From an uncultured Barnesiella sp. (GTDB lineage Bacteria; Bacteroidota; Bacteroidia; Bacteroidales; Barnesiellaceae): a stretch of DNA of 64,000 nucleotides. The position numbers and the translations under genes are program-made. A model generated the notes under the pieces. It had not been told where the DNA came from. It worked only from the letters and a program-made list of their open reading frames with translations, and did not search any database. Position 1 is the first letter of the stretch. Each line of letters opens with the position of its first letter. Below, one piece after another: positions 1-64,000 of the stretch. The stretch covers positions 1-64,000 of the forward strand of contig CALUFO010000013.1 in NCBI GenBank assembly GCA_944320015.1, read 5' to 3'.

Positions 1-57
1 CGGGGCGAGAGCCCCTCGGAGCCTCCCCTATATCGATACCCGACACGGGGGAGAAGT
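1..57. repeat. REP-like palindromic intergenic repeat (left edge, probably cut)
   Basis: Two nested hairpins are visible: GGGGC-GAGA-GCCCC near position 2, and a longer pair whose arms are CTCCCC (about 25-30) and GGGGGAG (about 49-55). The layout (CTCGG, then CTCCCCTATAT, a short loop, then GGGGAGAAG) matches the palindromes at 56.7-57.1 kb and 61.6-62.1 kb in the same window. It probably continues beyond the window. Function is unknown; such elements are often REP or transposase-derived repeats. Confidence 0.55.
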
Positions 58-128
58 GTAGATGCTACTCTTTTTCCTTACAAGGCAGGGGGATTGTCTA
101 TATTATATGCCTGATGGAGCAGGGGCGG

Positions 129-920
129 CTAAGGCTCGGGTTCTGCTTCATATAGTTTTACGCCCAGTTTTCGAATTTGGGTTTTAATATCCAACGGCAT
201 GTTGTTATCGGTGACGATGGCGCTTAGTTTGGAAATGGGAGCAATAAAGGCGAAACTTTTTTTATTGACTTTCGACGAGTCGAAAACGGCGATGGTTTCT
301 TTGGCCATGGTGATCATGGTTTGGTTGATGTTGGCCTCTTCGATGTTGGGAGTAGATACACCTCTTTCCAGATTGAAGCTATCGACTCCCAAGAATAGTT
401 TGTCGCAATAGAATATTTTCAAGGTGTTTTCGGCAATGGGCCCGACGATGGATAGGCTCGATTCCCTCAGGTGCCCACCCAGCAGGATTACGCTGAATCG
501 CTTGTATTTGCTGAGTTCTATGGCAATATCGATAGCGTTGGTAATGATTGTGAGCTGCTTGAACGCATGGAGGTTTTTGGCGATCTCCATCGTGGTGCTC
601 CCCGAGTCGAGGATAATTGTTTCGTTTTCTTGAATCAATGTGGCAGCTATACGCCCGATACCTCGTTTTTCTCGATAGTGAAACCTTTTTTTCTCGGTGG
701 TGGCTTGTTCCTCTACAATGTTGAGTTTGGGCAGCCGTATCGCGCCGCCTCTTACCCGAATGAGCAGATTCCTTTTTTCAAGCTCTTCCAAATCTTTTCT
801 GATGGTGACTTCCGATATGCTGAACATTTGGCTGAGGGAAGATACCAATATCTTGGGATTATTTTTCAGCAATTGTAAAATATGGGCCCGGCGTTCCTTG
901 GTTGAATAATATGTTTCCAT
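129..920 (-). CDS. DeoR/GlpR-family transcriptional regulator
   Basis: This 263-residue protein has the two-domain DeoR layout. An N-terminal winged helix-turn-helix covers about residues 8-60, with the family pattern SxxxISEVTIRKDLEELE followed by RVRGGAI. A C-terminal sugar-phosphate-sensing DeoRC domain covers about 75-250 and carries DSGSTT, ITNAIDIA, LLGGHLR, FLGVDS and FDSSKV. Length is normal for GlpR/AgaR/FruR relatives. It is transcribed away from the operon beginning at 1302, whose first four genes form a tagatose-type sugar-phosphate pathway. Local repression of that operon, relieved by a sugar phosphate, is therefore the natural guess (inference). It is the only regulator in the left half of the window; no HTCS, SusR or ECF-sigma/anti-sigma pair is visible. 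The effector cannot be read from sequence. Confidence 0.9.
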   Translation of the reverse strand: METYYSTKERRAHILQLLKNNPKILVSSLSQMFSISEVTIRKDLEELEKRNLLIRVRGGAIRLPKLNIVEEQATTEKKRFHYREKRGIGRIAATLIQENETIILDSGSTTMEIAKNLHAFKQLTIITNAIDIAIELSKYKRFSVILLGGHLRESSLSIVGPIAENTLKIFYCDKLFLGVDSFNLERGVSTPNIEEANINQTMITMAKETIAVFDSSKVNKKSFAFIAPISKLSAIVTDNNMPLDIKTQIRKLGVKLYEAEPEP

Positions 921-1301
921 GATTGTGCGATTAGGAGTAAGGTTGTTGTACTTGAAATGTTTTGAAACGAAAGATTTGCTATCAATTCTTGTGATATAAC
1001 TCTAAAATAATGGTTTACTAAGATAGGTATTTTTTTGGAATTTAGAGAGGATTTAATTAATATTATAATTATTGTGCTTTGTTTTATAACGTAATTTAAC
1101 TTTCGAAATATTTCAAAAGGTTTTTATTAATATTTAACTTCTTATTAATCAATAGATTGTGCTTTTTATTGGAATATTGGAGAATATTTTCTATTGAGAA
1201 TATTACGGAACGAAATATCCTTTTCTTTATATTTGTGTAAGAGAAATAGGGCAAGGAAGGAGAGAGATAATGTAGTTCTCAATTTATTTTTTACGAGTTT
1301 T
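921..1301. other. Divergent regulatory region, AT-rich, no gene
   Basis: This 381-bp gap between the DeoR gene and the plus-strand operon is much more AT-rich than the flanking genes, with many ATTAAT and TTATAA stretches, and has no convincing open frame. It should hold both divergent promoters and the DeoR operator. One plus-strand -7 candidate is listed separately. I could not define a direct or inverted operator repeat by eye. Confidence 0.7.
1228..1235 (+). promoter_or_regulatory. Candidate Bacteroidetes -7 box for the sugar operon
   Basis: TATATTTG matches the Bacteroides TAnnTTTG -7 consensus. Transcription would start near 1242, giving a leader of about 60 nt before ATG 1302. I see no TTTG at the usual 19-21 bp upstream, so this is only a half match. 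If correct, it rules out the upstream TTG start at 1194. Confidence 0.4.
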
Positions 1302-2441
1302 ATGAAGTTTGATAATAAGACAGTTACAGCGACATATCGTGAGATTATGCAGCAGCCCGACGTGTGGTTGAAGGCGTATGATTTGGTATGTAAGAATGAA
1401 GAAGCGATAAACTCTTTTATTTCGAGGAATCACCTTGGAAAAGAGAGCGAGATAATATTGACCGGCGCAGGGACATCGGCTTTTATCGGCAATGTCTTGG
1501 CCGGAATCTTTATGGAGAAAGGATACTCCCGTTGCCGTGCGGTGGCAACGACCGATATTATAACTTATCCAGAGCAATGCCTGCCGAAAGGGTGCCCCGT
1601 TTTTCTTGTCTCCTTTGCACGGTCGGGGAATAGTCCCGAGAGTTTGGCGGCTGTTCGCATTGCCGACAAGTATTGTGAAAGAGCGTGTCATATCATTATT
1701 ACCTGCAATGAGGCCGGCGAATTGGCCAAAGAGAGCCATCGCGACGATGTGTTGTTGATGTTGCTCCCGCCCGAGACCAACGATAAAAGTTTGGCGATGA
1801 CCAGCAGCTTTACGACCATGGCGCTGGTGTCGCTCTTGATATGTAATGTGAAACAACTCTCGGAGCAAAAAACAAAAGTGGAAGAAATCGCCAATTTTGC
1901 CCGGAGCATATTGGAGAATAGTCAAAAGGAGCTTGCCGAGATGGCGTCGCGCGATTTCAAGCGGGCTGTATTCTTGGGCTCGGGCCCGTTGAAAGGAATT
2001 GCCGAAGAGTGCCATTTGAAATTGCAGGAACTCACCGACGGAGAGATTGTGTGCAAATTTGATTCGTTCCTCGGGTTCCGTCATGGCCCCAAGGCTGTCA
2101 TTAATAAAAACACGCTGCTGGTCTATCTGTGTTCCGATGATGAAAAGGTGAAGCCATACGAGCGTGATTTAATCTGCCAAATCAATGGCAATAATAAGGT
2201 GGTAGGCCAAGTAGCCGTCGCCCCTTCGGGTTTGAAGGTGGGCGTGGATATAGATTGCGTGGTGACCGCACCGAACCCCGACGCCTTGAAAGGGAACGAA
2301 TATTCCTGCATCCCCTATGTGCTGGTGGGACAATTACTGGGATATTTCAAATCGGAGAACTTGGGATTGAATCCCGACGAGCCATCGGTCTCGGGGAATA
2401 TTTCCAGAGTCGTGGAGGGTGTAAAGATTTATAACCTTTAA
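1302..2441 (+). CDS. agaS: AgaS-like SIS-domain sugar-phosphate isomerase/deaminase
   Basis: This 379-residue protein is close in length to AgaS and is built of two SIS domains. The first carries GAGTSA (about 55-60) and SFARSGNSPE (about 104-113). The second carries LGSGP (226-230) and FRHGPK (260-265). AgaS-type enzymes convert galactosamine-6-phosphate, or related aldose/ketose phosphates, to tagatose-6-phosphate in the cytoplasm. The reading frame extends upstream to a TTG at 1194, but ATG 1302 lies after the candidate promoter and begins with a typical N-terminus, so I chose it. It heads an operon with GatZ-, PfkB- and GatY-like genes, which supports tagatose-6-phosphate as product. Substrate specificity is inferred, because SIS proteins are easily misassigned. 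Confidence 0.85.
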   Translation: MKFDNKTVTATYREIMQQPDVWLKAYDLVCKNEEAINSFISRNHLGKESEIILTGAGTSAFIGNVLAGIFMEKGYSRCRAVATTDIITYPEQCLPKGCPVFLVSFARSGNSPESLAAVRIADKYCERACHIIITCNEAGELAKESHRDDVLLMLLPPETNDKSLAMTSSFTTMALVSLLICNVKQLSEQKTKVEEIANFARSILENSQKELAEMASRDFKRAVFLGSGPLKGIAEECHLKLQELTDGEIVCKFDSFLGFRHGPKAVINKNTLLVYLCSDDEKVKPYERDLICQINGNNKVVGQVAVAPSGLKVGVDIDCVVTAPNPDALKGNEYSCIPYVLVGQLLGYFKSENLGLNPDEPSVSGNISRVVEGVKIYNL

Positions 2442-2459
2442 AAACGAAAACGATAAGCC

Positions 2460-3707
2460 ATGAAAACACAGCCAAAAACCGAATATATTCTAAGCAAGAT
2501 TGCCGAGTTGAAAGAAAAACAGCATATCCCCCGCACCCTGTTGGCGGTATGCCCCAATTCGACATCGGTGATAAAAGCCGCATTCCGTGCGGCCAAAAGG
2601 AACAACGCCCCCATAAAATTTGCAGCCACCCTCAATCAAGTCGATTGCGATGGCGGGTACACCGGCATGACCCAGTCGGTATTTACCCAAGTATTGCGAA
2701 TGGAGTCACAGGCGGTCGATTATACGGGACCTTATATCGTGGCGGTAGATCATGGAGGGCCGTGGCTGAAAGATATACAGTCTATCGAGAAGTGGGACGC
2801 CGACAGAGCTATGGCGGCTGTGAAACAATCGTTCGAAGCTGCCATAGTCGCCGGGTATGATTTGATACATGTCGATCCCACGGTAGATATAAATGTGCCC
2901 AAAGGCGAGATCATAGATATTCACCTCGTCGTTCGCCGCACCGTAGAGTTGATTCGACACACCGAGGAGTTTCGCCGTGCCAACGGCTATCCTCCCATTT
3001 CTTATGAGGTGGGCACCGAAGAGGTTCACGGCGGGTTGGCCGATGAAACGGTGTTCGACACCTTTATCGCAGAGTTGAAAGCCGGGTTGAAAGCCTGTGG
3101 GCTGGACGATGTGTGGCCCTGCTTCATTGTGGGGAAAGTCGGGACCGACTTGCACACGGTCACTTTCGACAAGGAGGTGGCTCGTAAGTTGACCGCCAAG
3201 GTCGCCCAATTCGGGAGTTACATTAAGGGACATTATACCGACGGAGTTCTCAACCCCGAGGATTATCCTCTGTGCGGCATGGGTGCGGCCAATGTAGGCC
3301 CCGAGTTTACCATCAGCGAATACGATGCGTTGATGGAGCTCGAAGCGATAGAAGACAAGTTGCATGCCGAAGGCCGTGTGGCCGTTCGTTCCGAGATGAA
3401 AAATGTGCTTTGGGATCTGGTCGACAAGTCGAACCGCTGGCGCAAATGGTTGCTCGACAACGAGAAAGGGCACCATTTCAGGGAACTGCCCGAGGAGCGT
3501 AAGCTGTGGCTGGTGCGCACCAGTTGCCGGTATATATGGCAAGCCCCCGAGGCTTTGGCCGCAAGGGCCCAGTTGTATGAGAATCTCGAGCGGAACGGGT
3601 ATAAACCCGAGGAAATCGTGTTGATGCGTATCGAACACGATATGGATAAATATTTCAACGCTTTCAATTTGGTAAACCTCAATGATTATTTGAATGAAAC
3701 CGTATGA
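2460..3707 (+). CDS. GatZ/KbaZ-like tagatose-bisphosphate aldolase accessory subunit
   Basis: This 415-residue protein has the length and TIM-barrel-like pattern of the GatZ/KbaZ family, for example AATLNQVDCDGGYTGMT near 60-75, HVDPT, SYEVGTEEVHGG and the segment around FIVGKVGTDLHT. In enterobacteria these proteins are non-catalytic partners needed for full activity and stability of the GatY/KbaY aldolase. The proposed partner aldolase lies two genes downstream (4653-5480). The start is 18 bp after the AgaS-like stop, and the end overlaps the PfkB gene by 14 bp, so translation is probably coupled. The gene order isomerase, GatZ, kinase, GatY is a complete tagatose-6-phosphate to triose-phosphate route apart from the deacetylase. 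Confidence 0.85.
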   Translation: MKTQPKTEYILSKIAELKEKQHIPRTLLAVCPNSTSVIKAAFRAAKRNNAPIKFAATLNQVDCDGGYTGMTQSVFTQVLRMESQAVDYTGPYIVAVDHGGPWLKDIQSIEKWDADRAMAAVKQSFEAAIVAGYDLIHVDPTVDINVPKGEIIDIHLVVRRTVELIRHTEEFRRANGYPPISYEVGTEEVHGGLADETVFDTFIAELKAGLKACGLDDVWPCFIVGKVGTDLHTVTFDKEVARKLTAKVAQFGSYIKGHYTDGVLNPEDYPLCGMGAANVGPEFTISEYDALMELEAIEDKLHAEGRVAVRSEMKNVLWDLVDKSNRWRKWLLDNEKGHHFRELPEERKLWLVRTSCRYIWQAPEALAARAQLYENLERNGYKPEEIVLMRIEHDMDKYFNAFNLVNLNDYLNETV

Positions 3708-4647
3708 TATTTTGGCGATCGGCGAATTGAATGTCGACTTGATTTTGAACCGAATCGACGGGCAGCCCGAGGTGGGAAAGGAAAAGTTTGCCGAGGATAT
3801 GATTCTCACGCTGGGCAGTTCTACCGCTATTTTTGCCGCCAATGCGGCCGCGTTGGGGGCGAAAGTGGGCTTCGTGGGAATGATAGGCCACGATAGTTTC
3901 GGCGACTTAATCAGAGAAAGCCTGCGAGCCAAGGGCGTAGACACCTCGATGTTGATAGAGAGCGATACCCTCTCCTCGGGCGCTACCATTATTTTGAATT
4001 ATGGAGAAGACCGGGCGATGGTCACCTATCAAGGGGCGATGGCAACCATGTCGTTTGCCGATATAGACAAGTCGGTGTTTGAGCAGACACGCCACATACA
4101 CATCTCTTCTATCTTTTTGCAACCGGCGTTGAATGCCGATTTGGAGAAAGTGCTGGCCTATGCCCGCTCTCGTGGAGTGACTACCTCGCTCGACGCCCAG
4201 TGGGATCCGGCAGAAAAATGGGAGTTCGATTATGCCCGCATTCTGCCGTTGGTGTCGGTATTCTTGCCCAATGAAAAAGAATTGATGCTATTGACCTCGT
4301 CGGCTACGGTCGACGAAGCGATAGAGAAGATAAAGCCCTATGTCAATACTGCGGTAATAAAAATGGGTAATAAAGGTTCTTTGTTGGTTTGTAAGGAAGG
4401 AGAGGCGGTATTCCTGCCCTCTTTCCTTAACAGAGAAGTTGTCGATGCCATCGGCGCCGGCGATAGTTTCAATGCCGGGTGCATTTCGAGATTTGTCAAA
4501 GGCGAGCCGTTGAGCGAATGCCAACGCTTCGGGAACCTCATGGGAGCGATCAATACCACGGCTGCCGGCGGAACAGGCGCTTTTACCGATAAAGCGAAAA
4601 TAGAAGCGATAGCCCGTAATAAGTTTAATCAATTCATCACATTATAA
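3694..4647 (+). CDS. PfkB-family carbohydrate kinase (putative tagatose-6-phosphate kinase)
   Basis: This 317-residue ribokinase-fold protein has an N-terminal GELNVD substrate region, a glycine-rich GSSTAIFAAN stretch (about 41-50) typical of sugar binding, and the C-terminal PfkB signature DAIGAGDSF at 251-259 with catalytic base Asp257. In context it would phosphorylate tagatose-6-phosphate (or fructose-6-phosphate) to the 1,6-bisphosphate for the aldolase encoded next. Its ATG lies inside the last codons of the GatZ-like gene (14-bp overlap in another frame), and the aldolase gene starts 5 bp after its stop. This is tight operonic packing. PfkB specificity cannot be read from sequence alone; 2-keto-3-deoxy sugar or adenosine kinases are alternatives that fit the neighbours less well. 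Confidence 0.85.
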   Translation: MKPYDILAIGELNVDLILNRIDGQPEVGKEKFAEDMILTLGSSTAIFAANAAALGAKVGFVGMIGHDSFGDLIRESLRAKGVDTSMLIESDTLSSGATIILNYGEDRAMVTYQGAMATMSFADIDKSVFEQTRHIHISSIFLQPALNADLEKVLAYARSRGVTTSLDAQWDPAEKWEFDYARILPLVSVFLPNEKELMLLTSSATVDEAIEKIKPYVNTAVIKMGNKGSLLVCKEGEAVFLPSFLNREVVDAIGAGDSFNAGCISRFVKGEPLSECQRFGNLMGAINTTAAGGTGAFTDKAKIEAIARNKFNQFITL

Positions 4648-4652
4648 ATCAT

Positions 4653-5480
4653 ATGAAGGTCCAAGAAAAACTGAAACAGCTTCAACTTGAAAAGAAAGCC
4701 ATTCTGGCAACCAATTTTTATAACTACGAGACTTTGAAAGGAGTGCTCGAGGCTGCCGCAACGGTACACGCCCCGGTCATGCTTCAATTGACCAAAAGTT
4801 CGATAGAATATATGGGCTTGAAACGGGCTGTCGTATTGGCGCGCCAAGGGCTCGCCGACTATCAACTCGACGGCTGTATTCACTTGGATCACGGCGGTTC
4901 TGTGGAGCTGGTGCAACGTTGTCTCGATGCCGGATTCGAGTCGGTGATGATCGACGCCAGCGAGAAAAGCATGGAAGAAAACATCTCTACGACCAGCAAG
5001 GTCGTAGAGATGGCCAAGCCGTATGGAGCGAATGTGGAGGCCGAGTTGGGCTATGTGCCCAAATTGGGGCAGAGCCAAGACTCGTCGGGATTCACCACGG
5101 TCGAGGATGCCGTTCGTTTTGTGCAAGCCACCGGGGTAGATGCGTTGGCGGTTGCCATCGGGTCGGCTCACGGGTTTTATAAATCCACGCCCCACCTCGA
5201 CATAGAGCGGTTGGCGGCGATACATGCGGCCACCGATGTGGTTTTGGTATTGCACGGTAGTTCGGGCATACCCCACGACATGGTGCAGGCGGCGATTCGC
5301 AACGGTATAGCCAAGGTCAATTTGGCCACAGAGATAAAAGACACGTTTATGAGAGCGTTGAAACAAACCCTGCTCAACAGCGACGAGATAGATTTGCGGA
5401 AAGTCTTCCCCAAAGCGACCGCTTCGGTCGTAGACCTGTTGTGCGAGAAATACCGAATGGTAGGCAGCGCGGTCGAATAG
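4653..5480 (+). CDS. Class II ketose-bisphosphate aldolase (GatY/KbaY-like)
   Basis: This 275-residue zinc aldolase carries the class II hallmarks: HLDHGG at 77-82 (Asp79 catalytic, His80 metal ligand), EAELG near 129-133, GSAHG at 170-174 (His173 metal ligand), LHGSSG at 200-205 (His201 metal ligand) and KVNLATE for phosphate binding. Length matches the short GatY/KbaY type (about 285 residues) rather than the longer FbaA type. It should cleave tagatose-1,6-bisphosphate to glyceraldehyde-3-phosphate and dihydroxyacetone phosphate, helped by the GatZ-like protein at 2460. A fructose-bisphosphate aldolase role is the main alternative. It is followed after 34 bp by a secreted amidohydrolase gene, so the cytoplasmic pathway and the export-dependent polysaccharide genes share one transcript. 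Confidence 0.85.
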   Translation: MKVQEKLKQLQLEKKAILATNFYNYETLKGVLEAAATVHAPVMLQLTKSSIEYMGLKRAVVLARQGLADYQLDGCIHLDHGGSVELVQRCLDAGFESVMIDASEKSMEENISTTSKVVEMAKPYGANVEAELGYVPKLGQSQDSSGFTTVEDAVRFVQATGVDALAVAIGSAHGFYKSTPHLDIERLAAIHAATDVVLVLHGSSGIPHDMVQAAIRNGIAKVNLATEIKDTFMRALKQTLLNSDEIDLRKVFPKATASVVDLLCEKYRMVGSAVE

Positions 5481-5514
5481 TCCTATGTGACACACTCTTA
5501 ATACTTAATGGAAT

Positions 5515-6579
5515 ATGAAACGCACTACTTTATTTTTGATAGCATCGCTTCTTGTCCCGTTTGCCTATGGGCAAGAGCCCATTTTGCTGGAAGAATATAC
5601 GCCGAAATCGATTTATAAAATACCAGTGACAAAAGTCGAGAAGGCCAAATATCCGGTTATCGACGCTCATTCCCACGATTATCCCACTTCGCGCGAAGAT
5701 GTGGCGCAATGGGTAAAGACTATGGACAGCAAGGGAATCGAGAAGACGGTGATTCTGACAGGATATACCGGAGCCTCGTTCGACTCGATTGTCGAGGTTT
5801 ACGCCCCTTACAAAGACCGGTTCGACCTGTGGTGCGGGCTCGACCTGTCGGACTATGGCAAACCCACTTTTGTCGAGACGGCTGTCAACGAGTTGATACG
5901 TTGCCACGCGAAAGGTGCCAAAGGTGTGGGCGAGGTGACCGATAAAGGCTTGGGTGTGTATGTGGCTTTCCAGACCAATATGGCCAAAGGCGTTCATTTG
6001 AACGACCCTTTGATGTCGCCCATCTATGAAACTTGCGCCAAGCTGGGCATGCCCTTGAATATCCATGTGGCCGAACCCTATTGGATGTATCTGCCCGACG
6101 ACAAATACAACGACGGTCTGATGAACGGACGGGTGTGGAAAATCGATAAGAGTATCCCCGGCATGCAGACGCACGAGCAGTTGATCGCGCAATTCGAAGA
6201 GGCGGTGAAGAACCACCCGAATACCCTGTTTGTCGCATGTCACTTCATCAATTGCAGTTACGACCTCTCTATCACGGGCGGTTTGCTCGACAAGTATCCC
6301 AATTTGTACGTCGATATTTCGGCTCGTTTCGGCGAGACAGGCAGCATTCCCCGCTACATGAAGAAGTTCTACACCCGTTACGCCGACCGTATCCTTTATG
6401 GGACAGACAACGGCATGTCGGCCGAGATGTATGAAGTGACGTTCAGGATTCTCGAGACCGACGACGAGCATTTCTATATTCCCAACTTCCAATATCATTG
6501 GAATCTATCGGGATTTGACCTCCCCGATGAGGTGCTGCGAAAAGTTTACCGGGAGAATTTCCTGCGCATCATGAAGTAA
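5515..6579 (+). CDS. Exported amidohydrolase-2 family metal-dependent hydrolase
   Basis: This 354-residue protein has a cleavable signal peptide (about 1-19, ending FAYGQ), so it acts in the periplasm or beyond. The mature part is an amidohydrolase-like TIM barrel with metal-ligand candidates HSH (52-54), His184 (LNIHVAEP), His243 (ACHF) and Asp298 (LYGTDNG). The PF04909 family includes decarboxylases, lactonases and amide hydrolases, so the reaction is open. It sits between the tagatose-type enzymes and the GH36-like lipoprotein, 34 and 28 bp from each, which implies action on the same glycan or a released sugar derivative. A role replacing the missing N-acetylgalactosamine deacetylase is conceivable, but periplasmic location and family make it speculative. 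Confidence 0.75.
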   Translation: MKRTTLFLIASLLVPFAYGQEPILLEEYTPKSIYKIPVTKVEKAKYPVIDAHSHDYPTSREDVAQWVKTMDSKGIEKTVILTGYTGASFDSIVEVYAPYKDRFDLWCGLDLSDYGKPTFVETAVNELIRCHAKGAKGVGEVTDKGLGVYVAFQTNMAKGVHLNDPLMSPIYETCAKLGMPLNIHVAEPYWMYLPDDKYNDGLMNGRVWKIDKSIPGMQTHEQLIAQFEEAVKNHPNTLFVACHFINCSYDLSITGGLLDKYPNLYVDISARFGETGSIPRYMKKFYTRYADRILYGTDNGMSAEMYEVTFRILETDDEHFYIPNFQYHWNLSGFDLPDEVLRKVYRENFLRIMK

Positions 6580-6607
6580 GAAAAACACCACAATACCAAA
6601 AAACACC

Positions 6608-8659
6608 ATGAAACACATTCACAAATATCTGATTATTCCCACAGCCTTGTCTCTCGGGCTGTTTACCGCCTGCACCGGAGACGTGGTGATAGAGAGCGGT
6701 CCCATGTCATTATCGGTCGATAAGAACATGTGTGTGGCTGTCGAGCTGGAAGGGAGCGGCGCTCCTCTGACCGAAAAGGCTTCCACCGAGTATCTCGTGC
6801 TGGAAGAGGGTACTGTCGATAATTTCAAATTGACCCGGCACGATTCCCGCACGGCAGGCGATACCACGGTCTATACGATAGAGGGCGAAGCCTCCATGCC
6901 GTTTGGCGGGGTGGTCAAGAAGATAGAGACTATCCGTGTCGACAACCGGTTCCCCGGTATGGCGGTGACCGAGGTGAAATATGTCAATGAGTCGGATCGC
7001 GATTTGCACTTGGTGAAATGGGTGAACCATGCCTTCCGGGTACTCGACAATGACGACACTCCGGCCTTTTGGTCTTTCCAAGGTGAGTCGACCATTGCGC
7101 GTGCCGATTGGATTTTGCCGGTCGACTCGACTTTCTACCAACGCAATTATATGGGAATGAACGACTCGGATTACGGGGGCGGCATTCCCGTAACCTGTTT
7201 ATGGCGCAAAGATAAGGGCATCGCCGTGGGGCATGTAGAGCTTGCTCCCCGCTTGGTGTCTCTACCGGTGAAGAAGTCGGAGTATGACCGTTTCGCCCAA
7301 GTGTGCGTCGAGAGTGCCGGGGACGGCGTCACCTCGTTTTTGCGAGGCGACACGGTGTCGACGATACGCACGTTTGTATCGGCATACCGTGGCGACTGTT
7401 TCGCCCCGCTTCGTCAATTCTCGGAGTATATGCAAGCCTCGGGGCTGGTGATGCCCGAGTCGGAACCGGCGGCGTTCGAGCCCATGTGGTGCGCATGGGG
7501 ATATGAGCGCGAGGCCACTTTTGACGAGATTTTGGGAACCCTGCCCAAAGTGAAAGAGCTGGGCATTAAATGGGCTACGGTCGACGACGGCTATCAGATC
7601 GCCGAAGGCGATTGGGATCTCGATACCCGTCGTTTCCCCGGCGGCGACAGGGATATGATCGATTTGGTGAACAAGATAAAATCGTATGGATTGAAAGTCC
7701 AATTGTGGTGGGCGCCGCTGGCCGCCGACCCGGGAACAAAGGTGTTGAAAGAGCACCCCGATTTCATTACGCTCTCCGAGCAGCAGACCCCCCACTATAT
7801 CACTTGGTGGGATAGCTATTATCTCTCGCCAGTCGATTCGGGAGTGGTCGCTTATAGTGGCGATTTGGTCGAACGGTTCATCGACCGATACCACTTCGAT
7901 GGCTTGAAACTCGACGGGCAGCACCTCAACAGCGTGCACCCCGATTATAGTCACGCCCATCACCCCGACTGTCCCGAGTACTCCTACGAGCAGTTGCCCG
8001 GTTTCTTCAAGATGATATACGACAAGACAAGAGCCATCAACCCGCATGCCGTGATACAGAACTGCCCGTGCGGTTGTTGCATGTCGTACTACAACCTGCC
8101 CTACACCAACCAGACGGTGGCTTCCGACCCCACCAGCAGTTGGCAGGTGCGTTTGAAAGGTTATGTGTACAAGGCGTTGGTGCCCAAGACCGCCTATTTC
8201 GGCGACCATGTGGAGTTGAGCGACAATGGCGACGATTTCGCCTCGTCGTTTGGCATAGGCGCCGTGTTGGGCACAAAATTCACTTGGCCCAAAAACAATC
8301 CCAAAGTGAAAGCCGATTATCGGTTGACCCCCGAAAAAGAAGTCGTTTGGAAGAAATGGTTCTCGTTGTACAACGAAAAGATGTTGTCGACGGGCGAATA
8401 TGTGGGCGGCCTCTATGACATCGGTTACTCGCGGCCCGAGACCCATGTCATTCGCAAAGACGGCACGCTGCACTATGCTTTCTATGCCCCATCGTTCGAT
8501 GGCGAGATTCTCGTCAAAGGGCTGGAAGAGGGGAAAGAGTACGACTTGTACGACTACTACAACGAGGTTTCGTTGGGGCGTGTCAAAGGCCCCGAAGCCC
8601 GGGTGAAATGCAAGTTCGAGCGGGCTTTGCTTTTCCAAGCCGACGAAGTAAAACAATGA
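6608..8659 (+). CDS. GH36-like alpha-galactosidase / alpha-N-acetylgalactosaminidase lipoprotein
   Basis: This 683-residue lipoprotein has a lipobox LFTAC with Cys22. A beta-sandwich-like N-terminal part (about 30-285) precedes a TIM barrel (about 290-600). Clan GH-D features are visible: WATVDDGYQ (322-330), QLWWAPLAADP (365-375), the nucleophile motif KLDGQ with Asp436, a Cys-rich NCPCGCC loop (485-491), and SDPTSSWQVR with acid/base candidate Asp507. Clan members hydrolyse alpha-galactosides or alpha-GalNAc. With an AgaS-type pathway in the same operon, alpha-GalNAc-containing glycans are an attractive substrate, while plain alpha-galactosides remain possible. It is probably attached to the outer membrane or periplasmic face and passes sugar to the SusCD importer encoded downstream. 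Confidence 0.8.
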   Translation: MKHIHKYLIIPTALSLGLFTACTGDVVIESGPMSLSVDKNMCVAVELEGSGAPLTEKASTEYLVLEEGTVDNFKLTRHDSRTAGDTTVYTIEGEASMPFGGVVKKIETIRVDNRFPGMAVTEVKYVNESDRDLHLVKWVNHAFRVLDNDDTPAFWSFQGESTIARADWILPVDSTFYQRNYMGMNDSDYGGGIPVTCLWRKDKGIAVGHVELAPRLVSLPVKKSEYDRFAQVCVESAGDGVTSFLRGDTVSTIRTFVSAYRGDCFAPLRQFSEYMQASGLVMPESEPAAFEPMWCAWGYEREATFDEILGTLPKVKELGIKWATVDDGYQIAEGDWDLDTRRFPGGDRDMIDLVNKIKSYGLKVQLWWAPLAADPGTKVLKEHPDFITLSEQQTPHYITWWDSYYLSPVDSGVVAYSGDLVERFIDRYHFDGLKLDGQHLNSVHPDYSHAHHPDCPEYSYEQLPGFFKMIYDKTRAINPHAVIQNCPCGCCMSYYNLPYTNQTVASDPTSSWQVRLKGYVYKALVPKTAYFGDHVELSDNGDDFASSFGIGAVLGTKFTWPKNNPKVKADYRLTPEKEVVWKKWFSLYNEKMLSTGEYVGGLYDIGYSRPETHVIRKDGTLHYAFYAPSFDGEILVKGLEEGKEYDLYDYYNEVSLGRVKGPEARVKCKFERALLFQADEVKQ

Positions 8660-8709
8660 TAGTCCCAATTTCTCAATATAAATTTTTAACAATCTAAAAA
8701 TCTCGATCT

Positions 8710-11700
8710 ATGAATCTATTACAGAAAGTAGAAGGGAATCATGGAAAACACAGTACGGAACTTCGGTTTTGCAAGCGATTTTTCGTATCCTTGATTCTTG
8801 TGTGCGGATGTTTGGGAGTTATGGCTCAAAATGTACAAATATCCGGTGTTGTGAAAGATGTTGCGGGAGATCCGTTAATCGGAGTGAGTGTCCTTGTGAA
8901 AAACACCACAAAAGGAACCTCGACCGATTACAACGGCTTTTTTGCGATTACGGCTCCCGCCGACGGAACTTTGGTTTTCTCGTATGTGGGTATGGATACC
9001 CAAGAGGTGGAAATCGGAGGTTCCAAAACCTTGAATGTGACAATGACCGAGAACAGCAACTACATCGACGAGGTGGTGGTGATCGGTTATGGTACAGTGA
9101 AAAAACGTGACTTGACGGGATCGGTTTCTTCGGTGAAGAGCGAGGACCTCAACTTGGCCGTGGCGCCTTCGGTGGCACACGCCTTGCAAGGTAAAGCCGC
9201 CGGTTTGGTCATTTCGCAGAACAGTGCCCAGCCGGGTGGTGGATTGGATATCCGGGTGCGTGGTGAAGGGTCTATCAACGGTTCCAAAACCCCGCTGTAC
9301 ATCGTCGACGGTTTCCCCATCACCGAGTTGGAGCAACCCGAGACTTCGAACGAACGAATGGTGGCCGGTACGCAGAGTGTGTTGAACTTCATCAACCCCT
9401 CCGACATCGAGTCTATCGAGGTGTTGAAAGACGCTTCGGCGACGGCGATCTACGGTTCTCGTGCCGCCAACGGTGTGGTATTGATTACGACCAAACGAGG
9501 CAAAGAGGGACGTACCGTCGTTTCTTATTCGGGTTCGTATTCTATCCAGCAGTACACCGACAATTACGATGTCTATAACCTGAAAGAGTGGATGGAAGCC
9601 ATGAATACCGCAACTTGGGACTTGTGGATGTATGAGAATCAAGTTTACCCCTATGGCAACCGCACCTTGCAAGAGGCTATGGATGCTCCGAAGAACGGTG
9701 TGGCCTACCAGCTCCGTTATACCGACAAGCAGATCGCCGAAGCCGGCGAGGGTACCGATTGGGTCGATTTGATTACCCGCAACGGTAGTGTGCAACAGCA
9801 CAATGTGAGCGTGCAAGGCGGTAGCAAGACGACCAACTTCATGATGTCGTTGAACTACTACGACAACCGGGGTATCATCGAGAACTCGGGCATGAAACGT
9901 TACTCGGCAAAAATCAATGTCGACCACACGATCAACAAATATTTCAAGACCGGTGTCAACATTACCGCCTCGCGTATCGCCAACGACAATACGCAGCTCG
10001 GTGCCGAAGAGTATGAAAAATCGGGTATGATCCGCGCCGCCGTGCAGATGAACCCGAGCGTTCCGGCACAAGACGAGGACGGCAACTATCCTGTCAACCC
10101 GCAGTTGCCTACGCAGCCCAACCCCGCTTCGTTGTTGCTCAACACCGACGAGGGTTTGATGGACCGTATCTTGGCCAATGCCTATGTGACCTATGAGCCT
10201 ATCAAGGACTTGGTATTCAAGTTCAGCATGGGTATGGACCGGGCTCACCAAAGCCGTAAGACCTACATGCCCAAGGAGACCCTGTTCGGTGGTTTGTCCG
10301 ACGGTATCGCCACCATCAACGAGGCCGACAATGAAAAATATTTGCTCGAGGCTACGGGTACCTATTTGAAAGAATTCAACCGCAACCACCGCATCAACGC
10401 CGTGTTGGGTTGGTCGGCCGAGTTTAACAAAGACTATTATGTGAGCGCCGGCAACAACGGCTTCATTACCGACGCCTTCTTGTGGAATAGCCTCCAATCG
10501 GGCGAAGGTACCAAGGAAGTAGGTTCGGGTGGAAGCGAGAACCGCATCTATTCGGCGTTTGCCCGTGTAGGCTATACGTTCATGGACCGCTATCTGTTGA
10601 CCGCCACGTTCCGCGCCGATGGCGCCAGCGTGTTTGCCCGTAACCACAAGTGGGGCTTCTTCCCCTCGGTGGCCTTGGCATGGAATATGGCCGAAGAGCC
10701 TTTCATGGAACCCGCCCGCTCGGTCGTTTCGATGTTGAAACCCCGTATCAGCTACGGTACCGTGGGTAATGCGACGGGTGTGACCGACAACGCTTTTGCC
10801 GCATACTATGCGCAATTGGCCTATAACCGCCAAGACAACAGCCCGCAAACCGGTGTGTTCGTGGGACGTTTGGAAAATCCCGATTTGAAATGGGAGACGA
10901 CCAAGGAGATTAACGTAGGTTTGGACTTCGCTTTGTTCGACGGCCGCATCGGCGGTACGTTCGAGTTCTTTGAACGTAGAATCACCGACTTGTTGACCGA
11001 CAAGCCGCTGAACACCTATCACGACTTGACATTCGTTTCGGCCAATATCGGTACTACCGGCGGTCGTGGTTTTGAGTTCACCTTGAATACGAAAAATATC
11101 GTGACGAAAGACTTCTCGTGGTTCTCCGATATTACTTTCTCTCGGGTAAAGAACTGGTGGGTAGAGCATACGACCGACTGGAAACCCTCGGTGTATGAAG
11201 GCGATCACGACCCCATACGGGCCATCTATTCGCGCAAAGCCATCGGTATTTTGCAAGAAGGTGACCCTGTTCCCGAGGCTCAACCCGACTTGAAACCGGG
11301 TCAACTGATTATTGCCGATATCAACGGTTATCTGCGTGACGAAAACGGCGATCCCGTGGTTCGCAACGGCCGCTTCATATTGACCGGCGAGCCCGACGGA
11401 CAGATCGACGATGCCGATATGCGTCTGTTGGGAACGAGCGATCCCGGCTTTACCATCGGTTTCAACAATACGTTCCGTTACAAAGGCTTCGACCTCAACT
11501 TCAACTTCTACGGTTCGTTCGATCGCTTTATGCAGGATCCCACCCGCATGGCTTACGGTGCTTCGGCATGGGGTATGGCGCAATATGGTTATAACGGCTT
11601 GCATAGCCTCGACGACCGCTGGATGCCCGATAATCCCTCGACGACCAATCCGAGTTCGTTCTATACCGACGGTACTTATGGCGCAGGTGACTGGTTCTAC

Positions 11701-11922
11701 GAAGATGCTTGGTATATCCGTTTGCAAAACATCACCTTGGGATATACGGTGCCTTCTACCGCCACCACTCGTAAGATTTTCCAAAACATGCGTTTCCACA
11801 TCGACGTGAACAACGTATGCCTCTTCACTCCTTATGGAGGTCTCGACCCCGAAACCGATTCTTATGCGGCGGCTTATCCCAATGCCCGCACATTCACGTT
11901 CGGTGTAGATATTAAATTTTAG
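8710..11922 (+). CDS. SusC/RagA-type TonB-dependent outer-membrane glycan transporter
   Basis: This 1070-residue SusC-like protein has a signal peptide (cleavage near VMAQ, about residue 40). A carboxypeptidase-regulatory-like domain follows at about 45-125 (ISGVVKDVAGDPLIGVSV, NGFFAITAPADGTLVFSYVG). Next comes the SusC-specific VVVIGYGTVKKRDLTGSVSSV segment leading into the plug (about 130-260, with PLYIVDGFP and IESIEVLKDASATAIYGSRAANGVVLITTK). The rest is a 22-strand type barrel ending in FTFGVDIKF. Length is normal for the family. It imports oligosaccharides with its SusD lid, encoded immediately downstream, and the pair defines the operon as a polysaccharide utilisation locus. The N-terminus before the hydrophobic core is longer than usual, so a later start at an internal Met is possible but none is compelling. 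Confidence 0.95.
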   Translation: MNLLQKVEGNHGKHSTELRFCKRFFVSLILVCGCLGVMAQNVQISGVVKDVAGDPLIGVSVLVKNTTKGTSTDYNGFFAITAPADGTLVFSYVGMDTQEVEIGGSKTLNVTMTENSNYIDEVVVIGYGTVKKRDLTGSVSSVKSEDLNLAVAPSVAHALQGKAAGLVISQNSAQPGGGLDIRVRGEGSINGSKTPLYIVDGFPITELEQPETSNERMVAGTQSVLNFINPSDIESIEVLKDASATAIYGSRAANGVVLITTKRGKEGRTVVSYSGSYSIQQYTDNYDVYNLKEWMEAMNTATWDLWMYENQVYPYGNRTLQEAMDAPKNGVAYQLRYTDKQIAEAGEGTDWVDLITRNGSVQQHNVSVQGGSKTTNFMMSLNYYDNRGIIENSGMKRYSAKINVDHTINKYFKTGVNITASRIANDNTQLGAEEYEKSGMIRAAVQMNPSVPAQDEDGNYPVNPQLPTQPNPASLLLNTDEGLMDRILANAYVTYEPIKDLVFKFSMGMDRAHQSRKTYMPKETLFGGLSDGIATINEADNEKYLLEATGTYLKEFNRNHRINAVLGWSAEFNKDYYVSAGNNGFITDAFLWNSLQSGEGTKEVGSGGSENRIYSAFARVGYTFMDRYLLTATFRADGASVFARNHKWGFFPSVALAWNMAEEPFMEPARSVVSMLKPRISYGTVGNATGVTDNAFAAYYAQLAYNRQDNSPQTGVFVGRLENPDLKWETTKEINVGLDFALFDGRIGGTFEFFERRITDLLTDKPLNTYHDLTFVSANIGTTGGRGFEFTLNTKNIVTKDFSWFSDITFSRVKNWWVEHTTDWKPSVYEGDHDPIRAIYSRKAIGILQEGDPVPEAQPDLKPGQLIIADINGYLRDENGDPVVRNGRFILTGEPDGQIDDADMRLLGTSDPGFTIGFNNTFRYKGFDLNFNFYGSFDRFMQDPTRMAYGASAWGMAQYGYNGLHSLDDRWMPDNPSTTNPSSFYTDGTYGAGDWFYEDAWYIRLQNITLGYTVPSTATTRKIFQNMRFHIDVNNVCLFTPYGGLDPETDSYAAAYPNARTFTFGVDIKF

Positions 11923-11948
11923 TGAACAACAATATAATACGGAATACA

Positions 11949-13490
11949 ATGAAAAAGATTTTTCGAAAATTCACACTGTTGTTGCTGGTGGTCCCTATGC
12001 TGAATAGCTGCAATATGGACCCGATTAGTTATAGCGATATAAACCCCTCTATATTCCCGCAAACCGAGGCTGACTTGCAGTCGATGGTGCTGTCGTGCTA
12101 CTATCCTTTGCGAGGCAGCTGGTGGGACGGTATCAACACGACCTCCGAGCGGGGGCAGATGTTTGCTAACGATGCCTGTACCGAGATTCTGGCCGGTAAG
12201 TATAGCATCCAAAAGTATAACCACGAGATGTCGTACAATACCGAGACTTCGGATCTTACCTATTTCTACTACACCCGTGAAGAACCTTATGGGTTTATCG
12301 GTAAGATAAGCCGCTGTACCACGGTAATCGACATGATTGAGAAGAGCGACCTTCCTCAGGAGTCGAAAGACCGCTACATCGCCGAGGTGCGTTGCGCCCG
12401 GGGTTACCTGTCGTATATCCTGTACGACATGTTCGGGCCGCTGGTTATCGCACCTATCGAAGTGCTGGACGAGCCGCTGAACGAGAATCCGCTTCCCCGC
12501 CTCTCGCGTGAGGCTATGGTAGAGTTTATCGAGGACGATTTGAAGTTCGCCGCTGAGTATCTGCCTTATCCGAAAGATACCGAGTATGGCAAATTCAGCA
12601 AAGGGTTGGCCAATATGTTGCTTATCCGTCTCTACCTGCACGAGACTCCCATAGACAAGGCATATTACAACGAAGTGGAGCGAATCGCCCGCGAAATGAT
12701 GACCGCCGATTATGGCTACGCCATGGTCGACGACTATCCCTCGCTCTTCGAGTTGGACGGACAATCGAAATGTACCTCGGAGTATATCTACATTGTACCT
12801 TGCGCTGTCGACGGTCCCAGCCAGAACCAATGGCACTTGATGTCTTTGCCGCCCGATATCGCCGATGTACCCCTCGCCGGGTGGGCTACGGTACAAAGTA
12901 CATGGCTATTCTACGACTCGTTCGAGGAAAACGATACCCGCAAGACCTATCTGTTGCCCGAGTACACTGCGCTTAATGGCGGCGTGCGGGAAGTACGCAA
13001 CCGGGAAAATCCCGACCAGTACCTCGATTTAGGGCCTATTCCTTTGAAATACGAGTATGACCCCGCTATCGCCGGTAGTGGCGGATATAGCGACTTGGAT
13101 ATCGTGGTGTATCGTTATCCCGATGTGCTCCTTTCGTTGGCCGAGGCTATTGTCATGAAACCCGGCGGAGGTGTGACACAAGAGGCTGTCGACCTGATGA
13201 ACGATGTGCGCGAACGGGCTAAAATCGAGGCCAAGACCTTGTCGGACTTCCCCACGAAAGAGGCATTTATCGACCAGTTGCTACTGGAACGCGCTCATGA
13301 GTTCTGGTGCGAAAGCGGCCAGTATCGTGCCGACCTTATTCGCTTCGACAAGCTGTATGACCGTGTGTTGGAGATGAATGCGGGGCAAGCACCTTATGCC
13401 AGCAAAGATAAATATGTATATCCGCTGCCGCCCGAAGTTATCGTCGACGGTAAAGGACAGGTGATACAAAATCCCGGATATACCATTTAA
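11949..13490 (+). CDS. SusD/RagB-family surface glycan-binding lipoprotein
   Basis: This 513-residue SusD-like lipoprotein has the signal MKKIFRKF...PMLNSC with lipid-accepting Cys20. The mature part has the helical TPR-like SusD fold: the N-terminal FPQTEADLQSMVLSCYYPLRG segment, ARGYLSYILYDMFGPLVI (the conserved AYxYFxLVxxFG-type region), a central variable glycan-binding part, and the C-terminal VYRYPDVLLSLAEA, LLLERAHEFWCES and YPLPPEVI motifs. A GTG at 11922 overlaps the SusC stop and would add nine residues, but ATG 11949 gives the proper lipoprotein signal, so I used it. It acts on the cell surface as the lid of the SusC barrel. A perfect hairpin follows its stop codon. Confidence 0.93.
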   Translation: MKKIFRKFTLLLLVVPMLNSCNMDPISYSDINPSIFPQTEADLQSMVLSCYYPLRGSWWDGINTTSERGQMFANDACTEILAGKYSIQKYNHEMSYNTETSDLTYFYYTREEPYGFIGKISRCTTVIDMIEKSDLPQESKDRYIAEVRCARGYLSYILYDMFGPLVIAPIEVLDEPLNENPLPRLSREAMVEFIEDDLKFAAEYLPYPKDTEYGKFSKGLANMLLIRLYLHETPIDKAYYNEVERIAREMMTADYGYAMVDDYPSLFELDGQSKCTSEYIYIVPCAVDGPSQNQWHLMSLPPDIADVPLAGWATVQSTWLFYDSFEENDTRKTYLLPEYTALNGGVREVRNRENPDQYLDLGPIPLKYEYDPAIAGSGGYSDLDIVVYRYPDVLLSLAEAIVMKPGGGVTQEAVDLMNDVRERAKIEAKTLSDFPTKEAFIDQLLLERAHEFWCESGQYRADLIRFDKLYDRVLEMNAGQAPYASKDKYVYPLPPEVIVDGKGQVIQNPGYTI

Positions 13491-13500
13491 CAGCAACCTG

Positions 13501-13531
13501 CCGGCGCGTCTCCCCCGACGAGACGCGCCGG
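13501..13531 (+). terminator. Perfect intercistronic hairpin after susD-like gene
   Basis: The arms CCGGCGCGTCTC (13501-13512) and GAGACGCGCCGG (13520-13531) pair perfectly over 12 bp with a 7-nt loop. No T-tract follows, so full termination is doubtful. Transcript-end stabilisation or partial attenuation, which would keep SusC/SusD levels above the downstream genes, is more likely. Confidence 0.65.
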
Positions 13532-13563
13532 TATCTCCACAAACCATAAAAAAACGAAAAGTT

Positions 13564-14997
13564 ATGAAGAAGCTATTTAATTTGTTAGGCGTCGGCTCTT
13601 TGTTGTTCTTGGGCGTGGCGTGCGCCTCTTGCGATAAAGCGAATGGAGGTACCGATACCTCTAATCTTCCCATGGAACAAGTCTCCTATGACGAGTCGAG
13701 CGAGATAATCGTCAATCCCGAGCGGGGTTTCTACAAAGCCTCCTCGTGCGAAATGGGTGTCTCGGGCGCATTGAACGTATCGACATTGGAAGGCTATCGC
13801 GAGGACGGGTATTCGCTGGTATTCCGCTATTTCTATTTGAAGACTTTCAGGGATAAACCGCTTACCGACGAGGCGCTCCAATTCTTCGACAAAGACATGG
13901 CCGCCATGCGTGAGGCCGGTGTGAAGTGCGTGTTGCGCTTTGCCTACACCAGCGCCGAAAACGAACCCGACGCTCCGCTGTCGATTATCGAGACTCACAT
14001 CGACCAGTTGAAACCCTACATCGCCAAAAACGCCGATGTCATTGCCGTATGGCAGGCTGGTTTCATCGGCTCTTGGGGTGAGTGGTACTACACGACCAAC
14101 AATCTGTACAACCCCACAGCCCGGAAAGCCGTGCTCGACAAACTGCTCGAAGCGCTGCCCGAAGGCCGGGTGGTACAAGTGCGCACCCCGCAATACAAAC
14201 AAGAGTACTTGAACCGGACGACTCCTATCCAAGCCGCCGAGGCTTACACCTTGTCCAAAGCCGCCCGCATCGGCCACCACAACGACTGCTTCATGGCCAG
14301 CGCCGACGACTACGGGACGTATCAGAACCGCACCGAGGACCAGAAATATTTGAGCCAAGAAGGTCTCTATTTGCCGATGGGTGGCGAGACTTGTCCTCCG
14401 CAAGGTATCTCTCCCGCCGATTGCGACCGGGCACAAGAAGAAATGCGCCACTTGCGCTGGTCTTATTTGAACAGCGACTACTATAAAGGTGTGAACGACC
14501 GCTGGATTTCGCAAGGCTGCATGGACGATATCAAGCGCGAAATGGGATACCGCTTCGTGCTCACGACCGGCGAATATACCACCAACGTAACTCCCGGCCA
14601 CCTGCTCAAAGTGGTTTTGAAAGTGAGAAACGATGGCTATGCCGCTCCGTTTAATCCGCGCGACATCGAACTGGTATTGAGGAATGTGGCCGACGGCACG
14701 GAGTATGTATTGCCGCTCGACTCGGATCCCCGCAAGTGGAAACCCGAAATGGAGACTACCGTCGACATAGAAGCCGGCTTGCCGTCGGATATGCCGCTGG
14801 GCGATTATGACATTTATTTGAATCTGCCCGACCCCATGGAGACTTTGCGGAACAACCCCGACTACTCGATACAGTTGGCCAACAAAGACGTGTGGGAAGC
14901 CGAGACCGGATACAACTACCTGTCGATGCGCATCAATGTGACAGCCGACGAAATGACTCCTTCGTACACGGGAGAATCGGTTTTTGCCAAAAAATAA
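13564..14997 (+). CDS. DUF4874/DUF4832 lipoprotein (TIM-barrel-like, putative glycan-active)
   Basis: This 477-residue protein starts with a hydrophobic signal and a lipoprotein-like cysteine cluster (LGVACASC). The first domain (about 45-320) has the DUF4874 pattern NPERGFYK, VFRYFYLK, VLRFAYTS and AVWQAGFIGSWGEWYY, resembling the strand ends of glycosidase-type TIM barrels. The aromatic, acid-rich WGEWYY is a candidate active-site loop. The second domain (about 340-470) is a beta-sandwich typical of DUF4832. It lies 73 bp after the SusD-like gene. The family is common in Bacteroidetes PULs, but I know of no established activity. Two shorter relatives (16930 and 18430) lie downstream in the same locus, suggesting three variants of one glycan-related function. 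Confidence 0.8.
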   Translation: MKKLFNLLGVGSLLFLGVACASCDKANGGTDTSNLPMEQVSYDESSEIIVNPERGFYKASSCEMGVSGALNVSTLEGYREDGYSLVFRYFYLKTFRDKPLTDEALQFFDKDMAAMREAGVKCVLRFAYTSAENEPDAPLSIIETHIDQLKPYIAKNADVIAVWQAGFIGSWGEWYYTTNNLYNPTARKAVLDKLLEALPEGRVVQVRTPQYKQEYLNRTTPIQAAEAYTLSKAARIGHHNDCFMASADDYGTYQNRTEDQKYLSQEGLYLPMGGETCPPQGISPADCDRAQEEMRHLRWSYLNSDYYKGVNDRWISQGCMDDIKREMGYRFVLTTGEYTTNVTPGHLLKVVLKVRNDGYAAPFNPRDIELVLRNVADGTEYVLPLDSDPRKWKPEMETTVDIEAGLPSDMPLGDYDIYLNLPDPMETLRNNPDYSIQLANKDVWEAETGYNYLSMRINVTADEMTPSYTGESVFAKK

Positions 14998-15041
14998 AAA
15001 GAAGATCGAATAATTTTTGTTAACCCTAAAATAATAATGTG

Positions 15042-16856
15042 ATGAGAAAAACAATGAAAGGACTGATGTTCCTGCTGGTGAGTACCCTCATGGTATTTAC
15101 CTCGTGCAAGGAAGAAGATGACGGCGGTATAACGGGCGGTGCGACCGGGAATGCGATTTCCGAGTTGGCGGTGACCCCCAATACCGGTGTGAAGTATGGC
15201 GATGAAGTGACGTTGACGGCCAAGTTTGCCGACGACAGAGGGCTCCGTCAATACTCGATTGCGGTGAGCAATGCCAATGGCGTGTTCTATGAATCGACCC
15301 AAATGCTTACCGGTAAAACGTATGACTTGAACACGAAAATCGCTTTGCCGTTGCCGAAGAACGCCGTTCCCGGCGATTTGACCGTCGCGGTTACCGTGAA
15401 GAACTCGGGCAACGAGTTGAGCTCCGAAGAGGTGACGATCACCGGTGTGGCTCTCCCCACCTTCGACGCCCTCTATCTGGCATTGGACAACAACTTGGTT
15501 TATACGATGGAGAAGGACGGCGATGTCTTCTCGGTAGAAGATTTCTTCCCGGCCGGCTCTACCGGTAAAATCTATGCCAACAGCGACAAGACCGGTATGT
15601 CTTGGGGTATGGAAGGCGAAGAGATCATAGCCCTTGGTAGCAACAATATCGTGATCGGTGGCGAGGAAGAGGCCTACTTCAAGGTTTCGTTCAACCCGGT
15701 TACATTTGAGTTGACACTGGGCAATGCCCAAAGTTGGACTTCCATCGACGAGTCGTTGTATATCTTCGGTACGATCTCGGGACACTGGGACGACAACGAC
15801 GGTCCCGACATGGGTATCTGGGTAGAGAAAGAAAAAACCAAAATGAAAGGATACCAGAAGGATAACCAAAAATATTGGACTTGGACTCCGCCGTCGGACG
15901 GAACAGGTAGCGTGGAAACCGATATGTGGGGCGCTATCGTTGCCGGACAGTTCTACTTCAAAGAAGGTGGCAAGGACAACTTCCTGACATTTGCCGACCG
16001 TAAACTCACCCTCGGCGCCGAGAACAAAGACGCCAGCTTCTCGATTACCTTGGGCGGCGCCTACTCGATAAAGGTATTCCAAGAAGACGGTGTGTACACC
16101 AAAGTCGAGTTGAGCGACGGCTCCCGCACATTGGCCTATACCAACGAGGGTATCTATATCAATGGCGCGTTGTCTCCCGAAGCCATATCGTTCTGCGGCT
16201 CTCCGCTGGCGCTGGTGGAAGGCGAATACTTCTCGTATGAAGGTTTGGCACAGTTGACCCAAGGCCAATCGGTTACGGCCAACGGTCTCGACCTGTCGAT
16301 AGCTTTCTGTGACCACGACGTGTTTACCGGAGCCGGTAACTCCACTTGGCAGATGATTGCTCCCACGGGTGAGTACCTTATCCGTTGCGACGCTTTCTCG
16401 GGCGAGGTTTATATCATGAACAACGAGGGTTATCCCGATGTAATCTATATGGACGGTTGGTGTTGGAACCGTTTCATGGGTGTTGAACGCGGCTCTTGGA
16501 ATGAAACTACCCGCTTGACGTTGTACCGTACCTCCGAGACAGCCAACACTTATAAAGCCATAGCTGCTATTCTCCCGTGGGAAGGTGACGTGTCGTTCTG
16601 GGGCGAGCCTTATACCATGGAAGGATTCGGTAAATGCTGCATCTCTTCGAAGTATTTCGAAAATGTTAACGTTGCCGGTGATAATGGTATGTACTTGCCT
16701 GTTCCCGACGGAGAGGTTGAGACTTATTATGAAATCGTAGTCGACTTGAAGGACGGAATGACCATCGATAAAGAAAATATGGACGGAGATTATTATACGA
16801 TTATCCCGACTAATGGCAAGAAGTTTACGTTAACGTTTACTCCTACCACACTATAA
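15042..16856 (+). CDS. Surface glycan-binding-type lipoprotein (SusE/SusF-position)
   Basis: This 604-residue lipoprotein has a signal with lipobox (VFTSC, about residues 18-22) followed by an acidic linker and a bacterial-Ig-like domain (about 40-130, AVTPNTGVKYGDEVTLTAKF). The rest is beta-rich with repeated aromatic patches (for example SWGMEGE, SGHWDDNDGP, YWTWTPPSDG, DGWCWNRFMG, WEGDVSFWG). This fits carbohydrate-binding modules in tandem, as in SusE/SusF and other surface glycan-binding proteins. A GTG at 15039 is in frame, but ATG 15042 is the better start. It is the last gene before the hairpin at 16880. Its position after SusC/SusD and the lipoprotein signal support a binding role on the cell surface; no catalytic motif is visible. 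The exact DUF family is uncertain. Confidence 0.7.
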   Translation: MRKTMKGLMFLLVSTLMVFTSCKEEDDGGITGGATGNAISELAVTPNTGVKYGDEVTLTAKFADDRGLRQYSIAVSNANGVFYESTQMLTGKTYDLNTKIALPLPKNAVPGDLTVAVTVKNSGNELSSEEVTITGVALPTFDALYLALDNNLVYTMEKDGDVFSVEDFFPAGSTGKIYANSDKTGMSWGMEGEEIIALGSNNIVIGGEEEAYFKVSFNPVTFELTLGNAQSWTSIDESLYIFGTISGHWDDNDGPDMGIWVEKEKTKMKGYQKDNQKYWTWTPPSDGTGSVETDMWGAIVAGQFYFKEGGKDNFLTFADRKLTLGAENKDASFSITLGGAYSIKVFQEDGVYTKVELSDGSRTLAYTNEGIYINGALSPEAISFCGSPLALVEGEYFSYEGLAQLTQGQSVTANGLDLSIAFCDHDVFTGAGNSTWQMIAPTGEYLIRCDAFSGEVYIMNNEGYPDVIYMDGWCWNRFMGVERGSWNETTRLTLYRTSETANTYKAIAAILPWEGDVSFWGEPYTMEGFGKCCISSKYFENVNVAGDNGMYLPVPDGEVETYYEIVVDLKDGMTIDKENMDGDYYTIIPTNGKKFTLTFTPTTL

Positions 16857-16879
16857 AATAAACTTTTTCATTTCCAATT

Positions 16880-16916
16880 GGAGCGGGGTGGCTTCCGCTA
16901 TCCCGCCCCTTTTTTA
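16880..16916 (+). terminator. Rho-independent terminator-like hairpin
   Basis: A GC-rich stem (left arm GGAGCGGGGTG, right arm TATCCCGCCCC, one mismatch and two G-T pairs) with a short loop is followed by TTTTTT. It sits 23 bp after the stop of the surface lipoprotein gene and only about 14 bp before ATG 16930, so it may be partly read through and act as an attenuator. Confidence 0.75.
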
Positions 16917-16929
16917 TAGCCATCACATT

Positions 16930-18210
16930 ATGATTAGAAAAATTACTTTTACGCTTTTTGTGGCAGGGCTGTTGGCCGCTTGTCAAACTGGGCAAAAACA
17001 GGCGACCCCCGATTTAGAAGGCTTTGAAAAACTGCCGTTGCAATCGCAGATTACACGCGTGCAGCCAATGACGGGGATTGTGATATTCGCCAATAATCCG
17101 CAGTGCCAAACCGACGCGATAAGTTTGGAGTATTCCTATCTTTTGTATAAAGACGTGGTGAAGGAGAAAGGCGTGTATGATTGGAGCTCTTTCGAGAGTT
17201 TATTGGACACGATAGCTTCGCATGGGCATCAGGCGATTATCCGGCTCAGGTATGTCTATCCGGGCGACAAGGAGAGCGCTGTGCCCCAATATATTCGCGA
17301 CCTGCCCGGATATGAAGAGACGATAGGCAAGAGCGAAGGAAAGGAAACTTGCTTCCCCGATTGGCGCAACGAGGAGTTGCAACGCTTCCACAAGGAGTTT
17401 TACCAGAAATTTGCCGAACGTTACGATAGAGACCCTCGCATCGCGTTCCTGCAAACGGGATTCGGGCTGTGGGCCGAGTACCATATCTACGATGGCCCGA
17501 GAATTATAGGCCGCACATTCCCCTCGAAAAAATTTCAAGCCGAGTTTTTCAAACTTATGGAAGAGACGTTTACCTATACCCCGTGGATGATTTCTATCGA
17601 TGCGGCCGACCCGGCATATACCCCATTTGCCGAAGAGCCCGAATTGAAAGAGTTGAAATTCGGTGTGTTTGACGACTCGTTTATGCACGAGACCCATGCC
17701 GACCACAATGGGAAAAATTGGGCATTCTTCGGCGAAGACCGCTATCGGGAATCGCCGGCCGGGGGAGAGTTCAGCTATTACACCAAATATGATCAAGAAC
17801 ATGTGCTCGATTATCCCGAGGGGATCTATGGACACACCTTTGAAGAAGAGGCCGCCCGGTTCCACATCACGTTTATGAAAGGCAACGGGCAATTGGCTTA
17901 CCAGACGATGGAACGTCTCGAACAGGCCGGCATGGCGTGTGGGTATCGTTATGTGATTACCGACGCAAGGACGAAAGAGGATTATACTTGGGTACAGATA
18001 GAAAATGCGGGAGTCGCCCCCATTTACCGCGACGCCTATGTGGCGGTGAATGGCGTGCGTTCCGAGTCGAGCCTCATCGATTTGCAACCGGGCGAGAGCC
18101 GCTGGGTGGGCATATCGGCCGGAGGTGAAGGCAGCGTGGTTTCTATCGAATGCGACCATTTGATTGCCGGGCAGCGGATAGAGTTTGAGGCCGATGTAAA
18201 AGCCGATTAG
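16930..18210 (+). CDS. DUF4832-like lipoprotein, paralogue 1
   Basis: This 426-residue lipoprotein has the lipobox LLAAC (Cys near residue 18). The body has TIM-barrel-like strands: GIVIFANN, AIIRLRYVYPG, AFLQTGFGLWAEYHIY and the segment around FGVFDDSFMHETH. A C-terminal beta domain contains AYVAVNGVRSESSLIDLQPGESRW. The frame opens 14 codons earlier, but ATG 16930 gives the correct signal peptide. The GLWAEYHIYDGPR and DDSFMHETHADHNG segments supply candidate catalytic acids and histidines. It is strongly similar along its length to the product of 18430-19716, with the HKEFYQKFAERYD region and C-terminal block nearly the same, so the two arose by tandem duplication. Substrate is unknown; PUL context suggests glycan processing at the cell surface. 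Confidence 0.75.
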   Translation: MIRKITFTLFVAGLLAACQTGQKQATPDLEGFEKLPLQSQITRVQPMTGIVIFANNPQCQTDAISLEYSYLLYKDVVKEKGVYDWSSFESLLDTIASHGHQAIIRLRYVYPGDKESAVPQYIRDLPGYEETIGKSEGKETCFPDWRNEELQRFHKEFYQKFAERYDRDPRIAFLQTGFGLWAEYHIYDGPRIIGRTFPSKKFQAEFFKLMEETFTYTPWMISIDAADPAYTPFAEEPELKELKFGVFDDSFMHETHADHNGKNWAFFGEDRYRESPAGGEFSYYTKYDQEHVLDYPEGIYGHTFEEEAARFHITFMKGNGQLAYQTMERLEQAGMACGYRYVITDARTKEDYTWVQIENAGVAPIYRDAYVAVNGVRSESSLIDLQPGESRWVGISAGGEGSVVSIECDHLIAGQRIEFEADVKAD

Positions 18211-18219
18211 CCTCGATAG

Positions 18220-18379
18220 GGCTGTGTCAAAATAATAAATTTTGGCGCAGTCCCTTAGGTGTGTTAGAATTGATAAAATGCGAGACATTGAGGGTGAGGA
18301 CGACAGGAGTTTACTCCCGTAAATGACTTAGCCCGAATCCCGATAATAACGCAGCAGTTTGCAATTATGACACACCGCC
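18220..18379. mobile_element. MITE-like palindromic element between duplicated genes
   Basis: The ends form imperfect terminal inverted repeats. The left end reads GGCTGTGTCAAAAT and the right end, on the other strand, reads GGCGGTGTGTCATAAT; both continue with an A-rich stretch. The 160-bp interior has no open frame and contains a small palindrome GGAGTTTACTCC at about 18306-18317. Size, AT/GC texture and lack of coding content fit a non-autonomous mobile element or intergenic repeat. It lies in the 219-bp gap between two paralogous genes. I did not find a clear target-site duplication. Confidence 0.5.
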
Positions 18380-18429
18380 TATTTCCCCCGATATTAAATC
18401 GAATATAAAACACTTAATCTTATTATAGT

Positions 18430-19716
18430 ATGAAAAAAATAGCGTGGGCCTGTTTGAGCTCGATATTGATTTTTGGCGCATGTACAAATGACGCCAATAA
18501 AGAGATAGGGGATACCCCCAACTTCGACGATTTCGTGAAAATATCGCTGCGGTCGCACATTACGGGTGTACAACCTATGACCGGAATTGTACTGTGGACC
18601 GATAATGAAAAACGGAATACCGATGCGATAAGCCTCGAATATTCTTATATGCAATACAAAGACATCGTGAAAGCGAAAGGGGTGTATGACTGGACTCCCC
18701 TCGAACGGAAACTCGATGAAGTCGCCTCCCGCAAACACCAAGCGATCATACGTTTCTGGTACACCTACCCGGGATTTGAGAGCGCCGTGCCCCAGTACAT
18801 CAGGGATTTGCCCGACTACGAGGAGACCGTGGCGTTGAGCGAGGGCAAACGCACCGGATTCCCCGATTGGAGACACCCCGAGTTGCAACGCTTCCACAAG
18901 GAGTTTTATCAGAAATTTGCCGAGCGGTATGACAACGATCCGCGCTTGGCGTTCCTGCAAACGGGATTCGGCTTGTGGGCCGAATACCATATTTATGACG
19001 GTCCCCGCATCATGGGACAGACTTTCCCCTCGAAGGAGTTCCAAGCCGAGTTTTTCAGAATGATGAGCGAGACGTTCAAATATACGCCGTGGAGCGTCTC
19101 TATCGATGCGGCCAGTCCCGAATACACCCCGCTCGAAGCCGACGCTTCGTTGAAAAATTTGAAATTTGGCTTGTTTGACGACTCGTTCATGCACGAGACT
19201 CACGACGAGTACAACGGGAAGAACTGGAAATTCTTCGGCGAGAACCGTTACCAAACTTCGCCGGCCGGCGGGGAATTTGGCTATTACACCCAGTATGACC
19301 AAGAACATGTGCTCGATTATCCCGACGGTATTCACGGCCGTAACTTCGAAGGCGAGTCCAAGCGGTTCCACATCACCTATATGATAGGGAACAACCAGCC
19401 GTCGTATCAGTCGATGAGCCGAATCAAACAAGCCAGCATGCTGTGTGGCTATCGCTACGAGATAACCGATGTGAGAGTGAAAGAAGACTCCACTTGCATA
19501 CAAATCAAAAATACGGGCGTGGCTCCTATCTACCGCGACGCCTATGTGGCGGTGAACGGGGTGCGCTCCGAGTCGAGCCTTATTGATTTGCAACCGGGCG
19601 AGAGCCGTTGGGTAGGCGTGTCGGCCGGTAGTACCGATATGGAAATCACCATCGAATGCGACCATTTGGTCGAAGGCCAGAAGATAGAATATGAAGCCGA
19701 TGTACAAGGCGAATAA
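18430..19716 (+). CDS. DUF4832-like lipoprotein, paralogue 2
   Basis: This 428-residue lipoprotein has the lipobox IFGAC near residue 18. It is collinear with the product of 16930-18210: shared blocks include HITGVQPMTGIV, ISLEYSYMQYKDIVK, SAVPQYIRDLPDYEETV, FHKEFYQKFAERYD, AFLQTGFGLWAEYHIY, LFDDSFMHETHDEYNG, YDQEHVLDYPDGI and the C-terminal YVAVNGVRSESSLIDLQPGESRWVGVSAG. Divergence is greatest in the first 30 residues and in loops, which suggests sub-specialised substrate binding. The DMT permease gene starts 17 bp after its stop. No activity is established for this group that I know of. Confidence 0.75.
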   Translation: MKKIAWACLSSILIFGACTNDANKEIGDTPNFDDFVKISLRSHITGVQPMTGIVLWTDNEKRNTDAISLEYSYMQYKDIVKAKGVYDWTPLERKLDEVASRKHQAIIRFWYTYPGFESAVPQYIRDLPDYEETVALSEGKRTGFPDWRHPELQRFHKEFYQKFAERYDNDPRLAFLQTGFGLWAEYHIYDGPRIMGQTFPSKEFQAEFFRMMSETFKYTPWSVSIDAASPEYTPLEADASLKNLKFGLFDDSFMHETHDEYNGKNWKFFGENRYQTSPAGGEFGYYTQYDQEHVLDYPDGIHGRNFEGESKRFHITYMIGNNQPSYQSMSRIKQASMLCGYRYEITDVRVKEDSTCIQIKNTGVAPIYRDAYVAVNGVRSESSLIDLQPGESRWVGVSAGSTDMEITIECDHLVEGQKIEYEADVQGE

Positions 19717-19733
19717 GATAAATAATCGAGACC

Positions 19734-20591
19734 ATGAAGATTGAAAAATGGTTGATTTATGCTTGGGTGACAACCCTGCTGTGGGGAGTATGGGGTGCGT
19801 TCAGCGAGATGCCTACCAAAGCCGGCTTTCCGGCTACATTGGGGTATATCGTGTGGGCTATCTCCATGATTCCCTGCGCTATCGTGGCGCTGTGGCGAAT
19901 TAAATGGAAACTCGATGTCTCGGGCAAAGCTATATTCTATGGAATGATGGTCGGCCTGTTGGGCGCCGTGGGGCAGTTGCTGCTGTTTCAAGCGCTGCGC
20001 ATGGGCCCGGCCTATATCATCTTCCCGTTTGTATCCATGTCGCCGGTCGTTACTATCGCCCTTTCGTTGTGGCTGTTGAAAGAACGGCCGACCAAACGTC
20101 AACGCTGGGGTATCGTGATAGCGTTGCTGGCCATATTCTTCTTGTCGGTTCAACAAGGTGAAGGTGATGTGGAAGGAGGCATGTGGCTGGTATTGGCGAC
20201 CAGTGTATTTGTCATGTGGGGCGTGCAGGCCTATTTTATGAAGCTGGGAAATAAGGTGGCCAAAGCCGAGAGTATATTTGTCTATATGGCCATATCGGGC
20301 GTGCTGTTGATTCCCGTGGCCTACCTGATGACCGACTTTTCACTGCCTATCAATACGGATCCGTCTTTGATTTCGTCGGCATTTGTGATTCAGTTGTTGA
20401 ATGCCGTGGGCGCTTTGACGTTGGTCTATGCCTATCGTTATGGCAAAGCAGTCATTGTCTCGCCTTTGACCGGGTTGGCACCCTTGATAACCGTGGTACT
20501 GTCGTTAATTATTTATGCGGTATTCCCCGGTACTATATTATTGATCGGCCTCGTATTGGCGACTATCGCTATGGTCGCTCTCGCGGAGTGA
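19734..20591 (+). CDS. DMT-superfamily (EamA-type) inner-membrane permease
   Basis: This 285-residue, very hydrophobic protein has about ten predicted transmembrane segments in two EamA-like halves, the first ending near LKERPTKRQRWGIVIALLAIFFLS and the second near SPLTGLAPLITVVLSLIIY. The internal repeat and length fit the drug/metabolite transporter family, which includes sugar, nucleotide-sugar and metabolite carriers. The PUL otherwise lacks an inner-membrane importer, so this may carry the released monosaccharide or derivative into the cytoplasm for the isomerase/kinase/aldolase pathway (inference). It lies 17 bp after the second DUF4832-like gene and 73 bp before the T9SS-tagged gene at 20665. 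Confidence 0.85.
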   Translation: MKIEKWLIYAWVTTLLWGVWGAFSEMPTKAGFPATLGYIVWAISMIPCAIVALWRIKWKLDVSGKAIFYGMMVGLLGAVGQLLLFQALRMGPAYIIFPFVSMSPVVTIALSLWLLKERPTKRQRWGIVIALLAIFFLSVQQGEGDVEGGMWLVLATSVFVMWGVQAYFMKLGNKVAKAESIFVYMAISGVLLIPVAYLMTDFSLPINTDPSLISSAFVIQLLNAVGALTLVYAYRYGKAVIVSPLTGLAPLITVVLSLIIYAVFPGTILLIGLVLATIAMVALAE

Positions 20592-20664
20592 CAAAGACCG
20601 GCTATGGAGCGGAGCAGGATTGCACACTTTGATAGTTGTTTAATTAACCTTTTATTTTACTGTG

Positions 20665-23600
20665 ATGAAAAAGATGCTATTATGGATAAGTTGCTTGTTG
20701 GCTTTTCAGGCAGGAGCAACGGTTATTTCGGTGCCCGGTTCGGGTTCTATCGCCGATGCGATAGCAGGGGCTTCGCCGGGCGATGTCATAGAGTTGACGT
20801 CGGGTACTTATGTAGGCGACATTACAATCGACAAGGCGTTGACCTTGCAGGCCGCCGAAGGGTTGGAAAATGCGCCGGTGATTCAAGGCCGGGTTTCGGT
20901 GAGAGAGGGTGCGACAACCATATCGGGAATCGTGTTCGACGGAAACAACGAGGTCGCCGACGCCATTCGTGTGGACGATGCGACCAACGGAGGCCCGGTA
21001 AAGGTATTGGGCTGCACCTTGCGCAATTATACCAATCGCTTCCTGTATCTCTCGTTGTCGGGAAACAAGATACGGTCGCTCACTATCGACAATTGTATCT
21101 TTACAGGGTCGGACAACAGTACGGAGAACAAAGCCATTTATGCTTCCAACGCTCCCGCGCAGGCCGATTCGATTTGTGTAACCAACTCGACTTTTTCCAA
21201 TTTCAATACAGGGAGCAATTATTTCTTTCGCATTAATTGTGGTGAAGAATTGGTGCTTACTCCCGTGGTGAAGGTAGACCATTGTACATTTTACAACTGT
21301 TTCGACCGTCGAGGCGTGTATCTGTACAATGCCGGGAAGTCTACGATAAAGAATTCGATTTCGGCTTTTTCGGAACGGAAAGACGATACGAAGAGCTTTA
21401 CCGCTTATGGCGACGAAAGTATCATCACGAACGTGATTTCCTATAATGTCGATTTATATGGAAGCGCGCGGCAGGAAAATGTCATATCGCAGAACCCTTT
21501 GTTTGTCGATGCCGAGAATGGGAACTTCCAGCTGTATAAAGATTCGCCGGCGGTAGGAGCGGGCGACGACGGTAGCACGTTGGGCGACCCTCGTTGGGGT
21601 GTGTCGGAGGAGAATGCGCCGGTAGAAGACCTGCCGTATGAATGTTTTAAGAGCCCGTACAGCATGTCACCTACGACTTCTTCGGTGCGTATTCTTTGGC
21701 AAACCCTCGATTCCAATCCTTCGGGGACGGTGTACTATGGCACGACTCCCGATCTGGGGCAGAAAGTCACGGCTCAAACCGGGTGGAATGTAGAGGGCGA
21801 AGGTTTTGTTCATGTAATTGAGTTGACCGGTCTCGAGCCGTTTACCGAATATTACTACCAAGTGGGTGATGAGGTGCGCCGTTATGAAAAAATGTGTGTT
21901 GCCAAGACTGCGCCCGAGAAGGGTACCGATTTCCGGTTGGTCGCTTTCAGCGATGTACACGATAATGACGAGGGTATTTGGGAGCATTCGGCGCCTGTCA
22001 TGCTGGAAACCGACCCCGATATGTGGTTGACGATAGGCGATTTGGTGAATAAGGGCGACTCGCGGGTGTGGAACTCGTCGTTCTTTATCCCCGGTGAACC
22101 TTTGCTCTCGGCCAAAACGTTGACTTCTATTATCGGCAATCACGAGACCATGGATAAAACAGACGAGAACGGCCCGACTACTTACTACGATTATTTCTCG
22201 CTTCCGTCGCACGGTTTTATCGACACCGACGAGCGAATCGACCCGAGGGGCGAAGCCTATTTCGCTATGGACTACGGCGATGTGAAAATCATTGGCTGTA
22301 ACTGGAACGAAGGAAAAGACGACCCGTCGTTCGCTACCGGCTCGAAGCAGCTTACATGGCTCGACGAGCAATTGACCAACGCCGATAATAAATGGATATT
22401 TATCTTTGCCCATGTGAATGTCTATTCGACCAGTTACCACGGACAATGGTCGGCCAGCCAAAAAGAGTATATTGCTCCGTTGCTCGAGAAGCATGCGTTG
22501 GAAGGCAAGCACATACTTGTGTTTGGAGCCGACGAACATAATTTCGAACATTTGTATAAAGACGGGGTGCACTACCTGCGCCCGGGTGCCATGAACGGGA
22601 GCAATCGTGACCAATATAATATGGCCGATAAACCGTATAGCTTGATATTCAACAAAATTGCCGGCTTCTCGACAATCGACGTTTCGGAGAATGGCGAGAA
22701 AGTGACGTTGATTGCCCGCGATAGAGACGGCGTGGAATTTTATTCGTATGAATTTACCCGTGGTGGACTGATGCCGAGCTTGTATATTACCGAACCGAAC
22801 GAAAATACCGGGGAGGTAACCGACAGCTGCACGATTCGATGGTCGAGTTTCGATCCGCAGGGGACTGCGAAAGTAGGTCTGTACTATTCCTCGGATAGTA
22901 TAAACGGGACTCCTATCGTGACCGATTTGTCCAGTGATGTGTCGGTAGTCGATTCCTATGTGTGGAACGTTCGCTATCTGCAACCCAAAGGCGATTATTG
23001 GATTTATGGGGTTATCGACGACGGAGTGTCCTCGCCGGTTAAAAATTATGCCAAAGGAAAAATTTCCATTGTAGGCGACACGACCCCTCCTCCCGCGCCG
23101 ACCGATTTCACGGGGAGTGTGGTCGACGGGAATGTGGTGCTTACTTGGAAAGACCCTGTTTATGAGACCCCTGTGAATGTTACGATAAATGATTTCGAGT
23201 CGGGAATATCGGGCGTCGAAGGTGTTGGGGCGAGTGGCGGTAGCGGTTCCTTGGCCGAGGTCGACGGCTATGAGGGCAAGGCGCTCCAAATGAATTACGA
23301 TATAGCCGAGGCGTGGGGCGAATATGCTGCGGTATTTACGTTCGACCGGGCACAAAATTTTTCGGACTCTCCCTATTTGGAGTTTTGGTATAAAGGCGAC
23401 GGTTCGGGGCGGACATTGCGGCTTATCGTCAAGGACGATTATAATTTAGATGGTACGGACGACGATTGGTGGTACGATGAGTCCCTGCCGCTGAATTCTA
23501 CCGAATGGCAAAAAGCGAAGGTCGATATTCGCACGTTTCAAGCCTTTACATGGCACCCCAATGCCAACCAAAATTGCGATGCTTCGCGGGTGATTTCGTT

Positions 23601-24153
23601 GCATTTTGTCGTTCCCAGCGGGGCTCCGTGCAACGGAGGTGTGCTTACCCTCGACAACATAGCCATGACGGGGCTTATCAATCCGGCACCCGATTTCGAA
23701 GCGACCACGATAGTCCGTCGCAGCGATCGGTTTGCGCAAGATGAAAATGACGGTACTATTGTCTATGATGGAGCCGAAGAGTCGTTTACCGATACAAATG
23801 TAACCTCGGGGACATATTATTATGCGGCTTTTGCCCATGACGATTTGGGCAATTATTCGGCTTTTACCGAATCGGCTTCTTGGCGATATGCCGTATCGGT
23901 AGATGTTGAGGAGAACGGGTTACCGGGTTTTGTGGTTTCTCCCAATCCGGCTTGGGATTATGTGACGGTGACTTGCCCCGGTAGTGAGGGCTTCGAGGTA
24001 TCGATTGTTAATTCAAGTGGCGAGAAGGTCTTGCGTGAGCGTTGCGTTAGCCCGACTGCGTGGTTGAATGTCGAGCATTTGGCCTCGGGTGTTTATATCG
24101 TCTCGGTGAAATCGGGAGAAAAGGCATATAAGCAGAAAATAGTCGTCAAGTAG
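20665..24153 (+). CDS. T9SS-tagged beta-helix / metallophosphoesterase multidomain protein
   Basis: This 1162-residue secreted protein has a signal peptide (about 1-18). An N-terminal right-handed beta-helix (about 20-310) opens with a chondroitinase-B/PL6-like repeat, SIADAIAGASPGDVIELTSGTYVG. A fibronectin-like domain resembling the purple-acid-phosphatase N-terminal domain follows (about 325-410). A metallophosphoesterase core (about 420-690) has AFSDVHD, TIGDLVN, IGNHET, FAHVNVYS and ADEHNFEH, covering the expected metal-ligand motifs. Then come an Ig-like segment, a galactose-binding or CBM-like module (about 850-1010), and a C-terminal T9SS sorting domain (about 1085-1162) with VSPNPAWDYVTV, ASGVYIVSV and final KQKIVVK. 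A GTG sits one codon before ATG 20665. As the last PUL gene it may attack a phosphorylated or uronic glycan. The fusion of lyase-like helix and phosphoesterase is unusual. Confidence 0.8.
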   Translation: MKKMLLWISCLLAFQAGATVISVPGSGSIADAIAGASPGDVIELTSGTYVGDITIDKALTLQAAEGLENAPVIQGRVSVREGATTISGIVFDGNNEVADAIRVDDATNGGPVKVLGCTLRNYTNRFLYLSLSGNKIRSLTIDNCIFTGSDNSTENKAIYASNAPAQADSICVTNSTFSNFNTGSNYFFRINCGEELVLTPVVKVDHCTFYNCFDRRGVYLYNAGKSTIKNSISAFSERKDDTKSFTAYGDESIITNVISYNVDLYGSARQENVISQNPLFVDAENGNFQLYKDSPAVGAGDDGSTLGDPRWGVSEENAPVEDLPYECFKSPYSMSPTTSSVRILWQTLDSNPSGTVYYGTTPDLGQKVTAQTGWNVEGEGFVHVIELTGLEPFTEYYYQVGDEVRRYEKMCVAKTAPEKGTDFRLVAFSDVHDNDEGIWEHSAPVMLETDPDMWLTIGDLVNKGDSRVWNSSFFIPGEPLLSAKTLTSIIGNHETMDKTDENGPTTYYDYFSLPSHGFIDTDERIDPRGEAYFAMDYGDVKIIGCNWNEGKDDPSFATGSKQLTWLDEQLTNADNKWIFIFAHVNVYSTSYHGQWSASQKEYIAPLLEKHALEGKHILVFGADEHNFEHLYKDGVHYLRPGAMNGSNRDQYNMADKPYSLIFNKIAGFSTIDVSENGEKVTLIARDRDGVEFYSYEFTRGGLMPSLYITEPNENTGEVTDSCTIRWSSFDPQGTAKVGLYYSSDSINGTPIVTDLSSDVSVVDSYVWNVRYLQPKGDYWIYGVIDDGVSSPVKNYAKGKISIVGDTTPPPAPTDFTGSVVDGNVVLTWKDPVYETPVNVTINDFESGISGVEGVGASGGSGSLAEVDGYEGKALQMNYDIAEAWGEYAAVFTFDRAQNFSDSPYLEFWYKGDGSGRTLRLIVKDDYNLDGTDDDWWYDESLPLNSTEWQKAKVDIRTFQAFTWHPNANQNCDASRVISLHFVVPSGAPCNGGVLTLDNIAMTGLINPAPDFEATTIVRRSDRFAQDENDGTIVYDGAEESFTDTNVTSGTYYYAAFAHDDLGNYSAFTESASWRYAVSVDVEENGLPGFVVSPNPAWDYVTVTCPGSEGFEVSIVNSSGEKVLRERCVSPTAWLNVEHLASGVYIVSVKSGEKAYKQKIVVK

Positions 24154-24178
24154 ATGTGGCGGCAGGGTTAATGAAAAG

Positions 24179-24218
24179 AGCCCGGCGGGAACGTTATGCG
24201 AAACGTTGCCGCCGGGCT
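24179..24218. terminator. Bidirectional terminator between convergent operons
   Basis: A 10-bp perfect outer stem, AGCCCGGCGG (24179-24188) with CCGCCGGGCT (24209-24218), encloses an inner AACGTT/AACGTT pair. A-rich sequence precedes it and TTTCTC follows on the plus strand; GAAAA on the plus-strand left side gives a T-run on the minus strand. It ends the plus-strand PUL and the minus-strand gene stopping at 24284. Confidence 0.85.
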
Positions 24219-24283
24219 TTCTCAATATAAAATAGCTGAAATTGTTAGTATTAGATAGGATTTGGCTAATGAGATTGGCCACA

Positions 24284-25723
24284 TTAATAAACGGTGTTTT
24301 GAGGATCCATGTTGGTCCAACCGCTCATCCAGTTGTTGGTTTCGGTTTCGCTGGGAGAGAAGGCTCCGATGTAGGACACTTGCTCAAATCCCGAAGCCAC
24401 TAAGGGGTTGTTCCAGTCGGCGGCATGGCTTACCAGCGGACTCTCTTGCGAGGGAATCATGCAGAACCCGGCGAGATTTTGGGGATTACCTTGCAGTTTG
24501 AGGTCGGCGATGGCGGCATAGGTAAGGTTTTTACCATCGGCCCGGTTGAAGTAGTTGCCGGTGAAAGCGCCGTTATCGGTGGGGCTGTACTGGGTGTTGT
24601 TTTCCCAGTATTGAGCGTCTTGGAAGTTTTTGACCATACCGGCGAACAGGCAGTTCGACACAACCAGTTTACCGTCAGAGGCAAATCCTTGTGTGTTTGA
24701 GTTCTTGTCGTTTTCGATAATCAATCCGAGGGGGAATCCGGCGAACACCGAGTTGAATACTCGCAATTGCGTATTGCGGCGCAAGTGCATAGCCGCTTGG
24801 AAACGGGCGTCGGTATTGCTGCCGTTTATACCGGCTTCGTCGGTGTAGTTGGCCGGATCGATTACCGGGCCGAACATCGATACGTTGGAGAATACGCACG
24901 AGGTGTAGGGCTCGATGGTGGCGGCGTCGCTGCAATTGTCCGATTCGAAGCCGTTGGAGGCCGATTTGTCACCGATTTTGGGGTCACGCAGCGATACGAG
25001 GAATTGCAGTTTACCCGAGAAACCGTTGTCGGTATCGAAGTCGTCGTCCCAAGTGCCCAAGGCTACGAGGTGCTTGCAGTTGACTGTGCCTCCAAACCAC
25101 TCGTAGGAGTCGTCGCCCGAGTAGGACACTTGCACATAGTCGACGGTCGTTCCGCTACCTACCGACCCGAAAGTGATGGCGTTGATTTCGTTGTCGACCG
25201 AGTATTCTATACCGGCAAATTCGCAACGAACATACTTCAAGACACCCGAGTTGTCGGCGTCGTTGTTGCCGCCGTGTTCACTGCGCACACCGCCTTCGAT
25301 AGTTTGTGTGCCTTTATTGTTTTTGGCGTTACCCAGCAGGATAATACCGCCCCAGTCGCCGGGCTTGCGGTTGCCGGGAGCTTGTGCCGAAGTAAATACG
25401 ATAGGACGCTCGGGGGTGCCTTCGGCGATGAGTTTGCCGCCTTTTTCTACAATCAGAGTGGCTTTGGAGGCTTTTTCGCCTTTGATGATTACACCCGGCT
25501 CGATGGTGAGTGTGGCGCCCTCGGTTACATAGACAAAACCTTTCAAGTTGTAGGTGTTGGGATAGGTCAAGGTCATGTCGGTCGAAATTTCGTAGGCATC
25601 GGAACCATCGCCGAGGTCGTAGCTCGCTCCTTCGGGAGTAGGTTCGTTGTTGTTTTCATCACAACTTACAACAGTCATGGCTGCCAAACATACGAAGGCA
25701 ATCGTTTTGAATAGTTTTTTCAT
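24284..25723 (-). CDS. Beta-helix lipoprotein paired with TonB receptor
   Basis: This 479-residue lipoprotein has the lipobox TVVSC with Cys21 and an acidic, Asn-rich linker (DENNNEPTPEG). The body is a right-handed beta-helix of the kind often seen beside TonB receptors: EGATLTIEPGVIIKGEK, LIVEKGGKLIAEGTPERPIVFTS, WGGIILLGNA, VRCEFAGIEYS, VQVSYSGDDSYEWFGG and CLFAGM. No enzymatic motif is evident, so a binding or partner role at the surface is likely. The start lies 42 bp downstream of the stop of the TonB-receptor gene (25766-28609), making a two-gene operon. It is not SusD-like. The ligand is unknown; I see no sorting domain or polysaccharide-lyase catalytic residues. Confidence 0.75.
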   Translation of the reverse strand: MKKLFKTIAFVCLAAMTVVSCDENNNEPTPEGASYDLGDGSDAYEISTDMTLTYPNTYNLKGFVYVTEGATLTIEPGVIIKGEKASKATLIVEKGGKLIAEGTPERPIVFTSAQAPGNRKPGDWGGIILLGNAKNNKGTQTIEGGVRSEHGGNNDADNSGVLKYVRCEFAGIEYSVDNEINAITFGSVGSGTTVDYVQVSYSGDDSYEWFGGTVNCKHLVALGTWDDDFDTDNGFSGKLQFLVSLRDPKIGDKSASNGFESDNCSDAATIEPYTSCVFSNVSMFGPVIDPANYTDEAGINGSNTDARFQAAMHLRRNTQLRVFNSVFAGFPLGLIIENDKNSNTQGFASDGKLVVSNCLFAGMVKNFQDAQYWENNTQYSPTDNGAFTGNYFNRADGKNLTYAAIADLKLQGNPQNLAGFCMIPSQESPLVSHAADWNNPLVASGFEQVSYIGAFSPSETETNNWMSGWTNMDPQNTVY

Positions 25724-25765
25724 TGGATTCTTTTTTTAGTTAGTATGATAAAAAGGTTTTTGAAG

Positions 25766-28609
25766 TTAGAAACTGAATGTGATACCCACGCTTACCGACC
25801 GCCCCGGGCGATAGGACTTCGTCAGTTGCTCGCGCTCTTGCAGCCGGCCTGAGGCATCGTAGAATTGCGGGAATTGCTTATAGACAATTTTCTCGGCCAA
25901 AATATCTTTTACGCCCGCTTTCAGCTCGATGAGCTTGCCAAACTTCTTGGAGACAGTGAAGTCGAGGCTGTTGCGAGGCATCTCGTAGGTGTCGGGGATA
26001 TTGACGCTTACGTCGTGGGTTGTACTGTTCGACTTGCCAATGCCGATGATACGTTTCCCTAACCGGTTGTAAAGCAGCGACGACATCAACCCCCACTTTT
26101 CATTTTGGTAATAGAGGCCGGCATTGATAATATAGGGCGATTGCCCTTGCATGGGACGATCCTCGGTTTTGATGATACCCGACTCGTCGAACCGCACCGT
26201 ACTCTTGATAAGAGAGGCGTTGAACAGTAGGCTGAATCCTCGCATGCCCACGAAGTCGAGGCTTTTGCGAATTTCCACTTCGGCTCCTATGCTATGAGCC
26301 GAGAGCGCATTTTCGTAGTTGTAACGCAGGGTGCCGCCCATGTCGATAAAAGTCCATTCGATGGGATTCTCGAAGTGTTTGTAGAAGATTCCCACACTTA
26401 CCAATTCGCCTCGTTGGGGATAAAATTCGTAACGGAAATCGAGGTTGTCGATATTGCAGGTTTTGAGGTCTTCGTTACCTCCTATCTCGTTGAAGAGGTC
26501 GAAATCGTAATAGACGGCCGGCGACACTTCGCGGAACTCGGCGCGGTTGAGCGAGCGCCCATAGGCGAGCCGCAGCAGGTGCTGTTCGTTGAAGTTATAG
26601 GTGGCGTTGACCGAGGGTAACAGGTCGAGATCGATATAGTTGCGGCTGGTCAGCAATGTCTGCGACGCCGACATCGATTTGTCGCGGGTGAGGTGCAACC
26701 GGTTATATTCGAGGCGCAACCCGGCATAGACGTTGAATTGACCGAAAGGTAATTCGATAGCCCCGTAACCGGCTCCGTAGAGATTGGTCGCGTCGTAGGC
26801 GTTGGTCTTTTGGGTAATCTCGTCGATATAAACTTTGTCGGCGCTGAGCCACTCGTCGCTCATCATCTCTTCGTAGGGCAGGTAGAGGTACTCCTGCCGC
26901 TCGGCGACGGTGAGATTGTCGTAGCGATAGACAAACTCACGAGGGGCATAGCTACGGGTGCGGTATTCGCCCATTAGCCCGGCCTTGACTGTCGAACCGA
27001 TAGGGCCGATATTTACCACTCCTTTGTAGTCGACGCTACCCGAGAAAAGATGATCGTTGAGCGTTTGGAAATAACGGGAAATCTCCTCGTTGCCCACTCG
27101 TACTTGCGACAAATCGGCGCCTTCGCTTATACCTGCCTGATTGACAATGATGCGGCGGTCGGGCTCGTCCTTGTAGGCATAGCTGTATCCTACATTCCAC
27201 GACAAGGCGTGCGCTTTGTGCTCGTCGAGAAAGTGATTCCCGGCCAACTGTCCCAGATAGGTGAGGCGCGACTGGTACAGCATCTCGGTCTCTTCGCGAT
27301 AAAAGGGACTGCTTATGTTCCGCACGCCGGAGCGCTCGGTCAGCCGGTTTTTCCCCAACATGTTGAATAGGTTGCGAAATTCCAGCTTGTGGCGGTCGCT
27401 GAATATGAACGACCAGTTGTGCATGGCACCCAGCCGCACATCGTTGGAGTACTGGTTGTCGATATAATCGTCGAGATAGACCGGCTTGTCGGCCTCCGAC
27501 GAATAGACGCCGAAACGGGCGTTCACAATATCTTGTATGGTCTTGTAGGTGTTGCTGTAATTGATAAATGTGGTCATACCTATCTCGGTGCCGCCTTCGG
27601 TGTCGAACCGTCTATTTACCGTGAGCGACAAGCGTTGATCGGGTAGGGGGATAAAACTCTTCACTCTCCAGTCCGAGTTGAACGAGCGGGTCAACCGTGT
27701 CACCTCCGAAGCGTCGCTGCCTGCTATATCCATGTGCGAGGGCATGCCGCTCGGAAGCGGCCGTTTGTTCACATCGAATCCCAGCCAATCGGTTGCGCTT
27801 CCGGGATTGAGCCGGGTATCGGTAAATTGCGTGTTGGTATTGAATCCGGTCGTATAGTTTACTTGTATCGAGTTGCGCAATGGCAGGCTTTTGGTGGCGA
27901 TGCGAATGAACCCGCCGGCAAAGTCGGCCGGAATCTCGGGAGCCGGCGATTTGTAGATAATCATGTTCTCGATTTGAGAGCTGGGGAGCATGTCGAATGA
28001 GAATACCCGGCTGTCCGATTCGAGGCTCGGAGCTGTATTGCCATTGATCCACACATTGTTATAGCGTTGGGCCAAACCTCTCACGACCACAAAGCGATCG
28101 TCGAGAATAGAGATACCCGGTACTCGCTTCACCACTTCCGAGGCGTCACGGTCGAGTGTTTTGGCTATCTGCTGCGACGAAATGCCGCTCGCCACTTGCA
28201 CTTGGGCTTTCATTCCCTCGATCAACGCAGTCTCGGTATCGTGGCGGCGATAGGTTGCTACTACCACCTCTTGCAGGGCGACCCCGTCTTCTTCCATTTC
28301 GATAACCAGTGGGGTATTTGCTCCGTTGGTAGTCATATCGACGGGGATTCGGGCTGTCTTGTATGACAGATAGCGGCAGATTATTGTTTGTTTGCCGGCC
28401 GGCAGATTGGAAAAAGCGAAGCGGCCATCAATATCGGAGGCCGTCGCCATCGAGGTATTCTCGATTTGGACGGTCGCCCCGATAATGGCTTCGCCGCTTT
28501 TTTTGTCTTTTACAATCCCCTCTATTGTTCCGGAGCTGGCCCACGCCCCAATCATCTGTACCGAAAAAATAAAACCTAAAATAATTGCCAGAAGTCTGCT
28601 TTTATCCAT
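25766..28609 (-). CDS. TonB-dependent outer-membrane receptor (non-SusC type)
   Basis: This 947-residue protein has a signal peptide (about 1-25). A carboxypeptidase-regulatory-like domain follows at about 27-110 (GTIEGIVKDKKSGEAIIGATVQIENT). The plug (about 130-250) contains KTLDRDASEVVKRVPGISILDDRFVVVRG, QRYNNVWINGN and ADFAGGFIRIATK, and a large barrel ends in VGITFSF. The plug style (RYNNVWINGN, PAPEIPADFAGG) is that of receptors for small ligands or metals rather than SusC glycan porters. It is followed by a beta-helix lipoprotein gene and preceded by its own -7 box. The ligand cannot be inferred; phosphate-compound, metal or small glycan uptake are all possible. Confidence 0.88.
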   Translation of the reverse strand: MDKSRLLAIILGFIFSVQMIGAWASSGTIEGIVKDKKSGEAIIGATVQIENTSMATASDIDGRFAFSNLPAGKQTIICRYLSYKTARIPVDMTTNGANTPLVIEMEEDGVALQEVVVATYRRHDTETALIEGMKAQVQVASGISSQQIAKTLDRDASEVVKRVPGISILDDRFVVVRGLAQRYNNVWINGNTAPSLESDSRVFSFDMLPSSQIENMIIYKSPAPEIPADFAGGFIRIATKSLPLRNSIQVNYTTGFNTNTQFTDTRLNPGSATDWLGFDVNKRPLPSGMPSHMDIAGSDASEVTRLTRSFNSDWRVKSFIPLPDQRLSLTVNRRFDTEGGTEIGMTTFINYSNTYKTIQDIVNARFGVYSSEADKPVYLDDYIDNQYSNDVRLGAMHNWSFIFSDRHKLEFRNLFNMLGKNRLTERSGVRNISSPFYREETEMLYQSRLTYLGQLAGNHFLDEHKAHALSWNVGYSYAYKDEPDRRIIVNQAGISEGADLSQVRVGNEEISRYFQTLNDHLFSGSVDYKGVVNIGPIGSTVKAGLMGEYRTRSYAPREFVYRYDNLTVAERQEYLYLPYEEMMSDEWLSADKVYIDEITQKTNAYDATNLYGAGYGAIELPFGQFNVYAGLRLEYNRLHLTRDKSMSASQTLLTSRNYIDLDLLPSVNATYNFNEQHLLRLAYGRSLNRAEFREVSPAVYYDFDLFNEIGGNEDLKTCNIDNLDFRYEFYPQRGELVSVGIFYKHFENPIEWTFIDMGGTLRYNYENALSAHSIGAEVEIRKSLDFVGMRGFSLLFNASLIKSTVRFDESGIIKTEDRPMQGQSPYIINAGLYYQNEKWGLMSSLLYNRLGKRIIGIGKSNSTTHDVSVNIPDTYEMPRNSLDFTVSKKFGKLIELKAGVKDILAEKIVYKQFPQFYDASGRLQEREQLTKSYRPGRSVSVGITFSF

Positions 28610-28635
28610 ACTTTCTTACCTTTTCTTTTCCGCCG

Positions 28636-28643
28636 CAAAGGTA
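28636..28643 (-). promoter_or_regulatory. -7 box for the TonB receptor operon
   Basis: On the minus strand the sequence reads TACCTTTG, matching TAnnTTTG, 26 bp upstream of the receptor ATG. A TTTG at 28658-28661 is present but only 14 bp away instead of 19-21, so the -33 element is poor. Confidence 0.45.
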
Positions 28644-28815
28644 TGGGCATGGAACTACAAAAGTGTGACAGCCTCGTGAATGAGCGTATAACACTTATGA
28701 CATTTCGGCAACTTGCGTTTATCAAAAAAGTTTCAAAAAAAAGATAAGCTCTTATTTTAGAATCGTATAGATAGAGGCTACAAAAAGCGATGAACTGCGA
28801 TTGGGGGTGAATAAA

Positions 28816-28904
28816 AAAAGAGACATATCTCATGGGGGATATATCTCTTTTATAGGTGTTACATGCCTGCCGGCATGGGGCAAGTTGTCCCTTGCGCCGG
28901 CCGG
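28816..28904. terminator. Two hairpins between converging/diverging transcription units
   Basis: Just below the SGNH-hydrolase stop is a GC-rich hairpin (about 28868-28904) with GCAAG/CTTGC arms. About 20 bp further is an AAAAGAGAcATATC/GATATaTCTCTTTT stem (28816-28829 and 28838-28851) with a single mismatch, an 8-nt loop and A- and T-rich flanks. Together they are a good end signal for the 12-gene minus-strand operon. The rest of this 301-bp gap (28610-28910) holds only the receptor promoter. Confidence 0.7.
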
Positions 28905-28910
28905 TATGAG

Positions 28911-29579
28911 CTATTCGATATAGGGGAGCAATACCTTTTTCCACACCAGATAGGCATCGCCCAGCAGGTGCAGCCCGTCGTTGGTGTAGGCGGGGTCGAG
29001 CTCGGTCGTTCCCGGGGTGATTAAGTGGGAATAGAGGTCGATATAGGTCGATTGCTCGGCCTCGGCGAGTTGTTCCAGCCGTTGGTTTATCTCGACGATT
29101 TGCGGAGCCTTTCCTACAATCTTGCGGTATTGTCCGAATGAATCGTTTGTCGGCAGCATGCTCTGTATGTAGAGTTGTGTCGAGGGCGTTTCCTGTCGTA
29201 TTTTCTTTACGATTCGGGCAATGTTCCCCACGATGCTGTCGGTCGAGAGGTCGTGCGAAACGTCATTGATTCCTATCATTAGGAAAATCTTGGCCGGTTT
29301 CCCGGCGATAATGGGGTTGAGGCGGTCGTAGACCCCCATCGACACATCGGAACTGATGCCTCGGTTTTTGATATTGGGGTTGCCAAATAGTTCGTGCCAC
29401 TCACAGTTGTCGGTGATGCTGTTTCCCAAGAACACGATGTCGTCGTTGTCGATCGGCAGTTTCTCAAACAGGGTGGCCCGTTGGTAATAATACAGGTTGT
29501 AATGGTACACCTCTTGTGCCATAGCGACGGCTGTCCCGAGGAGCAGCGACAACAGCATGGAAATCGAAATCTTTTTCAT
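28911..29579 (-). CDS. Exported SGNH/GDSL-type hydrolase (putative O-acetylesterase)
   Basis: This 222-residue protein has a signal peptide (about 1-21, ending VAMAQ). SGNH blocks are present: block I FLGNSITD with the nucleophile Ser at about residue 53, block II Gly in NRGISSD, block III GIND, and block V DGLHLLGDAY with the catalytic Asp/His. Such enzymes remove O-acetyl groups from sugars or act as lipases. Being last in an operon with MurQ and other peptidoglycan-sugar genes, it may de-O-acetylate MurNAc or muropeptides in the periplasm, since O-acetylation blocks many murein hydrolases (inference). It starts 12 bp after the MurQ stop. Sialate O-acetylesterase is an alternative. Confidence 0.82.
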   Translation of the reverse strand: MKKISISMLLSLLLGTAVAMAQEVYHYNLYYYQRATLFEKLPIDNDDIVFLGNSITDNCEWHELFGNPNIKNRGISSDVSMGVYDRLNPIIAGKPAKIFLMIGINDVSHDLSTDSIVGNIARIVKKIRQETPSTQLYIQSMLPTNDSFGQYRKIVGKAPQIVEINQRLEQLAEAEQSTYIDLYSHLITPGTTELDPAYTNDGLHLLGDAYLVWKKVLLPYIE

Positions 29580-29591
29580 CTCTCGGGGAAT

Positions 29592-30419
29592 TTAATTGTT
29601 GTGATTCTCGGCATGATAGGCATCTACGGCTTTCTTGACCGAGCCGTGCAGGAGCAGCAGGCGCTTGGCGTGTTCGTAGTCCATACCCAGTTCTTCCGAT
29701 ACCATGCGGGTGCCCCGGTCGATCAGCTTCTGATTGGAGAGTTGCATGTTTACCATGCGGTTCCCTTTTACACGTCCCAACTGTATCATCACCGAAGTGG
29801 TTATCATGTTGAGAATCATTTTTTGGCCTGTCCCCGATTTCATGCGGGAGCTACCGGTTACATATTCAGGGCCTACAATCATTTCAATAGGTACATCGGC
29901 CTCTTTCGATATGGGGGAGTCGGGGTTGCTCGAGATAGAAGCGGTGAGAATCCCGTGCTCACGGGCTGCATGTAGAGCGCCTATTACATAGGGAGTTGTC
30001 CCCGAGGCGGCAATGCCTATTACCGTATCTTTTTCGTTGATATTGTGCTCTTTCAATTCTTCCCAGCCACGGGTTGTATCGTCTTCGGCGTTTTCGACCG
30101 GATTCCGCAACGCGATGTCGCCTCCGGCGATCAACCCGATAACCAGTGTCGGGGGCATGCCGAATGTAGGCGGTATTTCCGAAGCGTCGAGTACGCCCAG
30201 TCGCCCGCTGGTCCCGGCTCCCATGTAGAAGATACGGCCGCCTTGTTTCATGCGGGGCACGATTTGTGACACCAGTTTCTCTATTTGGGGGATTGCTTTT
30301 TGTACCGCCAAAGCTACTTTTTGGTCCTCGGTATTGATGTCTTGCAGAATTTCCAGAACCGATTTCTTTTCGAGATTGTCGTATAGCGACGGTTGCTCGG
30401 TTATTTTTACGAATGCCAT
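29592..30419 (-). CDS. murQ: N-acetylmuramic acid 6-phosphate etherase
   Basis: This 275-residue protein matches MurQ in length and signature. The SIS-fold motif GAGTSGRLGVLDASE (67-81) contains Glu81 at the position of the catalytic glutamate of the family. ENAEDD follows (about 109-114) with the second conserved acid. SSRMKSGTGQKMILNM and the C-terminal QKLIDRGTRMV complete the pattern. MurQ cleaves the lactyl ether of MurNAc-6-phosphate, giving GlcNAc-6-phosphate and D-lactate in the cytoplasm. The gene lies 13 bp after a BadF-type kinase gene that may supply MurNAc-6-phosphate, and in the same operon as a D-lactate-dehydrogenase-like gene. NagA and NagB, needed to finish GlcNAc-6-phosphate catabolism, are not in the window. 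Confidence 0.95.
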   Translation of the reverse strand: MAFVKITEQPSLYDNLEKKSVLEILQDINTEDQKVALAVQKAIPQIEKLVSQIVPRMKQGGRIFYMGAGTSGRLGVLDASEIPPTFGMPPTLVIGLIAGGDIALRNPVENAEDDTTRGWEELKEHNINEKDTVIGIAASGTTPYVIGALHAAREHGILTASISSNPDSPISKEADVPIEMIVGPEYVTGSSRMKSGTGQKMILNMITTSVMIQLGRVKGNRMVNMQLSNQKLIDRGTRMVSEELGMDYEHAKRLLLLHGSVKKAVDAYHAENHNN

Positions 30420-30432
30420 AGTGTATTGGGGT

Positions 30433-31272
30433 TTACAAGGTGGTTGAATGAAATTCGATAAGTCCCTGCATGGGGCTCTTGATAATAGTGCCCAATTCTA
30501 TTTGGAGTGCGTTTGCCGCCTCTTCGAGAGTATCTTTGTAATAGTATGCGATAGAGCCGATGAAGTGAACCTTTACGTTTTTGTAATTGTACTGCATCAC
30601 GTTGCGTGTAAAGAAGTTCTTGAACCCGTTCAAGACGATTCGGTGGATACAAGGCTCCTCGATGTTCTCGATGAGGAAAGGCGAAACCGATGCCAAGAAG
30701 CGGTTGGGGAAAGGTTTCTTATACACATTGTCCAAAATCTCTTTGGGGGTGAGGTTGAAGCGTTTGAAGAATTTCTCCTTCAACTCGGGAGTCAACTGGT
30801 TTTTCAGGCAGTCGCCTACCAGCAATTTGCCTAAGACCGCACCGCTGCCTTCGTCGCCCAAGATATATCCCAGCGGCGAAATGTTCTCGACAATCTCTTT
30901 CCCGTCGTAATAACACGAGTTTGAGCCGGTTCCCATGATACAGGCGATGCCCGGGTTGTGGCCACAGAGGCTGCGTGCGGCAGCCAGCAGGTCGCTCCCG
31001 ACTTCGATTTTTGCCGGTATGTGGCGGTAAATGGCTTTTTGCACGATTTCGTTTTTCTCGGGGAAGGCACAGCCCGCTCCGTAGAAATAGACGGCCTCGA
31101 TGGGCAGCCCATCGAGATGAGGCAGGAGCTTATGCTTGATGACAAGGCTTATCTCTTCTTCGGTTTGAAAAAACGGATTTGTCCCTTCGGTAGTAATTTG
31201 TTTTACTTGGGTTCCTTGGTTTACTACACACCAATCGGTTTTGGTGGAACCGCTGTCTGCAATAATAATCAT
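30433..31272 (-). CDS. BadF/BadG-family sugar kinase (putative MurNAc kinase)
   Basis: This 279-residue ASKHA-fold protein has the phosphate-1 motif ADSGSTKTDW with Asp6, an internal GTGSNSCYYDG, the LGDEGSGAVLGK motif typical of GlcNAc-kinase-like BadF/BadG proteins, and a C-terminal SPMQGLIEFHS. Relatives phosphorylate GlcNAc, MurNAc or glucosamine. The gene abuts murQ (13 bp) and overlaps the NagX-like gene by 4 bp (ATGA), so cytoplasmic MurNAc 6-phosphorylation is the best assignment, similar to the kinase-MurQ arrangement described in Tannerella. A diverged paralogue lies at 47212-48051. Specificity is inferred from context only. Confidence 0.82.
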   Translation of the reverse strand: MIIIADSGSTKTDWCVVNQGTQVKQITTEGTNPFFQTEEEISLVIKHKLLPHLDGLPIEAVYFYGAGCAFPEKNEIVQKAIYRHIPAKIEVGSDLLAAARSLCGHNPGIACIMGTGSNSCYYDGKEIVENISPLGYILGDEGSGAVLGKLLVGDCLKNQLTPELKEKFFKRFNLTPKEILDNVYKKPFPNRFLASVSPFLIENIEEPCIHRIVLNGFKNFFTRNVMQYNYKNVKVHFIGSIAYYYKDTLEEAANALQIELGTIIKSPMQGLIEFHSTTL

Positions 31273-32441
31273 ATTTTTATATATATTTTCTTTTTATACA
31301 AAATGTATCCCACGATCCAGTTTATCCCTACGAACAGGAGGGCAAATATGAGCGACGCAAAAGTCTTGTCTTTGAACAGAGGAACAAGCCACTCGTTGTA
31401 GACCATGCCTTTGAGGGTCATTATTTCGCCTTCGTAAGTGAGGTAAATATTCCCGATAAGTATGCTCAGCACGGCTCCCAGTACATACATGAACAGAGGA
31501 TTGATGCCGAATGCTTCGAAGAAACGGCTCCATTTCTTATGCCCTTTGATGTCGATAATCCAAATGAGCAATGCGAGTGAACTGGCGGCCAGCCCGCAGG
31601 TTGTCAATACAAAAGTGGGAGACCATATCTTTTTGCTGATGGGACAGCCATATTCGAGTAGCAGTCCTGCGAAAGTGAGTATGGTACCGGCGATAAACAG
31701 GTTTTGCATGCGCACGGCGTTGTCTTTGGTGCGCATGATGAGCCCCCCGCAAAATACGCCTATGAGCACATGGCATATCGAGGGTATGGTACTGAGCAGC
31801 CCTTCGGGGTCGAATGCCAATCCACTGTCGTGATACATGTGGTTTGCTCCCAAGATGGCCCGGTCGATGACCGAGACGATATTCTCCTCGGAGAACTCGA
31901 ACCCTTTCCCTGTGAGGAGTACGACGAAATAGGCCAGCAGGGTGGCGATGACGATATGGGGAATGTATTTGTGTTTAACCAGCAGTGAGACAAATGCGGC
32001 GACTCCATAGCAGATGGCCAGCCGCGGCATTACACCTAAAATGCGAATGCGGTCGAAGTTCCACATGGCTGTTCCCAGCCTTTCGAAAAACGGCATCGAT
32101 GTTTCGCCGAGTTGATGATAGTCGCGCATGGTAAGCCCGAACCATGCTATGGCCAGTCCTATGGCGAAAATGACGATGGTGCGGCGCACGATTTTCCATA
32201 CGACGGCTCCCGAAAGTTTGAACTCGAATTTCCGCAGCGACATGTAGGTGGATATTCCCATGATAAACATGAAGAAAGGGAAAACGAGGTCGGTAGGTGT
32301 CAACCCTATCCATTCGGCGTGGCCGAGCGGCGCATAGATGTTCCCCCACGAGCCGGGATTGTTTACCATAATCATTCCGGCTATGGTGATACCTCTCAGA
32401 ATGTCGAGAGAAAGGAGGCGACTGCTGGGCTGTTTGTTCAT
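31269..32441 (-). CDS. NagX/DUF5009-type integral membrane protein (HGSNAT-like)
   Basis: This 390-residue membrane protein has about ten hydrophobic segments. The N-terminus has the family hallmark SLDILRGITIAGMIMVNNPGSW followed by FPFFMFIMGIS, as in heparan-alpha-glucosaminide acetyltransferase-like NagX proteins. The frame extends nine codons upstream, but ATG 32441 overlaps the preceding stop as ATGA, the same coupling it shows with the next gene, so I chose it. In Bacteroidetes these proteins commonly sit with amino-sugar genes and may transport or acetylate GlcNAc/MurNAc at the inner membrane. Here, between lactate dehydrogenase-like and kinase genes, a MurNAc/amino-sugar permease role is plausible but unproven. 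Confidence 0.8.
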   Translation of the reverse strand: MNKQPSSRLLSLDILRGITIAGMIMVNNPGSWGNIYAPLGHAEWIGLTPTDLVFPFFMFIMGISTYMSLRKFEFKLSGAVVWKIVRRTIVIFAIGLAIAWFGLTMRDYHQLGETSMPFFERLGTAMWNFDRIRILGVMPRLAICYGVAAFVSLLVKHKYIPHIVIATLLAYFVVLLTGKGFEFSEENIVSVIDRAILGANHMYHDSGLAFDPEGLLSTIPSICHVLIGVFCGGLIMRTKDNAVRMQNLFIAGTILTFAGLLLEYGCPISKKIWSPTFVLTTCGLAASSLALLIWIIDIKGHKKWSRFFEAFGINPLFMYVLGAVLSILIGNIYLTYEGEIMTLKGMVYNEWLVPLFKDKTFASLIFALLFVGINWIVGYILYKKKIYIKI

Positions 32442-35245
32442 GATATTCGGTTTTTTGGAGTTGTGCATTTATCTACTAAGTAAACAATCGATACATAGGG
32501 TATCCCGGCGTTGGTAGTCAATCCTATTTCGCAGGTGCGGCTGTTGGAGTAACCTGTTTTTACGCCGGCTTTTTCCAATTGCGGTTTCAGTTTGCGCAAG
32601 GCGTAGGCGTTGACTTCGGGGTGTGTGAATCCCCGGTCTCCGGCAAACCCGCAACAACCCACCTCTTCGGGCACAATTACCCGGGTGGAGCAGAGACGTG
32701 CCAACTCGATGAGCATGTTGTCCAAGTTCATTTTCCGCATCGAGCAGGTGATATGTACGGCTATGGGTTCGTCGATGGGCGAGAACACCAATTTGTTTCG
32801 CAAAAAGGTATAGATGAACTCTACGGGTTCATACAACTTTACCCGGGTCATTACCTCGCGCATGCGGTGCAGGCAGGGGCTTTGGTCGCAGAGTACGGGG
32901 TATTTCCCGTTTTCGCTGGCTTGGTAGAGCGCCTCTTCGAGTTCGGCCGATTTGCGGTCGGCGATGTCCATCATGCCTTTGCTTTCCCAAATGGTTCCGC
33001 AACAAAGGTTTTTCATATTTTTGGGGAATATGACTTCATAGCTGGCTTTTTGCAGCAAGGCTACGGTTTTGTCGATGAGCGGCGTTTGCTCGGGCGAGTT
33101 TTTGGCCGTTCCCATGGTTTGGTTGATACAACTGGGGAAATAGACGACTTTCAACGGCTCTTCGTGTTGCTCTATTTTGTGAGGATAATAGGGCTTGGGC
33201 ATGGCGGCTGTCCATAGGGGGAATCCCAGTCGGTGCAGTCCTTTGCCTATGGCGCTCATCGATTGGCTGCCCAATAGTTTGTGAGCCGTGTCGGCCAAAT
33301 AGAGTATCGGCCGCAATCCTGCTTTGGTAGCCGCGAAATGGTTGGCGACGAAATCGCCGGTTTTATATCCGATGCTTCCGGCCGGTAAATTCTCTTGCCG
33401 TATGTCGTGGGTGAGGTCGCCCACGTTTATGCCCATAGGGCACGACATGGAGCAAAGCCCGTCGCCGGCGCAAGTGGCGTTGCCCAGATATTTGTATTGC
33501 CGGCGCAAGGTGTTCAATCGTTTTTGGCTTGCGGGGTCGGCGCAAGTTTTCAAGCGGGAAATTTCCCGATGAATGACGATGCGCTGGCGCGACGAAAGGG
33601 AAAAACCGCAGGTGAGGCAGTTCACTTCGCAGAACCCGCATTCGATACACCGGTCTACATGGGCGTTGGAAAGCGGCATGGGCTTGAAATTCTTGATATG
33701 GCAATGCGGGTCGTCGTTGAAGATAACGCCGGGATTGAGCAGTCCTTTGGGGTCGAACAGATCTTTGACCGCTTTCATAAACCCATAGGCTTTTTCGCCC
33801 CATTCATATTTGACAAAAGGAGCCATGTTGCGTCCGGTGCCGTGTTCGGCTTTCAACGAGCCGTCGTATTTGTCGACGACCAGCGTTTTCACCTCGTCCA
33901 TGAGTTTCTCATATCGGGCGATTTGTTCGGGAGTATCGAACGATTGGCTGATGATGAAGTGATAGTTCCCTTCCAACGCATGTCCATAGATGCAAGCGTC
34001 GAGATAGTTGTTTGTTTCCAACAAGGCTTGCAAATCGGCTGTGGCTTCGGGTAAGTCTTTAAGCGGGAAAGCCACGTCTTCGATCAGTACCGTGGTGCCC
34101 AACTGGCGGGTTCCCCCTACCGAGGGGAATATGCCCGAGCGGATAGCCCAATACTTCGAATATTCCTCGGGCTTGTCGGTGAAGTGTATGGGGACGGCCG
34201 TTGTGAACGGAGCCAAAATCTTTTTTATCTCTTCGATATTGGCCTGTAACTCTTCGGGCGAATCGGCTTTGGTTTCGGTGAGGACAGCCGTCAATCCTTC
34301 GCCGGTGGTGTCGTTGACCGAAGCCAGCGATTTTTTGTCGAGCAATTCGGCGCTGAATACGGGCCCCGACTTCATGGCGACTACGGCACGGCAGGCCTCT
34401 TTTATTTCAGAGAAGTAGAGCATGGCGCTGGCCGAGTAGGGGTAGTCGTGCTCGGTTTTCATCGTCACCTCCGAGAGGAAGGCGAGTGTGCCCTCCGAAC
34501 CTACCATCAGGTGGGCAATGATGTCGAAGGGGTCGTCATAGGCGATGAAGGGGAGCAGGTTTAGCCCGGTCACGTTTTTGATGGCATATTTCTTTGCGAT
34601 GCGTTCACGCAGTTCTTGGTCGCTCCGTATGGCGTCGCGGATTTCGACGATACGTTTCAAGAAAGGCGCATGGCTTTGTTCGAACGCTTTGCGGCTGGCG
34701 GGGTCGCCGGTGTCGAGCAGGGTTCCGTCGGCCAACACGATTCGCGCCGACAATAGCTCTTTGTCGCTGTTGGCGTGGGTGCCACAGTTCATACCCGAGG
34801 CGTTGTTCATGACAATACCTCCTACCATGGCCGATTTTACCGAGGCCGGGTCGGGGGCGAATTTGCGTCCGTAAGGTTTCAGTATTTCGTTTACCCTTGC
34901 CCCGATGATACCGGGTTGGAGGGTTATTTGGGTGTAATCGTCCGAGATGGAATAATTCTCCCAGTTCTTACCGGCGACAATAAGAATCGAGTCGCTTATG
35001 CTTTGCCCCGAGAGCGAAGTCCCGGCGGCTCTGAAAGTCACGGGCAGGTTGTACCGGTGAGCCAGAGCGAGAAGGCGTGATACTTCGTTTTCGTCTTTCG
35101 AGCGGATAACGATTTTCGGGATCAAGCGATAGAACCCGGCATCGGTGCCCCATGCCAGCAGGCGCAGCTCGTCGGTATATATCCGCTCTTTGGGGATAAA
35201 TTGGCGAGCCTCTTTCAGATAAGCGTTATAGGATAGTTTTTTCAT
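32438..35245 (-). CDS. FAD/Fe-S oxidoreductase, D-lactate dehydrogenase-like (GlcD-GlpC fusion)
   Basis: This 935-residue protein joins an FAD-binding PCMH domain (about 40-265, with TFRAAGTSLSGQS and NNASGMNCG), an FAD-oxidase C-terminal domain (about 275-510, with EHGTGRNMAPF at 467-477), two 4Fe-4S clusters (Cys533-Cys546 and Cys592-Cys602) and two CCG domains (CCGTIWESKG and VGCCGFAGDRGF), the likely FeS or heterodisulfide-reductase-like electron exit. This architecture is that of membrane-associated D-lactate or glycolate dehydrogenases feeding the quinone pool. The neighbouring MurQ releases D-lactate stoichiometrically, which makes D-lactate the logical substrate. The stop overlaps the next start by 4 bp. 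D-2-hydroxyglutarate or glycolate oxidation is the alternative. Confidence 0.85.
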   Translation of the reverse strand: MKKLSYNAYLKEARQFIPKERIYTDELRLLAWGTDAGFYRLIPKIVIRSKDENEVSRLLALAHRYNLPVTFRAAGTSLSGQSISDSILIVAGKNWENYSISDDYTQITLQPGIIGARVNEILKPYGRKFAPDPASVKSAMVGGIVMNNASGMNCGTHANSDKELLSARIVLADGTLLDTGDPASRKAFEQSHAPFLKRIVEIRDAIRSDQELRERIAKKYAIKNVTGLNLLPFIAYDDPFDIIAHLMVGSEGTLAFLSEVTMKTEHDYPYSASAMLYFSEIKEACRAVVAMKSGPVFSAELLDKKSLASVNDTTGEGLTAVLTETKADSPEELQANIEEIKKILAPFTTAVPIHFTDKPEEYSKYWAIRSGIFPSVGGTRQLGTTVLIEDVAFPLKDLPEATADLQALLETNNYLDACIYGHALEGNYHFIISQSFDTPEQIARYEKLMDEVKTLVVDKYDGSLKAEHGTGRNMAPFVKYEWGEKAYGFMKAVKDLFDPKGLLNPGVIFNDDPHCHIKNFKPMPLSNAHVDRCIECGFCEVNCLTCGFSLSSRQRIVIHREISRLKTCADPASQKRLNTLRRQYKYLGNATCAGDGLCSMSCPMGINVGDLTHDIRQENLPAGSIGYKTGDFVANHFAATKAGLRPILYLADTAHKLLGSQSMSAIGKGLHRLGFPLWTAAMPKPYYPHKIEQHEEPLKVVYFPSCINQTMGTAKNSPEQTPLIDKTVALLQKASYEVIFPKNMKNLCCGTIWESKGMMDIADRKSAELEEALYQASENGKYPVLCDQSPCLHRMREVMTRVKLYEPVEFIYTFLRNKLVFSPIDEPIAVHITCSMRKMNLDNMLIELARLCSTRVIVPEEVGCCGFAGDRGFTHPEVNAYALRKLKPQLEKAGVKTGYSNSRTCEIGLTTNAGIPYVSIVYLVDKCTTPKNRIS

Positions 35246-35267
35246 CTCGGTAGATTAAACAGTCAAA

Positions 35268-36506
35268 TTATGGATAGAGGTAATATTTACGCGAAAGCTC
35301 TTTGAAGGCTTCCACATCTTTATACCAATAGTCTTTGATATCGTCGAAACGGTAGTTTTTGGAGAATCGTTTCCGTATTTGGTCGCTGCCGCAAACTTTG
35401 TCGAACATATCGAACCGGGCTTTGTTCTCTTCGCTGAAAGCCGGTTTGTCGGGGTACATGGCGGCCAATTCTTGCAAGATGTAGAATTGCACTTCCGAAA
35501 GCCGTGCCGTTTTGTAATCCATGATGTGTACCTGTACTCCTTGCAGGTGTTCGCCTTTGCCGAAGGCGTAGAAGGGTTTGAGGTGCATCGGGCGGAATTT
35601 GAGTCCCGGCAAGTTCAAGGCGTTCATGCGGGCGGTCAACTTTTCGGCGTCGATCCATTGGGCGGCAAACATTTGGAACGGAATGGTGTATCCTACGCCT
35701 ATCGAGAGATAGGGCAATTCTCCCACAATACCCGACAGGGGATAGAAATAGGCCGAGTGGGGGTGCGGAATGTGCGGTGAGGAGGGTATCCATTGCAATC
35801 CGGTTTGAGTATAGTCCATGTTGCGTTTCCAGTGTTTCATGGGGACTACCGTGAGTTTGCAGTTTTTGGCGAGCATATTCTCTCCGATGAGCATTTGCGC
35901 CAGTTCGCCGCAAGTGAGCCCATAGACATATGGAATCTTGAATTGGCTCACAAACGAGGTGTAACCGTCTTCGACCAAGTTGCCTTCTACCTTTTCCCCG
36001 CCGATAGGATTGGGTCGGTCGAGAACGACAAACTCTATCCCGTTTTCGGCTGCGGCTTCCATAGCGACTCCCATCGTGCTGATATAGGTAAACGAGCGGC
36101 AGCCTATGTCTTGAATGTCATAGACAAGCACGTCGATGTCTTTGAGCATTTCGGGGGTGGGTTTCCGGGTTTTCCCATAGAGGGAGTAGACGGGGAGCCC
36201 CGTCGAGGGGTCGGTCGAGTTGTCTACCTTATCGCCGGCGTGTACATCGCCTCGGACACCATGTTCGGGGCCGTAGAGGGCGACCAGATTGACATTGGGC
36301 GCCTCGAACAGAATATCGATAGTCGATTTCAGGGAATTGTCCACGCCGGTAGGATTGGTAATAAGACCTACTCTTTTACCTTCCAATATTTTGAAATTAT
36401 CGGCTTTCAGAACTTCGATTCCTGTCATTATTTTTTGTGCGTTTAACGATACGGCAAACGTTGCAATAAAGCACAAAATTATATACTTTTTCAATTTCAT
36501 AGACAT
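35268..36506 (-). CDS. namZ: DUF1343 protein, putative exo-beta-N-acetylmuramidase (NamZ-like)
   Basis: This 412-residue protein has a signal peptide (about 1-23, ending SLNAQ). The DUF1343 core shows GLITNPTGVD (about 47-56), ALYGPEHGVRGD (about 75-86, with a conserved Glu80), VYDIQDIGCRSFTYISTM and FVVLDRPNPIGG. Characterised members (NamZ, family GH171) release MurNAc from the non-reducing end of peptide-free peptidoglycan fragments. An exported enzyme of this type next to an AmpG-like permease and the MurNAc kinase/MurQ genes fits a salvage pathway. It starts 10 bp after the AmpG-like stop and ends 22 bp before the oxidoreductase gene. Activity is inferred from family. Confidence 0.85.
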   Translation of the reverse strand: MSMKLKKYIILCFIATFAVSLNAQKIMTGIEVLKADNFKILEGKRVGLITNPTGVDNSLKSTIDILFEAPNVNLVALYGPEHGVRGDVHAGDKVDNSTDPSTGLPVYSLYGKTRKPTPEMLKDIDVLVYDIQDIGCRSFTYISTMGVAMEAAAENGIEFVVLDRPNPIGGEKVEGNLVEDGYTSFVSQFKIPYVYGLTCGELAQMLIGENMLAKNCKLTVVPMKHWKRNMDYTQTGLQWIPSSPHIPHPHSAYFYPLSGIVGELPYLSIGVGYTIPFQMFAAQWIDAEKLTARMNALNLPGLKFRPMHLKPFYAFGKGEHLQGVQVHIMDYKTARLSEVQFYILQELAAMYPDKPAFSEENKARFDMFDKVCGSDQIRKRFSKNYRFDDIKDYWYKDVEAFKELSRKYYLYP

Positions 36507-36516
36507 TTCTTTTGTG

Positions 36517-38382
36517 TTATTTTGTTTCTATTTCTTTTTCTTCATTCTCTTTTTTCCCGTAATTGGGGTCTATTTTGATAAAGGCACATACGGCGATGGT
36601 GGCGGCGCAGCAAATCATTACCCAGTAGAAGAAATGTTTGTAGCCGATGAGCTCTTGCAGCCAGCCGGCGGCCATACCCGGCAACATCATGCCCAAAGCC
36701 ATAAAGGCCGTACAGATAGCATAGTGGGCGGTTTTGTGCTCGCCGTCGGAGAAGTAGATGAGGTAGAGCATGTAGGCCGTGAAGCCAAATCCGTAACCAA
36801 ACTGTTCGATGAAGACACAGAGGTTGATGATAAAGAAGCTCTCGGGCTGATAGTAACTGAGGTAAACAAACGTAATACAGGTGAGCGAGATGCTCCAAGC
36901 CATAGGCCAAAGCCATTTTTTAAGCCCGCCTTTGGCCGCTACGATTCCACCTATGATTCCACCTATCGTCAATCCCAGAATACCTATCGTGCCATATACC
37001 AATCCCACTTGTCCCGTGGTGAGGCCTAAGCCTCCCAATTCCCGGGGATCGAGCAAGAAGGGGTTGATGAGTTTCACCAGTTGGGCTTCGGGCAGGCGGT
37101 AGAGCAACATGAAGAGGACGGCCACCCATACTTGTTTCTTTTGGAAGAAGGTGACGAAGGTGGCGAAGAACTCTTTGAATATGTTCGAGGCCGTGGCTTC
37201 ACATACCGCCTTGTCCGATTTTGGTTTGGGTAATATGTATTTGTGATACAGGCAAATGGCTATGAAGAACCCGGCCAGTACAAAGAAGGTAATCGACCAA
37301 GCCAGCGAGATGTTTCCCGATGTCGATTCGAACGAGGCCGACGAGGCCTCTTTCAGTTTCGGGTCTACCTGTATGGTGATGTAGGCGGGTTTGTTCCAGT
37401 TTTCGGACGTAAATTCAAATCGGTCGCCTTGCGTGAGGAATATACTTTGGTCGCCTGTTTTGTGTACGGTGTTGAGCACTACCTTTTCACCGGGTTCGGG
37501 TTGTTGCGAGAGGCAAACTTTTATCACTCCGATATTGCCGGTGAGTTGGTGTTGGGTCCTTTCCCGGTCTTCGCCGAAGGTGTCTTTGATGAATTGCTCG
37601 AATTTGCTGAGCTGTTTGTCGGCGGTCGCCTCGGGGCTGCTTTGGGCGGAGGCGGTTTCGGGAACGGCGAAGCCGTTGGCGATGTTCTGCTGTTTAACCC
37701 ATGCGTTTATCGAGTCGACTTGGGCGGGGTTGGCCGTGGTGCCGATTTCGAGTACCGAAGGCGAGGCCACGAAGTGCATCTCGTCGTTGTTGCTGTCGGT
37801 CACATAGTCGGTCGAGGGAAGCGTGATTTCACTGGCATACTGCGGGCCCGCTTTCACTTCGAGCGAGAGGGGGGTAAGTCCCGTGTTCGATTCGAGCAGT
37901 CCGGCGAGAATCACCAGTAAACCTTGTCCTGCGATGGTAGCCACACGGTAGAAAGTGCTACGGATACCCACATACATGGCTTGGTCGTGGGTGTCGAGAG
38001 CCAGCATATAGAATCCGTCGGCGGCTATATCGTGTGTGGCCGAGCTGAATCCTACCAGCCAGAAGATGGCCAGCGTTATTTGGAAAAAGTGCGGGGCTGG
38101 TATCGTAAAGGCAATACCGGCCAGACCGGCTCCGACCAACATCTGCATGGAGACTACCCACCAACGTTTGGTTTTTAGCAGGTCGATAAAGGGGCTCCAG
38201 AAGGGTTTGATAACCCACGGCAGATAGAGCCAACTGGTGTAAAGGGCTATATCGGTGTTCGATATTCCCAGCCGTTTATACATGATGACCGAGATAGTCA
38301 TCACGGCTACATAGGGCAATCCCTGCGCGAAATAAAGCGTGGGAATCCAAGCCCAAGGCGATCTCTTTTTTTGCGAATTCAT
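36517..38382 (-). CDS. AmpG-like MFS permease with large periplasmic insertion
   Basis: This 621-residue MFS protein has AmpG/AT-1-like landmarks: WIPTLYFAQGLPYVAV at the N-terminus, ATHDIAADGFYMLAL near 115-129, and ample membrane segments in both halves. Between the membrane span ending near residue 165 and the next beginning near 358 is a soluble stretch of about 190 residues, rich in Ser, Thr and acidic residues, which should face the periplasm. E. coli AmpG (about 490 residues) lacks it. AmpG proteins import GlcNAc-anhydroMurNAc (muro)peptides. The flanking NamZ-like and SpoIID-like genes support import of murein fragments. The added domain may be a binding domain or link to a partner (inference). 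Confidence 0.82.
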   Translation of the reverse strand: MNSQKKRSPWAWIPTLYFAQGLPYVAVMTISVIMYKRLGISNTDIALYTSWLYLPWVIKPFWSPFIDLLKTKRWWVVSMQMLVGAGLAGIAFTIPAPHFFQITLAIFWLVGFSSATHDIAADGFYMLALDTHDQAMYVGIRSTFYRVATIAGQGLLVILAGLLESNTGLTPLSLEVKAGPQYASEITLPSTDYVTDSNNDEMHFVASPSVLEIGTTANPAQVDSINAWVKQQNIANGFAVPETASAQSSPEATADKQLSKFEQFIKDTFGEDRERTQHQLTGNIGVIKVCLSQQPEPGEKVVLNTVHKTGDQSIFLTQGDRFEFTSENWNKPAYITIQVDPKLKEASSASFESTSGNISLAWSITFFVLAGFFIAICLYHKYILPKPKSDKAVCEATASNIFKEFFATFVTFFQKKQVWVAVLFMLLYRLPEAQLVKLINPFLLDPRELGGLGLTTGQVGLVYGTIGILGLTIGGIIGGIVAAKGGLKKWLWPMAWSISLTCITFVYLSYYQPESFFIINLCVFIEQFGYGFGFTAYMLYLIYFSDGEHKTAHYAICTAFMALGMMLPGMAAGWLQELIGYKHFFYWVMICCAATIAVCAFIKIDPNYGKKENEEKEIETK

Positions 38383-38392
38383 GGTTTATATT

Positions 38393-39697
38393 TTAATATA
38401 GTTTTTCTATGGTTGCTCCTACAAAATAGTGCAGGAGGATTTCCCGGTAGGAGAATCCTTGTTCTCCCATGACGGCGGCGCCTATCTGGCATAGCCCCAC
38501 GCCGTGACCCCAACCGGCGCCCCGCAGGACAAACCGTTGCGGTATGCCGTCGATGAGATCTTGGTGCTCTACGACAAAAGCCGAACTGTACAAATGCGAA
38601 GGCGACAGGGTGCGGCGTATTTCCAGTTCCTTGCCGATGGTGAGGGTTTGCCGGGTGCCTATGATTTGCAGCCGTATCAACCGTCCTGAACGCCCCCGCT
38701 CGATAGGTTTCAGTTCGACAATTTCTCCAAAATCGATGCCCGACTTTTCCCGGATAAGAGCCGCTAATTCCTGTTGGGTATAGCTCACTGTCCAGCGGTA
38801 AAAATCGGTAGTTTCTTGGTCGTAGTTGTTGAGTACTTGCGACAGGATATTTTTGTCGGTGGTATTGCAGAAAGCCTCGGGCGAGGCGTATATCCAAGCG
38901 CGGGCTTCCTCTTCGTTTCTCAAATCGGGGAAATCGCTTTCTTCCCGGCTGTCGCGCAACGGTATTAAATAGGGGTGGTTGATGTTTTCCCAGCAAGTGG
39001 AAAATTCCTCGACTACACCGCCGCAGCATTTCGAGAACCGGGCGTCGCAAATCTTTTTGTCATAGGAGAGTATTTCGCCCCGTGTCGCATCTATGGCGCG
39101 CGCCACGATTTCGGTGCTGGCTCGGGTAATGCCTTGATAACGTTGACAATGGTCGTCGGCACACACATCGAAATGGTCGTGGTCTTCACGGTCGTACCAA
39201 CGAATGAGTTCTTGGTCGGTGCGTATGAGCGACTCGGGTTTCGCTCCTTTCAACGCTTTGTTCTTTTGTATTTGAGCCAGCAGCCAGCTGCGGGAGATGA
39301 CAGCGTGCGATTTGAGTAGTTCGAGCGAGGCGGTGGCGCTCATCTCCGAGGATATAACGCTCAACAGATACTCTTCGATACTCAATTCGTTGATGGCGGT
39401 GATGCGGTCGCCCTCGACAATCAGTTTCAGGGCGCCCTTGAACACTTGGTCTTCCTTCCGTTCCCAATGGAACTTTACGCCTATGGTCACGCCTTTGAGG
39501 CAAAACGAGTTTTCCTCGCATTGCGGGACGAAGAGAAGGGAATCGTATTTGTGTCCTTTCCAACAGATGAGCCCCTGTTCGAGGTGTGCCTCCTGTTCTC
39601 CTTCGACCGGTTGCCCGTCGTGTAGATAGATTCCCTTGAAAGCGAAATCTATCTTTTCTTCCGACATGATCCCTACGGTTACCGATGGCTCTTTCAT
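38393..39697 (-). CDS. SpoIID/LytB-domain protein (putative lytic transglycosylase), no signal peptide
   Basis: This 434-residue protein has a SpoIID domain in the middle (about 105-330): ELSIEEYLLSVISSEMSATASLELLKSHAVISRSWLL contains the conserved Ser-Glu-Met with the expected catalytic Glu. CADDHCQRYQG and FSKCCGGVVEEFSTCWEN resemble metal- or substrate-binding loops, and GWGHGVGLCQIGA lies near the C-terminus. SpoIID enzymes cleave peptide-free glycan strands. The N-terminus (MKEPSVTVGIMSEEK) is hydrophilic with no signal peptide or membrane anchor, so a cytoplasmic location is suggested, which is odd for a murein enzyme. It is tightly packed, 6 bp after the DUF4922 stop and 10 bp before the AmpG-like start. 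Confidence 0.82.
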   Translation of the reverse strand: MKEPSVTVGIMSEEKIDFAFKGIYLHDGQPVEGEQEAHLEQGLICWKGHKYDSLLFVPQCEENSFCLKGVTIGVKFHWERKEDQVFKGALKLIVEGDRITAINELSIEEYLLSVISSEMSATASLELLKSHAVISRSWLLAQIQKNKALKGAKPESLIRTDQELIRWYDREDHDHFDVCADDHCQRYQGITRASTEIVARAIDATRGEILSYDKKICDARFSKCCGGVVEEFSTCWENINHPYLIPLRDSREESDFPDLRNEEEARAWIYASPEAFCNTTDKNILSQVLNNYDQETTDFYRWTVSYTQQELAALIREKSGIDFGEIVELKPIERGRSGRLIRLQIIGTRQTLTIGKELEIRRTLSPSHLYSSAFVVEHQDLIDGIPQRFVLRGAGWGHGVGLCQIGAAVMGEQGFSYREILLHYFVGATIEKLY

Positions 39698-39703
39698 AGG
39701 TGG

Positions 39704-40633
39704 TTATTTAAGTTTTTCTATGATTTGGTACATCTTTTCCCGCCCGAGGCAGACTTCCGATAGAATCTTTTCGAGGTGAGCGGCTTCGATTTTTTCGAAA
39801 TCTTTTTCGAGGGGAGTGATGAATACGCCTCCCATGTCGACCGAAGCCGGGCTGAGCAGGATATTCTCGTCGCCTTCGGCGAAGTAGCACGAGGGGCGAT
39901 GTTGGGCTCTCGGGAAGATGCAGGCGAGCCATTTTCCATCTTCATACCAAGTCAGCAGGTTTATCATAGGCTCGGTCTCGTCTTCTTTCCGGTCGAGTGC
40001 GTGGTAGAGCGACCCGAACAGTTCCTCGGCGTCGTCGGCTTTTTCGGCCTCGATTAGGAAAAATGGGCATATATAGTCCTCTACTTGGCTCAGACGAGCC
40101 GATGCTTCGCTGCGTATGGGTATGTAGCGGCATCGCTTTATCGCCTGTTCGAGCGGCAGAAATCCTTTGTTGCCGGCTTGGAAATGGGCGTGGTCGGGTG
40201 CCGAAGCCCCGCATTTAGGGCCATTATAAAACAGCACATAATCGTGGGCGGCCTGTGCCAGTCGCAACATGTCGCCGAACCGCTTCTCGATGAGTTGCGG
40301 CACATGCTCGTTCACCGGGATTGTGAAGTGCTCGGGGAAAATAGGGAAGGGGTTGATGAGCCATGTGTAGTCGCCGGCCGGGAGCCCTTCTTGCACGTCG
40401 GGACGGTTGTCGGCACACAGGAAGCATTTGCGCTCTTTCAACGATTTTGTGTCTACTTTGGCCGCCGACGAGACGATACGAGCCGGGTTGAACTGTACCT
40501 TTACGGTACAGTCGCCCAGTATTATCTCTTTTACTCGCACCGATTCCAGCGCTTTATAATTGTTACGGGCCGACTCCCATACGGCGAGTTGACCGGACAA
40601 CAGTTGTTTGGCTTGTTCCGATGTTACACTCAT
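39704..40633 (-). CDS. DUF4922 HIT-like nucleotidyl phosphorylase/transferase
   Basis: This 309-residue soluble protein has a CFLC motif (70-73) and, at about 147-153, DHAHFQA, the HxHxQ signature of the HIT/GalT superfamily (His148, His150, Gln152). PFPIFPEHFTIPVNEH upstream is also typical of GDP-galactose/GDP-glucose phosphorylase-like members. These use a covalent nucleotidyl-His intermediate to phosphorylate or transfer nucleotides on sugar nucleotides. Its job in a murein-salvage operon is unclear; handling of sugar-1-phosphates or activated sugars is an option. It is followed by the SpoIID-like gene after 6 bp and preceded by a GT2 gene after 5 bp. Confidence 0.75.
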   Translation of the reverse strand: MSVTSEQAKQLLSGQLAVWESARNNYKALESVRVKEIILGDCTVKVQFNPARIVSSAAKVDTKSLKERKCFLCADNRPDVQEGLPAGDYTWLINPFPIFPEHFTIPVNEHVPQLIEKRFGDMLRLAQAAHDYVLFYNGPKCGASAPDHAHFQAGNKGFLPLEQAIKRCRYIPIRSEASARLSQVEDYICPFFLIEAEKADDAEELFGSLYHALDRKEDETEPMINLLTWYEDGKWLACIFPRAQHRPSCYFAEGDENILLSPASVDMGGVFITPLEKDFEKIEAAHLEKILSEVCLGREKMYQIIEKLK

Positions 40634-40638
40634 AGGAA

Positions 40639-42096
40639 TTATTTTTTATTCATGGCCACACGGGCTTGCAATTCCCATGTGCGAATGCGGTCTTTGTATA
40701 AATTGTTGGCGTTCATCTTTTCGATACTCAGCGAAGCATCGGAGTTGTCGTCCCAGCGACGGCACAGATATACGACATCGTAGATACGTCCTATTTGATA
40801 GTGGCGAGAGATGTTCAATCCCAAAGCATAGTCTTCGCCATAGCTTGTGTTGGGCACTTTCACTTGCCGCAGCAGTGGCGTGTAGAAGGCTCGGGGCGCG
40901 CCCAGTCCGTTGATGCGGAGGGCGTTGTTGCGCCCGTTCTCGGGGGTCCACTCTTTGTGGTCGATGATGCCCGGGGCAATCATGTTCATGTTGAAATCGG
41001 TCATCATGTAGGTGCCTACCACCATACCGCAATTTTGTTCATAGAAGGCGTTGACCATGGTTTGCAACGTGTTTTCGCTGCTATATACGTCGTCGCTGTC
41101 GAGTTGTACGGCAAATTTACCGCATTGGGGGTGATGCACGCCCATGTTCCAGCAGCCACCTATTCCCAAATCGTTCCGCTCGGGGATAATGTGGATTACC
41201 CGCTTGTCGTGGGCAAATTTATCGATGGCTTCGGTAGTTCCGTCGGTCGAATGGTTGTCGATGACGATAAGGTTGAACTTGAAATCGGTTTTTTGTTTTA
41301 GAACCGATTCGATGGCGTCGGCGATGGTGCGTACCCGATTGCGCACGGGGATAATGACCGATGCTTCGTATTCGAAGTCGCCTTTGTCGAATTCTATTTT
41401 TTCGAACTTCGGTTCGAGGTATCCGCCAATCTCTTTCAAGTGTTCGGTACAGGCGGCTTCCATTTCGATTTGTACGCCTCGGTTTTTGGGGTCTACATAG
41501 TCGAATATCTTTTCTCCGCTTTTGCGGGTGTCGTTTTCAACCTCTGAATAGAGATATTCGTTCATGTGTACCAATGATGTTTTTTGTGATAATTTCAGAC
41601 GAAGGTCATAAAGTCCGGCAAATTGGTAATCGGCTTTCATGCGCGCGGCGGCGTCTTTGAGCGCGGTGGCGTTGAAAAGCAGCAGCGAGCCGAAGTTGAA
41701 GTCGTCACGCAGACTACCGTATTGGTAGTCGATGACCGGTGCTTTTTGTTGTGCGCCGTCGACAACATGGTAGGAGTCGGCATATACCATGCCGGCTTGT
41801 GAGTCTTCGGCGATATGAACCATGCGTTCGAGGGCGAAGTATCCTATTTCGAGCGTTGTGTATTTGGTGTAGAGCAGTGTGAAGTCGGCATTGCTATGAG
41901 CGGCCAGCAAGTGCATGGTGGCCGATGCGTTGAGGGCAGAGATATGCAGCATTTGACACCCGTCGATTGGGGTATCGTTTTTTTCTGTGGAGAGAAGATA
42001 GATATTTTTTACATACTCACAGGCTTGAAGCCCTTTGAGGGTTTCTGCGACTTGTTCCTTGCTCGAAAAAGGAATGAAACAGTTGATTGTTTGCAT
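40639..42096 (-). CDS. Family 2 glycosyltransferase with N-terminal degenerate GT-A-like half
   Basis: In this 485-residue cytoplasmic protein the catalytic GT2 domain lies in the second half: [20 protein letters not shown] (about 245-264), [10 protein letters not shown] (about 278-287), and the DxD-type QLDSDDVY (331-338). The first 240 residues also start with a GT-A-like beta strand ([19 protein letters not shown]) and contain [10 protein letters not shown], but lack a clear acidic active-site pair, so they look like a degenerate tandem copy. There is no membrane segment. A biosynthetic transferase inside a salvage operon is unexpected. It may decorate surface glycans made from recycled sugar. 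It starts 17 bp after the metallophosphoesterase-PQQ gene. Confidence 0.8.
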
Positions 42097-42113
42097 AGTG
42101 AAGATTATTATGT

Positions 42114-43967
42114 TTATTTATAATCGATTGTTAATAGGCCTATTTCGCCACCGGTGGCGGTAAACAGGCATTTGTTTTTGGATAGGGGGACAAGGGTGCT
42201 GATGAGTGAGTTGCCCACCTTGTGCTTCCATAGCACTTTGCCGGTGAGGGCGTCGAGCCCAAACATCAATCCGTTTTTGGTACTGCCAAATACGACCCCC
42301 TCTTTCTCTACCGGCATGGAGGGGGCATGTTCGTATCCGAATCCTACATTCGACGCCCATATCTTTTGGGGAGTTTCCGATGTGGCGGAGTAGCAAACCA
42401 CGCTGTCGTTCATGGTTTTGCTGTAAATGCGTTGCTGGTCTTCCGAGAGGCCTACGGTTTCTCTGACCATCGACTCTCCGGTGCGCCAAATGGTCTTTCC
42501 CGATTGGGAGTCGATGGCGGTGAGCATTCTTTCGGGGTCGGCGATGAAAACTTTCCCGTTGGCGGCTACGGGCCATACGGCTGCCGCCGAATAGAATTTG
42601 CCCGGTTTCCCGTCGTGCCATATCCATTTTTCGGCGCCGCTATCCTTGTCGAGGGCATAGAGGTTTTTGTCCCAAGCCCCGAAGATGACAAGGTTGTCAT
42701 AGATAAGCGGCTTGGTCTCGATATAGCCGTCTACTTGGTCGTAGCACCATATTACTTTGCCCGATTGGGTGTCGATAGCTCTGAAACAATGGTCGCTGCC
42801 ACCGATGTAGGCTATTCCGTGCTGTATGGCGACGGCACCCAGAACGGGGGCTTCGGTTTTTATTTTCCAACGCAATTGCCCATTCGACGGGTCTATGCCG
42901 TATATGTTCATGTCGGCCGACCCGAATACAACGGCGTTCTCGTCGACAGCTGGGGTTCCTATAATGCGCATTTTCGATTGAAAGCTCCATAGTTTCTCTC
43001 CATTGGCCAGCGAATAGCAGGAGAGTGCGCCCGAGTCGTCGCCCACATAGACTTTCCCGTTTCGGCAAGCGGGCGACGAGAATATTTCGTATCCGCTTCG
43101 CACGAGCCATTGCGCTTTTACTTGTGGGTATTCGTTATTGACCGAATAGTCGGGGCGGGGGTAGCCGGCGTTGCTCTCGGGGAAACTTTTGCCGGTAAGG
43201 GGGTATGCTCCCCGGCGAACAGGGTTCCCCCCTATTTTGTGCTCATACACGATGATAGAGTCGGGAGTTACTTCGCATAGCGAGTATCCGCCTACTGGCT
43301 CCTTGGCTCGCAGGTTTGAGCGGCACAGCATACCGGGAATGCCGTCGTATTGCAATTGCATGTACCGGTGATAATGCCCTCCCATCACGAGCTTGATGTT
43401 GTAGGGGCGCAGGGCGTCGGTCACTTCGTACCAGTTGTCTATGTCGCCCGGTTGGAGCGGATAGTGGGTGACGAAAATCACGGGCTGCTCTTTCCCGGCT
43501 TGGGCGAGATTCTCTTTTATCCAGTCGATGTCCTGCGGAGCCACATGCCCGTCGGCCATGCGAATGATAGGCCCCGAGTTGACTCCCAAGAATAGAATGC
43601 CTCCGTGTTCGAAACGGAATCGTTCGCTCCCGAACACATGGGCAAAATCGGTTACCCCCGATTCGCTCCATTTTGTTTCATGGTTGCCGGGGACGATGTA
43701 ATATTTGACGGTGAGCTTGTCGAGTAACGATTTCACGACTTCCATAGACCGGCGGTCGCCGATGTTGGTGATGTCGCCCGATATGATTGCAAATTCGATT
43801 CCCGCAGTTTGGTTGATTTGTTCCACCGACCTTGCCAAATCGTTATAGGGCACGGGGTTCCCGGCCGTGATGTGAATGTCGGTGAGGAAGGCAAATTTGA
43901 AATTTGCGGCTAAACTGCCGGTAATGACGAGCAGTAAAAACGAGAGGGACAAACAGACTTTTTTCAT
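42114..43967 (-). CDS. Exported metallophosphoesterase fused to PQQ/BamB-like propeller
   Basis: This 617-residue protein has a signal peptide (about 1-20). The N-terminal calcineurin-like phosphoesterase (about 22-260) shows [41 protein letters not shown] and MGGHYHRY, a full set of metal-ligand motifs. The C-terminal part (about 290-617) is a PQQ-type beta-propeller with repeats such as [24 protein letters not shown] and [24 protein letters not shown], lacking obvious quinone-binding residues. The fusion should work in the periplasm or on the surface. It may hydrolyse phosphodiesters on murein-linked or teichoic-type polymers (inference). The gene is 3 bp downstream of the amidase/golvesin gene and begins the chain of closely spaced genes. 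Confidence 0.82.
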
Positions 43968-43970
43968 GGG

Positions 43971-46964
43971 TTATGGTGTGGTTTGATGGTTATCGAACGC
44001 AGATAGAATGGCTCGCATGAGGGCATTCCGCTGAGTCTCGGTTTTAATGGTTTCGAATGGATACCCCAAGACGCAGGTGTCGTAGCGCTCTCCCCGGTAG
44101 AAAATGCCGGCGCCGATATTGTTCTCGGTGTATCGTTGGATCATATAGCTTCCTTTTCCAAAAGGCTCTATCCCGTCGGGCGATTCGACGGCGTAGCACT
44201 TTTCGTTGAGACTATTGTGAAACTCTATGGGCAGGGCGGCGAACGAGTCGAACGGCGAATCGACCGGTTTTACAGTTCCGTTTATCGAGGCTTGTCCTGT
44301 GCGCCAAGTGTAGTGCAGTACCTCGTTGGCAAATTGCTTGCCGAGTTCGTCCGGTGTGCCGTTGTCCCACAGGTCGGTGGCGACATAGGCTCCCGACACA
44401 AACAACTTTCTCCCGTTGTCGCAATAATCGGTGAGGACTTTTTGCAGGGCTTCGGGGAAGGCCTTGAATGAAGCCTCGGTGTCATTGTTGCCCATATACA
44501 CTTGTTTTTCTTTCCCGAGAATCAAGTCGGTTATCCGGTAGTCATTCAGCGATACCAACTTCTCTGTGACAGCTTCGTCGCTGCTCGATAGGAACGAGTA
44601 GCCGGCCTCGGCGATAGCTTGTCCGTGTATGTAAGGGTAGTCGAAGGTGTTACCGGCGATAACGCATGTCTCGTAATTGGAGCGGCTGGCTCCGAATCCC
44701 GGGTTATCGTCGTCGAGCCACGGAATTTCTCGGCGGAATTCATATTGCTCGCCGATGAAACTGATGTCGCGGAGGTAGGGCACCCCGAAATCTTTGCGGG
44801 TGTTGAACCCGGCGGTGATGGTGTCTATCTCGAAACTGTCGGGGGCGCTGATTCGGTCGAACCCGTTGACTATCATCACAACGCCTTTCTCGTGTGAGGC
44901 TCGGCATAGCGATAGTATTTCAGAGGGGAAACTCTCGCCGCCTCGGTTCACGGCTGTGACTTTGAAACTGTAAATCGAGTCGGGTTGAATGCGGGTGGAG
45001 AATGTGGTGTCGGAGATGAGAGTCCCGCTGTCGAACGCCCCGTCGTTGATACGGGTATAGACGATGTATTTCTCGGGCGAGGCGGTCGGTTCGAGGGTGT
45101 CTTCGACAGGACGCCAAGTCAGTTTTATCTCGTTTGCTCCGGCAAATTCGGTGCGCAAATGGCTCACGGGCAAGGGCTGCACCACATAGTCATAGTCGTT
45201 TTGTTCGGCTATGAATTTCAATATCCCTTTGTAGACGGCCCGGGAAACCACAAACCGGAATCGGGGGTCGAGCCCGTAGCGCATATCGGCGAAGTTTTGG
45301 TGTGAAAGCAGTTCGAGCAGCATGGTGGGCACTTCGGGGGTGCGGGCTTCGAAATAAGATTTGTTCCACATGCCCCGGCGGCTCCATTCGGGCTCGTAAG
45401 TTCGGCGAATGTCGTCGGTAATCTGTGTGAGAACCATGTCGGTAAGGTATCGCGATACTTGCCGGGATACGTTTTTCCCGTAGGTTTTCCGTTCTTTCCC
45501 GGTGAAATAGATACCCAGACTTCCTATTATCGAATCGTTTTTGGTCGTTCCCGCGTCGGAGTGGAAAGCAAAGGCGAGGTCTATGGGTATATTCAGGCCG
45601 GTGCTGTCGGGGAGTATTTGCGAGCCTCCGGCCAAGTAGTTTACCCAAGCGCCTCGGCACTTGTAATCGTCGGTATAGTCGTTTTCTCCCCGGCTGGGTG
45701 AATAGATTTTTTCGGGGAATCCAGCCCATTGCAGCCAATAGCGGGCAGCCTCGGTGAAGCGGGGGTATCCACTGGTCGTATAGGAGTAGTTTATGGGGAG
45801 GCTTTCGGGGGTGTCGGCAATGAGCGAGTCGTTTACCCGGCGGGCAATGTTGCCATATCCCCCACCTATCTTCACGGCGTCGGCAGTGATGATTTTCCCT
45901 TTTTCGTGGGAGAGGTTGCTCAATTCTATCCGGGCTTCTTGTCCGGCGTCGAAAGCGAAATGGCCTAAATAGATCCAAGTGCCTCCTCCCATCGTTTGGT
46001 TTACTTTGAATTGTGATTTCCCGCCTTTGTGAAATACGGTATATAGAGCCTCTTCCGTGCTGTTCTTGAAAGAGCGGTAGGCTATGTAGACGGCGTATTC
46101 ACCGCTTTGGGGTATGGGGGCCGACCAACGGGCGGTGATGGCGCGGGCAGGATCGGTCGTTGTGGTGGTTTGCCGGTAGGTCCCTCCTTCAAACGGATTT
46201 TGCGATTGAGTATATACCGGTGAGGTGTGGGCAAACCCGTGTGCTCCGCTTTTCCAGTTGTAGTGCTTGTTCTCAGTCTCGGCGTATGTGGCGGCGTTGT
46301 CGTTGTCGGCAATAAGTTCGTGCCGATTGATGTCGCGTTCGCGGGGAGAGAAAATGTAGGCTCCGGCATTCTCGAGCATAGGGGTGAGGAAAGGCATGAC
46401 GAAACTTTGGGTGTAGAGGTCTTCCACGGTTTCGAAGATGCGCGCGCGTTGCCATTCCCAGCGGTTGAGCGATTGCTCGAAGTAGTATCCGTGGCTTTGC
46501 CACAGGGCGATATGCCGGTTGAGCAGTCCTTTTGTAGGTGCGTAGAGCCGATCGACGGGAGAGACGACGGGGCGGTTGCAGCGGGTGACAAACTTCGCCT
46601 GTTTGTCGGCGAAAGGTATCAGTTGACTTATCTCATATCCCCCGGCGCGAATGGTGAGTTTTTTCTTTTTCAGATTGTCGGGGAGGAAGGTGCGAACGGA
46701 GTCGTACATTTCCTTGACAAGTTCTTCCCGGAAGGGAAGGTAGGAGAACTCGTCGTTCATCTCGACAATGAGGCGATTGCCTTTCCCGACGAAGATTCTA
46801 TTTAGCTTTATCTCTCCGATAGTCAGGTATTTGGGCTTGAAAGAGGCGAGAGCCTGTTCTACCGAGCTTTCCACCGAAGCGGAGCCTTGTGAGTATCCGT
46901 TGACGAATACCGACAAGAGAATCACAAAGAGTAGAAAGTATCGTTTGTCTTTCATGTTTTTCAA
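43971..46964 (-). CDS. Exported amidase_3-like protein split by golvesin-type domain, with FN3
   Basis: This 997-residue protein has a signal peptide (about 1-25). The N-terminal region (45-130) precedes an amidase-like fold interrupted by a beta-sandwich. The first part, about 148-215, has SHGYYF (His158) and TVEDLY (Glu181). Residues about 236-370 form a golvesin/xanthan-lyase-C-like insert (ITARWSAPIPQSGEYAVYIAY and WIYLGHFAFDAGQEARIELSN). The amidase resumes with AFHSDAG (His468) and TMLLELLSHQN (Glu551). A fibronectin type III domain (about 600-690) and a long C-terminal GATase-like beta/alpha domain follow. The His-Glu-His-Glu pattern is that of zinc N-acetylmuramoyl-L-alanine amidases. 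It heads the 12-gene operon and no T9SS tag is present. Database labels such as xanthan lyase for such proteins are probably misleading. Confidence 0.75.
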   Translation of the reverse strand: MKNMKDKRYFLLFVILLSVFVNGYSQGSASVESSVEQALASFKPKYLTIGEIKLNRIFVGKGNRLIVEMNDEFSYLPFREELVKEMYDSVRTFLPDNLKKKKLTIRAGGYEISQLIPFADKQAKFVTRCNRPVVSPVDRLYAPTKGLLNRHIALWQSHGYYFEQSLNRWEWQRARIFETVEDLYTQSFVMPFLTPMLENAGAYIFSPRERDINRHELIADNDNAATYAETENKHYNWKSGAHGFAHTSPVYTQSQNPFEGGTYRQTTTTTDPARAITARWSAPIPQSGEYAVYIAYRSFKNSTEEALYTVFHKGGKSQFKVNQTMGGGTWIYLGHFAFDAGQEARIELSNLSHEKGKIITADAVKIGGGYGNIARRVNDSLIADTPESLPINYSYTTSGYPRFTEAARYWLQWAGFPEKIYSPSRGENDYTDDYKCRGAWVNYLAGGSQILPDSTGLNIPIDLAFAFHSDAGTTKNDSIIGSLGIYFTGKERKTYGKNVSRQVSRYLTDMVLTQITDDIRRTYEPEWSRRGMWNKSYFEARTPEVPTMLLELLSHQNFADMRYGLDPRFRFVVSRAVYKGILKFIAEQNDYDYVVQPLPVSHLRTEFAGANEIKLTWRPVEDTLEPTASPEKYIVYTRINDGAFDSGTLISDTTFSTRIQPDSIYSFKVTAVNRGGESFPSEILSLCRASHEKGVVMIVNGFDRISAPDSFEIDTITAGFNTRKDFGVPYLRDISFIGEQYEFRREIPWLDDDNPGFGASRSNYETCVIAGNTFDYPYIHGQAIAEAGYSFLSSSDEAVTEKLVSLNDYRITDLILGKEKQVYMGNNDTEASFKAFPEALQKVLTDYCDNGRKLFVSGAYVATDLWDNGTPDELGKQFANEVLHYTWRTGQASINGTVKPVDSPFDSFAALPIEFHNSLNEKCYAVESPDGIEPFGKGSYMIQRYTENNIGAGIFYRGERYDTCVLGYPFETIKTETQRNALMRAILSAFDNHQTTP

Positions 46965-47071
46965 ATGGATAAATCTCGGGTTGCCTCTTTTCTTTTATTT
47001 TTTAGGCCGTGGATTTGCCTTCATGGAAGGGAGTTAATTCGCTGGCCGTCTGATTCCCCAGTAAGGGTTAT

Positions 47072-47079
47072 ACAAATAT
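47072..47079 (-). promoter_or_regulatory. Candidate -7 box of the 12-gene murein-salvage operon
   Basis: Minus-strand TATATTTG fits TAnnTTTG and lies about 108 bp upstream of the ATG at 46964. The spaced -33 TTTG is not evident, so confidence is moderate. It lies beyond the terminator of the upstream kinase gene, as needed for an independent transcript. Confidence 0.4.
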
Positions 47080-47148
47080 AGTGTAAATTTTGATTCGAGA
47101 ACATATATTTAGTATTTTTTAATATGTTTTTCTCTATGCTCACTTATC

Positions 47149-47185
47149 GAAAAAAACGCAGAACCGAAAGGAGTTCGATTCTGCG
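47149..47185 (-). terminator. Rho-independent terminator of the upstream kinase gene
   Basis: On the minus strand a 12-bp stem (CGCAGAATCGAA with TTCGGTTCTGCG, one mismatch, 5-nt loop) is followed directly by a run of T residues (plus-strand AAAAAAA at 47150-47156). It lies 27 bp after the stop at 47212. Confidence 0.85.
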
Positions 47186-47211
47186 AGATGAGTATTGTCC
47201 CGAGTCGATGT

Positions 47212-48051
47212 TTATCCATAAATCGAGTGGTACTCGATGAGTCCCTGCATCGGGCTTTTCTCGGTTTTCTCAATGTGCAGGCCGAAGTCGTTGGCGACCA
47301 AGTTGAGAATGTCGGCATAAGTATAGGCGAGATTTCCCATGAAATAGATCGGGTAGGACTTGTAGTCATACTGGCTGATATTTCGTTGGAAAAATTTCAT
47401 CAACTCCTCATAAACCAGATTGAACGCATATTTATTGTCCAAATGGTCTTTGAGGAAATAGGAGAACGTAGAAAGCGAGCGATTGGGGAATGGGTGGTTG
47501 TAAATGGCGCTCATAATCTCGTCGGGCGTGATTTTGAACTTCTCATAGAAGGCGTCGCTTAGATCTTTCGGAGTGAGGTTTTTCAGATAGTCGCTTAAAA
47601 AGCGCCGGCCCATGGCCGCCCCACTGCCTTCGTCGCCCAAGATATAACCGCCTGAGCGCACGTTTTTAATGATTCGTTCCCCGTCATAGAGACAAGAGTT
47701 TGACCCCGTGCCCAAGATGCAGGCGATTCCCGCTTTGTCGATGAGCATGCCCCGGGCGGCTGCCAGCAAATCGCTTTCGGCCGAGATAGGGGTTTTGAAT
47801 TGGGCGACCAAAGAGGCTTCGAGGATATTCTTTTTATCTAAGTTCGCACAGCCCGCTCCATAGAAATAAACTCGTTCCCACCGTTTTTTGAAGAAGGTTT
47901 CCGGCAAATTGAGCCTAATGCTATGGCTGATTTCTCGGCGTGTTTGGAAAAACGGATTTATACCTTCGGTAAAACTTCTTTCCATGACGTTTTTCCCATC
48001 GACCAACACCCACTCGGTCGTCGTAGATCCACTTTCTGCTATGACTTTCAT
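47212..48051 (-). CDS. Diverged BadF/BadG-family sugar kinase paralogue
   Basis: This 279-residue protein is collinear with the kinase at 30433-31272: FYGAGCA, ESDLLAAARG, GTGSNSCLYDG, GGYILGDEGSGAAMG, PFPNRSLS and a C-terminal SPMQGLIEYHS. The phosphate-1 motif differs: it reads AESGSTTTEW instead of ADSGSTKTDW, so the metal-coordinating Asp6 is Glu6. This was checked at the nucleotide level (GAA codon). It is monocistronic, with a good promoter (48163-48194) and a terminator (47149-47185). It may phosphorylate a different amino sugar (GlcNAc is a natural candidate, to complement a MurNAc kinase) or act as a sensor. Position next to the operon implies shared physiology. Confidence 0.8.
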   Translation of the reverse strand: MKVIAESGSTTTEWVLVDGKNVMERSFTEGINPFFQTRREISHSIRLNLPETFFKKRWERVYFYGAGCANLDKKNILEASLVAQFKTPISAESDLLAAARGMLIDKAGIACILGTGSNSCLYDGERIIKNVRSGGYILGDEGSGAAMGRRFLSDYLKNLTPKDLSDAFYEKFKITPDEIMSAIYNHPFPNRSLSTFSYFLKDHLDNKYAFNLVYEELMKFFQRNISQYDYKSYPIYFMGNLAYTYADILNLVANDFGLHIEKTEKSPMQGLIEYHSIYG

Positions 48052-48162
48052 ACGTTACAAACTCTTGATGGTTGTGTTTCTTTGCATCATTCAACGGTTA
48101 CAAAGGCGACATATAAACGTGTGAGACCCTTTATTTGTATTGCCGAGTGCCGTTGTATTTTA

Positions 48163-48194
48163 CAAAGATAACATTTTTTTTATCATTCCCCAAA
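48163..48194 (-). promoter_or_regulatory. Bacteroidetes-type promoter for the kinase paralogue
   Basis: On the minus strand TTTG (48191-48194) and TATCTTTG (48163-48170) are separated by 20 bp. Both boxes and the spacing match the Bacteroides -33/-7 consensus. Transcription would start about 100 nt before ATG 48051. This is the best promoter match I found in the window. Confidence 0.75.
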
Positions 48195-48261
48195 TAGAAA
48201 CCTCATTCTTGCAACATCTTTGCAATAAAGGAAAAAATTTCTCTCAAAAGATTAAATGAGA

Positions 48262-48307
48262 ATTGGGCGGTAAAGCCCTCGAATGTTTCGTCGCTTTACC
48301 GCCCAAT
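48262..48307. terminator. Perfect 14-bp hairpin after the amidase operon
   Basis: Arms ATTGGGCGGTAAAG (48262-48275) and CTTTACCGCCCAAT (48294-48307) pair without mismatch around an 18-nt loop. It lies 19 bp below the stop at 48327 on the minus strand. The following minus-strand sequence is AT-rich but not a pure T-run, so termination may be factor-assisted. Confidence 0.75.
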
Positions 48308-48326
48308 CGGGTCTTTCCGGTCTTCT

Positions 48327-50711
48327 TTAATGAGTGATCAATACCGGATAGCAGAAGTCGTTTCCTTCGGTTTTTACTTTCAAGAGATAGGTTCCCGACG
48401 GAATATCCGAGACTTCGATAGCCGCGTCGGGGCTGGTGGCGATGCAATATCCCGACAGGTTGTAGAGTGCCATTCCACTAATGGGCGTTTCGGATTGAAC
48501 GTTCAATATGTCGGATACCGGGTTCGGATAGACCTTTATGCCCTTCGAGGTTGCTATGGTGGGGATACCCGATGAGGTGTACACCAGCATGTTGTCCAAG
48601 AAGAAGCTGCCCGAGTCGGAGAAGAAGGGCGATTTGCGCGCTACCTTGATTGCGCTCACCCGGTAGCTTTTCCCGTCGGGGAGTTGATCGAGGCGAACCT
48701 CACGGAACTGCCAACCTCTGAAATCGATTGTTGTCAACAGCACTTCTTGGGTGTCGTTGTCCGAGGTCAGTTGCAGCCATATCTCGTCACAAGCCAAGTC
48801 GCCATAGATGTGCATGCCTATGGTTTGGGTGTTGTCGACTGTCGTTGAGCCTGCAAATGTGCCGCCTGTCGTGTACAGGGCATACGCTTCGTTGGCGTTG
48901 AACGTGTATGTGAAGTTGTATGCGGCGCTGTCGAAGAGCTTTTGCGAGGTCGAACGGGCGGCTTTGGCGGTGGTGGTTCCCACGCTTTGGGTGGCGTCGA
49001 ACGTAATCATGTCGGCTGTCTCGAAAGTCTCGGCGGCCACTTCGGTGCGGCGCACGTCGCCGGCGGTGAAGTTAATGACAATGGGATCTACGACGGGAAG
49101 ACTGTTTACATCGTGCAGCGAGGCGTCGATTCTCAGTTGGTAATTGGCTCCTTGAACCAAATCAGATGCCGTGGAGAAGTAATAGTTGCCATAGTTCCCG
49201 TCCAGTTGGTTGTATTTGGCCGAGCGCAGGTTTATGCTTACTTTGTTGCCGTCGCTGTCGTAGAGGGTGATCAAGTCACGAATGTTTACCGCGTCGAGCA
49301 CATTGTCGAAACGGACTTCGAGAGTGGGTTTGGGATAGTGGAGTACCGACCCTTCGGAGGGGCTGGCCGCCAACAGTTTCAATTGGTTGCGTCCTTGTGT
49401 GAGGAAGGTGAAGGAGAAGTCCTCTTCCATGCTCATGTCGCCCGGGTGTTTGGCGCTCTTGTCGAGTGTCACGGTGTAGAGTGTGGCCACTTCGTAGGGG
49501 CGGTCGGGGGTAAATACCATGCGGTATTGCGAGTCCTCGAAGGTAATCGTTCCCTCTACCGGCGGGTCGATCGAGAAGGCTTTTTCTACCGATTCCACGT
49601 CCATATCCCAATTGAAGTTGAGCACGATAGGCGTGGTGCAGTTGATACTGTCGGTTTCGTTTTCCATTATGGGGCTGTACGAAGTTACTTCCGGCGGGGT
49701 GCTTCTCACGCGGTCCATGGCGATGTTGGCGTAGCTTATCGTGTTGGCGGTCACTGTTACGTCGACCGTGCGGTCGTAATGGTCTTCGGCCACGATTTTA
49801 AGCTGATAGTTGCCCGGGGCGAGGTCGCGGAACATATACACGCCGTTGAACAACTCGTCGGTCGTGTAGGTGATGTTGTCGGGCAACAGGGTCACGGTGG
49901 CGCCGCACAGCGGGACTTGTTTGTCACGGCCGTGTTGCACATACGATTCGGTGCGGGTCATGCGGCTGTCATAAACGACGCCGGCGATATTGCCCTTTGT
50001 GAACCCGTCGGTGTTGAAGTATTCCATCACGGCTTTGGTGAAGTGCCAAGCCTCGATGTACTTGAAGTCCATGTTGAGCAGGCGGTAGGTCTCGGGAATG
50101 TAGTCGTGGTAAGAGCCTTCCGAGAGGAATCCCGTGACGGTGAGGCCTCGCAATACGCCCAGCCCGGACGTACCCCATTGGGGATAGAAATCCCAATCGC
50201 CCACCACATATTCACTGGTTTGGGTCCAGTAGGTCACTTCGTTTTCGATGAGGTGTTTGAAAAGGATTTTGGCCACCACCTTATCCTCGGGTTTTGCCGG
50301 ATTTTCGGTATATCCCTTGAAGAGCATCATGGGGAAGTTCACCCGGTTGCTCGTGCCGGTGGCGTTGCTGTGTATCGAGAAGAAGAGGTCGGCTCCGAAC
50401 TCGTTGGCTTCGCGGCTGATGACATGGAGATCAAGGTCGTCTTCCGTGCGGTTCAATACGCGCGACATGGCCACTTCGGCGCCTTGCTCTTCGAGCAGGT
50501 CGCGCAGCATCAGGCCTTTGTGCAGGTTCGACGATGATTCCCAAAATCCCAGTGTGTCGCCCTGTGCGAAGGGGGCGACGGCCACGTTGCGGTCGTCCGA
50601 GTCATACCCGCCGTGGCCGGGGTTGATATAGATTTTCAGTCCGGTCATGTCTTTGGCCTGCATGCCCAGACAGCCCAGCAGGGCTATGATGACAATATAA
50701 ATACGTTTCAT
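48327..50711 (-). CDS. T9SS-secreted N-acetylmuramoyl-L-alanine amidase
   Basis: This 794-residue protein has a signal peptide (about 1-19). The amidase_3 catalytic domain (about 25-235) has a full zinc and catalytic set: NPGHGG (His33), FWESSSN (Glu58), FSIHSN (His114) and FLSEGSYHD (Glu198). Then come a carboxypeptidase-regulatory-like domain (about 240-335), Ig-like domains of the Big_5 type (about 350-580), a CBM-like segment, and a C-terminal sorting domain (about 715-794: VYPNPVSDILNVQ, SGTYLLKVKTEG). The T9SS tag sends it to the cell surface or outside, so it should strip stem peptides from external peptidoglycan rather than remodel its own wall. It is last in a four-gene minus operon. 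Confidence 0.88.
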   Translation of the reverse strand: MKRIYIVIIALLGCLGMQAKDMTGLKIYINPGHGGYDSDDRNVAVAPFAQGDTLGFWESSSNLHKGLMLRDLLEEQGAEVAMSRVLNRTEDDLDLHVISREANEFGADLFFSIHSNATGTSNRVNFPMMLFKGYTENPAKPEDKVVAKILFKHLIENEVTYWTQTSEYVVGDWDFYPQWGTSGLGVLRGLTVTGFLSEGSYHDYIPETYRLLNMDFKYIEAWHFTKAVMEYFNTDGFTKGNIAGVVYDSRMTRTESYVQHGRDKQVPLCGATVTLLPDNITYTTDELFNGVYMFRDLAPGNYQLKIVAEDHYDRTVDVTVTANTISYANIAMDRVRSTPPEVTSYSPIMENETDSINCTTPIVLNFNWDMDVESVEKAFSIDPPVEGTITFEDSQYRMVFTPDRPYEVATLYTVTLDKSAKHPGDMSMEEDFSFTFLTQGRNQLKLLAASPSEGSVLHYPKPTLEVRFDNVLDAVNIRDLITLYDSDGNKVSINLRSAKYNQLDGNYGNYYFSTASDLVQGANYQLRIDASLHDVNSLPVVDPIVINFTAGDVRRTEVAAETFETADMITFDATQSVGTTTAKAARSTSQKLFDSAAYNFTYTFNANEAYALYTTGGTFAGSTTVDNTQTIGMHIYGDLACDEIWLQLTSDNDTQEVLLTTIDFRGWQFREVRLDQLPDGKSYRVSAIKVARKSPFFSDSGSFFLDNMLVYTSSGIPTIATSKGIKVYPNPVSDILNVQSETPISGMALYNLSGYCIATSPDAAIEVSDIPSGTYLLKVKTEGNDFCYPVLITH

Positions 50712-50721
50712 GGCAAAGGAT

Positions 50722-51633
50722 TTATCGGGTTATACTTAGTTCCAGCATAAAGATTTTTCCGTCGAGGGTATTGTAGACGATTTTCCCGGCTTCGGCCGAT
50801 GCCGACGGGTTCATGCCCATTTCGTCGGGCGAGGTCAAGTCGTGAGCTTGTCGGGTGTGGCGGTCCAGCAATACGATTTTCGACGAGGTGTATTGGTGGC
50901 CGTCGTCGGTCGCTTTCATGGCGGCGACAAAATCGTTGCCATACCACACGGGCGCTTCGAAGTTGCCCAGTTCGGCCAGAATCTTGCCGTTCAGGTCGAG
51001 AATCACCACGCCTTTCCCAATGGCATAAGTGGCGATTTTATTTCCGTCGGGCGATATGCTGGTCCACAGGTAGCTCTCCACTTGGTCGCCGTAGGGGCGC
51101 AGCACCCGGGTGCTCTTCCCGTCGCATACGACAATCTTCCCCTCTTTGATAACCGAGTAGACATAGCAGCCTTCGATTTTGGAGCCGACGCTTTTCATCA
51201 GTTTGTTGTCGGCGACAACCTCCATACCGCCGGCGATGGCGACGGGGCGTTTTATGTCTCGTGAGGGAGCGATGAGTTGCCGAGTCTTTTGGGTGTTCAA
51301 GTTATATTCGTCGAGCGAACGGTGCACACGCCCGTCTATGCGGCTTTGGGGGCGGTAGTAGATCATCGAGCCGTCGAGGCTGAATACCGGGTCGAAGCCG
51401 GCGCCGTCGGCATTGGTGATGATTTTCATTTCGCCGGTGGCGAGGTCATACGATTTCAGCCCGGAGAAATTATGAGCCGTATATACGACTTTGCTCCCGT
51501 CGGGGCTGATCACCGGGCAGAAGGCCGATTGCTCCGTGAGCGGCGTGATTTCGTAGTGGTTGGTCACCTTTACGGTTTGAGCCGAAAGGGTTGCGATGCA
51601 CGCCAGTAAAACTATGGTCAGATTTAGTTTCAT
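50722..51633 (-). CDS. Exported PD40/TolB-like beta-propeller protein
   Basis: This 303-residue protein has a signal peptide (about 1-18, ending TLSAQ). The remainder is a small beta-propeller of PD40/WD40-like repeats: FCPVISPDGSKVVYTAHNFSG, GFDPVFSLDGSMIYYRP, LWTSISPDGNKIATYA and MNPSASAEAGKIVYNT. There is no enzymatic motif and no sorting domain, so it is probably periplasmic and protein- or glycan-binding. Its gene is 10 bp before the T9SS amidase start and 19 bp after the NAGPA gene stop, so it is co-expressed with them. A role as chaperone or periplasmic partner for the secreted enzymes is possible. Confidence 0.78.
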   Translation of the reverse strand: MKLNLTIVLLACIATLSAQTVKVTNHYEITPLTEQSAFCPVISPDGSKVVYTAHNFSGLKSYDLATGEMKIITNADGAGFDPVFSLDGSMIYYRPQSRIDGRVHRSLDEYNLNTQKTRQLIAPSRDIKRPVAIAGGMEVVADNKLMKSVGSKIEGCYVYSVIKEGKIVVCDGKSTRVLRPYGDQVESYLWTSISPDGNKIATYAIGKGVVILDLNGKILAELGNFEAPVWYGNDFVAAMKATDDGHQYTSSKIVLLDRHTRQAHDLTSPDEMGMNPSASAEAGKIVYNTLDGKIFMLELSITR

Positions 51634-51652
51634 GGTTTTGAAGGATTTGGGA

Positions 51653-54127
51653 TTATTGAATGACTAATTTGCTTATTTCGCTTTTCGAGGCCGAGATCAC
51701 TTGAACGATATACACGCCCGGCGCGCGGTCGCCTATGTGTATGGCGCCGTGCTCGTCGGCGGTTTGTTCGGCGACGAGTGTGCCGTTACGGTCGTATATG
51801 CGCACGAGGGTTCCGGGCTGTGGCTCTCCCGTCAGGTAGACGGTGTGCCCTGTCGTCGGATTCGGATAGACCACGAGACCGCTGTTTCCTCCCGGGAGCG
51901 ATTCTATCCCGCTTACCACGCCGTTGTAGACCAAAGCGAACTCTTTAAAGGTAATTTTATAGGCTTGTCCTACGGTCGCTTCGGCGGCTGCGATATAGAA
52001 TTTGATATAGCTGATGACGATAGGGAATCCGCCCCGGTTGTTCTCGCCGGTGATTTGTGTGGCGGGAATGGCGATGAGTCCATCTTCACCTGCGGTGATG
52101 TGGTCATATTCGAAGTATTGCGTTTTCCCGTTGTGGGCTTTGCAAGCGATTTGCACTTTCGAGATGGGAATTTCGCTGTTGATGACCATGCGAATGGTGT
52201 CGGGGATACTGTACAAGGCGAGGTCTTTGTCCATCTCGACATAGGGCTGCCGTCCCGATTTGTAGGTAAAGCTCAACACACCGCCGCTTTCCGAGGGGGC
52301 GACTGCGGCGTCGGTGATGGCGCTTATCGCCTTGGTGGTCCAGCCGGTGAAATCGTCGGCGGGGATTCGGGGCTCGGTGGGAATTTCCACGGTAATATCC
52401 ATGCTGCCCGAGAAATCGCCTATGCTACCGTCGATTCGGGTCGTTCCGTTGCGCAGCCCCGTCAAGATGCCGTTTTCGATTTGGCACACGGTGGGGTCGT
52501 CGATATTCCATTCGAGGGATGTCGGGTCATACACAAAGGTGTTTTCCCCGATTTGCGAGACCACTTCGAGGGCGTAGGGGTGCGCTTTGTCGGCGATTAC
52601 GGCGTCATATTTCATGGCGATTTCGGTTTCGCGCACGGTGACTTTTATCAGGCCTGTGGCGTTTCCCGAGGCGACATGCAGATAGCCGCTCGTCGCCGAG
52701 GGCGAGGCGTAGAATTTCTTCCCGTCGGCCGAGATCGTACCCAGCGACTCGTCGCAGCTGAGGGTATAGTCGGCCACGTAGGTGTCGATAAGTACGCCAT
52801 ACTGGTTGTATCCCAAAATCGTGGGGTCGAAGCAGGCATAGGCCGGGATCGTGAGGTTGTAGTTGTCGAAGGCCAGACTGTCCAGCACCGTGTCCTCGGG
52901 GGCGTTGGTGAAGACCATGAATCCGTTCGACACGGGGCGTTCCTTCCCGTCGGCCGGGTTGTTTACGAGGCTGCCCCGCACCATCATTTGCGCCGAGCCT
53001 CCGGCGTCCATGTTGGCCACGTTCCATGCGCCGGCCTGTTTGAGTATGTAGCACATGGTGGCGGTGTTGCAGCCCACCGAGGTGCTCGATTTGTAGTCGA
53101 TAACGATGAGGTAGAGGGTCTTCCCGTCTTGCGACATGCCTATTCCCGAGCGGGAGTAGGTTTGCGAGTTGTATTCCTCGTTTTCGTTCCGGGGAGTCAA
53201 TTCGCCGTTGCGCATCACGAGGGCGTTTCCGGTGAGCATTTGCCGGGCCAAGGGCACCAAGTTGTCGGTGCGGGTTGTGAGCGAGGTGCTTATGGTCACG
53301 GTTTCGCCCACGGTCAGTTTGTTCAGGAACTCGGCTCCTGTGCCGGCTCCCGACAGCACATATTCCTCGCCTTCGAGCGGCGTGCCGCCCGTGCCGGCGA
53401 CGATGCGGGTCACGACACACCGCACCGCTTTGTTCACGCCCCATGTTTCGCCTTCGGCTGGGGCGATGAATACATCTACACCGTCGATGTCGCTGGTCGA
53501 TTGTCCGGTGAAGTGGTTGTAGAGCACGATTTCATTTTCGTTGCGTATGCGGTTCACCTCGGCGATGGCGAAACTCTCGTTGGCCGAGTTGGTCACTTGG
53601 GCGCCGAAATACATATCGTCGATCCACATCTTTTTCTCTTCGTCGAGCACGACGAAACCTATGTCTTGCAGTTTCTCCGTATCGGTATCGCCGCGACCCC
53701 GGTTCCAGTCATTGGGTTCGGTGGCGATTTCGCCGTTCACCATGCAGCCGCTGTGCGGTTGTCCCAGCAGGCGGCTGTCCATGCCTTGCCCCGACACGAT
53801 CCAGAAGTTCCCGTTGATCGACCCGATGGATTGGTGCCCGGGTGTGGAGAGGCGGGTGTAGGCCGCCGTCATGGCTTCGGTAGAACCGGCGTGGTTTTTC
53901 CCGATAAAGGCGTTGACGTCGTTGTAGGGATTGTTCAGGTCGATGGTGAGGGTATATACGTCGAGCGGATACTCGGGCATGTGCATGCGCACATATTGCA
54001 CGCCGGGGCCTACGGTGCGGCATTCGAGCGTGTCGACCTGTTTTGCGGTGCCGCCGACATCGATGGCGGCGTGCGCGGTCGCTCCGTACAGGAGCGACGC
54101 CACGCTTATCAGGAATAATCGGTTCAT
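51653..54127 (-). CDS. T9SS-tagged phosphodiester glycosidase (NAGPA domain), copy 1
   Basis: This 824-residue protein has a signal peptide (about 1-20). The NAGPA-like phosphodiester glycosidase domain (about 45-420) has INGNFWIVSG (about 105-114), RSGIGMSQDGKTLYLIVID, and NMDAGGSAQMMV where family members usually have NLDGGGSS. Beta domains including a Big_2-like segment (about 500-600) and a galactose-binding-like module follow. The C-terminal sorting domain (about 745-824: VVYPNPTTGHTVYL, APGVYIVQVIS, SKLVIQ) marks T9SS export. The family removes GlcNAc or other sugars from phosphodiester linkages. Surface attack on phosphosugar polymers such as teichoic-type glycans is plausible. The altered Gly/Ser residues in the signature could change specificity. 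Confidence 0.82.
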   Translation of the reverse strand: MNRLFLISVASLLYGATAHAAIDVGGTAKQVDTLECRTVGPGVQYVRMHMPEYPLDVYTLTIDLNNPYNDVNAFIGKNHAGSTEAMTAAYTRLSTPGHQSIGSINGNFWIVSGQGMDSRLLGQPHSGCMVNGEIATEPNDWNRGRGDTDTEKLQDIGFVVLDEEKKMWIDDMYFGAQVTNSANESFAIAEVNRIRNENEIVLYNHFTGQSTSDIDGVDVFIAPAEGETWGVNKAVRCVVTRIVAGTGGTPLEGEEYVLSGAGTGAEFLNKLTVGETVTISTSLTTRTDNLVPLARQMLTGNALVMRNGELTPRNENEEYNSQTYSRSGIGMSQDGKTLYLIVIDYKSSTSVGCNTATMCYILKQAGAWNVANMDAGGSAQMMVRGSLVNNPADGKERPVSNGFMVFTNAPEDTVLDSLAFDNYNLTIPAYACFDPTILGYNQYGVLIDTYVADYTLSCDESLGTISADGKKFYASPSATSGYLHVASGNATGLIKVTVRETEIAMKYDAVIADKAHPYALEVVSQIGENTFVYDPTSLEWNIDDPTVCQIENGILTGLRNGTTRIDGSIGDFSGSMDITVEIPTEPRIPADDFTGWTTKAISAITDAAVAPSESGGVLSFTYKSGRQPYVEMDKDLALYSIPDTIRMVINSEIPISKVQIACKAHNGKTQYFEYDHITAGEDGLIAIPATQITGENNRGGFPIVISYIKFYIAAAEATVGQAYKITFKEFALVYNGVVSGIESLPGGNSGLVVYPNPTTGHTVYLTGEPQPGTLVRIYDRNGTLVAEQTADEHGAIHIGDRAPGVYIVQVISASKSEISKLVIQ

Positions 54128-54147
54128 GTTTTTATCGGTTGAGTGAT

Positions 54148-56586
54148 TTATCGGATAATGAGTTTCACCGTATCGATTTTGTCGCCGCGGCGAATGGTGA
54201 GCAGGTAAGTCCCGCTGCCGAGGTCGCCTGTGGGCAAAGTTATTTCGCCGGCGGGCATGATGCCCATTTCGGCTTTTTTCAACAGTTTGCCACCGAGGTC
54301 ATACAGTTCGTAGGCCACGTCGGCGCTTTCGCTCAGCACGAAGCGTACTTGGGCGTCACCGGCGTTCACGGGGTTGGGATAGACGCGCAGTGCCTCGGCG
54401 ATTTCGGGGTTCGACACGTTCAGCGTGATGCCGTCGTAGATGAGTGAAAACTCTTTGAGGGCAATCACATACTGATTCCCGGCGGTTTGCGACGAGCCGG
54501 TGACGAAAAGTTTCAGGCTTTGGAACCGCACGGGATAGAGCGCCATGTCGCGGTAGTTCTCGAAGTAGCCGTTCATGGGTATCGAGATCGTGTGGTCGGC
54601 GTTTTGCGGAATGTCTTCAAACTCGGTGATTCGCGAGGTCATCGAGGCGTTGTCTTTCATCGAGAGCGCTATCTTGTTTACCAACGTTTCGCCCGTGTTG
54701 AGGGTGATGCGCAGGGTGTCGGGCAAGCTATACAGGTTTATGTCTTTGGCTATCTGCATGTAGGGGGCGCGTCCTGTGCTGTAAGTGTAGTGGAACTCGG
54801 TGCCTTGTGCCACCGGCACGATGGTGATGTCTTTCAGTGCCGAGCTGGTCACCTTCCACGACTCGGCGTCGGAGAAGTCGTCCACGGGCTGGCTGTGGTA
54901 AGGGGGTATTTGCACCGTCACCGACAGCGAGTCGCAGAAATCGTCCTGTTGGCAGTATATCATGGTTTTCCCGTTGGCGAGGCCTTTCAGCACGCCGTCG
55001 GTAATGCTGCATATCGAGGGGTCTTCGATTGTCCAGTCAAACACGTCGGGCGAGATAATCATCGGCTCGTTGTTGACGATCGAGGTGATTTCGATGGGGT
55101 ATTCATAGAGGCCGTCGTTGATGATCGAGTCGAGCCGCATGGTCAGTCCCACGGGTTCGCCTATGACGATGTTGATCGAGGTCTCCACGCCGTTGTAGCT
55201 GGCATAGAGTTTGCCGCTGCCATCGCCCGAGGCCACGAAAGTGTCGGTACCTTTCACATAGCCCAGCGACTCGTCGCAGCGCAGGGTCACGCCTTGCAGG
55301 TCGGTGTCGATGAGGTATCCATATTGGTTATAGCCCATGAACGAGGGGGTGAAGACTCCGTTTTTGGGCAGAATGATGTATTCCAGCGTGGGGAGAATCT
55401 CGGCGATGTTGTTGTCGTCGGGGGCGGTCGAAACCACGAAGATACCGTTCGATACGGCGCGTTCATGGCCGTCGCTGGGGCTGTTCACCTGTCCGTATTG
55501 TTCGATATACATGCCGCTCGAGCCACCGCCGTCGAGGTTCATGCCGTTGGCGGCGCCGGCAAATTTCAGCATGTCGGCCATTTGTTTGGTGGTGGCGCCG
55601 TCGGAGTATCCGCTTTGACGGCCGTCGACTACCAGCATGTACACTTTACTGCGGTCGGCCGAGTAGCCTATCGAGGTTCTTGGGTGCAGTTCGGCCCAGT
55701 CGGTCTCGAGCACTTCGCCGTTTTCGAGTATTTTGCGGTCACCGCCCACCATGCAATTGATATCGGGGTAGCTTTGGTCCTCCATTTGGAGCAGGAGTTT
55801 CAAGTCCAGTTCGTCGCCCGGTTGCAAGGTTTTGAGGAAGTCGGCCATGACTCCGTGTCCCGAGAGTACGGCTCCGTTCTCGGCGATCGCCATGTTTCCG
55901 GCGGCCGAGCCTTCGCCGCTCACTTTCAGTTTCACGCTGCGGTTCAAGCCCCATGTTTCGCCGTCGGCGAGGCTCACCGGCACTTCATAGCCATAGGCGT
56001 TGGTGTGGGTATAGTGTCCTATATAGCGGTTGTAGAGTACCAGTTGGTCGGTGCCTCGTGAGCCGTTCACGTTGTGTATTCCATAGTTGTTGCCGTTGTA
56101 TGTCACTTGCCCGTAGAAAGTCACATACGAGATGTAGCACTCCGAGTCGTGGGTGAAGGATACTTGCGGTCCCGACGATATGGGCACTTTGGCCAATTGG
56201 CTTTCCACGGCGCAGCCATGCACCGGGGTGCCTATATCGCCCGAGGTGGCGAAAAAGTCGGCGTTCGTGCCGGCGAAATAGCGGCTGCCCGCTTGGCTTT
56301 TACGGGCGGCCATGCTGGTGATACCCTCGCAGGTGATCAGCGAGTCGCGTCCCAGTACCGATTCGAACGATATATAGGGGTTGGTGGCGTCGATTTCGAG
56401 GTAGAAGGCGCGCATGTCTTTGGGGCCGTAGAAATGTACATAGGTGTAGTAGGTTCCCGGGCCCACCTTATAATGGGCGAGGGTGTCGACCGTGTAGTTG
56501 TTGCCGCCGATGCTTGCCGTTCCTTTGGCGTTGAGCAGCAGGGGCAGGGACAAAATAGCGATGAGCAGGGTAAATATCTTTTTCAT
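54148..56586 (-). CDS. T9SS-tagged phosphodiester glycosidase (NAGPA domain), copy 2
   Basis: This 812-residue protein has a signal peptide (MKKIFTLLIAILS, ending LLNAK). The frame extends 45 codons upstream into the repeat region, but the ATG at 56586 gives the proper signal and is preferred. The NAGPA domain (about 45-420) shows AGTNADFFATSGD, RTSIGYSADRSKVYMLVVDGRQ and the canonical NLDGGGSSGMYI. Ig-like and carbohydrate-binding-like modules follow, and a T9SS sorting domain ends the protein (RVYPNPVNAGDAQVRF, SGTYLLTIRR, VKLIIR). It is paralogous to the gene 20 bp downstream (51653-54127) and is the first gene of the operon that ends with the amidase. The tandem copies suggest two related phosphodiester substrates. 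Confidence 0.85.
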   Translation of the reverse strand: MKKIFTLLIAILSLPLLLNAKGTASIGGNNYTVDTLAHYKVGPGTYYTYVHFYGPKDMRAFYLEIDATNPYISFESVLGRDSLITCEGITSMAARKSQAGSRYFAGTNADFFATSGDIGTPVHGCAVESQLAKVPISSGPQVSFTHDSECYISYVTFYGQVTYNGNNYGIHNVNGSRGTDQLVLYNRYIGHYTHTNAYGYEVPVSLADGETWGLNRSVKLKVSGEGSAAGNMAIAENGAVLSGHGVMADFLKTLQPGDELDLKLLLQMEDQSYPDINCMVGGDRKILENGEVLETDWAELHPRTSIGYSADRSKVYMLVVDGRQSGYSDGATTKQMADMLKFAGAANGMNLDGGGSSGMYIEQYGQVNSPSDGHERAVSNGIFVVSTAPDDNNIAEILPTLEYIILPKNGVFTPSFMGYNQYGYLIDTDLQGVTLRCDESLGYVKGTDTFVASGDGSGKLYASYNGVETSINIVIGEPVGLTMRLDSIINDGLYEYPIEITSIVNNEPMIISPDVFDWTIEDPSICSITDGVLKGLANGKTMIYCQQDDFCDSLSVTVQIPPYHSQPVDDFSDAESWKVTSSALKDITIVPVAQGTEFHYTYSTGRAPYMQIAKDINLYSLPDTLRITLNTGETLVNKIALSMKDNASMTSRITEFEDIPQNADHTISIPMNGYFENYRDMALYPVRFQSLKLFVTGSSQTAGNQYVIALKEFSLIYDGITLNVSNPEIAEALRVYPNPVNAGDAQVRFVLSESADVAYELYDLGGKLLKKAEMGIMPAGEITLPTGDLGSGTYLLTIRRGDKIDTVKLIIR

Positions 56587-56675
56587 AGGATAGGGATAAT
56601 GTGTTTTTATTCTTTTTAAACGCTTACTTTTAAACTCTTTCTCTGTCGGTAGGGTCGGAGGGGGTTTTAAACTCT

Positions 56676-56897
56676 CCCTCGGTGTCTCCCCTATATTGCT
56701 ACGCAACACAGAGGATTTCATTTTCGTTCATTCTTCTCTGCAGCGAGAAGAACGAACCAAGAAGCGCCGCCGCTGTTATCGGTCTATTTCGCTTGGCCGC
56801 TACTGTCGTCGTCGGGGGCTGCGGAACTCGCTTTGCTCAAACAGTCCTCGCCCTGTTTCCTCCTCCGGCAGGCGTCCTCCCGGCCCGATAAAGGCGG
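56676..56897. repeat. 222-bp dispersed repeat, copy A
   Basis: By eye this block differs from copy B (61634-61854) at about five positions, including one single-base indel. It contains a 13-bp hairpin at 56726-56757 (GTTCATTCTTCTC / GAGAAGAACGAAC, one mismatch). Two of the differences lie in predicted loops. Short open frames cross it on both strands, but the indel near its left end shifts those that run through that part. A structured RNA or mobile repeat is more likely than a gene. Confidence 0.8.
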
Positions 56898-57150
56898 GTT
56901 TCCTTTCACTCTCAAAATTTTAAAAACTCCTTGGGTCTCAAATTTTTTTAACCCCTCTCCTCGGGACCGCTGTCCCTCGGTGTCTCCCCTATATTGCTTC
57001 GCAACACAGAGGAGAAGTTTATTACTTTCTCCTTTCCCTCCTGCCGGTAACAGGGGTTTTAAACTCTCCCTCTGTGTTCCCCGCAGGGGAATATAGGGGG
57101 AGTGCCCGTAAGGGCGAGGGGGTTGTTTTTTTGAGGGTTTTTGAAAAGAA

Positions 57151-57190
57151 GAAGGGCGATATATATAAGAGACTACATATACCGCCCTTC
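57151..57190 (-). terminator. Terminator of the 57233-58708 gene
   Basis: GAAGGGCGATATAT (from 57151) pairs with ATATACCGCCCTTC (to 57190) with about one mismatch. On the minus strand the stem is followed by TTCTTTTC. It lies 42 bp past the stop. Confidence 0.7.
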
Positions 57191-57232
57191 CCTTAACAGT
57201 TAAATTCTAAATGAGGTTTTAGCGCGAAGGGC

Positions 57233-58708
57233 TTATTTTACCACCACTTTTTGAACCTTTTGAACACCGTCGATCACAGCTTTCACGATGTAGATACCTT
57301 TGGCGGCGGGAGCGGCCATCGTTTGAACACCGTTGGCTGCCGATACTTGTTGTCCGGCGAAGTTGTAAACTACTGCGTCGGCTTCGCCCGAGAAGTGGAT
57401 AGCGTCGCCGGCTACATAGATGTTCACGTTGTCGGCTACTACATCTTCAACACCCGATTCCGATTCGGCGTCGAATCCGTCGGGAGTCATTTTGTAAACG
57501 GCGGTACCGTTAGCTTCGGCATACACGGCGATGTAGGCGGCTTCGAGACCGTTCTTGTCGGTTACCGTGGCGACACGGGGCAGGGCGTTACGGTTGGGGT
57601 TCGAAACAGTACCCATACCATTGGCAGGGAATGTCCAATAGTGAGTGGCTCCTTCGAATGTGGGGCCTGCACCCATCTCGATAACTTTCCAAGCGTGAGG
57701 AATCTCAGCAGAGCTTTCATTATTGGAAACAGTATAAGCACAGAAAGGTTTATCGTTCAAGGTGAATTCGGCTACACCGTTGGTACCAAATTTCGAATTA
57801 AGGATATGGCAGGCTTCGGGAGCATTGGATACGCTCTCGATCAACGAGCCGCTCATGTCATACAGCGAAGCTTCGCTGTTGAAGCCGTCGAGGTAGAAGA
57901 GTTCGTCGTCGACAATCGATATACGGGGGGCATATCCATTGTTTTCAGCTCCTTCGGGGCTGTAGTCTTTGATTTCGATTACGTTGAAATTATATCCTGC
58001 ATAGTCTCCTTCGGTTTGAGCAACCAACTGGCCATCTTTGATATCGCAACGGATAACGAGATTATTAGAAGCGACAGCAAACATCACGATAGCGTCTTTC
58101 GTTACATCGCCTTTTACGGCAAAGTAGTCGACACGGTAGCCGTCGAGAAAGCCATCTTTGTTAATCAAATCCATCACTTTGGTAGGTTCGCCCGTTTCCA
58201 TATCGATTCTCCAAATGGCTAATTGAGCACCGGAAGTACTGGAAAAACTTGGAACCATGTTGTGTACGAGCACATTACCTGCGTCGTCTACTTGTACATC
58301 ATTGGGTAAGTAACCCGGACCTGCTAAATCGACCAATTTGTACGAATAAGTCGTATCATTCTTTTCGCCTACAAGAGTATCTGTTTTGTATGAAGATACG
58401 ACGAATTTGCTGGTGTCGAATTTAATATCTTTTTTGAACGCACCAGTTTTCAAATCATACACTTTGATACCGGAAAATTCACTTACATAAGGATATAACA
58501 ATTCATCTTCCGTTATTGCCATGCCTCGAGAAACGCTGGCAGCAACAACATTTTCAGAATTTCCGGTAGCAACGGATTGAATCCACAAATTTTCGAATGT
58601 GTAGTCACCTACTTTTTCGTAGGTAGCAGGATCTTTCACAACTTCGTCTTGCGCGAAGATCGGCGCTGCCAAACATACGGCAGCCAACCCAAGTAATAAT
58701 TTTTTCAT
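57233..58708 (-). CDS. T9SS-tagged secreted protein, propeller-like, unknown function
   Basis: This 491-residue protein has a clear signal peptide (about 1-19, ending PIFAQ). The body is beta-rich with propeller-like segments (FSGIKVYDLKTGAF, LPNDVQVDDAGNVLVHNM, WRIDMETGEPTKVMDL, RISIVDDELFYLDG), resembling DUF4623-type proteins. A C-terminal T9SS sorting domain ends the protein (about 425-491: VYNFAGQQVSAANGVQ, AKGIYIVKAV, VQKVVVK). No catalytic motif is visible. It lies 71 bp downstream of the GHL10 glycosidase gene and is probably co-transcribed with it. A structural or carbohydrate-binding role on the cell surface is likely. Both start and end are well supported. Confidence 0.8.
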   Translation of the reverse strand: MKKLLLGLAAVCLAAPIFAQDEVVKDPATYEKVGDYTFENLWIQSVATGNSENVVAASVSRGMAITEDELLYPYVSEFSGIKVYDLKTGAFKKDIKFDTSKFVVSSYKTDTLVGEKNDTTYSYKLVDLAGPGYLPNDVQVDDAGNVLVHNMVPSFSSTSGAQLAIWRIDMETGEPTKVMDLINKDGFLDGYRVDYFAVKGDVTKDAIVMFAVASNNLVIRCDIKDGQLVAQTEGDYAGYNFNVIEIKDYSPEGAENNGYAPRISIVDDELFYLDGFNSEASLYDMSGSLIESVSNAPEACHILNSKFGTNGVAEFTLNDKPFCAYTVSNNESSAEIPHAWKVIEMGAGPTFEGATHYWTFPANGMGTVSNPNRNALPRVATVTDKNGLEAAYIAVYAEANGTAVYKMTPDGFDAESESGVEDVVADNVNIYVAGDAIHFSGEADAVVYNFAGQQVSAANGVQTMAAPAAKGIYIVKAVIDGVQKVQKVVVK

Positions 58709-58779
58709 AATAGAAAGAATTTAAATGAATGAATAAATGAAAAACTATATTGCATAAGTCAATATATTCGGTTTTTGGT

Positions 58780-61527
58780 TCAACGTATCAGTTTCAAAAT
58801 CTCTCGCTTGCCGTCGATGTGCACGACAAGGATATAGACTCCGTGGGGGAGGTGGTTCAAGGCTATCCGTTCGCCCGCGGTCGCCGCTTGCCGTTCCAGC
58901 CGGTCGACGATCTGTCCCGACAGGTCGGCCACATCGACCGTGAGCTCCCGGGCGTCGCGTCCCACCACAAGGGAGGCGTTCTCGCCCGACAGGAGGTGAC
59001 ACCGGCCGTCGTCTTTCACGAGGTCGATTCCCGCCCCGGTATTCTTGTAGGTGAACGAAATCGTGTCGCTGTATTCGGTGTTGCCGCCGGCATACTCCGA
59101 GCGAGCCCGCAGATACCACACGCCGTCGGCGAGGTTGTCGAAGGAGGTCTCGTAGACGAAGGCGTCGACGGTGCTCCGCTTCACGTTACGGATAGGCGTG
59201 AAGGTGTCGTCGGTGTGCAACTCGATGCGGAAGGTACGGGCCAGCGGCTCTTCCTCCCAGCGCACTTGCAAGGACTCGGCCTCGACGGTGGCTCCGTCGG
59301 TGGGGAAGGTAATCACCGGTATCCCGGGGATAGTCTCCTCGGTGGTGAAATAGATGGTCTTGCTCGAGTATTCCACATCGCCGGCGAATGCCGTTACCCG
59401 GGCGTAGTACTTGGTGTTGCCCACAATGACGCCCAGCGGCAGGGTTGTCGACGCCGTGGTGTAGCGCTCGTCGAGCATGAGCCCCATGGGGCGGAAGTCG
59501 TCGTAGGTGTTTATCTCGAGGCGGTACTCGGTGGCGCCGGGGTATGGGGTCCACGAGAACGTGGGAGTAATCGACACCCCGGTGGACGCGTTCATGGGCG
59601 ACTCGATTTCGAAGGGGCCGCCGACGAAACTGTATGTGGACGATACGGCGTCGGTGCAGTTGGCCTGACGGGTGCGCACTCGCCAGTAGTAGGTTCCTTT
59701 CGCGAGGTCGGGCAGGTAGGCCGACGAGAATGAGGTGTCGGTGGTCTCGCGCGAGAGCACGATGTCGGTGAAGGTTTCGTCACGGGCGATGTCGATGTAG
59801 TAGGAGGCATCGCTCACACTGCTCCATGAGAAGTCGAAGAGGCCTATGGCCGACTTGCCATTGCCCGGATTCTCGAGCGTGACGGCGGTGGCCGTGCCTA
59901 CCGAGGCTCCCAAGAACAGGGGAGCGTACTCGTTGCCATAGCGGTCGACGATAGCGACGGCGTAGGTGTGACCCGATTGCCGGTCGGCGGGAATTTCATA
60001 GGTAGTGTCGTAGGAGAGCCCCAGCAGATAGCGGGCGTCGCGGCAGGCAGTGGCCTGCGCGGTCCCGTCGGGGACAGCATAGACGGCGTAGCGCATGCCC
60101 TCGACTCCGTTCCACGACAAGGTGCCGCCGGAGTAGGCGATATTCGATACCAATCCCGGATTGGCGGTGGGTTTCCAGCTAATGGCCGGGACGAGCGCCG
60201 GGTATTTATAGACGTCGGAGCGGAGGAGCGCCAGCATGCCCTTGGTGTTGATCACCTTGAGCATGTTGTAGAACACGCTGCCCGGGGCGCCCGTTTCGTC
60301 GAACTGGCGGTTCACCTTGATTTGCCTTACCAGTTCGTCGCCTTTGAAGGCGGCGGTGGCACCCTCGATGAGGTAGTCGGTCTCCTCGGCGATGTGCCGC
60401 TCGATGGGCGAGAGGGCTGCGGGAGCCACGGTCTCGCCGCGCAGGGTGAAGGCGCGCGAGCGGCTGTCACGAGCCGGCATTTGCGCCGAACTCAGATCCG
60501 AAGCCGAGTGGCTCGAATAGAAATGGATACCGAACTGGCGGGCGATTTGGCTCCACCATTCGGCGATCGTGGTGTAGTCGCTGCTCGACCCGATTGTCCA
60601 GTAGATTTGCGGCGAGATATAGTCGATGCTTCCCTCCTGTATCCACGCCATGGGATCGCAGAAGATACCGTCATAGGCCCAGTCCGAGCCTATGGGGGTG
60701 GGTGTGACGCCGTATTTCTCGGCAATCGAGGCATCGGTGCACCACACGCCGGCCGGCGAGATACCGAACCGTGCGTAGGGCTTCGTCGATTGAAGCATGT
60801 CGTAGACCTGCGCGATGAGTTTGTTCACGTTTTGGCGGCGCCAGTCGCCCCGCGAGAGGTTGTCGGGGTTGTCGCTCTGGTAGAGCTCGTTGTCCATGGC
60901 GTCGGTGGTACCCTCCATGTAGAAGTAGTCGTCGAAGACTACCCCGTCGATGTCGTAGTTCTCGACCACCTCGCGGATAATGGCGGTGATGTGGTCGCGC
61001 ACCTCGGGCATGGCGGGATTGAGAATGGAGCCGCTGCCTGTGTAGTCGAGCAGCCACTCGGGATGCGACTCCCGGTAGTTGAGGGGAGTGCCGTCCCATT
61101 GGTTCAACACGCTCTCGTAGCGGTAGGGATTGAACCAAGCGTGCACTTCGAGGCCGCGCTTGTGGCTCTCGTCGATGACAAATTCGAGGGGGTCGTAGCC
61201 CGGATCCATGCCTCGGGTGGCGACAAGGTCGCTCGACCACGGCTCGAAGGAGGAACGGTAAAAAGCGTCGCAACGGCCGCGCACTTGGAAATAGACGGTA
61301 TTGCAGTTGGCTGCCTTTACCGAGTCGAGCAGCTCGATCATTTCGTCTTTCTGGGCTTGTATCTGCTTGGTGTCGCCGGTCTTGGTGATGGTCGTTTTCG
61401 GCCATGTGAGTTGCCACACGGTCGAGAGCCAGAAGGCGCGCACCTCTTTTCGTGGCGTTTGGGACAGTGCCGGGAGCGCCACGATACAGGCCAGAAACAG
61501 GACTACTATTTTTGCGAAACTTTTCAT
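58780..61527 (-). CDS. T9SS-tagged GHL10 (DUF187/YddW-type) glycoside hydrolase
   Basis: This 915-residue protein has a signal peptide (about 1-22, ending LSQTP). The GHL10 TIM barrel (about 25-400) has EVRAFWLSTVWQLTWP, CNTVYFQVRGRCDAFY, PLEFVIDESHKRGLEVHAWFNPYR, YDIDGVVFDDYFY and ISPQIYW, all family hallmarks. Several fibronectin-like or Ig-like domains follow (about 440-825), then a T9SS sorting domain (about 830-915: SGQIVDRLERQAATAGE, HGVYILVVHIDG, EILKLIR). A characterised relative, DigH/YddW, cleaves peptide-free peptidoglycan strands, which fits the amidases in this window. It is therefore a candidate surface murein glycosidase. The gene stands apart from the NAGPA operon by a repeat-filled gap. 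Confidence 0.85.
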   Translation of the reverse strand: MKSFAKIVVLFLACIVALPALSQTPRKEVRAFWLSTVWQLTWPKTTITKTGDTKQIQAQKDEMIELLDSVKAANCNTVYFQVRGRCDAFYRSSFEPWSSDLVATRGMDPGYDPLEFVIDESHKRGLEVHAWFNPYRYESVLNQWDGTPLNYRESHPEWLLDYTGSGSILNPAMPEVRDHITAIIREVVENYDIDGVVFDDYFYMEGTTDAMDNELYQSDNPDNLSRGDWRRQNVNKLIAQVYDMLQSTKPYARFGISPAGVWCTDASIAEKYGVTPTPIGSDWAYDGIFCDPMAWIQEGSIDYISPQIYWTIGSSSDYTTIAEWWSQIARQFGIHFYSSHSASDLSSAQMPARDSRSRAFTLRGETVAPAALSPIERHIAEETDYLIEGATAAFKGDELVRQIKVNRQFDETGAPGSVFYNMLKVINTKGMLALLRSDVYKYPALVPAISWKPTANPGLVSNIAYSGGTLSWNGVEGMRYAVYAVPDGTAQATACRDARYLLGLSYDTTYEIPADRQSGHTYAVAIVDRYGNEYAPLFLGASVGTATAVTLENPGNGKSAIGLFDFSWSSVSDASYYIDIARDETFTDIVLSRETTDTSFSSAYLPDLAKGTYYWRVRTRQANCTDAVSSTYSFVGGPFEIESPMNASTGVSITPTFSWTPYPGATEYRLEINTYDDFRPMGLMLDERYTTASTTLPLGVIVGNTKYYARVTAFAGDVEYSSKTIYFTTEETIPGIPVITFPTDGATVEAESLQVRWEEEPLARTFRIELHTDDTFTPIRNVKRSTVDAFVYETSFDNLADGVWYLRARSEYAGGNTEYSDTISFTYKNTGAGIDLVKDDGRCHLLSGENASLVVGRDARELTVDVADLSGQIVDRLERQAATAGERIALNHLPHGVYILVVHIDGKREILKLIR

Positions 61528-62129
61528 GTATCTTTTTTCTTTACTTACTTTCTTTTTTATTTTTCAACCCCTCTCCTTATAAGGTCGGAGGTTGTTTTCA
61601 AATTTTTTTAACCCCTCTCCTCGGGACTGTCGTCCCTCGGTGTCTCCCCTATATTGCTTCGCAACACAGAGGATTTCTTTTCGTTCATTCTTCTCAGCAG
61701 CGAGAAGAACGAACTAAGAAGCGCCGCCGCTGTTATCGGTCTATTTCGCTCGGCCGCTACTGTCGTCGTCGGGGGCTGCGGAACTCGCTTTGCTCAAACA
61801 GTCCTCGCCCTGTTTCCTCCTCCGGCAGGCGTCCTCCCGGCCCGATAAAGGCGGTTTTTCTTTCCCTCTTTTAAACTCCTCCTCTGCTCGGCTTGCCGAG
61901 ATAGGGGAGGTGCCCGTCAAGGGCGGAGGGGTTTTAAACTCTCCCTCTGTGTTCCCCGCAGGGGAATATAGGGAGAGTGCCCGCAAGGGCGAGGGGGTTG
62001 TAATGTACCCCCGGGTTTTACCTCTTTTGGGGTCAAAAATTTTTTTAACCCCTCTCCTCGGGACCGCTGTCCCTCGGTTTCTCCCCTGTACCGCCATGCA
62101 GCACAGGGGAGAAGTGGGGGAGATATTTT
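61528..62129. repeat. Second long intergenic region with REP-like palindromes
   Basis: This 602-bp gap has no supported gene. REP-like units are seen at about 61566-61590 (CCCCTCTCCTTATAAGGTCGGAGG), 61606-61672 (TCGGGAC...GTCCC, then CTCCCC...GAGGA), 61876-61932 (CTCCTCTGCTCGGCTTGCCGAGATAGGGGAG), 61938-61998 (opposite orientation), and 62048-62114, which has the perfect stem CTCCCCTGT/ACAGGGGAG. Copy B of the 222-bp repeat is embedded. The last unit directly follows the stop at 62130 on the minus strand and may serve as its terminator. Confidence 0.7.
61634..61854. repeat. 222-bp dispersed repeat, copy B
   Basis: This copy is nearly identical to copy A, 5 kb away, and in the same orientation. 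The hairpin stem GTTCATTCTTCTC / GAGAAGAACGAAC is conserved and one substitution falls in its loop. Its left end is the same CTCCCCTATATTGC palindrome unit as in copy A, so the repeated unit is composite. The near-identity implies recent duplication or gene conversion, or strong constraint. Confidence 0.8.
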
Positions 62130-63779
62130 TTAGAACAAGTTGGTCAACTCGTCGTTCAAGGCGATACCGTAGGCGTTCACACCCGAAACGATGGTTTCGA
62201 GGGCGTTTGTAGCCGGGTTCCAACGCATGATACCCGATTTGGCCGTGTCGTCGGCGTCACGGAAGCAGAAGTAAACCGAGCCGTCGGTACTGTCGAGAAC
62301 CATTTGGCATACGTCGATAAACTCGCCGGTGCTACCTTCGGAGTCGGACTTGAAGGAGGCTTTGAGGTAGTTGGCTTCGGCGTTGGTACCCGTCTTGGTG
62401 GCGTCATTGGCACTGATGTCGGCCATAGGAACGGCATAGAGGCCTTTGTCGCGGATAATGGCGTAGAGTATCTGCTTGTTGGTATCGATGACAAACGATT
62501 TCACGAATTCGTTGGGGAAGATAGTCGCATAGGGCGCATTGCTACCCCGGGGAATATCGACGGTGCTGATGTCGCTCTCGGCGAAGCGGAAGATACCGCC
62601 GCCACCGTAGGTCTTGCCCCAGTACCAAAGCCCGTCGACTCTGGCGAAGCAGGCGTTCATGGCACCGTATTGCCATGGATTGCCGTAGTATTCGAGCCGG
62701 TTGTTCATCACATAGTAGTCGAACTTGGCGTCGCTCGTGCTGAGGACGAGGTTGCGCTCGTCGACACCGATGCGGCGGAAACCGGTGTTACGGTCGGCGA
62801 AGTAGAGTTGTTCGTTGTCGATCCAGCCGTAGAAGGGGTCGTTGAAGGCGGTGTTGCCCACGTTGGAGAGCACGGTTTCCATGCCGCTGCCGTCCTTACC
62901 GACGGCCGTGATTTTACCGTCGCCCCGGTTGCCCGCTTCGTCGTTGATATAGGTAAACTGTGTACCGGCGTCAAGAATAAAGAGGGTTCCGTTGTGGAAG
63001 AGGAGGTTCAAGGGGTGCGCACCCGCTTTCACGCCCAAGTCGAACGGCGCGTTGCTGCTTCCCTCGGGGATATTGTAGTCGAGCTTGTAGGCCATGATGT
63101 TGCCGTTCTTAGCGGCGTAGTAGAGGGTCTTCGAGGGGTTGGGCGTACCCACCTGTACGTTGGTTCTCACATCTTGCAGGTCACGACCGCCGAGTTTCGT
63201 TTTGAGCGTGATGGCTTGCGACCCGATGTTTTTGAAAGTCAAGCGTCCGGGATTCTCACCCACATAAGTGTTGTCGGAGATCTCGGGGTGGTCGAGCAAC
63301 GTGGTACCTTCGGGGAGAACCCAAGTGTACTCGGGCACCTCGGAAGCGGCGGGGTTGCGCAAGGTGACTTCGAGGGTCACTTCCACGTCGTTGATCACGC
63401 ACACGGCGTCGTTCTCGGTCGTGGCCACCACGGTGGGCTTGATGTCGTTGATGAGCAACGGGCGGGTGGTATAGGCGTCGCCGATGGTCAATTTCACTTC
63501 GTATTGTCCCGGGAGGTTATAGGTGTGCGTGGGGTTGGGGTCGGTCGAAGTCTGACCGTCGCCAAACTCCCAAGTACAGGCCCCCGAGAGGGCCGAAGTA
63601 TTGGTGAACTGTATGGTGGAACCCGCCAAGAAGTCGAGTTCGTATCCTTCGTTGGTGACGCTGTAAGTGAAGGCTACATCGTCGCCGGGATATACATTGT
63701 ATGTGGGATCGTTTTCTACGCAGGCAGCTAACGAAGCCAGCAAAACAACCGTCAAACCTATGTTTCTTAATGCTTTCAT
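62130..63779 (-). CDS. PKD-domain lipoprotein with propeller-like C-terminus
   Basis: This 549-residue lipoprotein has the lipobox SLAAC with Cys20. A PKD domain (about 30-110) contains CTWEFGDGQTSTDPNPTHTYNLPGQYEVKL. A second Ig-like domain (about 115-215, EVTLEVTLRNPAASEVPEYTWVLPEGTTLL) follows. The remaining 330 residues look propeller-like or beta-rich (LYYAAKNGNIMAYKLD, HNGTLFILDAGTQFTYI, GLYAVPMADIS, VYFCFRDADD). This matches the PKD-like family proteins common in Bacteroidetes PUL-like loci. It is likely anchored at the surface and binds glycan or protein. It is 18 bp downstream of the gene cut by the window edge. Confidence 0.8.
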   Translation of the reverse strand: MKALRNIGLTVVLLASLAACVENDPTYNVYPGDDVAFTYSVTNEGYELDFLAGSTIQFTNTSALSGACTWEFGDGQTSTDPNPTHTYNLPGQYEVKLTIGDAYTTRPLLINDIKPTVVATTENDAVCVINDVEVTLEVTLRNPAASEVPEYTWVLPEGTTLLDHPEISDNTYVGENPGRLTFKNIGSQAITLKTKLGGRDLQDVRTNVQVGTPNPSKTLYYAAKNGNIMAYKLDYNIPEGSSNAPFDLGVKAGAHPLNLLFHNGTLFILDAGTQFTYINDEAGNRGDGKITAVGKDGSGMETVLSNVGNTAFNDPFYGWIDNEQLYFADRNTGFRRIGVDERNLVLSTSDAKFDYYVMNNRLEYYGNPWQYGAMNACFARVDGLWYWGKTYGGGGIFRFAESDISTVDIPRGSNAPYATIFPNEFVKSFVIDTNKQILYAIIRDKGLYAVPMADISANDATKTGTNAEANYLKASFKSDSEGSTGEFIDVCQMVLDSTDGSVYFCFRDADDTAKSGIMRWNPATNALETIVSGVNAYGIALNDELTNLF

Positions 63780-63797
63780 TGTTCTTTTGCGTTTCTA

Positions 63798-64000
63798 TTA
63801 GTTGACAGTAATATTTTTAATATCGGTAGCGCTGGATATACCGTTGGAGTCTTTTACTTGGAAGTAAGCGCTCAACGTGTAGGCGCAGTTGTAGTTCACG
63901 CCATATTCCTTGCCGTCGAAGATCAACTCGGGGGTGGAGAGGGCGTTGACGATGGCGTCGAGCGAGGCTTTGTTCTCGTCGGTGATGTTGTAGACGGTGG
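63798..64000 (-). CDS. 3' end of an unidentified exported-type gene, cut by window edge
   Basis: An open frame runs from the right edge down to a TAA at 63798-63800 with no internal stop, giving the last 66 residues of a protein. It reads TVYNITDENKASLDAIVNAL at the start and ends SATDIKNITVN. The stop is 18 bp before the start of the PKD lipoprotein gene at 63779, the spacing typical of an operon here. The fragment is beta-rich (YTLSAYFQVKDSNGISS), Ig-like in texture, and has no T9SS tag. Family cannot be assigned from this fragment. It is probably part of the same lipoprotein or PUL-like cluster. Confidence 0.7.
   Translation of the reverse strand, partial: TVYNITDENKASLDAIVNALSTPELIFDGKEYGVNYNCAYTLSAYFQVKDSNGISSATDIKNITVN

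Follow-up and report, generated by a model that had tools for sequence, protein, structure and literature searches.

The coupling of an amidase to an enzyme that requires denuded glycan is known from the SpoIIP/SpoIID pair and from the AmiE/NamZ recycling pathway of Bacillus subtilis, in which SpoIID and NamZ, respectively, are the enzymes in need of such glycan; more generally, LytB/SpoIID proteins and NamZ act on peptide-free glycan. SpoIIP and AmiE are Firmicutes amidases of other types than the one described here, and we know of no inserted domain in either. Among the Bacteroidales, Tannerella forsythia is unable to make MurNAc and lives on the cell walls of other bacteria. Its genes Tanf_08345-08385 lie in the order xanthane lyase, gtf, gtf, lytB, ampG, ybbC, murT, murK and murQ (PMC5388701), with K1058 directly upstream of the operon (PMC10465942). 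A strong periplasmic amidase activity has been inferred in this organism because its extracts and an ampG mutant release only disaccharides, and in the literature consulted no gene is assigned to it (PMC7670621).

The window analyzed here, a 64,000-nucleotide stretch from an uncultured Barnesiella sp., carries on its minus strand a real open reading frame of 997 amino acids (43971-46964), in which the ATG at 46955, three codons downstream of the mechanically assigned TTG start at 46964, is the likelier start and for which 74 distinct full-length relatives were available. Tanf_08345, as the first gene of the ampG-murTKQ operon, stands at the corresponding point of a matching gene order and is its counterpart by position, with no function assigned to it in the literature consulted beyond the xanthane lyase label (PMC5388701). 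On the evidence presented below, the 997-residue protein is quite likely to be a zinc-dependent N-acetylmuramoyl-L-alanine amidase with the Amidase_3 fold that is secreted, most probably into the periplasm, and whose catalytic domain is interrupted by a second, foreign domain.

The protein (all coordinates that follow are on the minus strand) begins with a hydrophobic segment recognizable in its sequence (residues 4-25, MKDKRYFLLFVILLSVFVNGYS; 46890-46955), which by inspection would be a Sec signal peptide devoid of a lipobox Cys. It is followed by a poorly conserved alpha/beta region (residues 27-130; 46575-46886), delimited by the secondary structure of the model and by conservation. The amidase domain comes in two halves, both supported by structure matches and profile alignment. 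The first (residues 145-225; 46290-46532) comprises, according to the model, a strand with an SHG motif, the helix bearing E181 and a strand ending in PRERD; the second spans residues 425-592 (45189-45692). The insert that separates them covers approximately residues 212-429 (45678-46331) and contains a golvesin-type beta-sandwich (residues 236-371; 45852-46259) and a strongly conserved stretch, SGYPRFTEAARYWLQWAG. Behind the catalytic domain lie a fibronectin type III domain (residues 599-684; 44913-45170; PF00041, E 1e-6) and a C-terminal alpha/beta domain (residues 692-997; 43974-44891), poorly modelled at residues 704-772, that resembles GATase1/ThuA folds and a GH42 domain (Z 11-14). This GATase1/ThuA-like domain is also found together with an fn3-like part in other large Bacteroidota proteins.

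Conventional family searches reveal this arrangement only in part. In the Pfam scan, Golvesin_C (PF25275) is detected at residues 259-366 with an E-value of 4e-28 (98.4 bits against a cut-off of 31.6) and is matched in 32 of 32 family members. Amidase_3 (PF01520) is perceived at the sequence level only behind the insert, at residues 462-582, with 13.8 bits against a 27-bit cut-off; matches to it occur in 31 of the 32 members, with a best E-value of 6e-8, and one relative (G013) clears the cut-off with 30.4 bits. The N-terminal half alone yielded no match to Pfam or to Bacteroidota amidases. Both the sub-cut-off score of the single protein and the silence of its N-terminal half count against the amidase assignment, and because of that score we regard the family as a divergent, interrupted branch working like Amidase_3, and not as a curated member of PF01520.

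Since Pfam exposes nothing of the interrupted domain but the insert and a faintly scoring portion of its second half, it is easily explained how such proteins come to bear lyase names, and the suspicion voiced in the first-pass annotation, that this architecture would generate misleading family labels, is realized in the naming of the T. forsythia positional counterpart as a xanthane lyase (PMC5388701). Taking that label and the Golvesin_C match to the Paenibacillus xanthan lyase 6f2p at face value, one could suppose that the protein is a lyase of xanthan or of another polysaccharide. We consider this extremely improbable: the match is confined to the C-terminal domain of 6f2p (residues 901-1038 of 1040), neither the Pfam scan nor the structure comparison found a polysaccharide lyase domain, and the rest of the core matches the amidase fold. 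In 6f2p the Golvesin_C domain is terminal and follows the lyase, whereas in the 997-residue protein it is inserted in the amidase.

The AlphaFold2 model of residues 27-600, built from an alignment of 32 relatives (protein number equals model number plus 26), has a mean pLDDT of 88.2 and a pTM of 0.90, with a weak segment directly before E181 (pLDDT below 50 at protein residues 176-180). Twenty solved amidases superpose on it with Z-scores of 14.6-19.6 over 163-192 residues (rmsd 2.1-2.9, identity 14-24%), and the aligned ranges run from approximately model residue 100-124 to 560-569, that is, across the insert. The best matches are 4rn7 (Z 19.6, 183 of 186 residues) and Rv3717 4m6i (Z 18.8, 178 of 185), and CwlD (Z 18.6), AmiA (Z 17.3), CwlV (Z 17.1, 176 of 179 residues) and AmiC (Z 16.4) are also among them. 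The flanks therefore form one domain, contrary to the separate flanks that the first-pass annotation had named as a refutation, and the interruption of an amidase fold by a golvesin-type domain, for which the first-pass annotation had proposed superposition on AmiC and CwlV as a check, is borne out. The insert, in turn, superposes on the last domain of 6f2p (residues 901-1038) with Z 18.2, rmsd 2.2 over 135 residues and 27% identity, the matching part being model residues 185-342 (protein 211-368). The Pfam and structural boundaries together indicate that the golvesin-like domain had been correctly placed at residues 236-370. The beta-sandwich also resembles the carbohydrate-binding module folds CBM35, CBM6 and CBM4 (Z about 10), which hints at carbohydrate binding. 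We regard the fold and its interrupted architecture as practically certain. A literature search for golvesin domains associated with amidases returned no match.

To align the two halves with canonical enzymes, a profile of residues 145-225 joined to residues 425-592, from which the insert was left out in silico (74 relatives), was compared with 31 Bacteroidota amidases without regard to the candidate site residues. Because hhalign aligned only the last 75 columns in its default mode and gave a poor result when forced to be global (score 14.7, probability 2%), a local alignment with the posterior cut-off turned off (-mact 0) was used, controlled by 60 column shuffles. The joined halves scored 38.65, as compared to 15.3 +/- 2.6 (maximum 24.1) for the shuffles, or 9 SD above them. 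The pairs obtained are H158-H11, E181-E25, R208-R53 and D211-D56 in the first half and R437-R64, N442-N69, H468-H80, D470-N82 and E551-E197 in the second, which place the insert behind the TRxxD strand (D211-D56) and ahead of the RxxAN helix (R437-R64). All 31 Bacteroidota amidases carry the same residue at each of the canonical positions 11, 25, 80 and 197. It might be argued that the amidase similarity is spurious and that the flanks are separate domains, as the weak single-sequence scores would allow, but a single domain superposes across the insert and the joined profile scores far from its shuffles, which makes this hardly credible.

The residues singled out in the first-pass annotation as amidase site candidates, H158 (46491-46493) and E181 (46422-46424) before the insert and H468 (45561-45563) and E551 (45312-45314) after it, are present at the positions claimed, pair with the canonical H, E, H and E, and are each conserved in 74 of 74 distinct relatives. 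H158, E181 and H468 would thus be zinc ligands 1, 2 and 3, and E551 the catalytic base. The structural matches provide a second view of two of them. In Rv3717 (4lq6) the site residues are His11, Glu46, His101 and Glu176 (PMC3852659), and, provided that its ends contain no gaps, the aligned range 123..563 to 2..214 takes His11 to model residue 132 (H158) and Glu176 to model residue 525 (E551). His65 of AmiA (PMC10268282) likewise falls on H158. This anchoring uses aligned ranges, not coordinates, and is informative for H158 and E551. Moreover, D470, two residues past H468, is invariant in 74 of 74 relatives and is the counterpart of Asp135 of AmiA, in which His133 and Asp135 are the zinc-site residues compared here with H468 and D470 (PMC10268282). 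As judged from alignment and conservation, the predicted four-residue zinc and catalytic site is very probably correct.

Such invariance also bears on the idea that the protein might be catalytically inactive and serve as an amidase-like scaffold for glycan or peptide binding, the real amidase being a T9SS-type neighbor encoded two genes upstream (48327-50711). The existence of that second amidase gene and the several binding-type domains of the 997-residue protein would accord with such a role, but the four site residues and the additional zinc-site Asp D470 are all invariant in 74 of 74 relatives, which is unexpected for a dead enzyme, and we deem the proposal very unlikely.

Compared with the Amidase_3 amidases CwlV (1jwq), Rv3717 (4lq6), AmiA (8c2o), CwlD (7rag) and 4rn7, the 997-residue protein shares the fold over most of the domain and the H/E/H/E positions, but it differs from them in that some 215 residues with a beta-sandwich separate ligands 2 and 3, in its extra N-terminal, fn3 and C-terminal domains and in a very low sequence identity. 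AmiA, AmiB and AmiC of E. coli are likewise Amidase_3 enzymes whose catalytic domain contains an additional element (residues 151-194 in AmiA; PMC10268282). The AmiA insert, however, is helical, follows ligand 3 (His133) and blocks the site, whereas in the 997-residue protein a whole beta-sandwich precedes ligand 3, and no blocking helix like that of AmiA was identified in it.

Members of the interrupted, or split, amidase family occur at 34 loci of named genomes. Most of these genomes belong to the Bacteroidales (Parabacteroides, Prevotella/Hoylesella, Muribaculaceae and Alistipes), and one is a Calditrichia MAG; the best-matching loci are 72-84% identical, in keeping with a genome close to Barnesiella. 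When 247 genomes from across the phylum were searched with a profile of the C-terminal half, the family was recovered in 24, the majority from other classes. In every intact copy examined the order is first half, golvesin domain and second half, with the insert of about 215 residues kept, and the same profile revealed no insert-free member in the 247 genomes: family members score at least 296 bits on their own profile, after which nothing follows, and there are no intermediates to canonical amidases. The conserved order and the lack of an uninterrupted intermediate suggest that, as far as this sample goes, the insertion is old and fixed. Several copies (L123/L127 in G375, L119/L128 in G368 and G219:C1) appear split or frameshifted, for which decay and assembly error are both possible explanations.

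The gene lies in a large MurNAc/peptidoglycan salvage cluster on the minus strand (28911-56721) that also includes two T9SS phosphodiester glycosidases (NAGPA). Directly upstream is a sugar kinase gene (47212-48051), a counterpart of T. forsythia K1058 (386 bits to K1058, 8oqk, against 219 to MurK). Downstream, on the same strand, follow a metallophosphoesterase with a PQQ propeller, a GT2 glycosyltransferase, a DUF4922 protein, LytB/SpoIID (38393-39697; PF08486, E 1e-24, and SpoIID structures), an AmpG-type MFS permease (36517-38382; PF07690 and position) and the exo-N-acetylmuramidase NamZ (35268-36506; PF07075, E 4e-88, and PF20732), and thereafter an FAD-linked oxidase, a gene in the MurT position, the MurNAc kinase MurK (30433-31272; 370 bits to T. 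forsythia MurK 8oqw, with MurK matching better than K1058) and a MurQ-like SIS etherase (29592-30419; SIS family matches). K1058 and MurK counterparts, both matched by sequence, thus flank the gene as they do in T. forsythia, and the Barnesiella cluster differs from the T. forsythia operon in the extra metallophosphoesterase and FAD oxidase genes in between. The same order, with the split-amidase gene in first place, is retained in relatives that share a family with the Parabacteroides locus L041, and the succession split amidase-GT2-DUF4922-SpoIID-AmpG-NamZ-MurT position-MurK-MurQ recurs, whole or in part, in many genomes.

How firmly this association holds depends on the lineage: in some it is strong, in others it is missing. 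One or more salvage genes lie nearby at 14 of 34, 12 of 20 and 4 of 11 loci in three sampled sets, many of whose loci are incomplete, and where flanking DNA is available, salvage neighbors appear at no more than roughly half of the loci; a Barnesiella orthologue that is 84% identical (L035) has no salvage gene within 6 kb, although such genes are present next to more distant relatives. The patchiness of these neighbors and the second amidase gene in the cluster are points against the amidase assignment. An alternative holds that the same interrupted zinc-hydrolase fold cleaves some other amide bond, for instance a different peptide or amino-sugar amide of cell-wall fragments, instead of MurNAc-L-Ala. 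The family is indeed far from canonical amidases (14-24% identity in the structure matches), stands apart at 296 bits or more on its own profile with no intermediates in 247 genomes, and possesses conserved motifs of its own, DYxDDY and SHQN. Nevertheless, all superposing structures among the matches listed are Amidase_3-type amidases and the neighboring genes are specific to MurNAc and glycan processing, and we consider a different substrate bond unlikely. With this gene context in support, a putative zinc-dependent activity on MurNAc-L-Ala appears likely.

In the mechanism that we propose for a MurNAc-L-Ala amidase, a water molecule activated by zinc would attack the MurNAc-L-Ala amide while the beta-sandwich beside the cleft would hold or select the glycan. 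Stem peptides would be removed first, leaving a peptide-free glycan to be cut by the co-encoded LytB/SpoIID and NamZ, and the resulting sugars would be imported by AmpG and MurT and processed by MurK and MurQ. The idea that the insert takes part in glycan binding, suggested by its fold class, has in our estimation about an even chance of being right. Similarly balanced is the broader proposal that the split amidases hidden under the xanthan lyase name supply the periplasmic amidase with which Bacteroidales, among them the MurNAc auxotroph T. forsythia, begin to scavenge peptidoglycan, with the inserted beta-sandwich shaping the active site for glycan-attached stem peptides. If the protein is indeed a split amidase, the annotation of the family would be corrected, both within Bacteroidales and in further classes of the phylum, the unassigned periplasmic amidase activity of T. 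forsythia would gain a testable candidate gene, and Amidase_3 would include an enzyme in which an entire foreign domain separates the metal ligands, at a site other than that of the regulatory insert of AmiA, AmiB and AmiC. MurNAc auxotrophy of the Barnesiella genome itself through loss of MurA was also considered and rejected, as murA is present.

Several other genes of the cluster deserve mention. The second amidase, two genes upstream (48327-50711, minus strand), carries Big_5 and a T9SS sorting tail in addition to Amidase_3; the last part of the Amidase_3 domain, missed by Pfam, reads GFLSEGSYHDY and is loosely like LLELLSHQNFADM of the 997-residue protein. This enzyme may be extracellular while the 997-residue protein is periplasmic. 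The DUF4922 protein, weakly like nucleotide phosphorylases, and the GT2 glycosyltransferase (39704-42096, minus strand) very often accompany the split-amidase gene. The gene in the MurT position (31269-32468, minus strand) encodes a 399-residue protein without a Pfam match, and its place in the order is conserved in other genomes. Finally, the FAD-linked oxidase between NamZ and MurK (32438-35245, minus strand) contains Fe-S domains, occupies the same place in three further loci (L133, L137 and L148) and could use the D-lactate released by MurQ.
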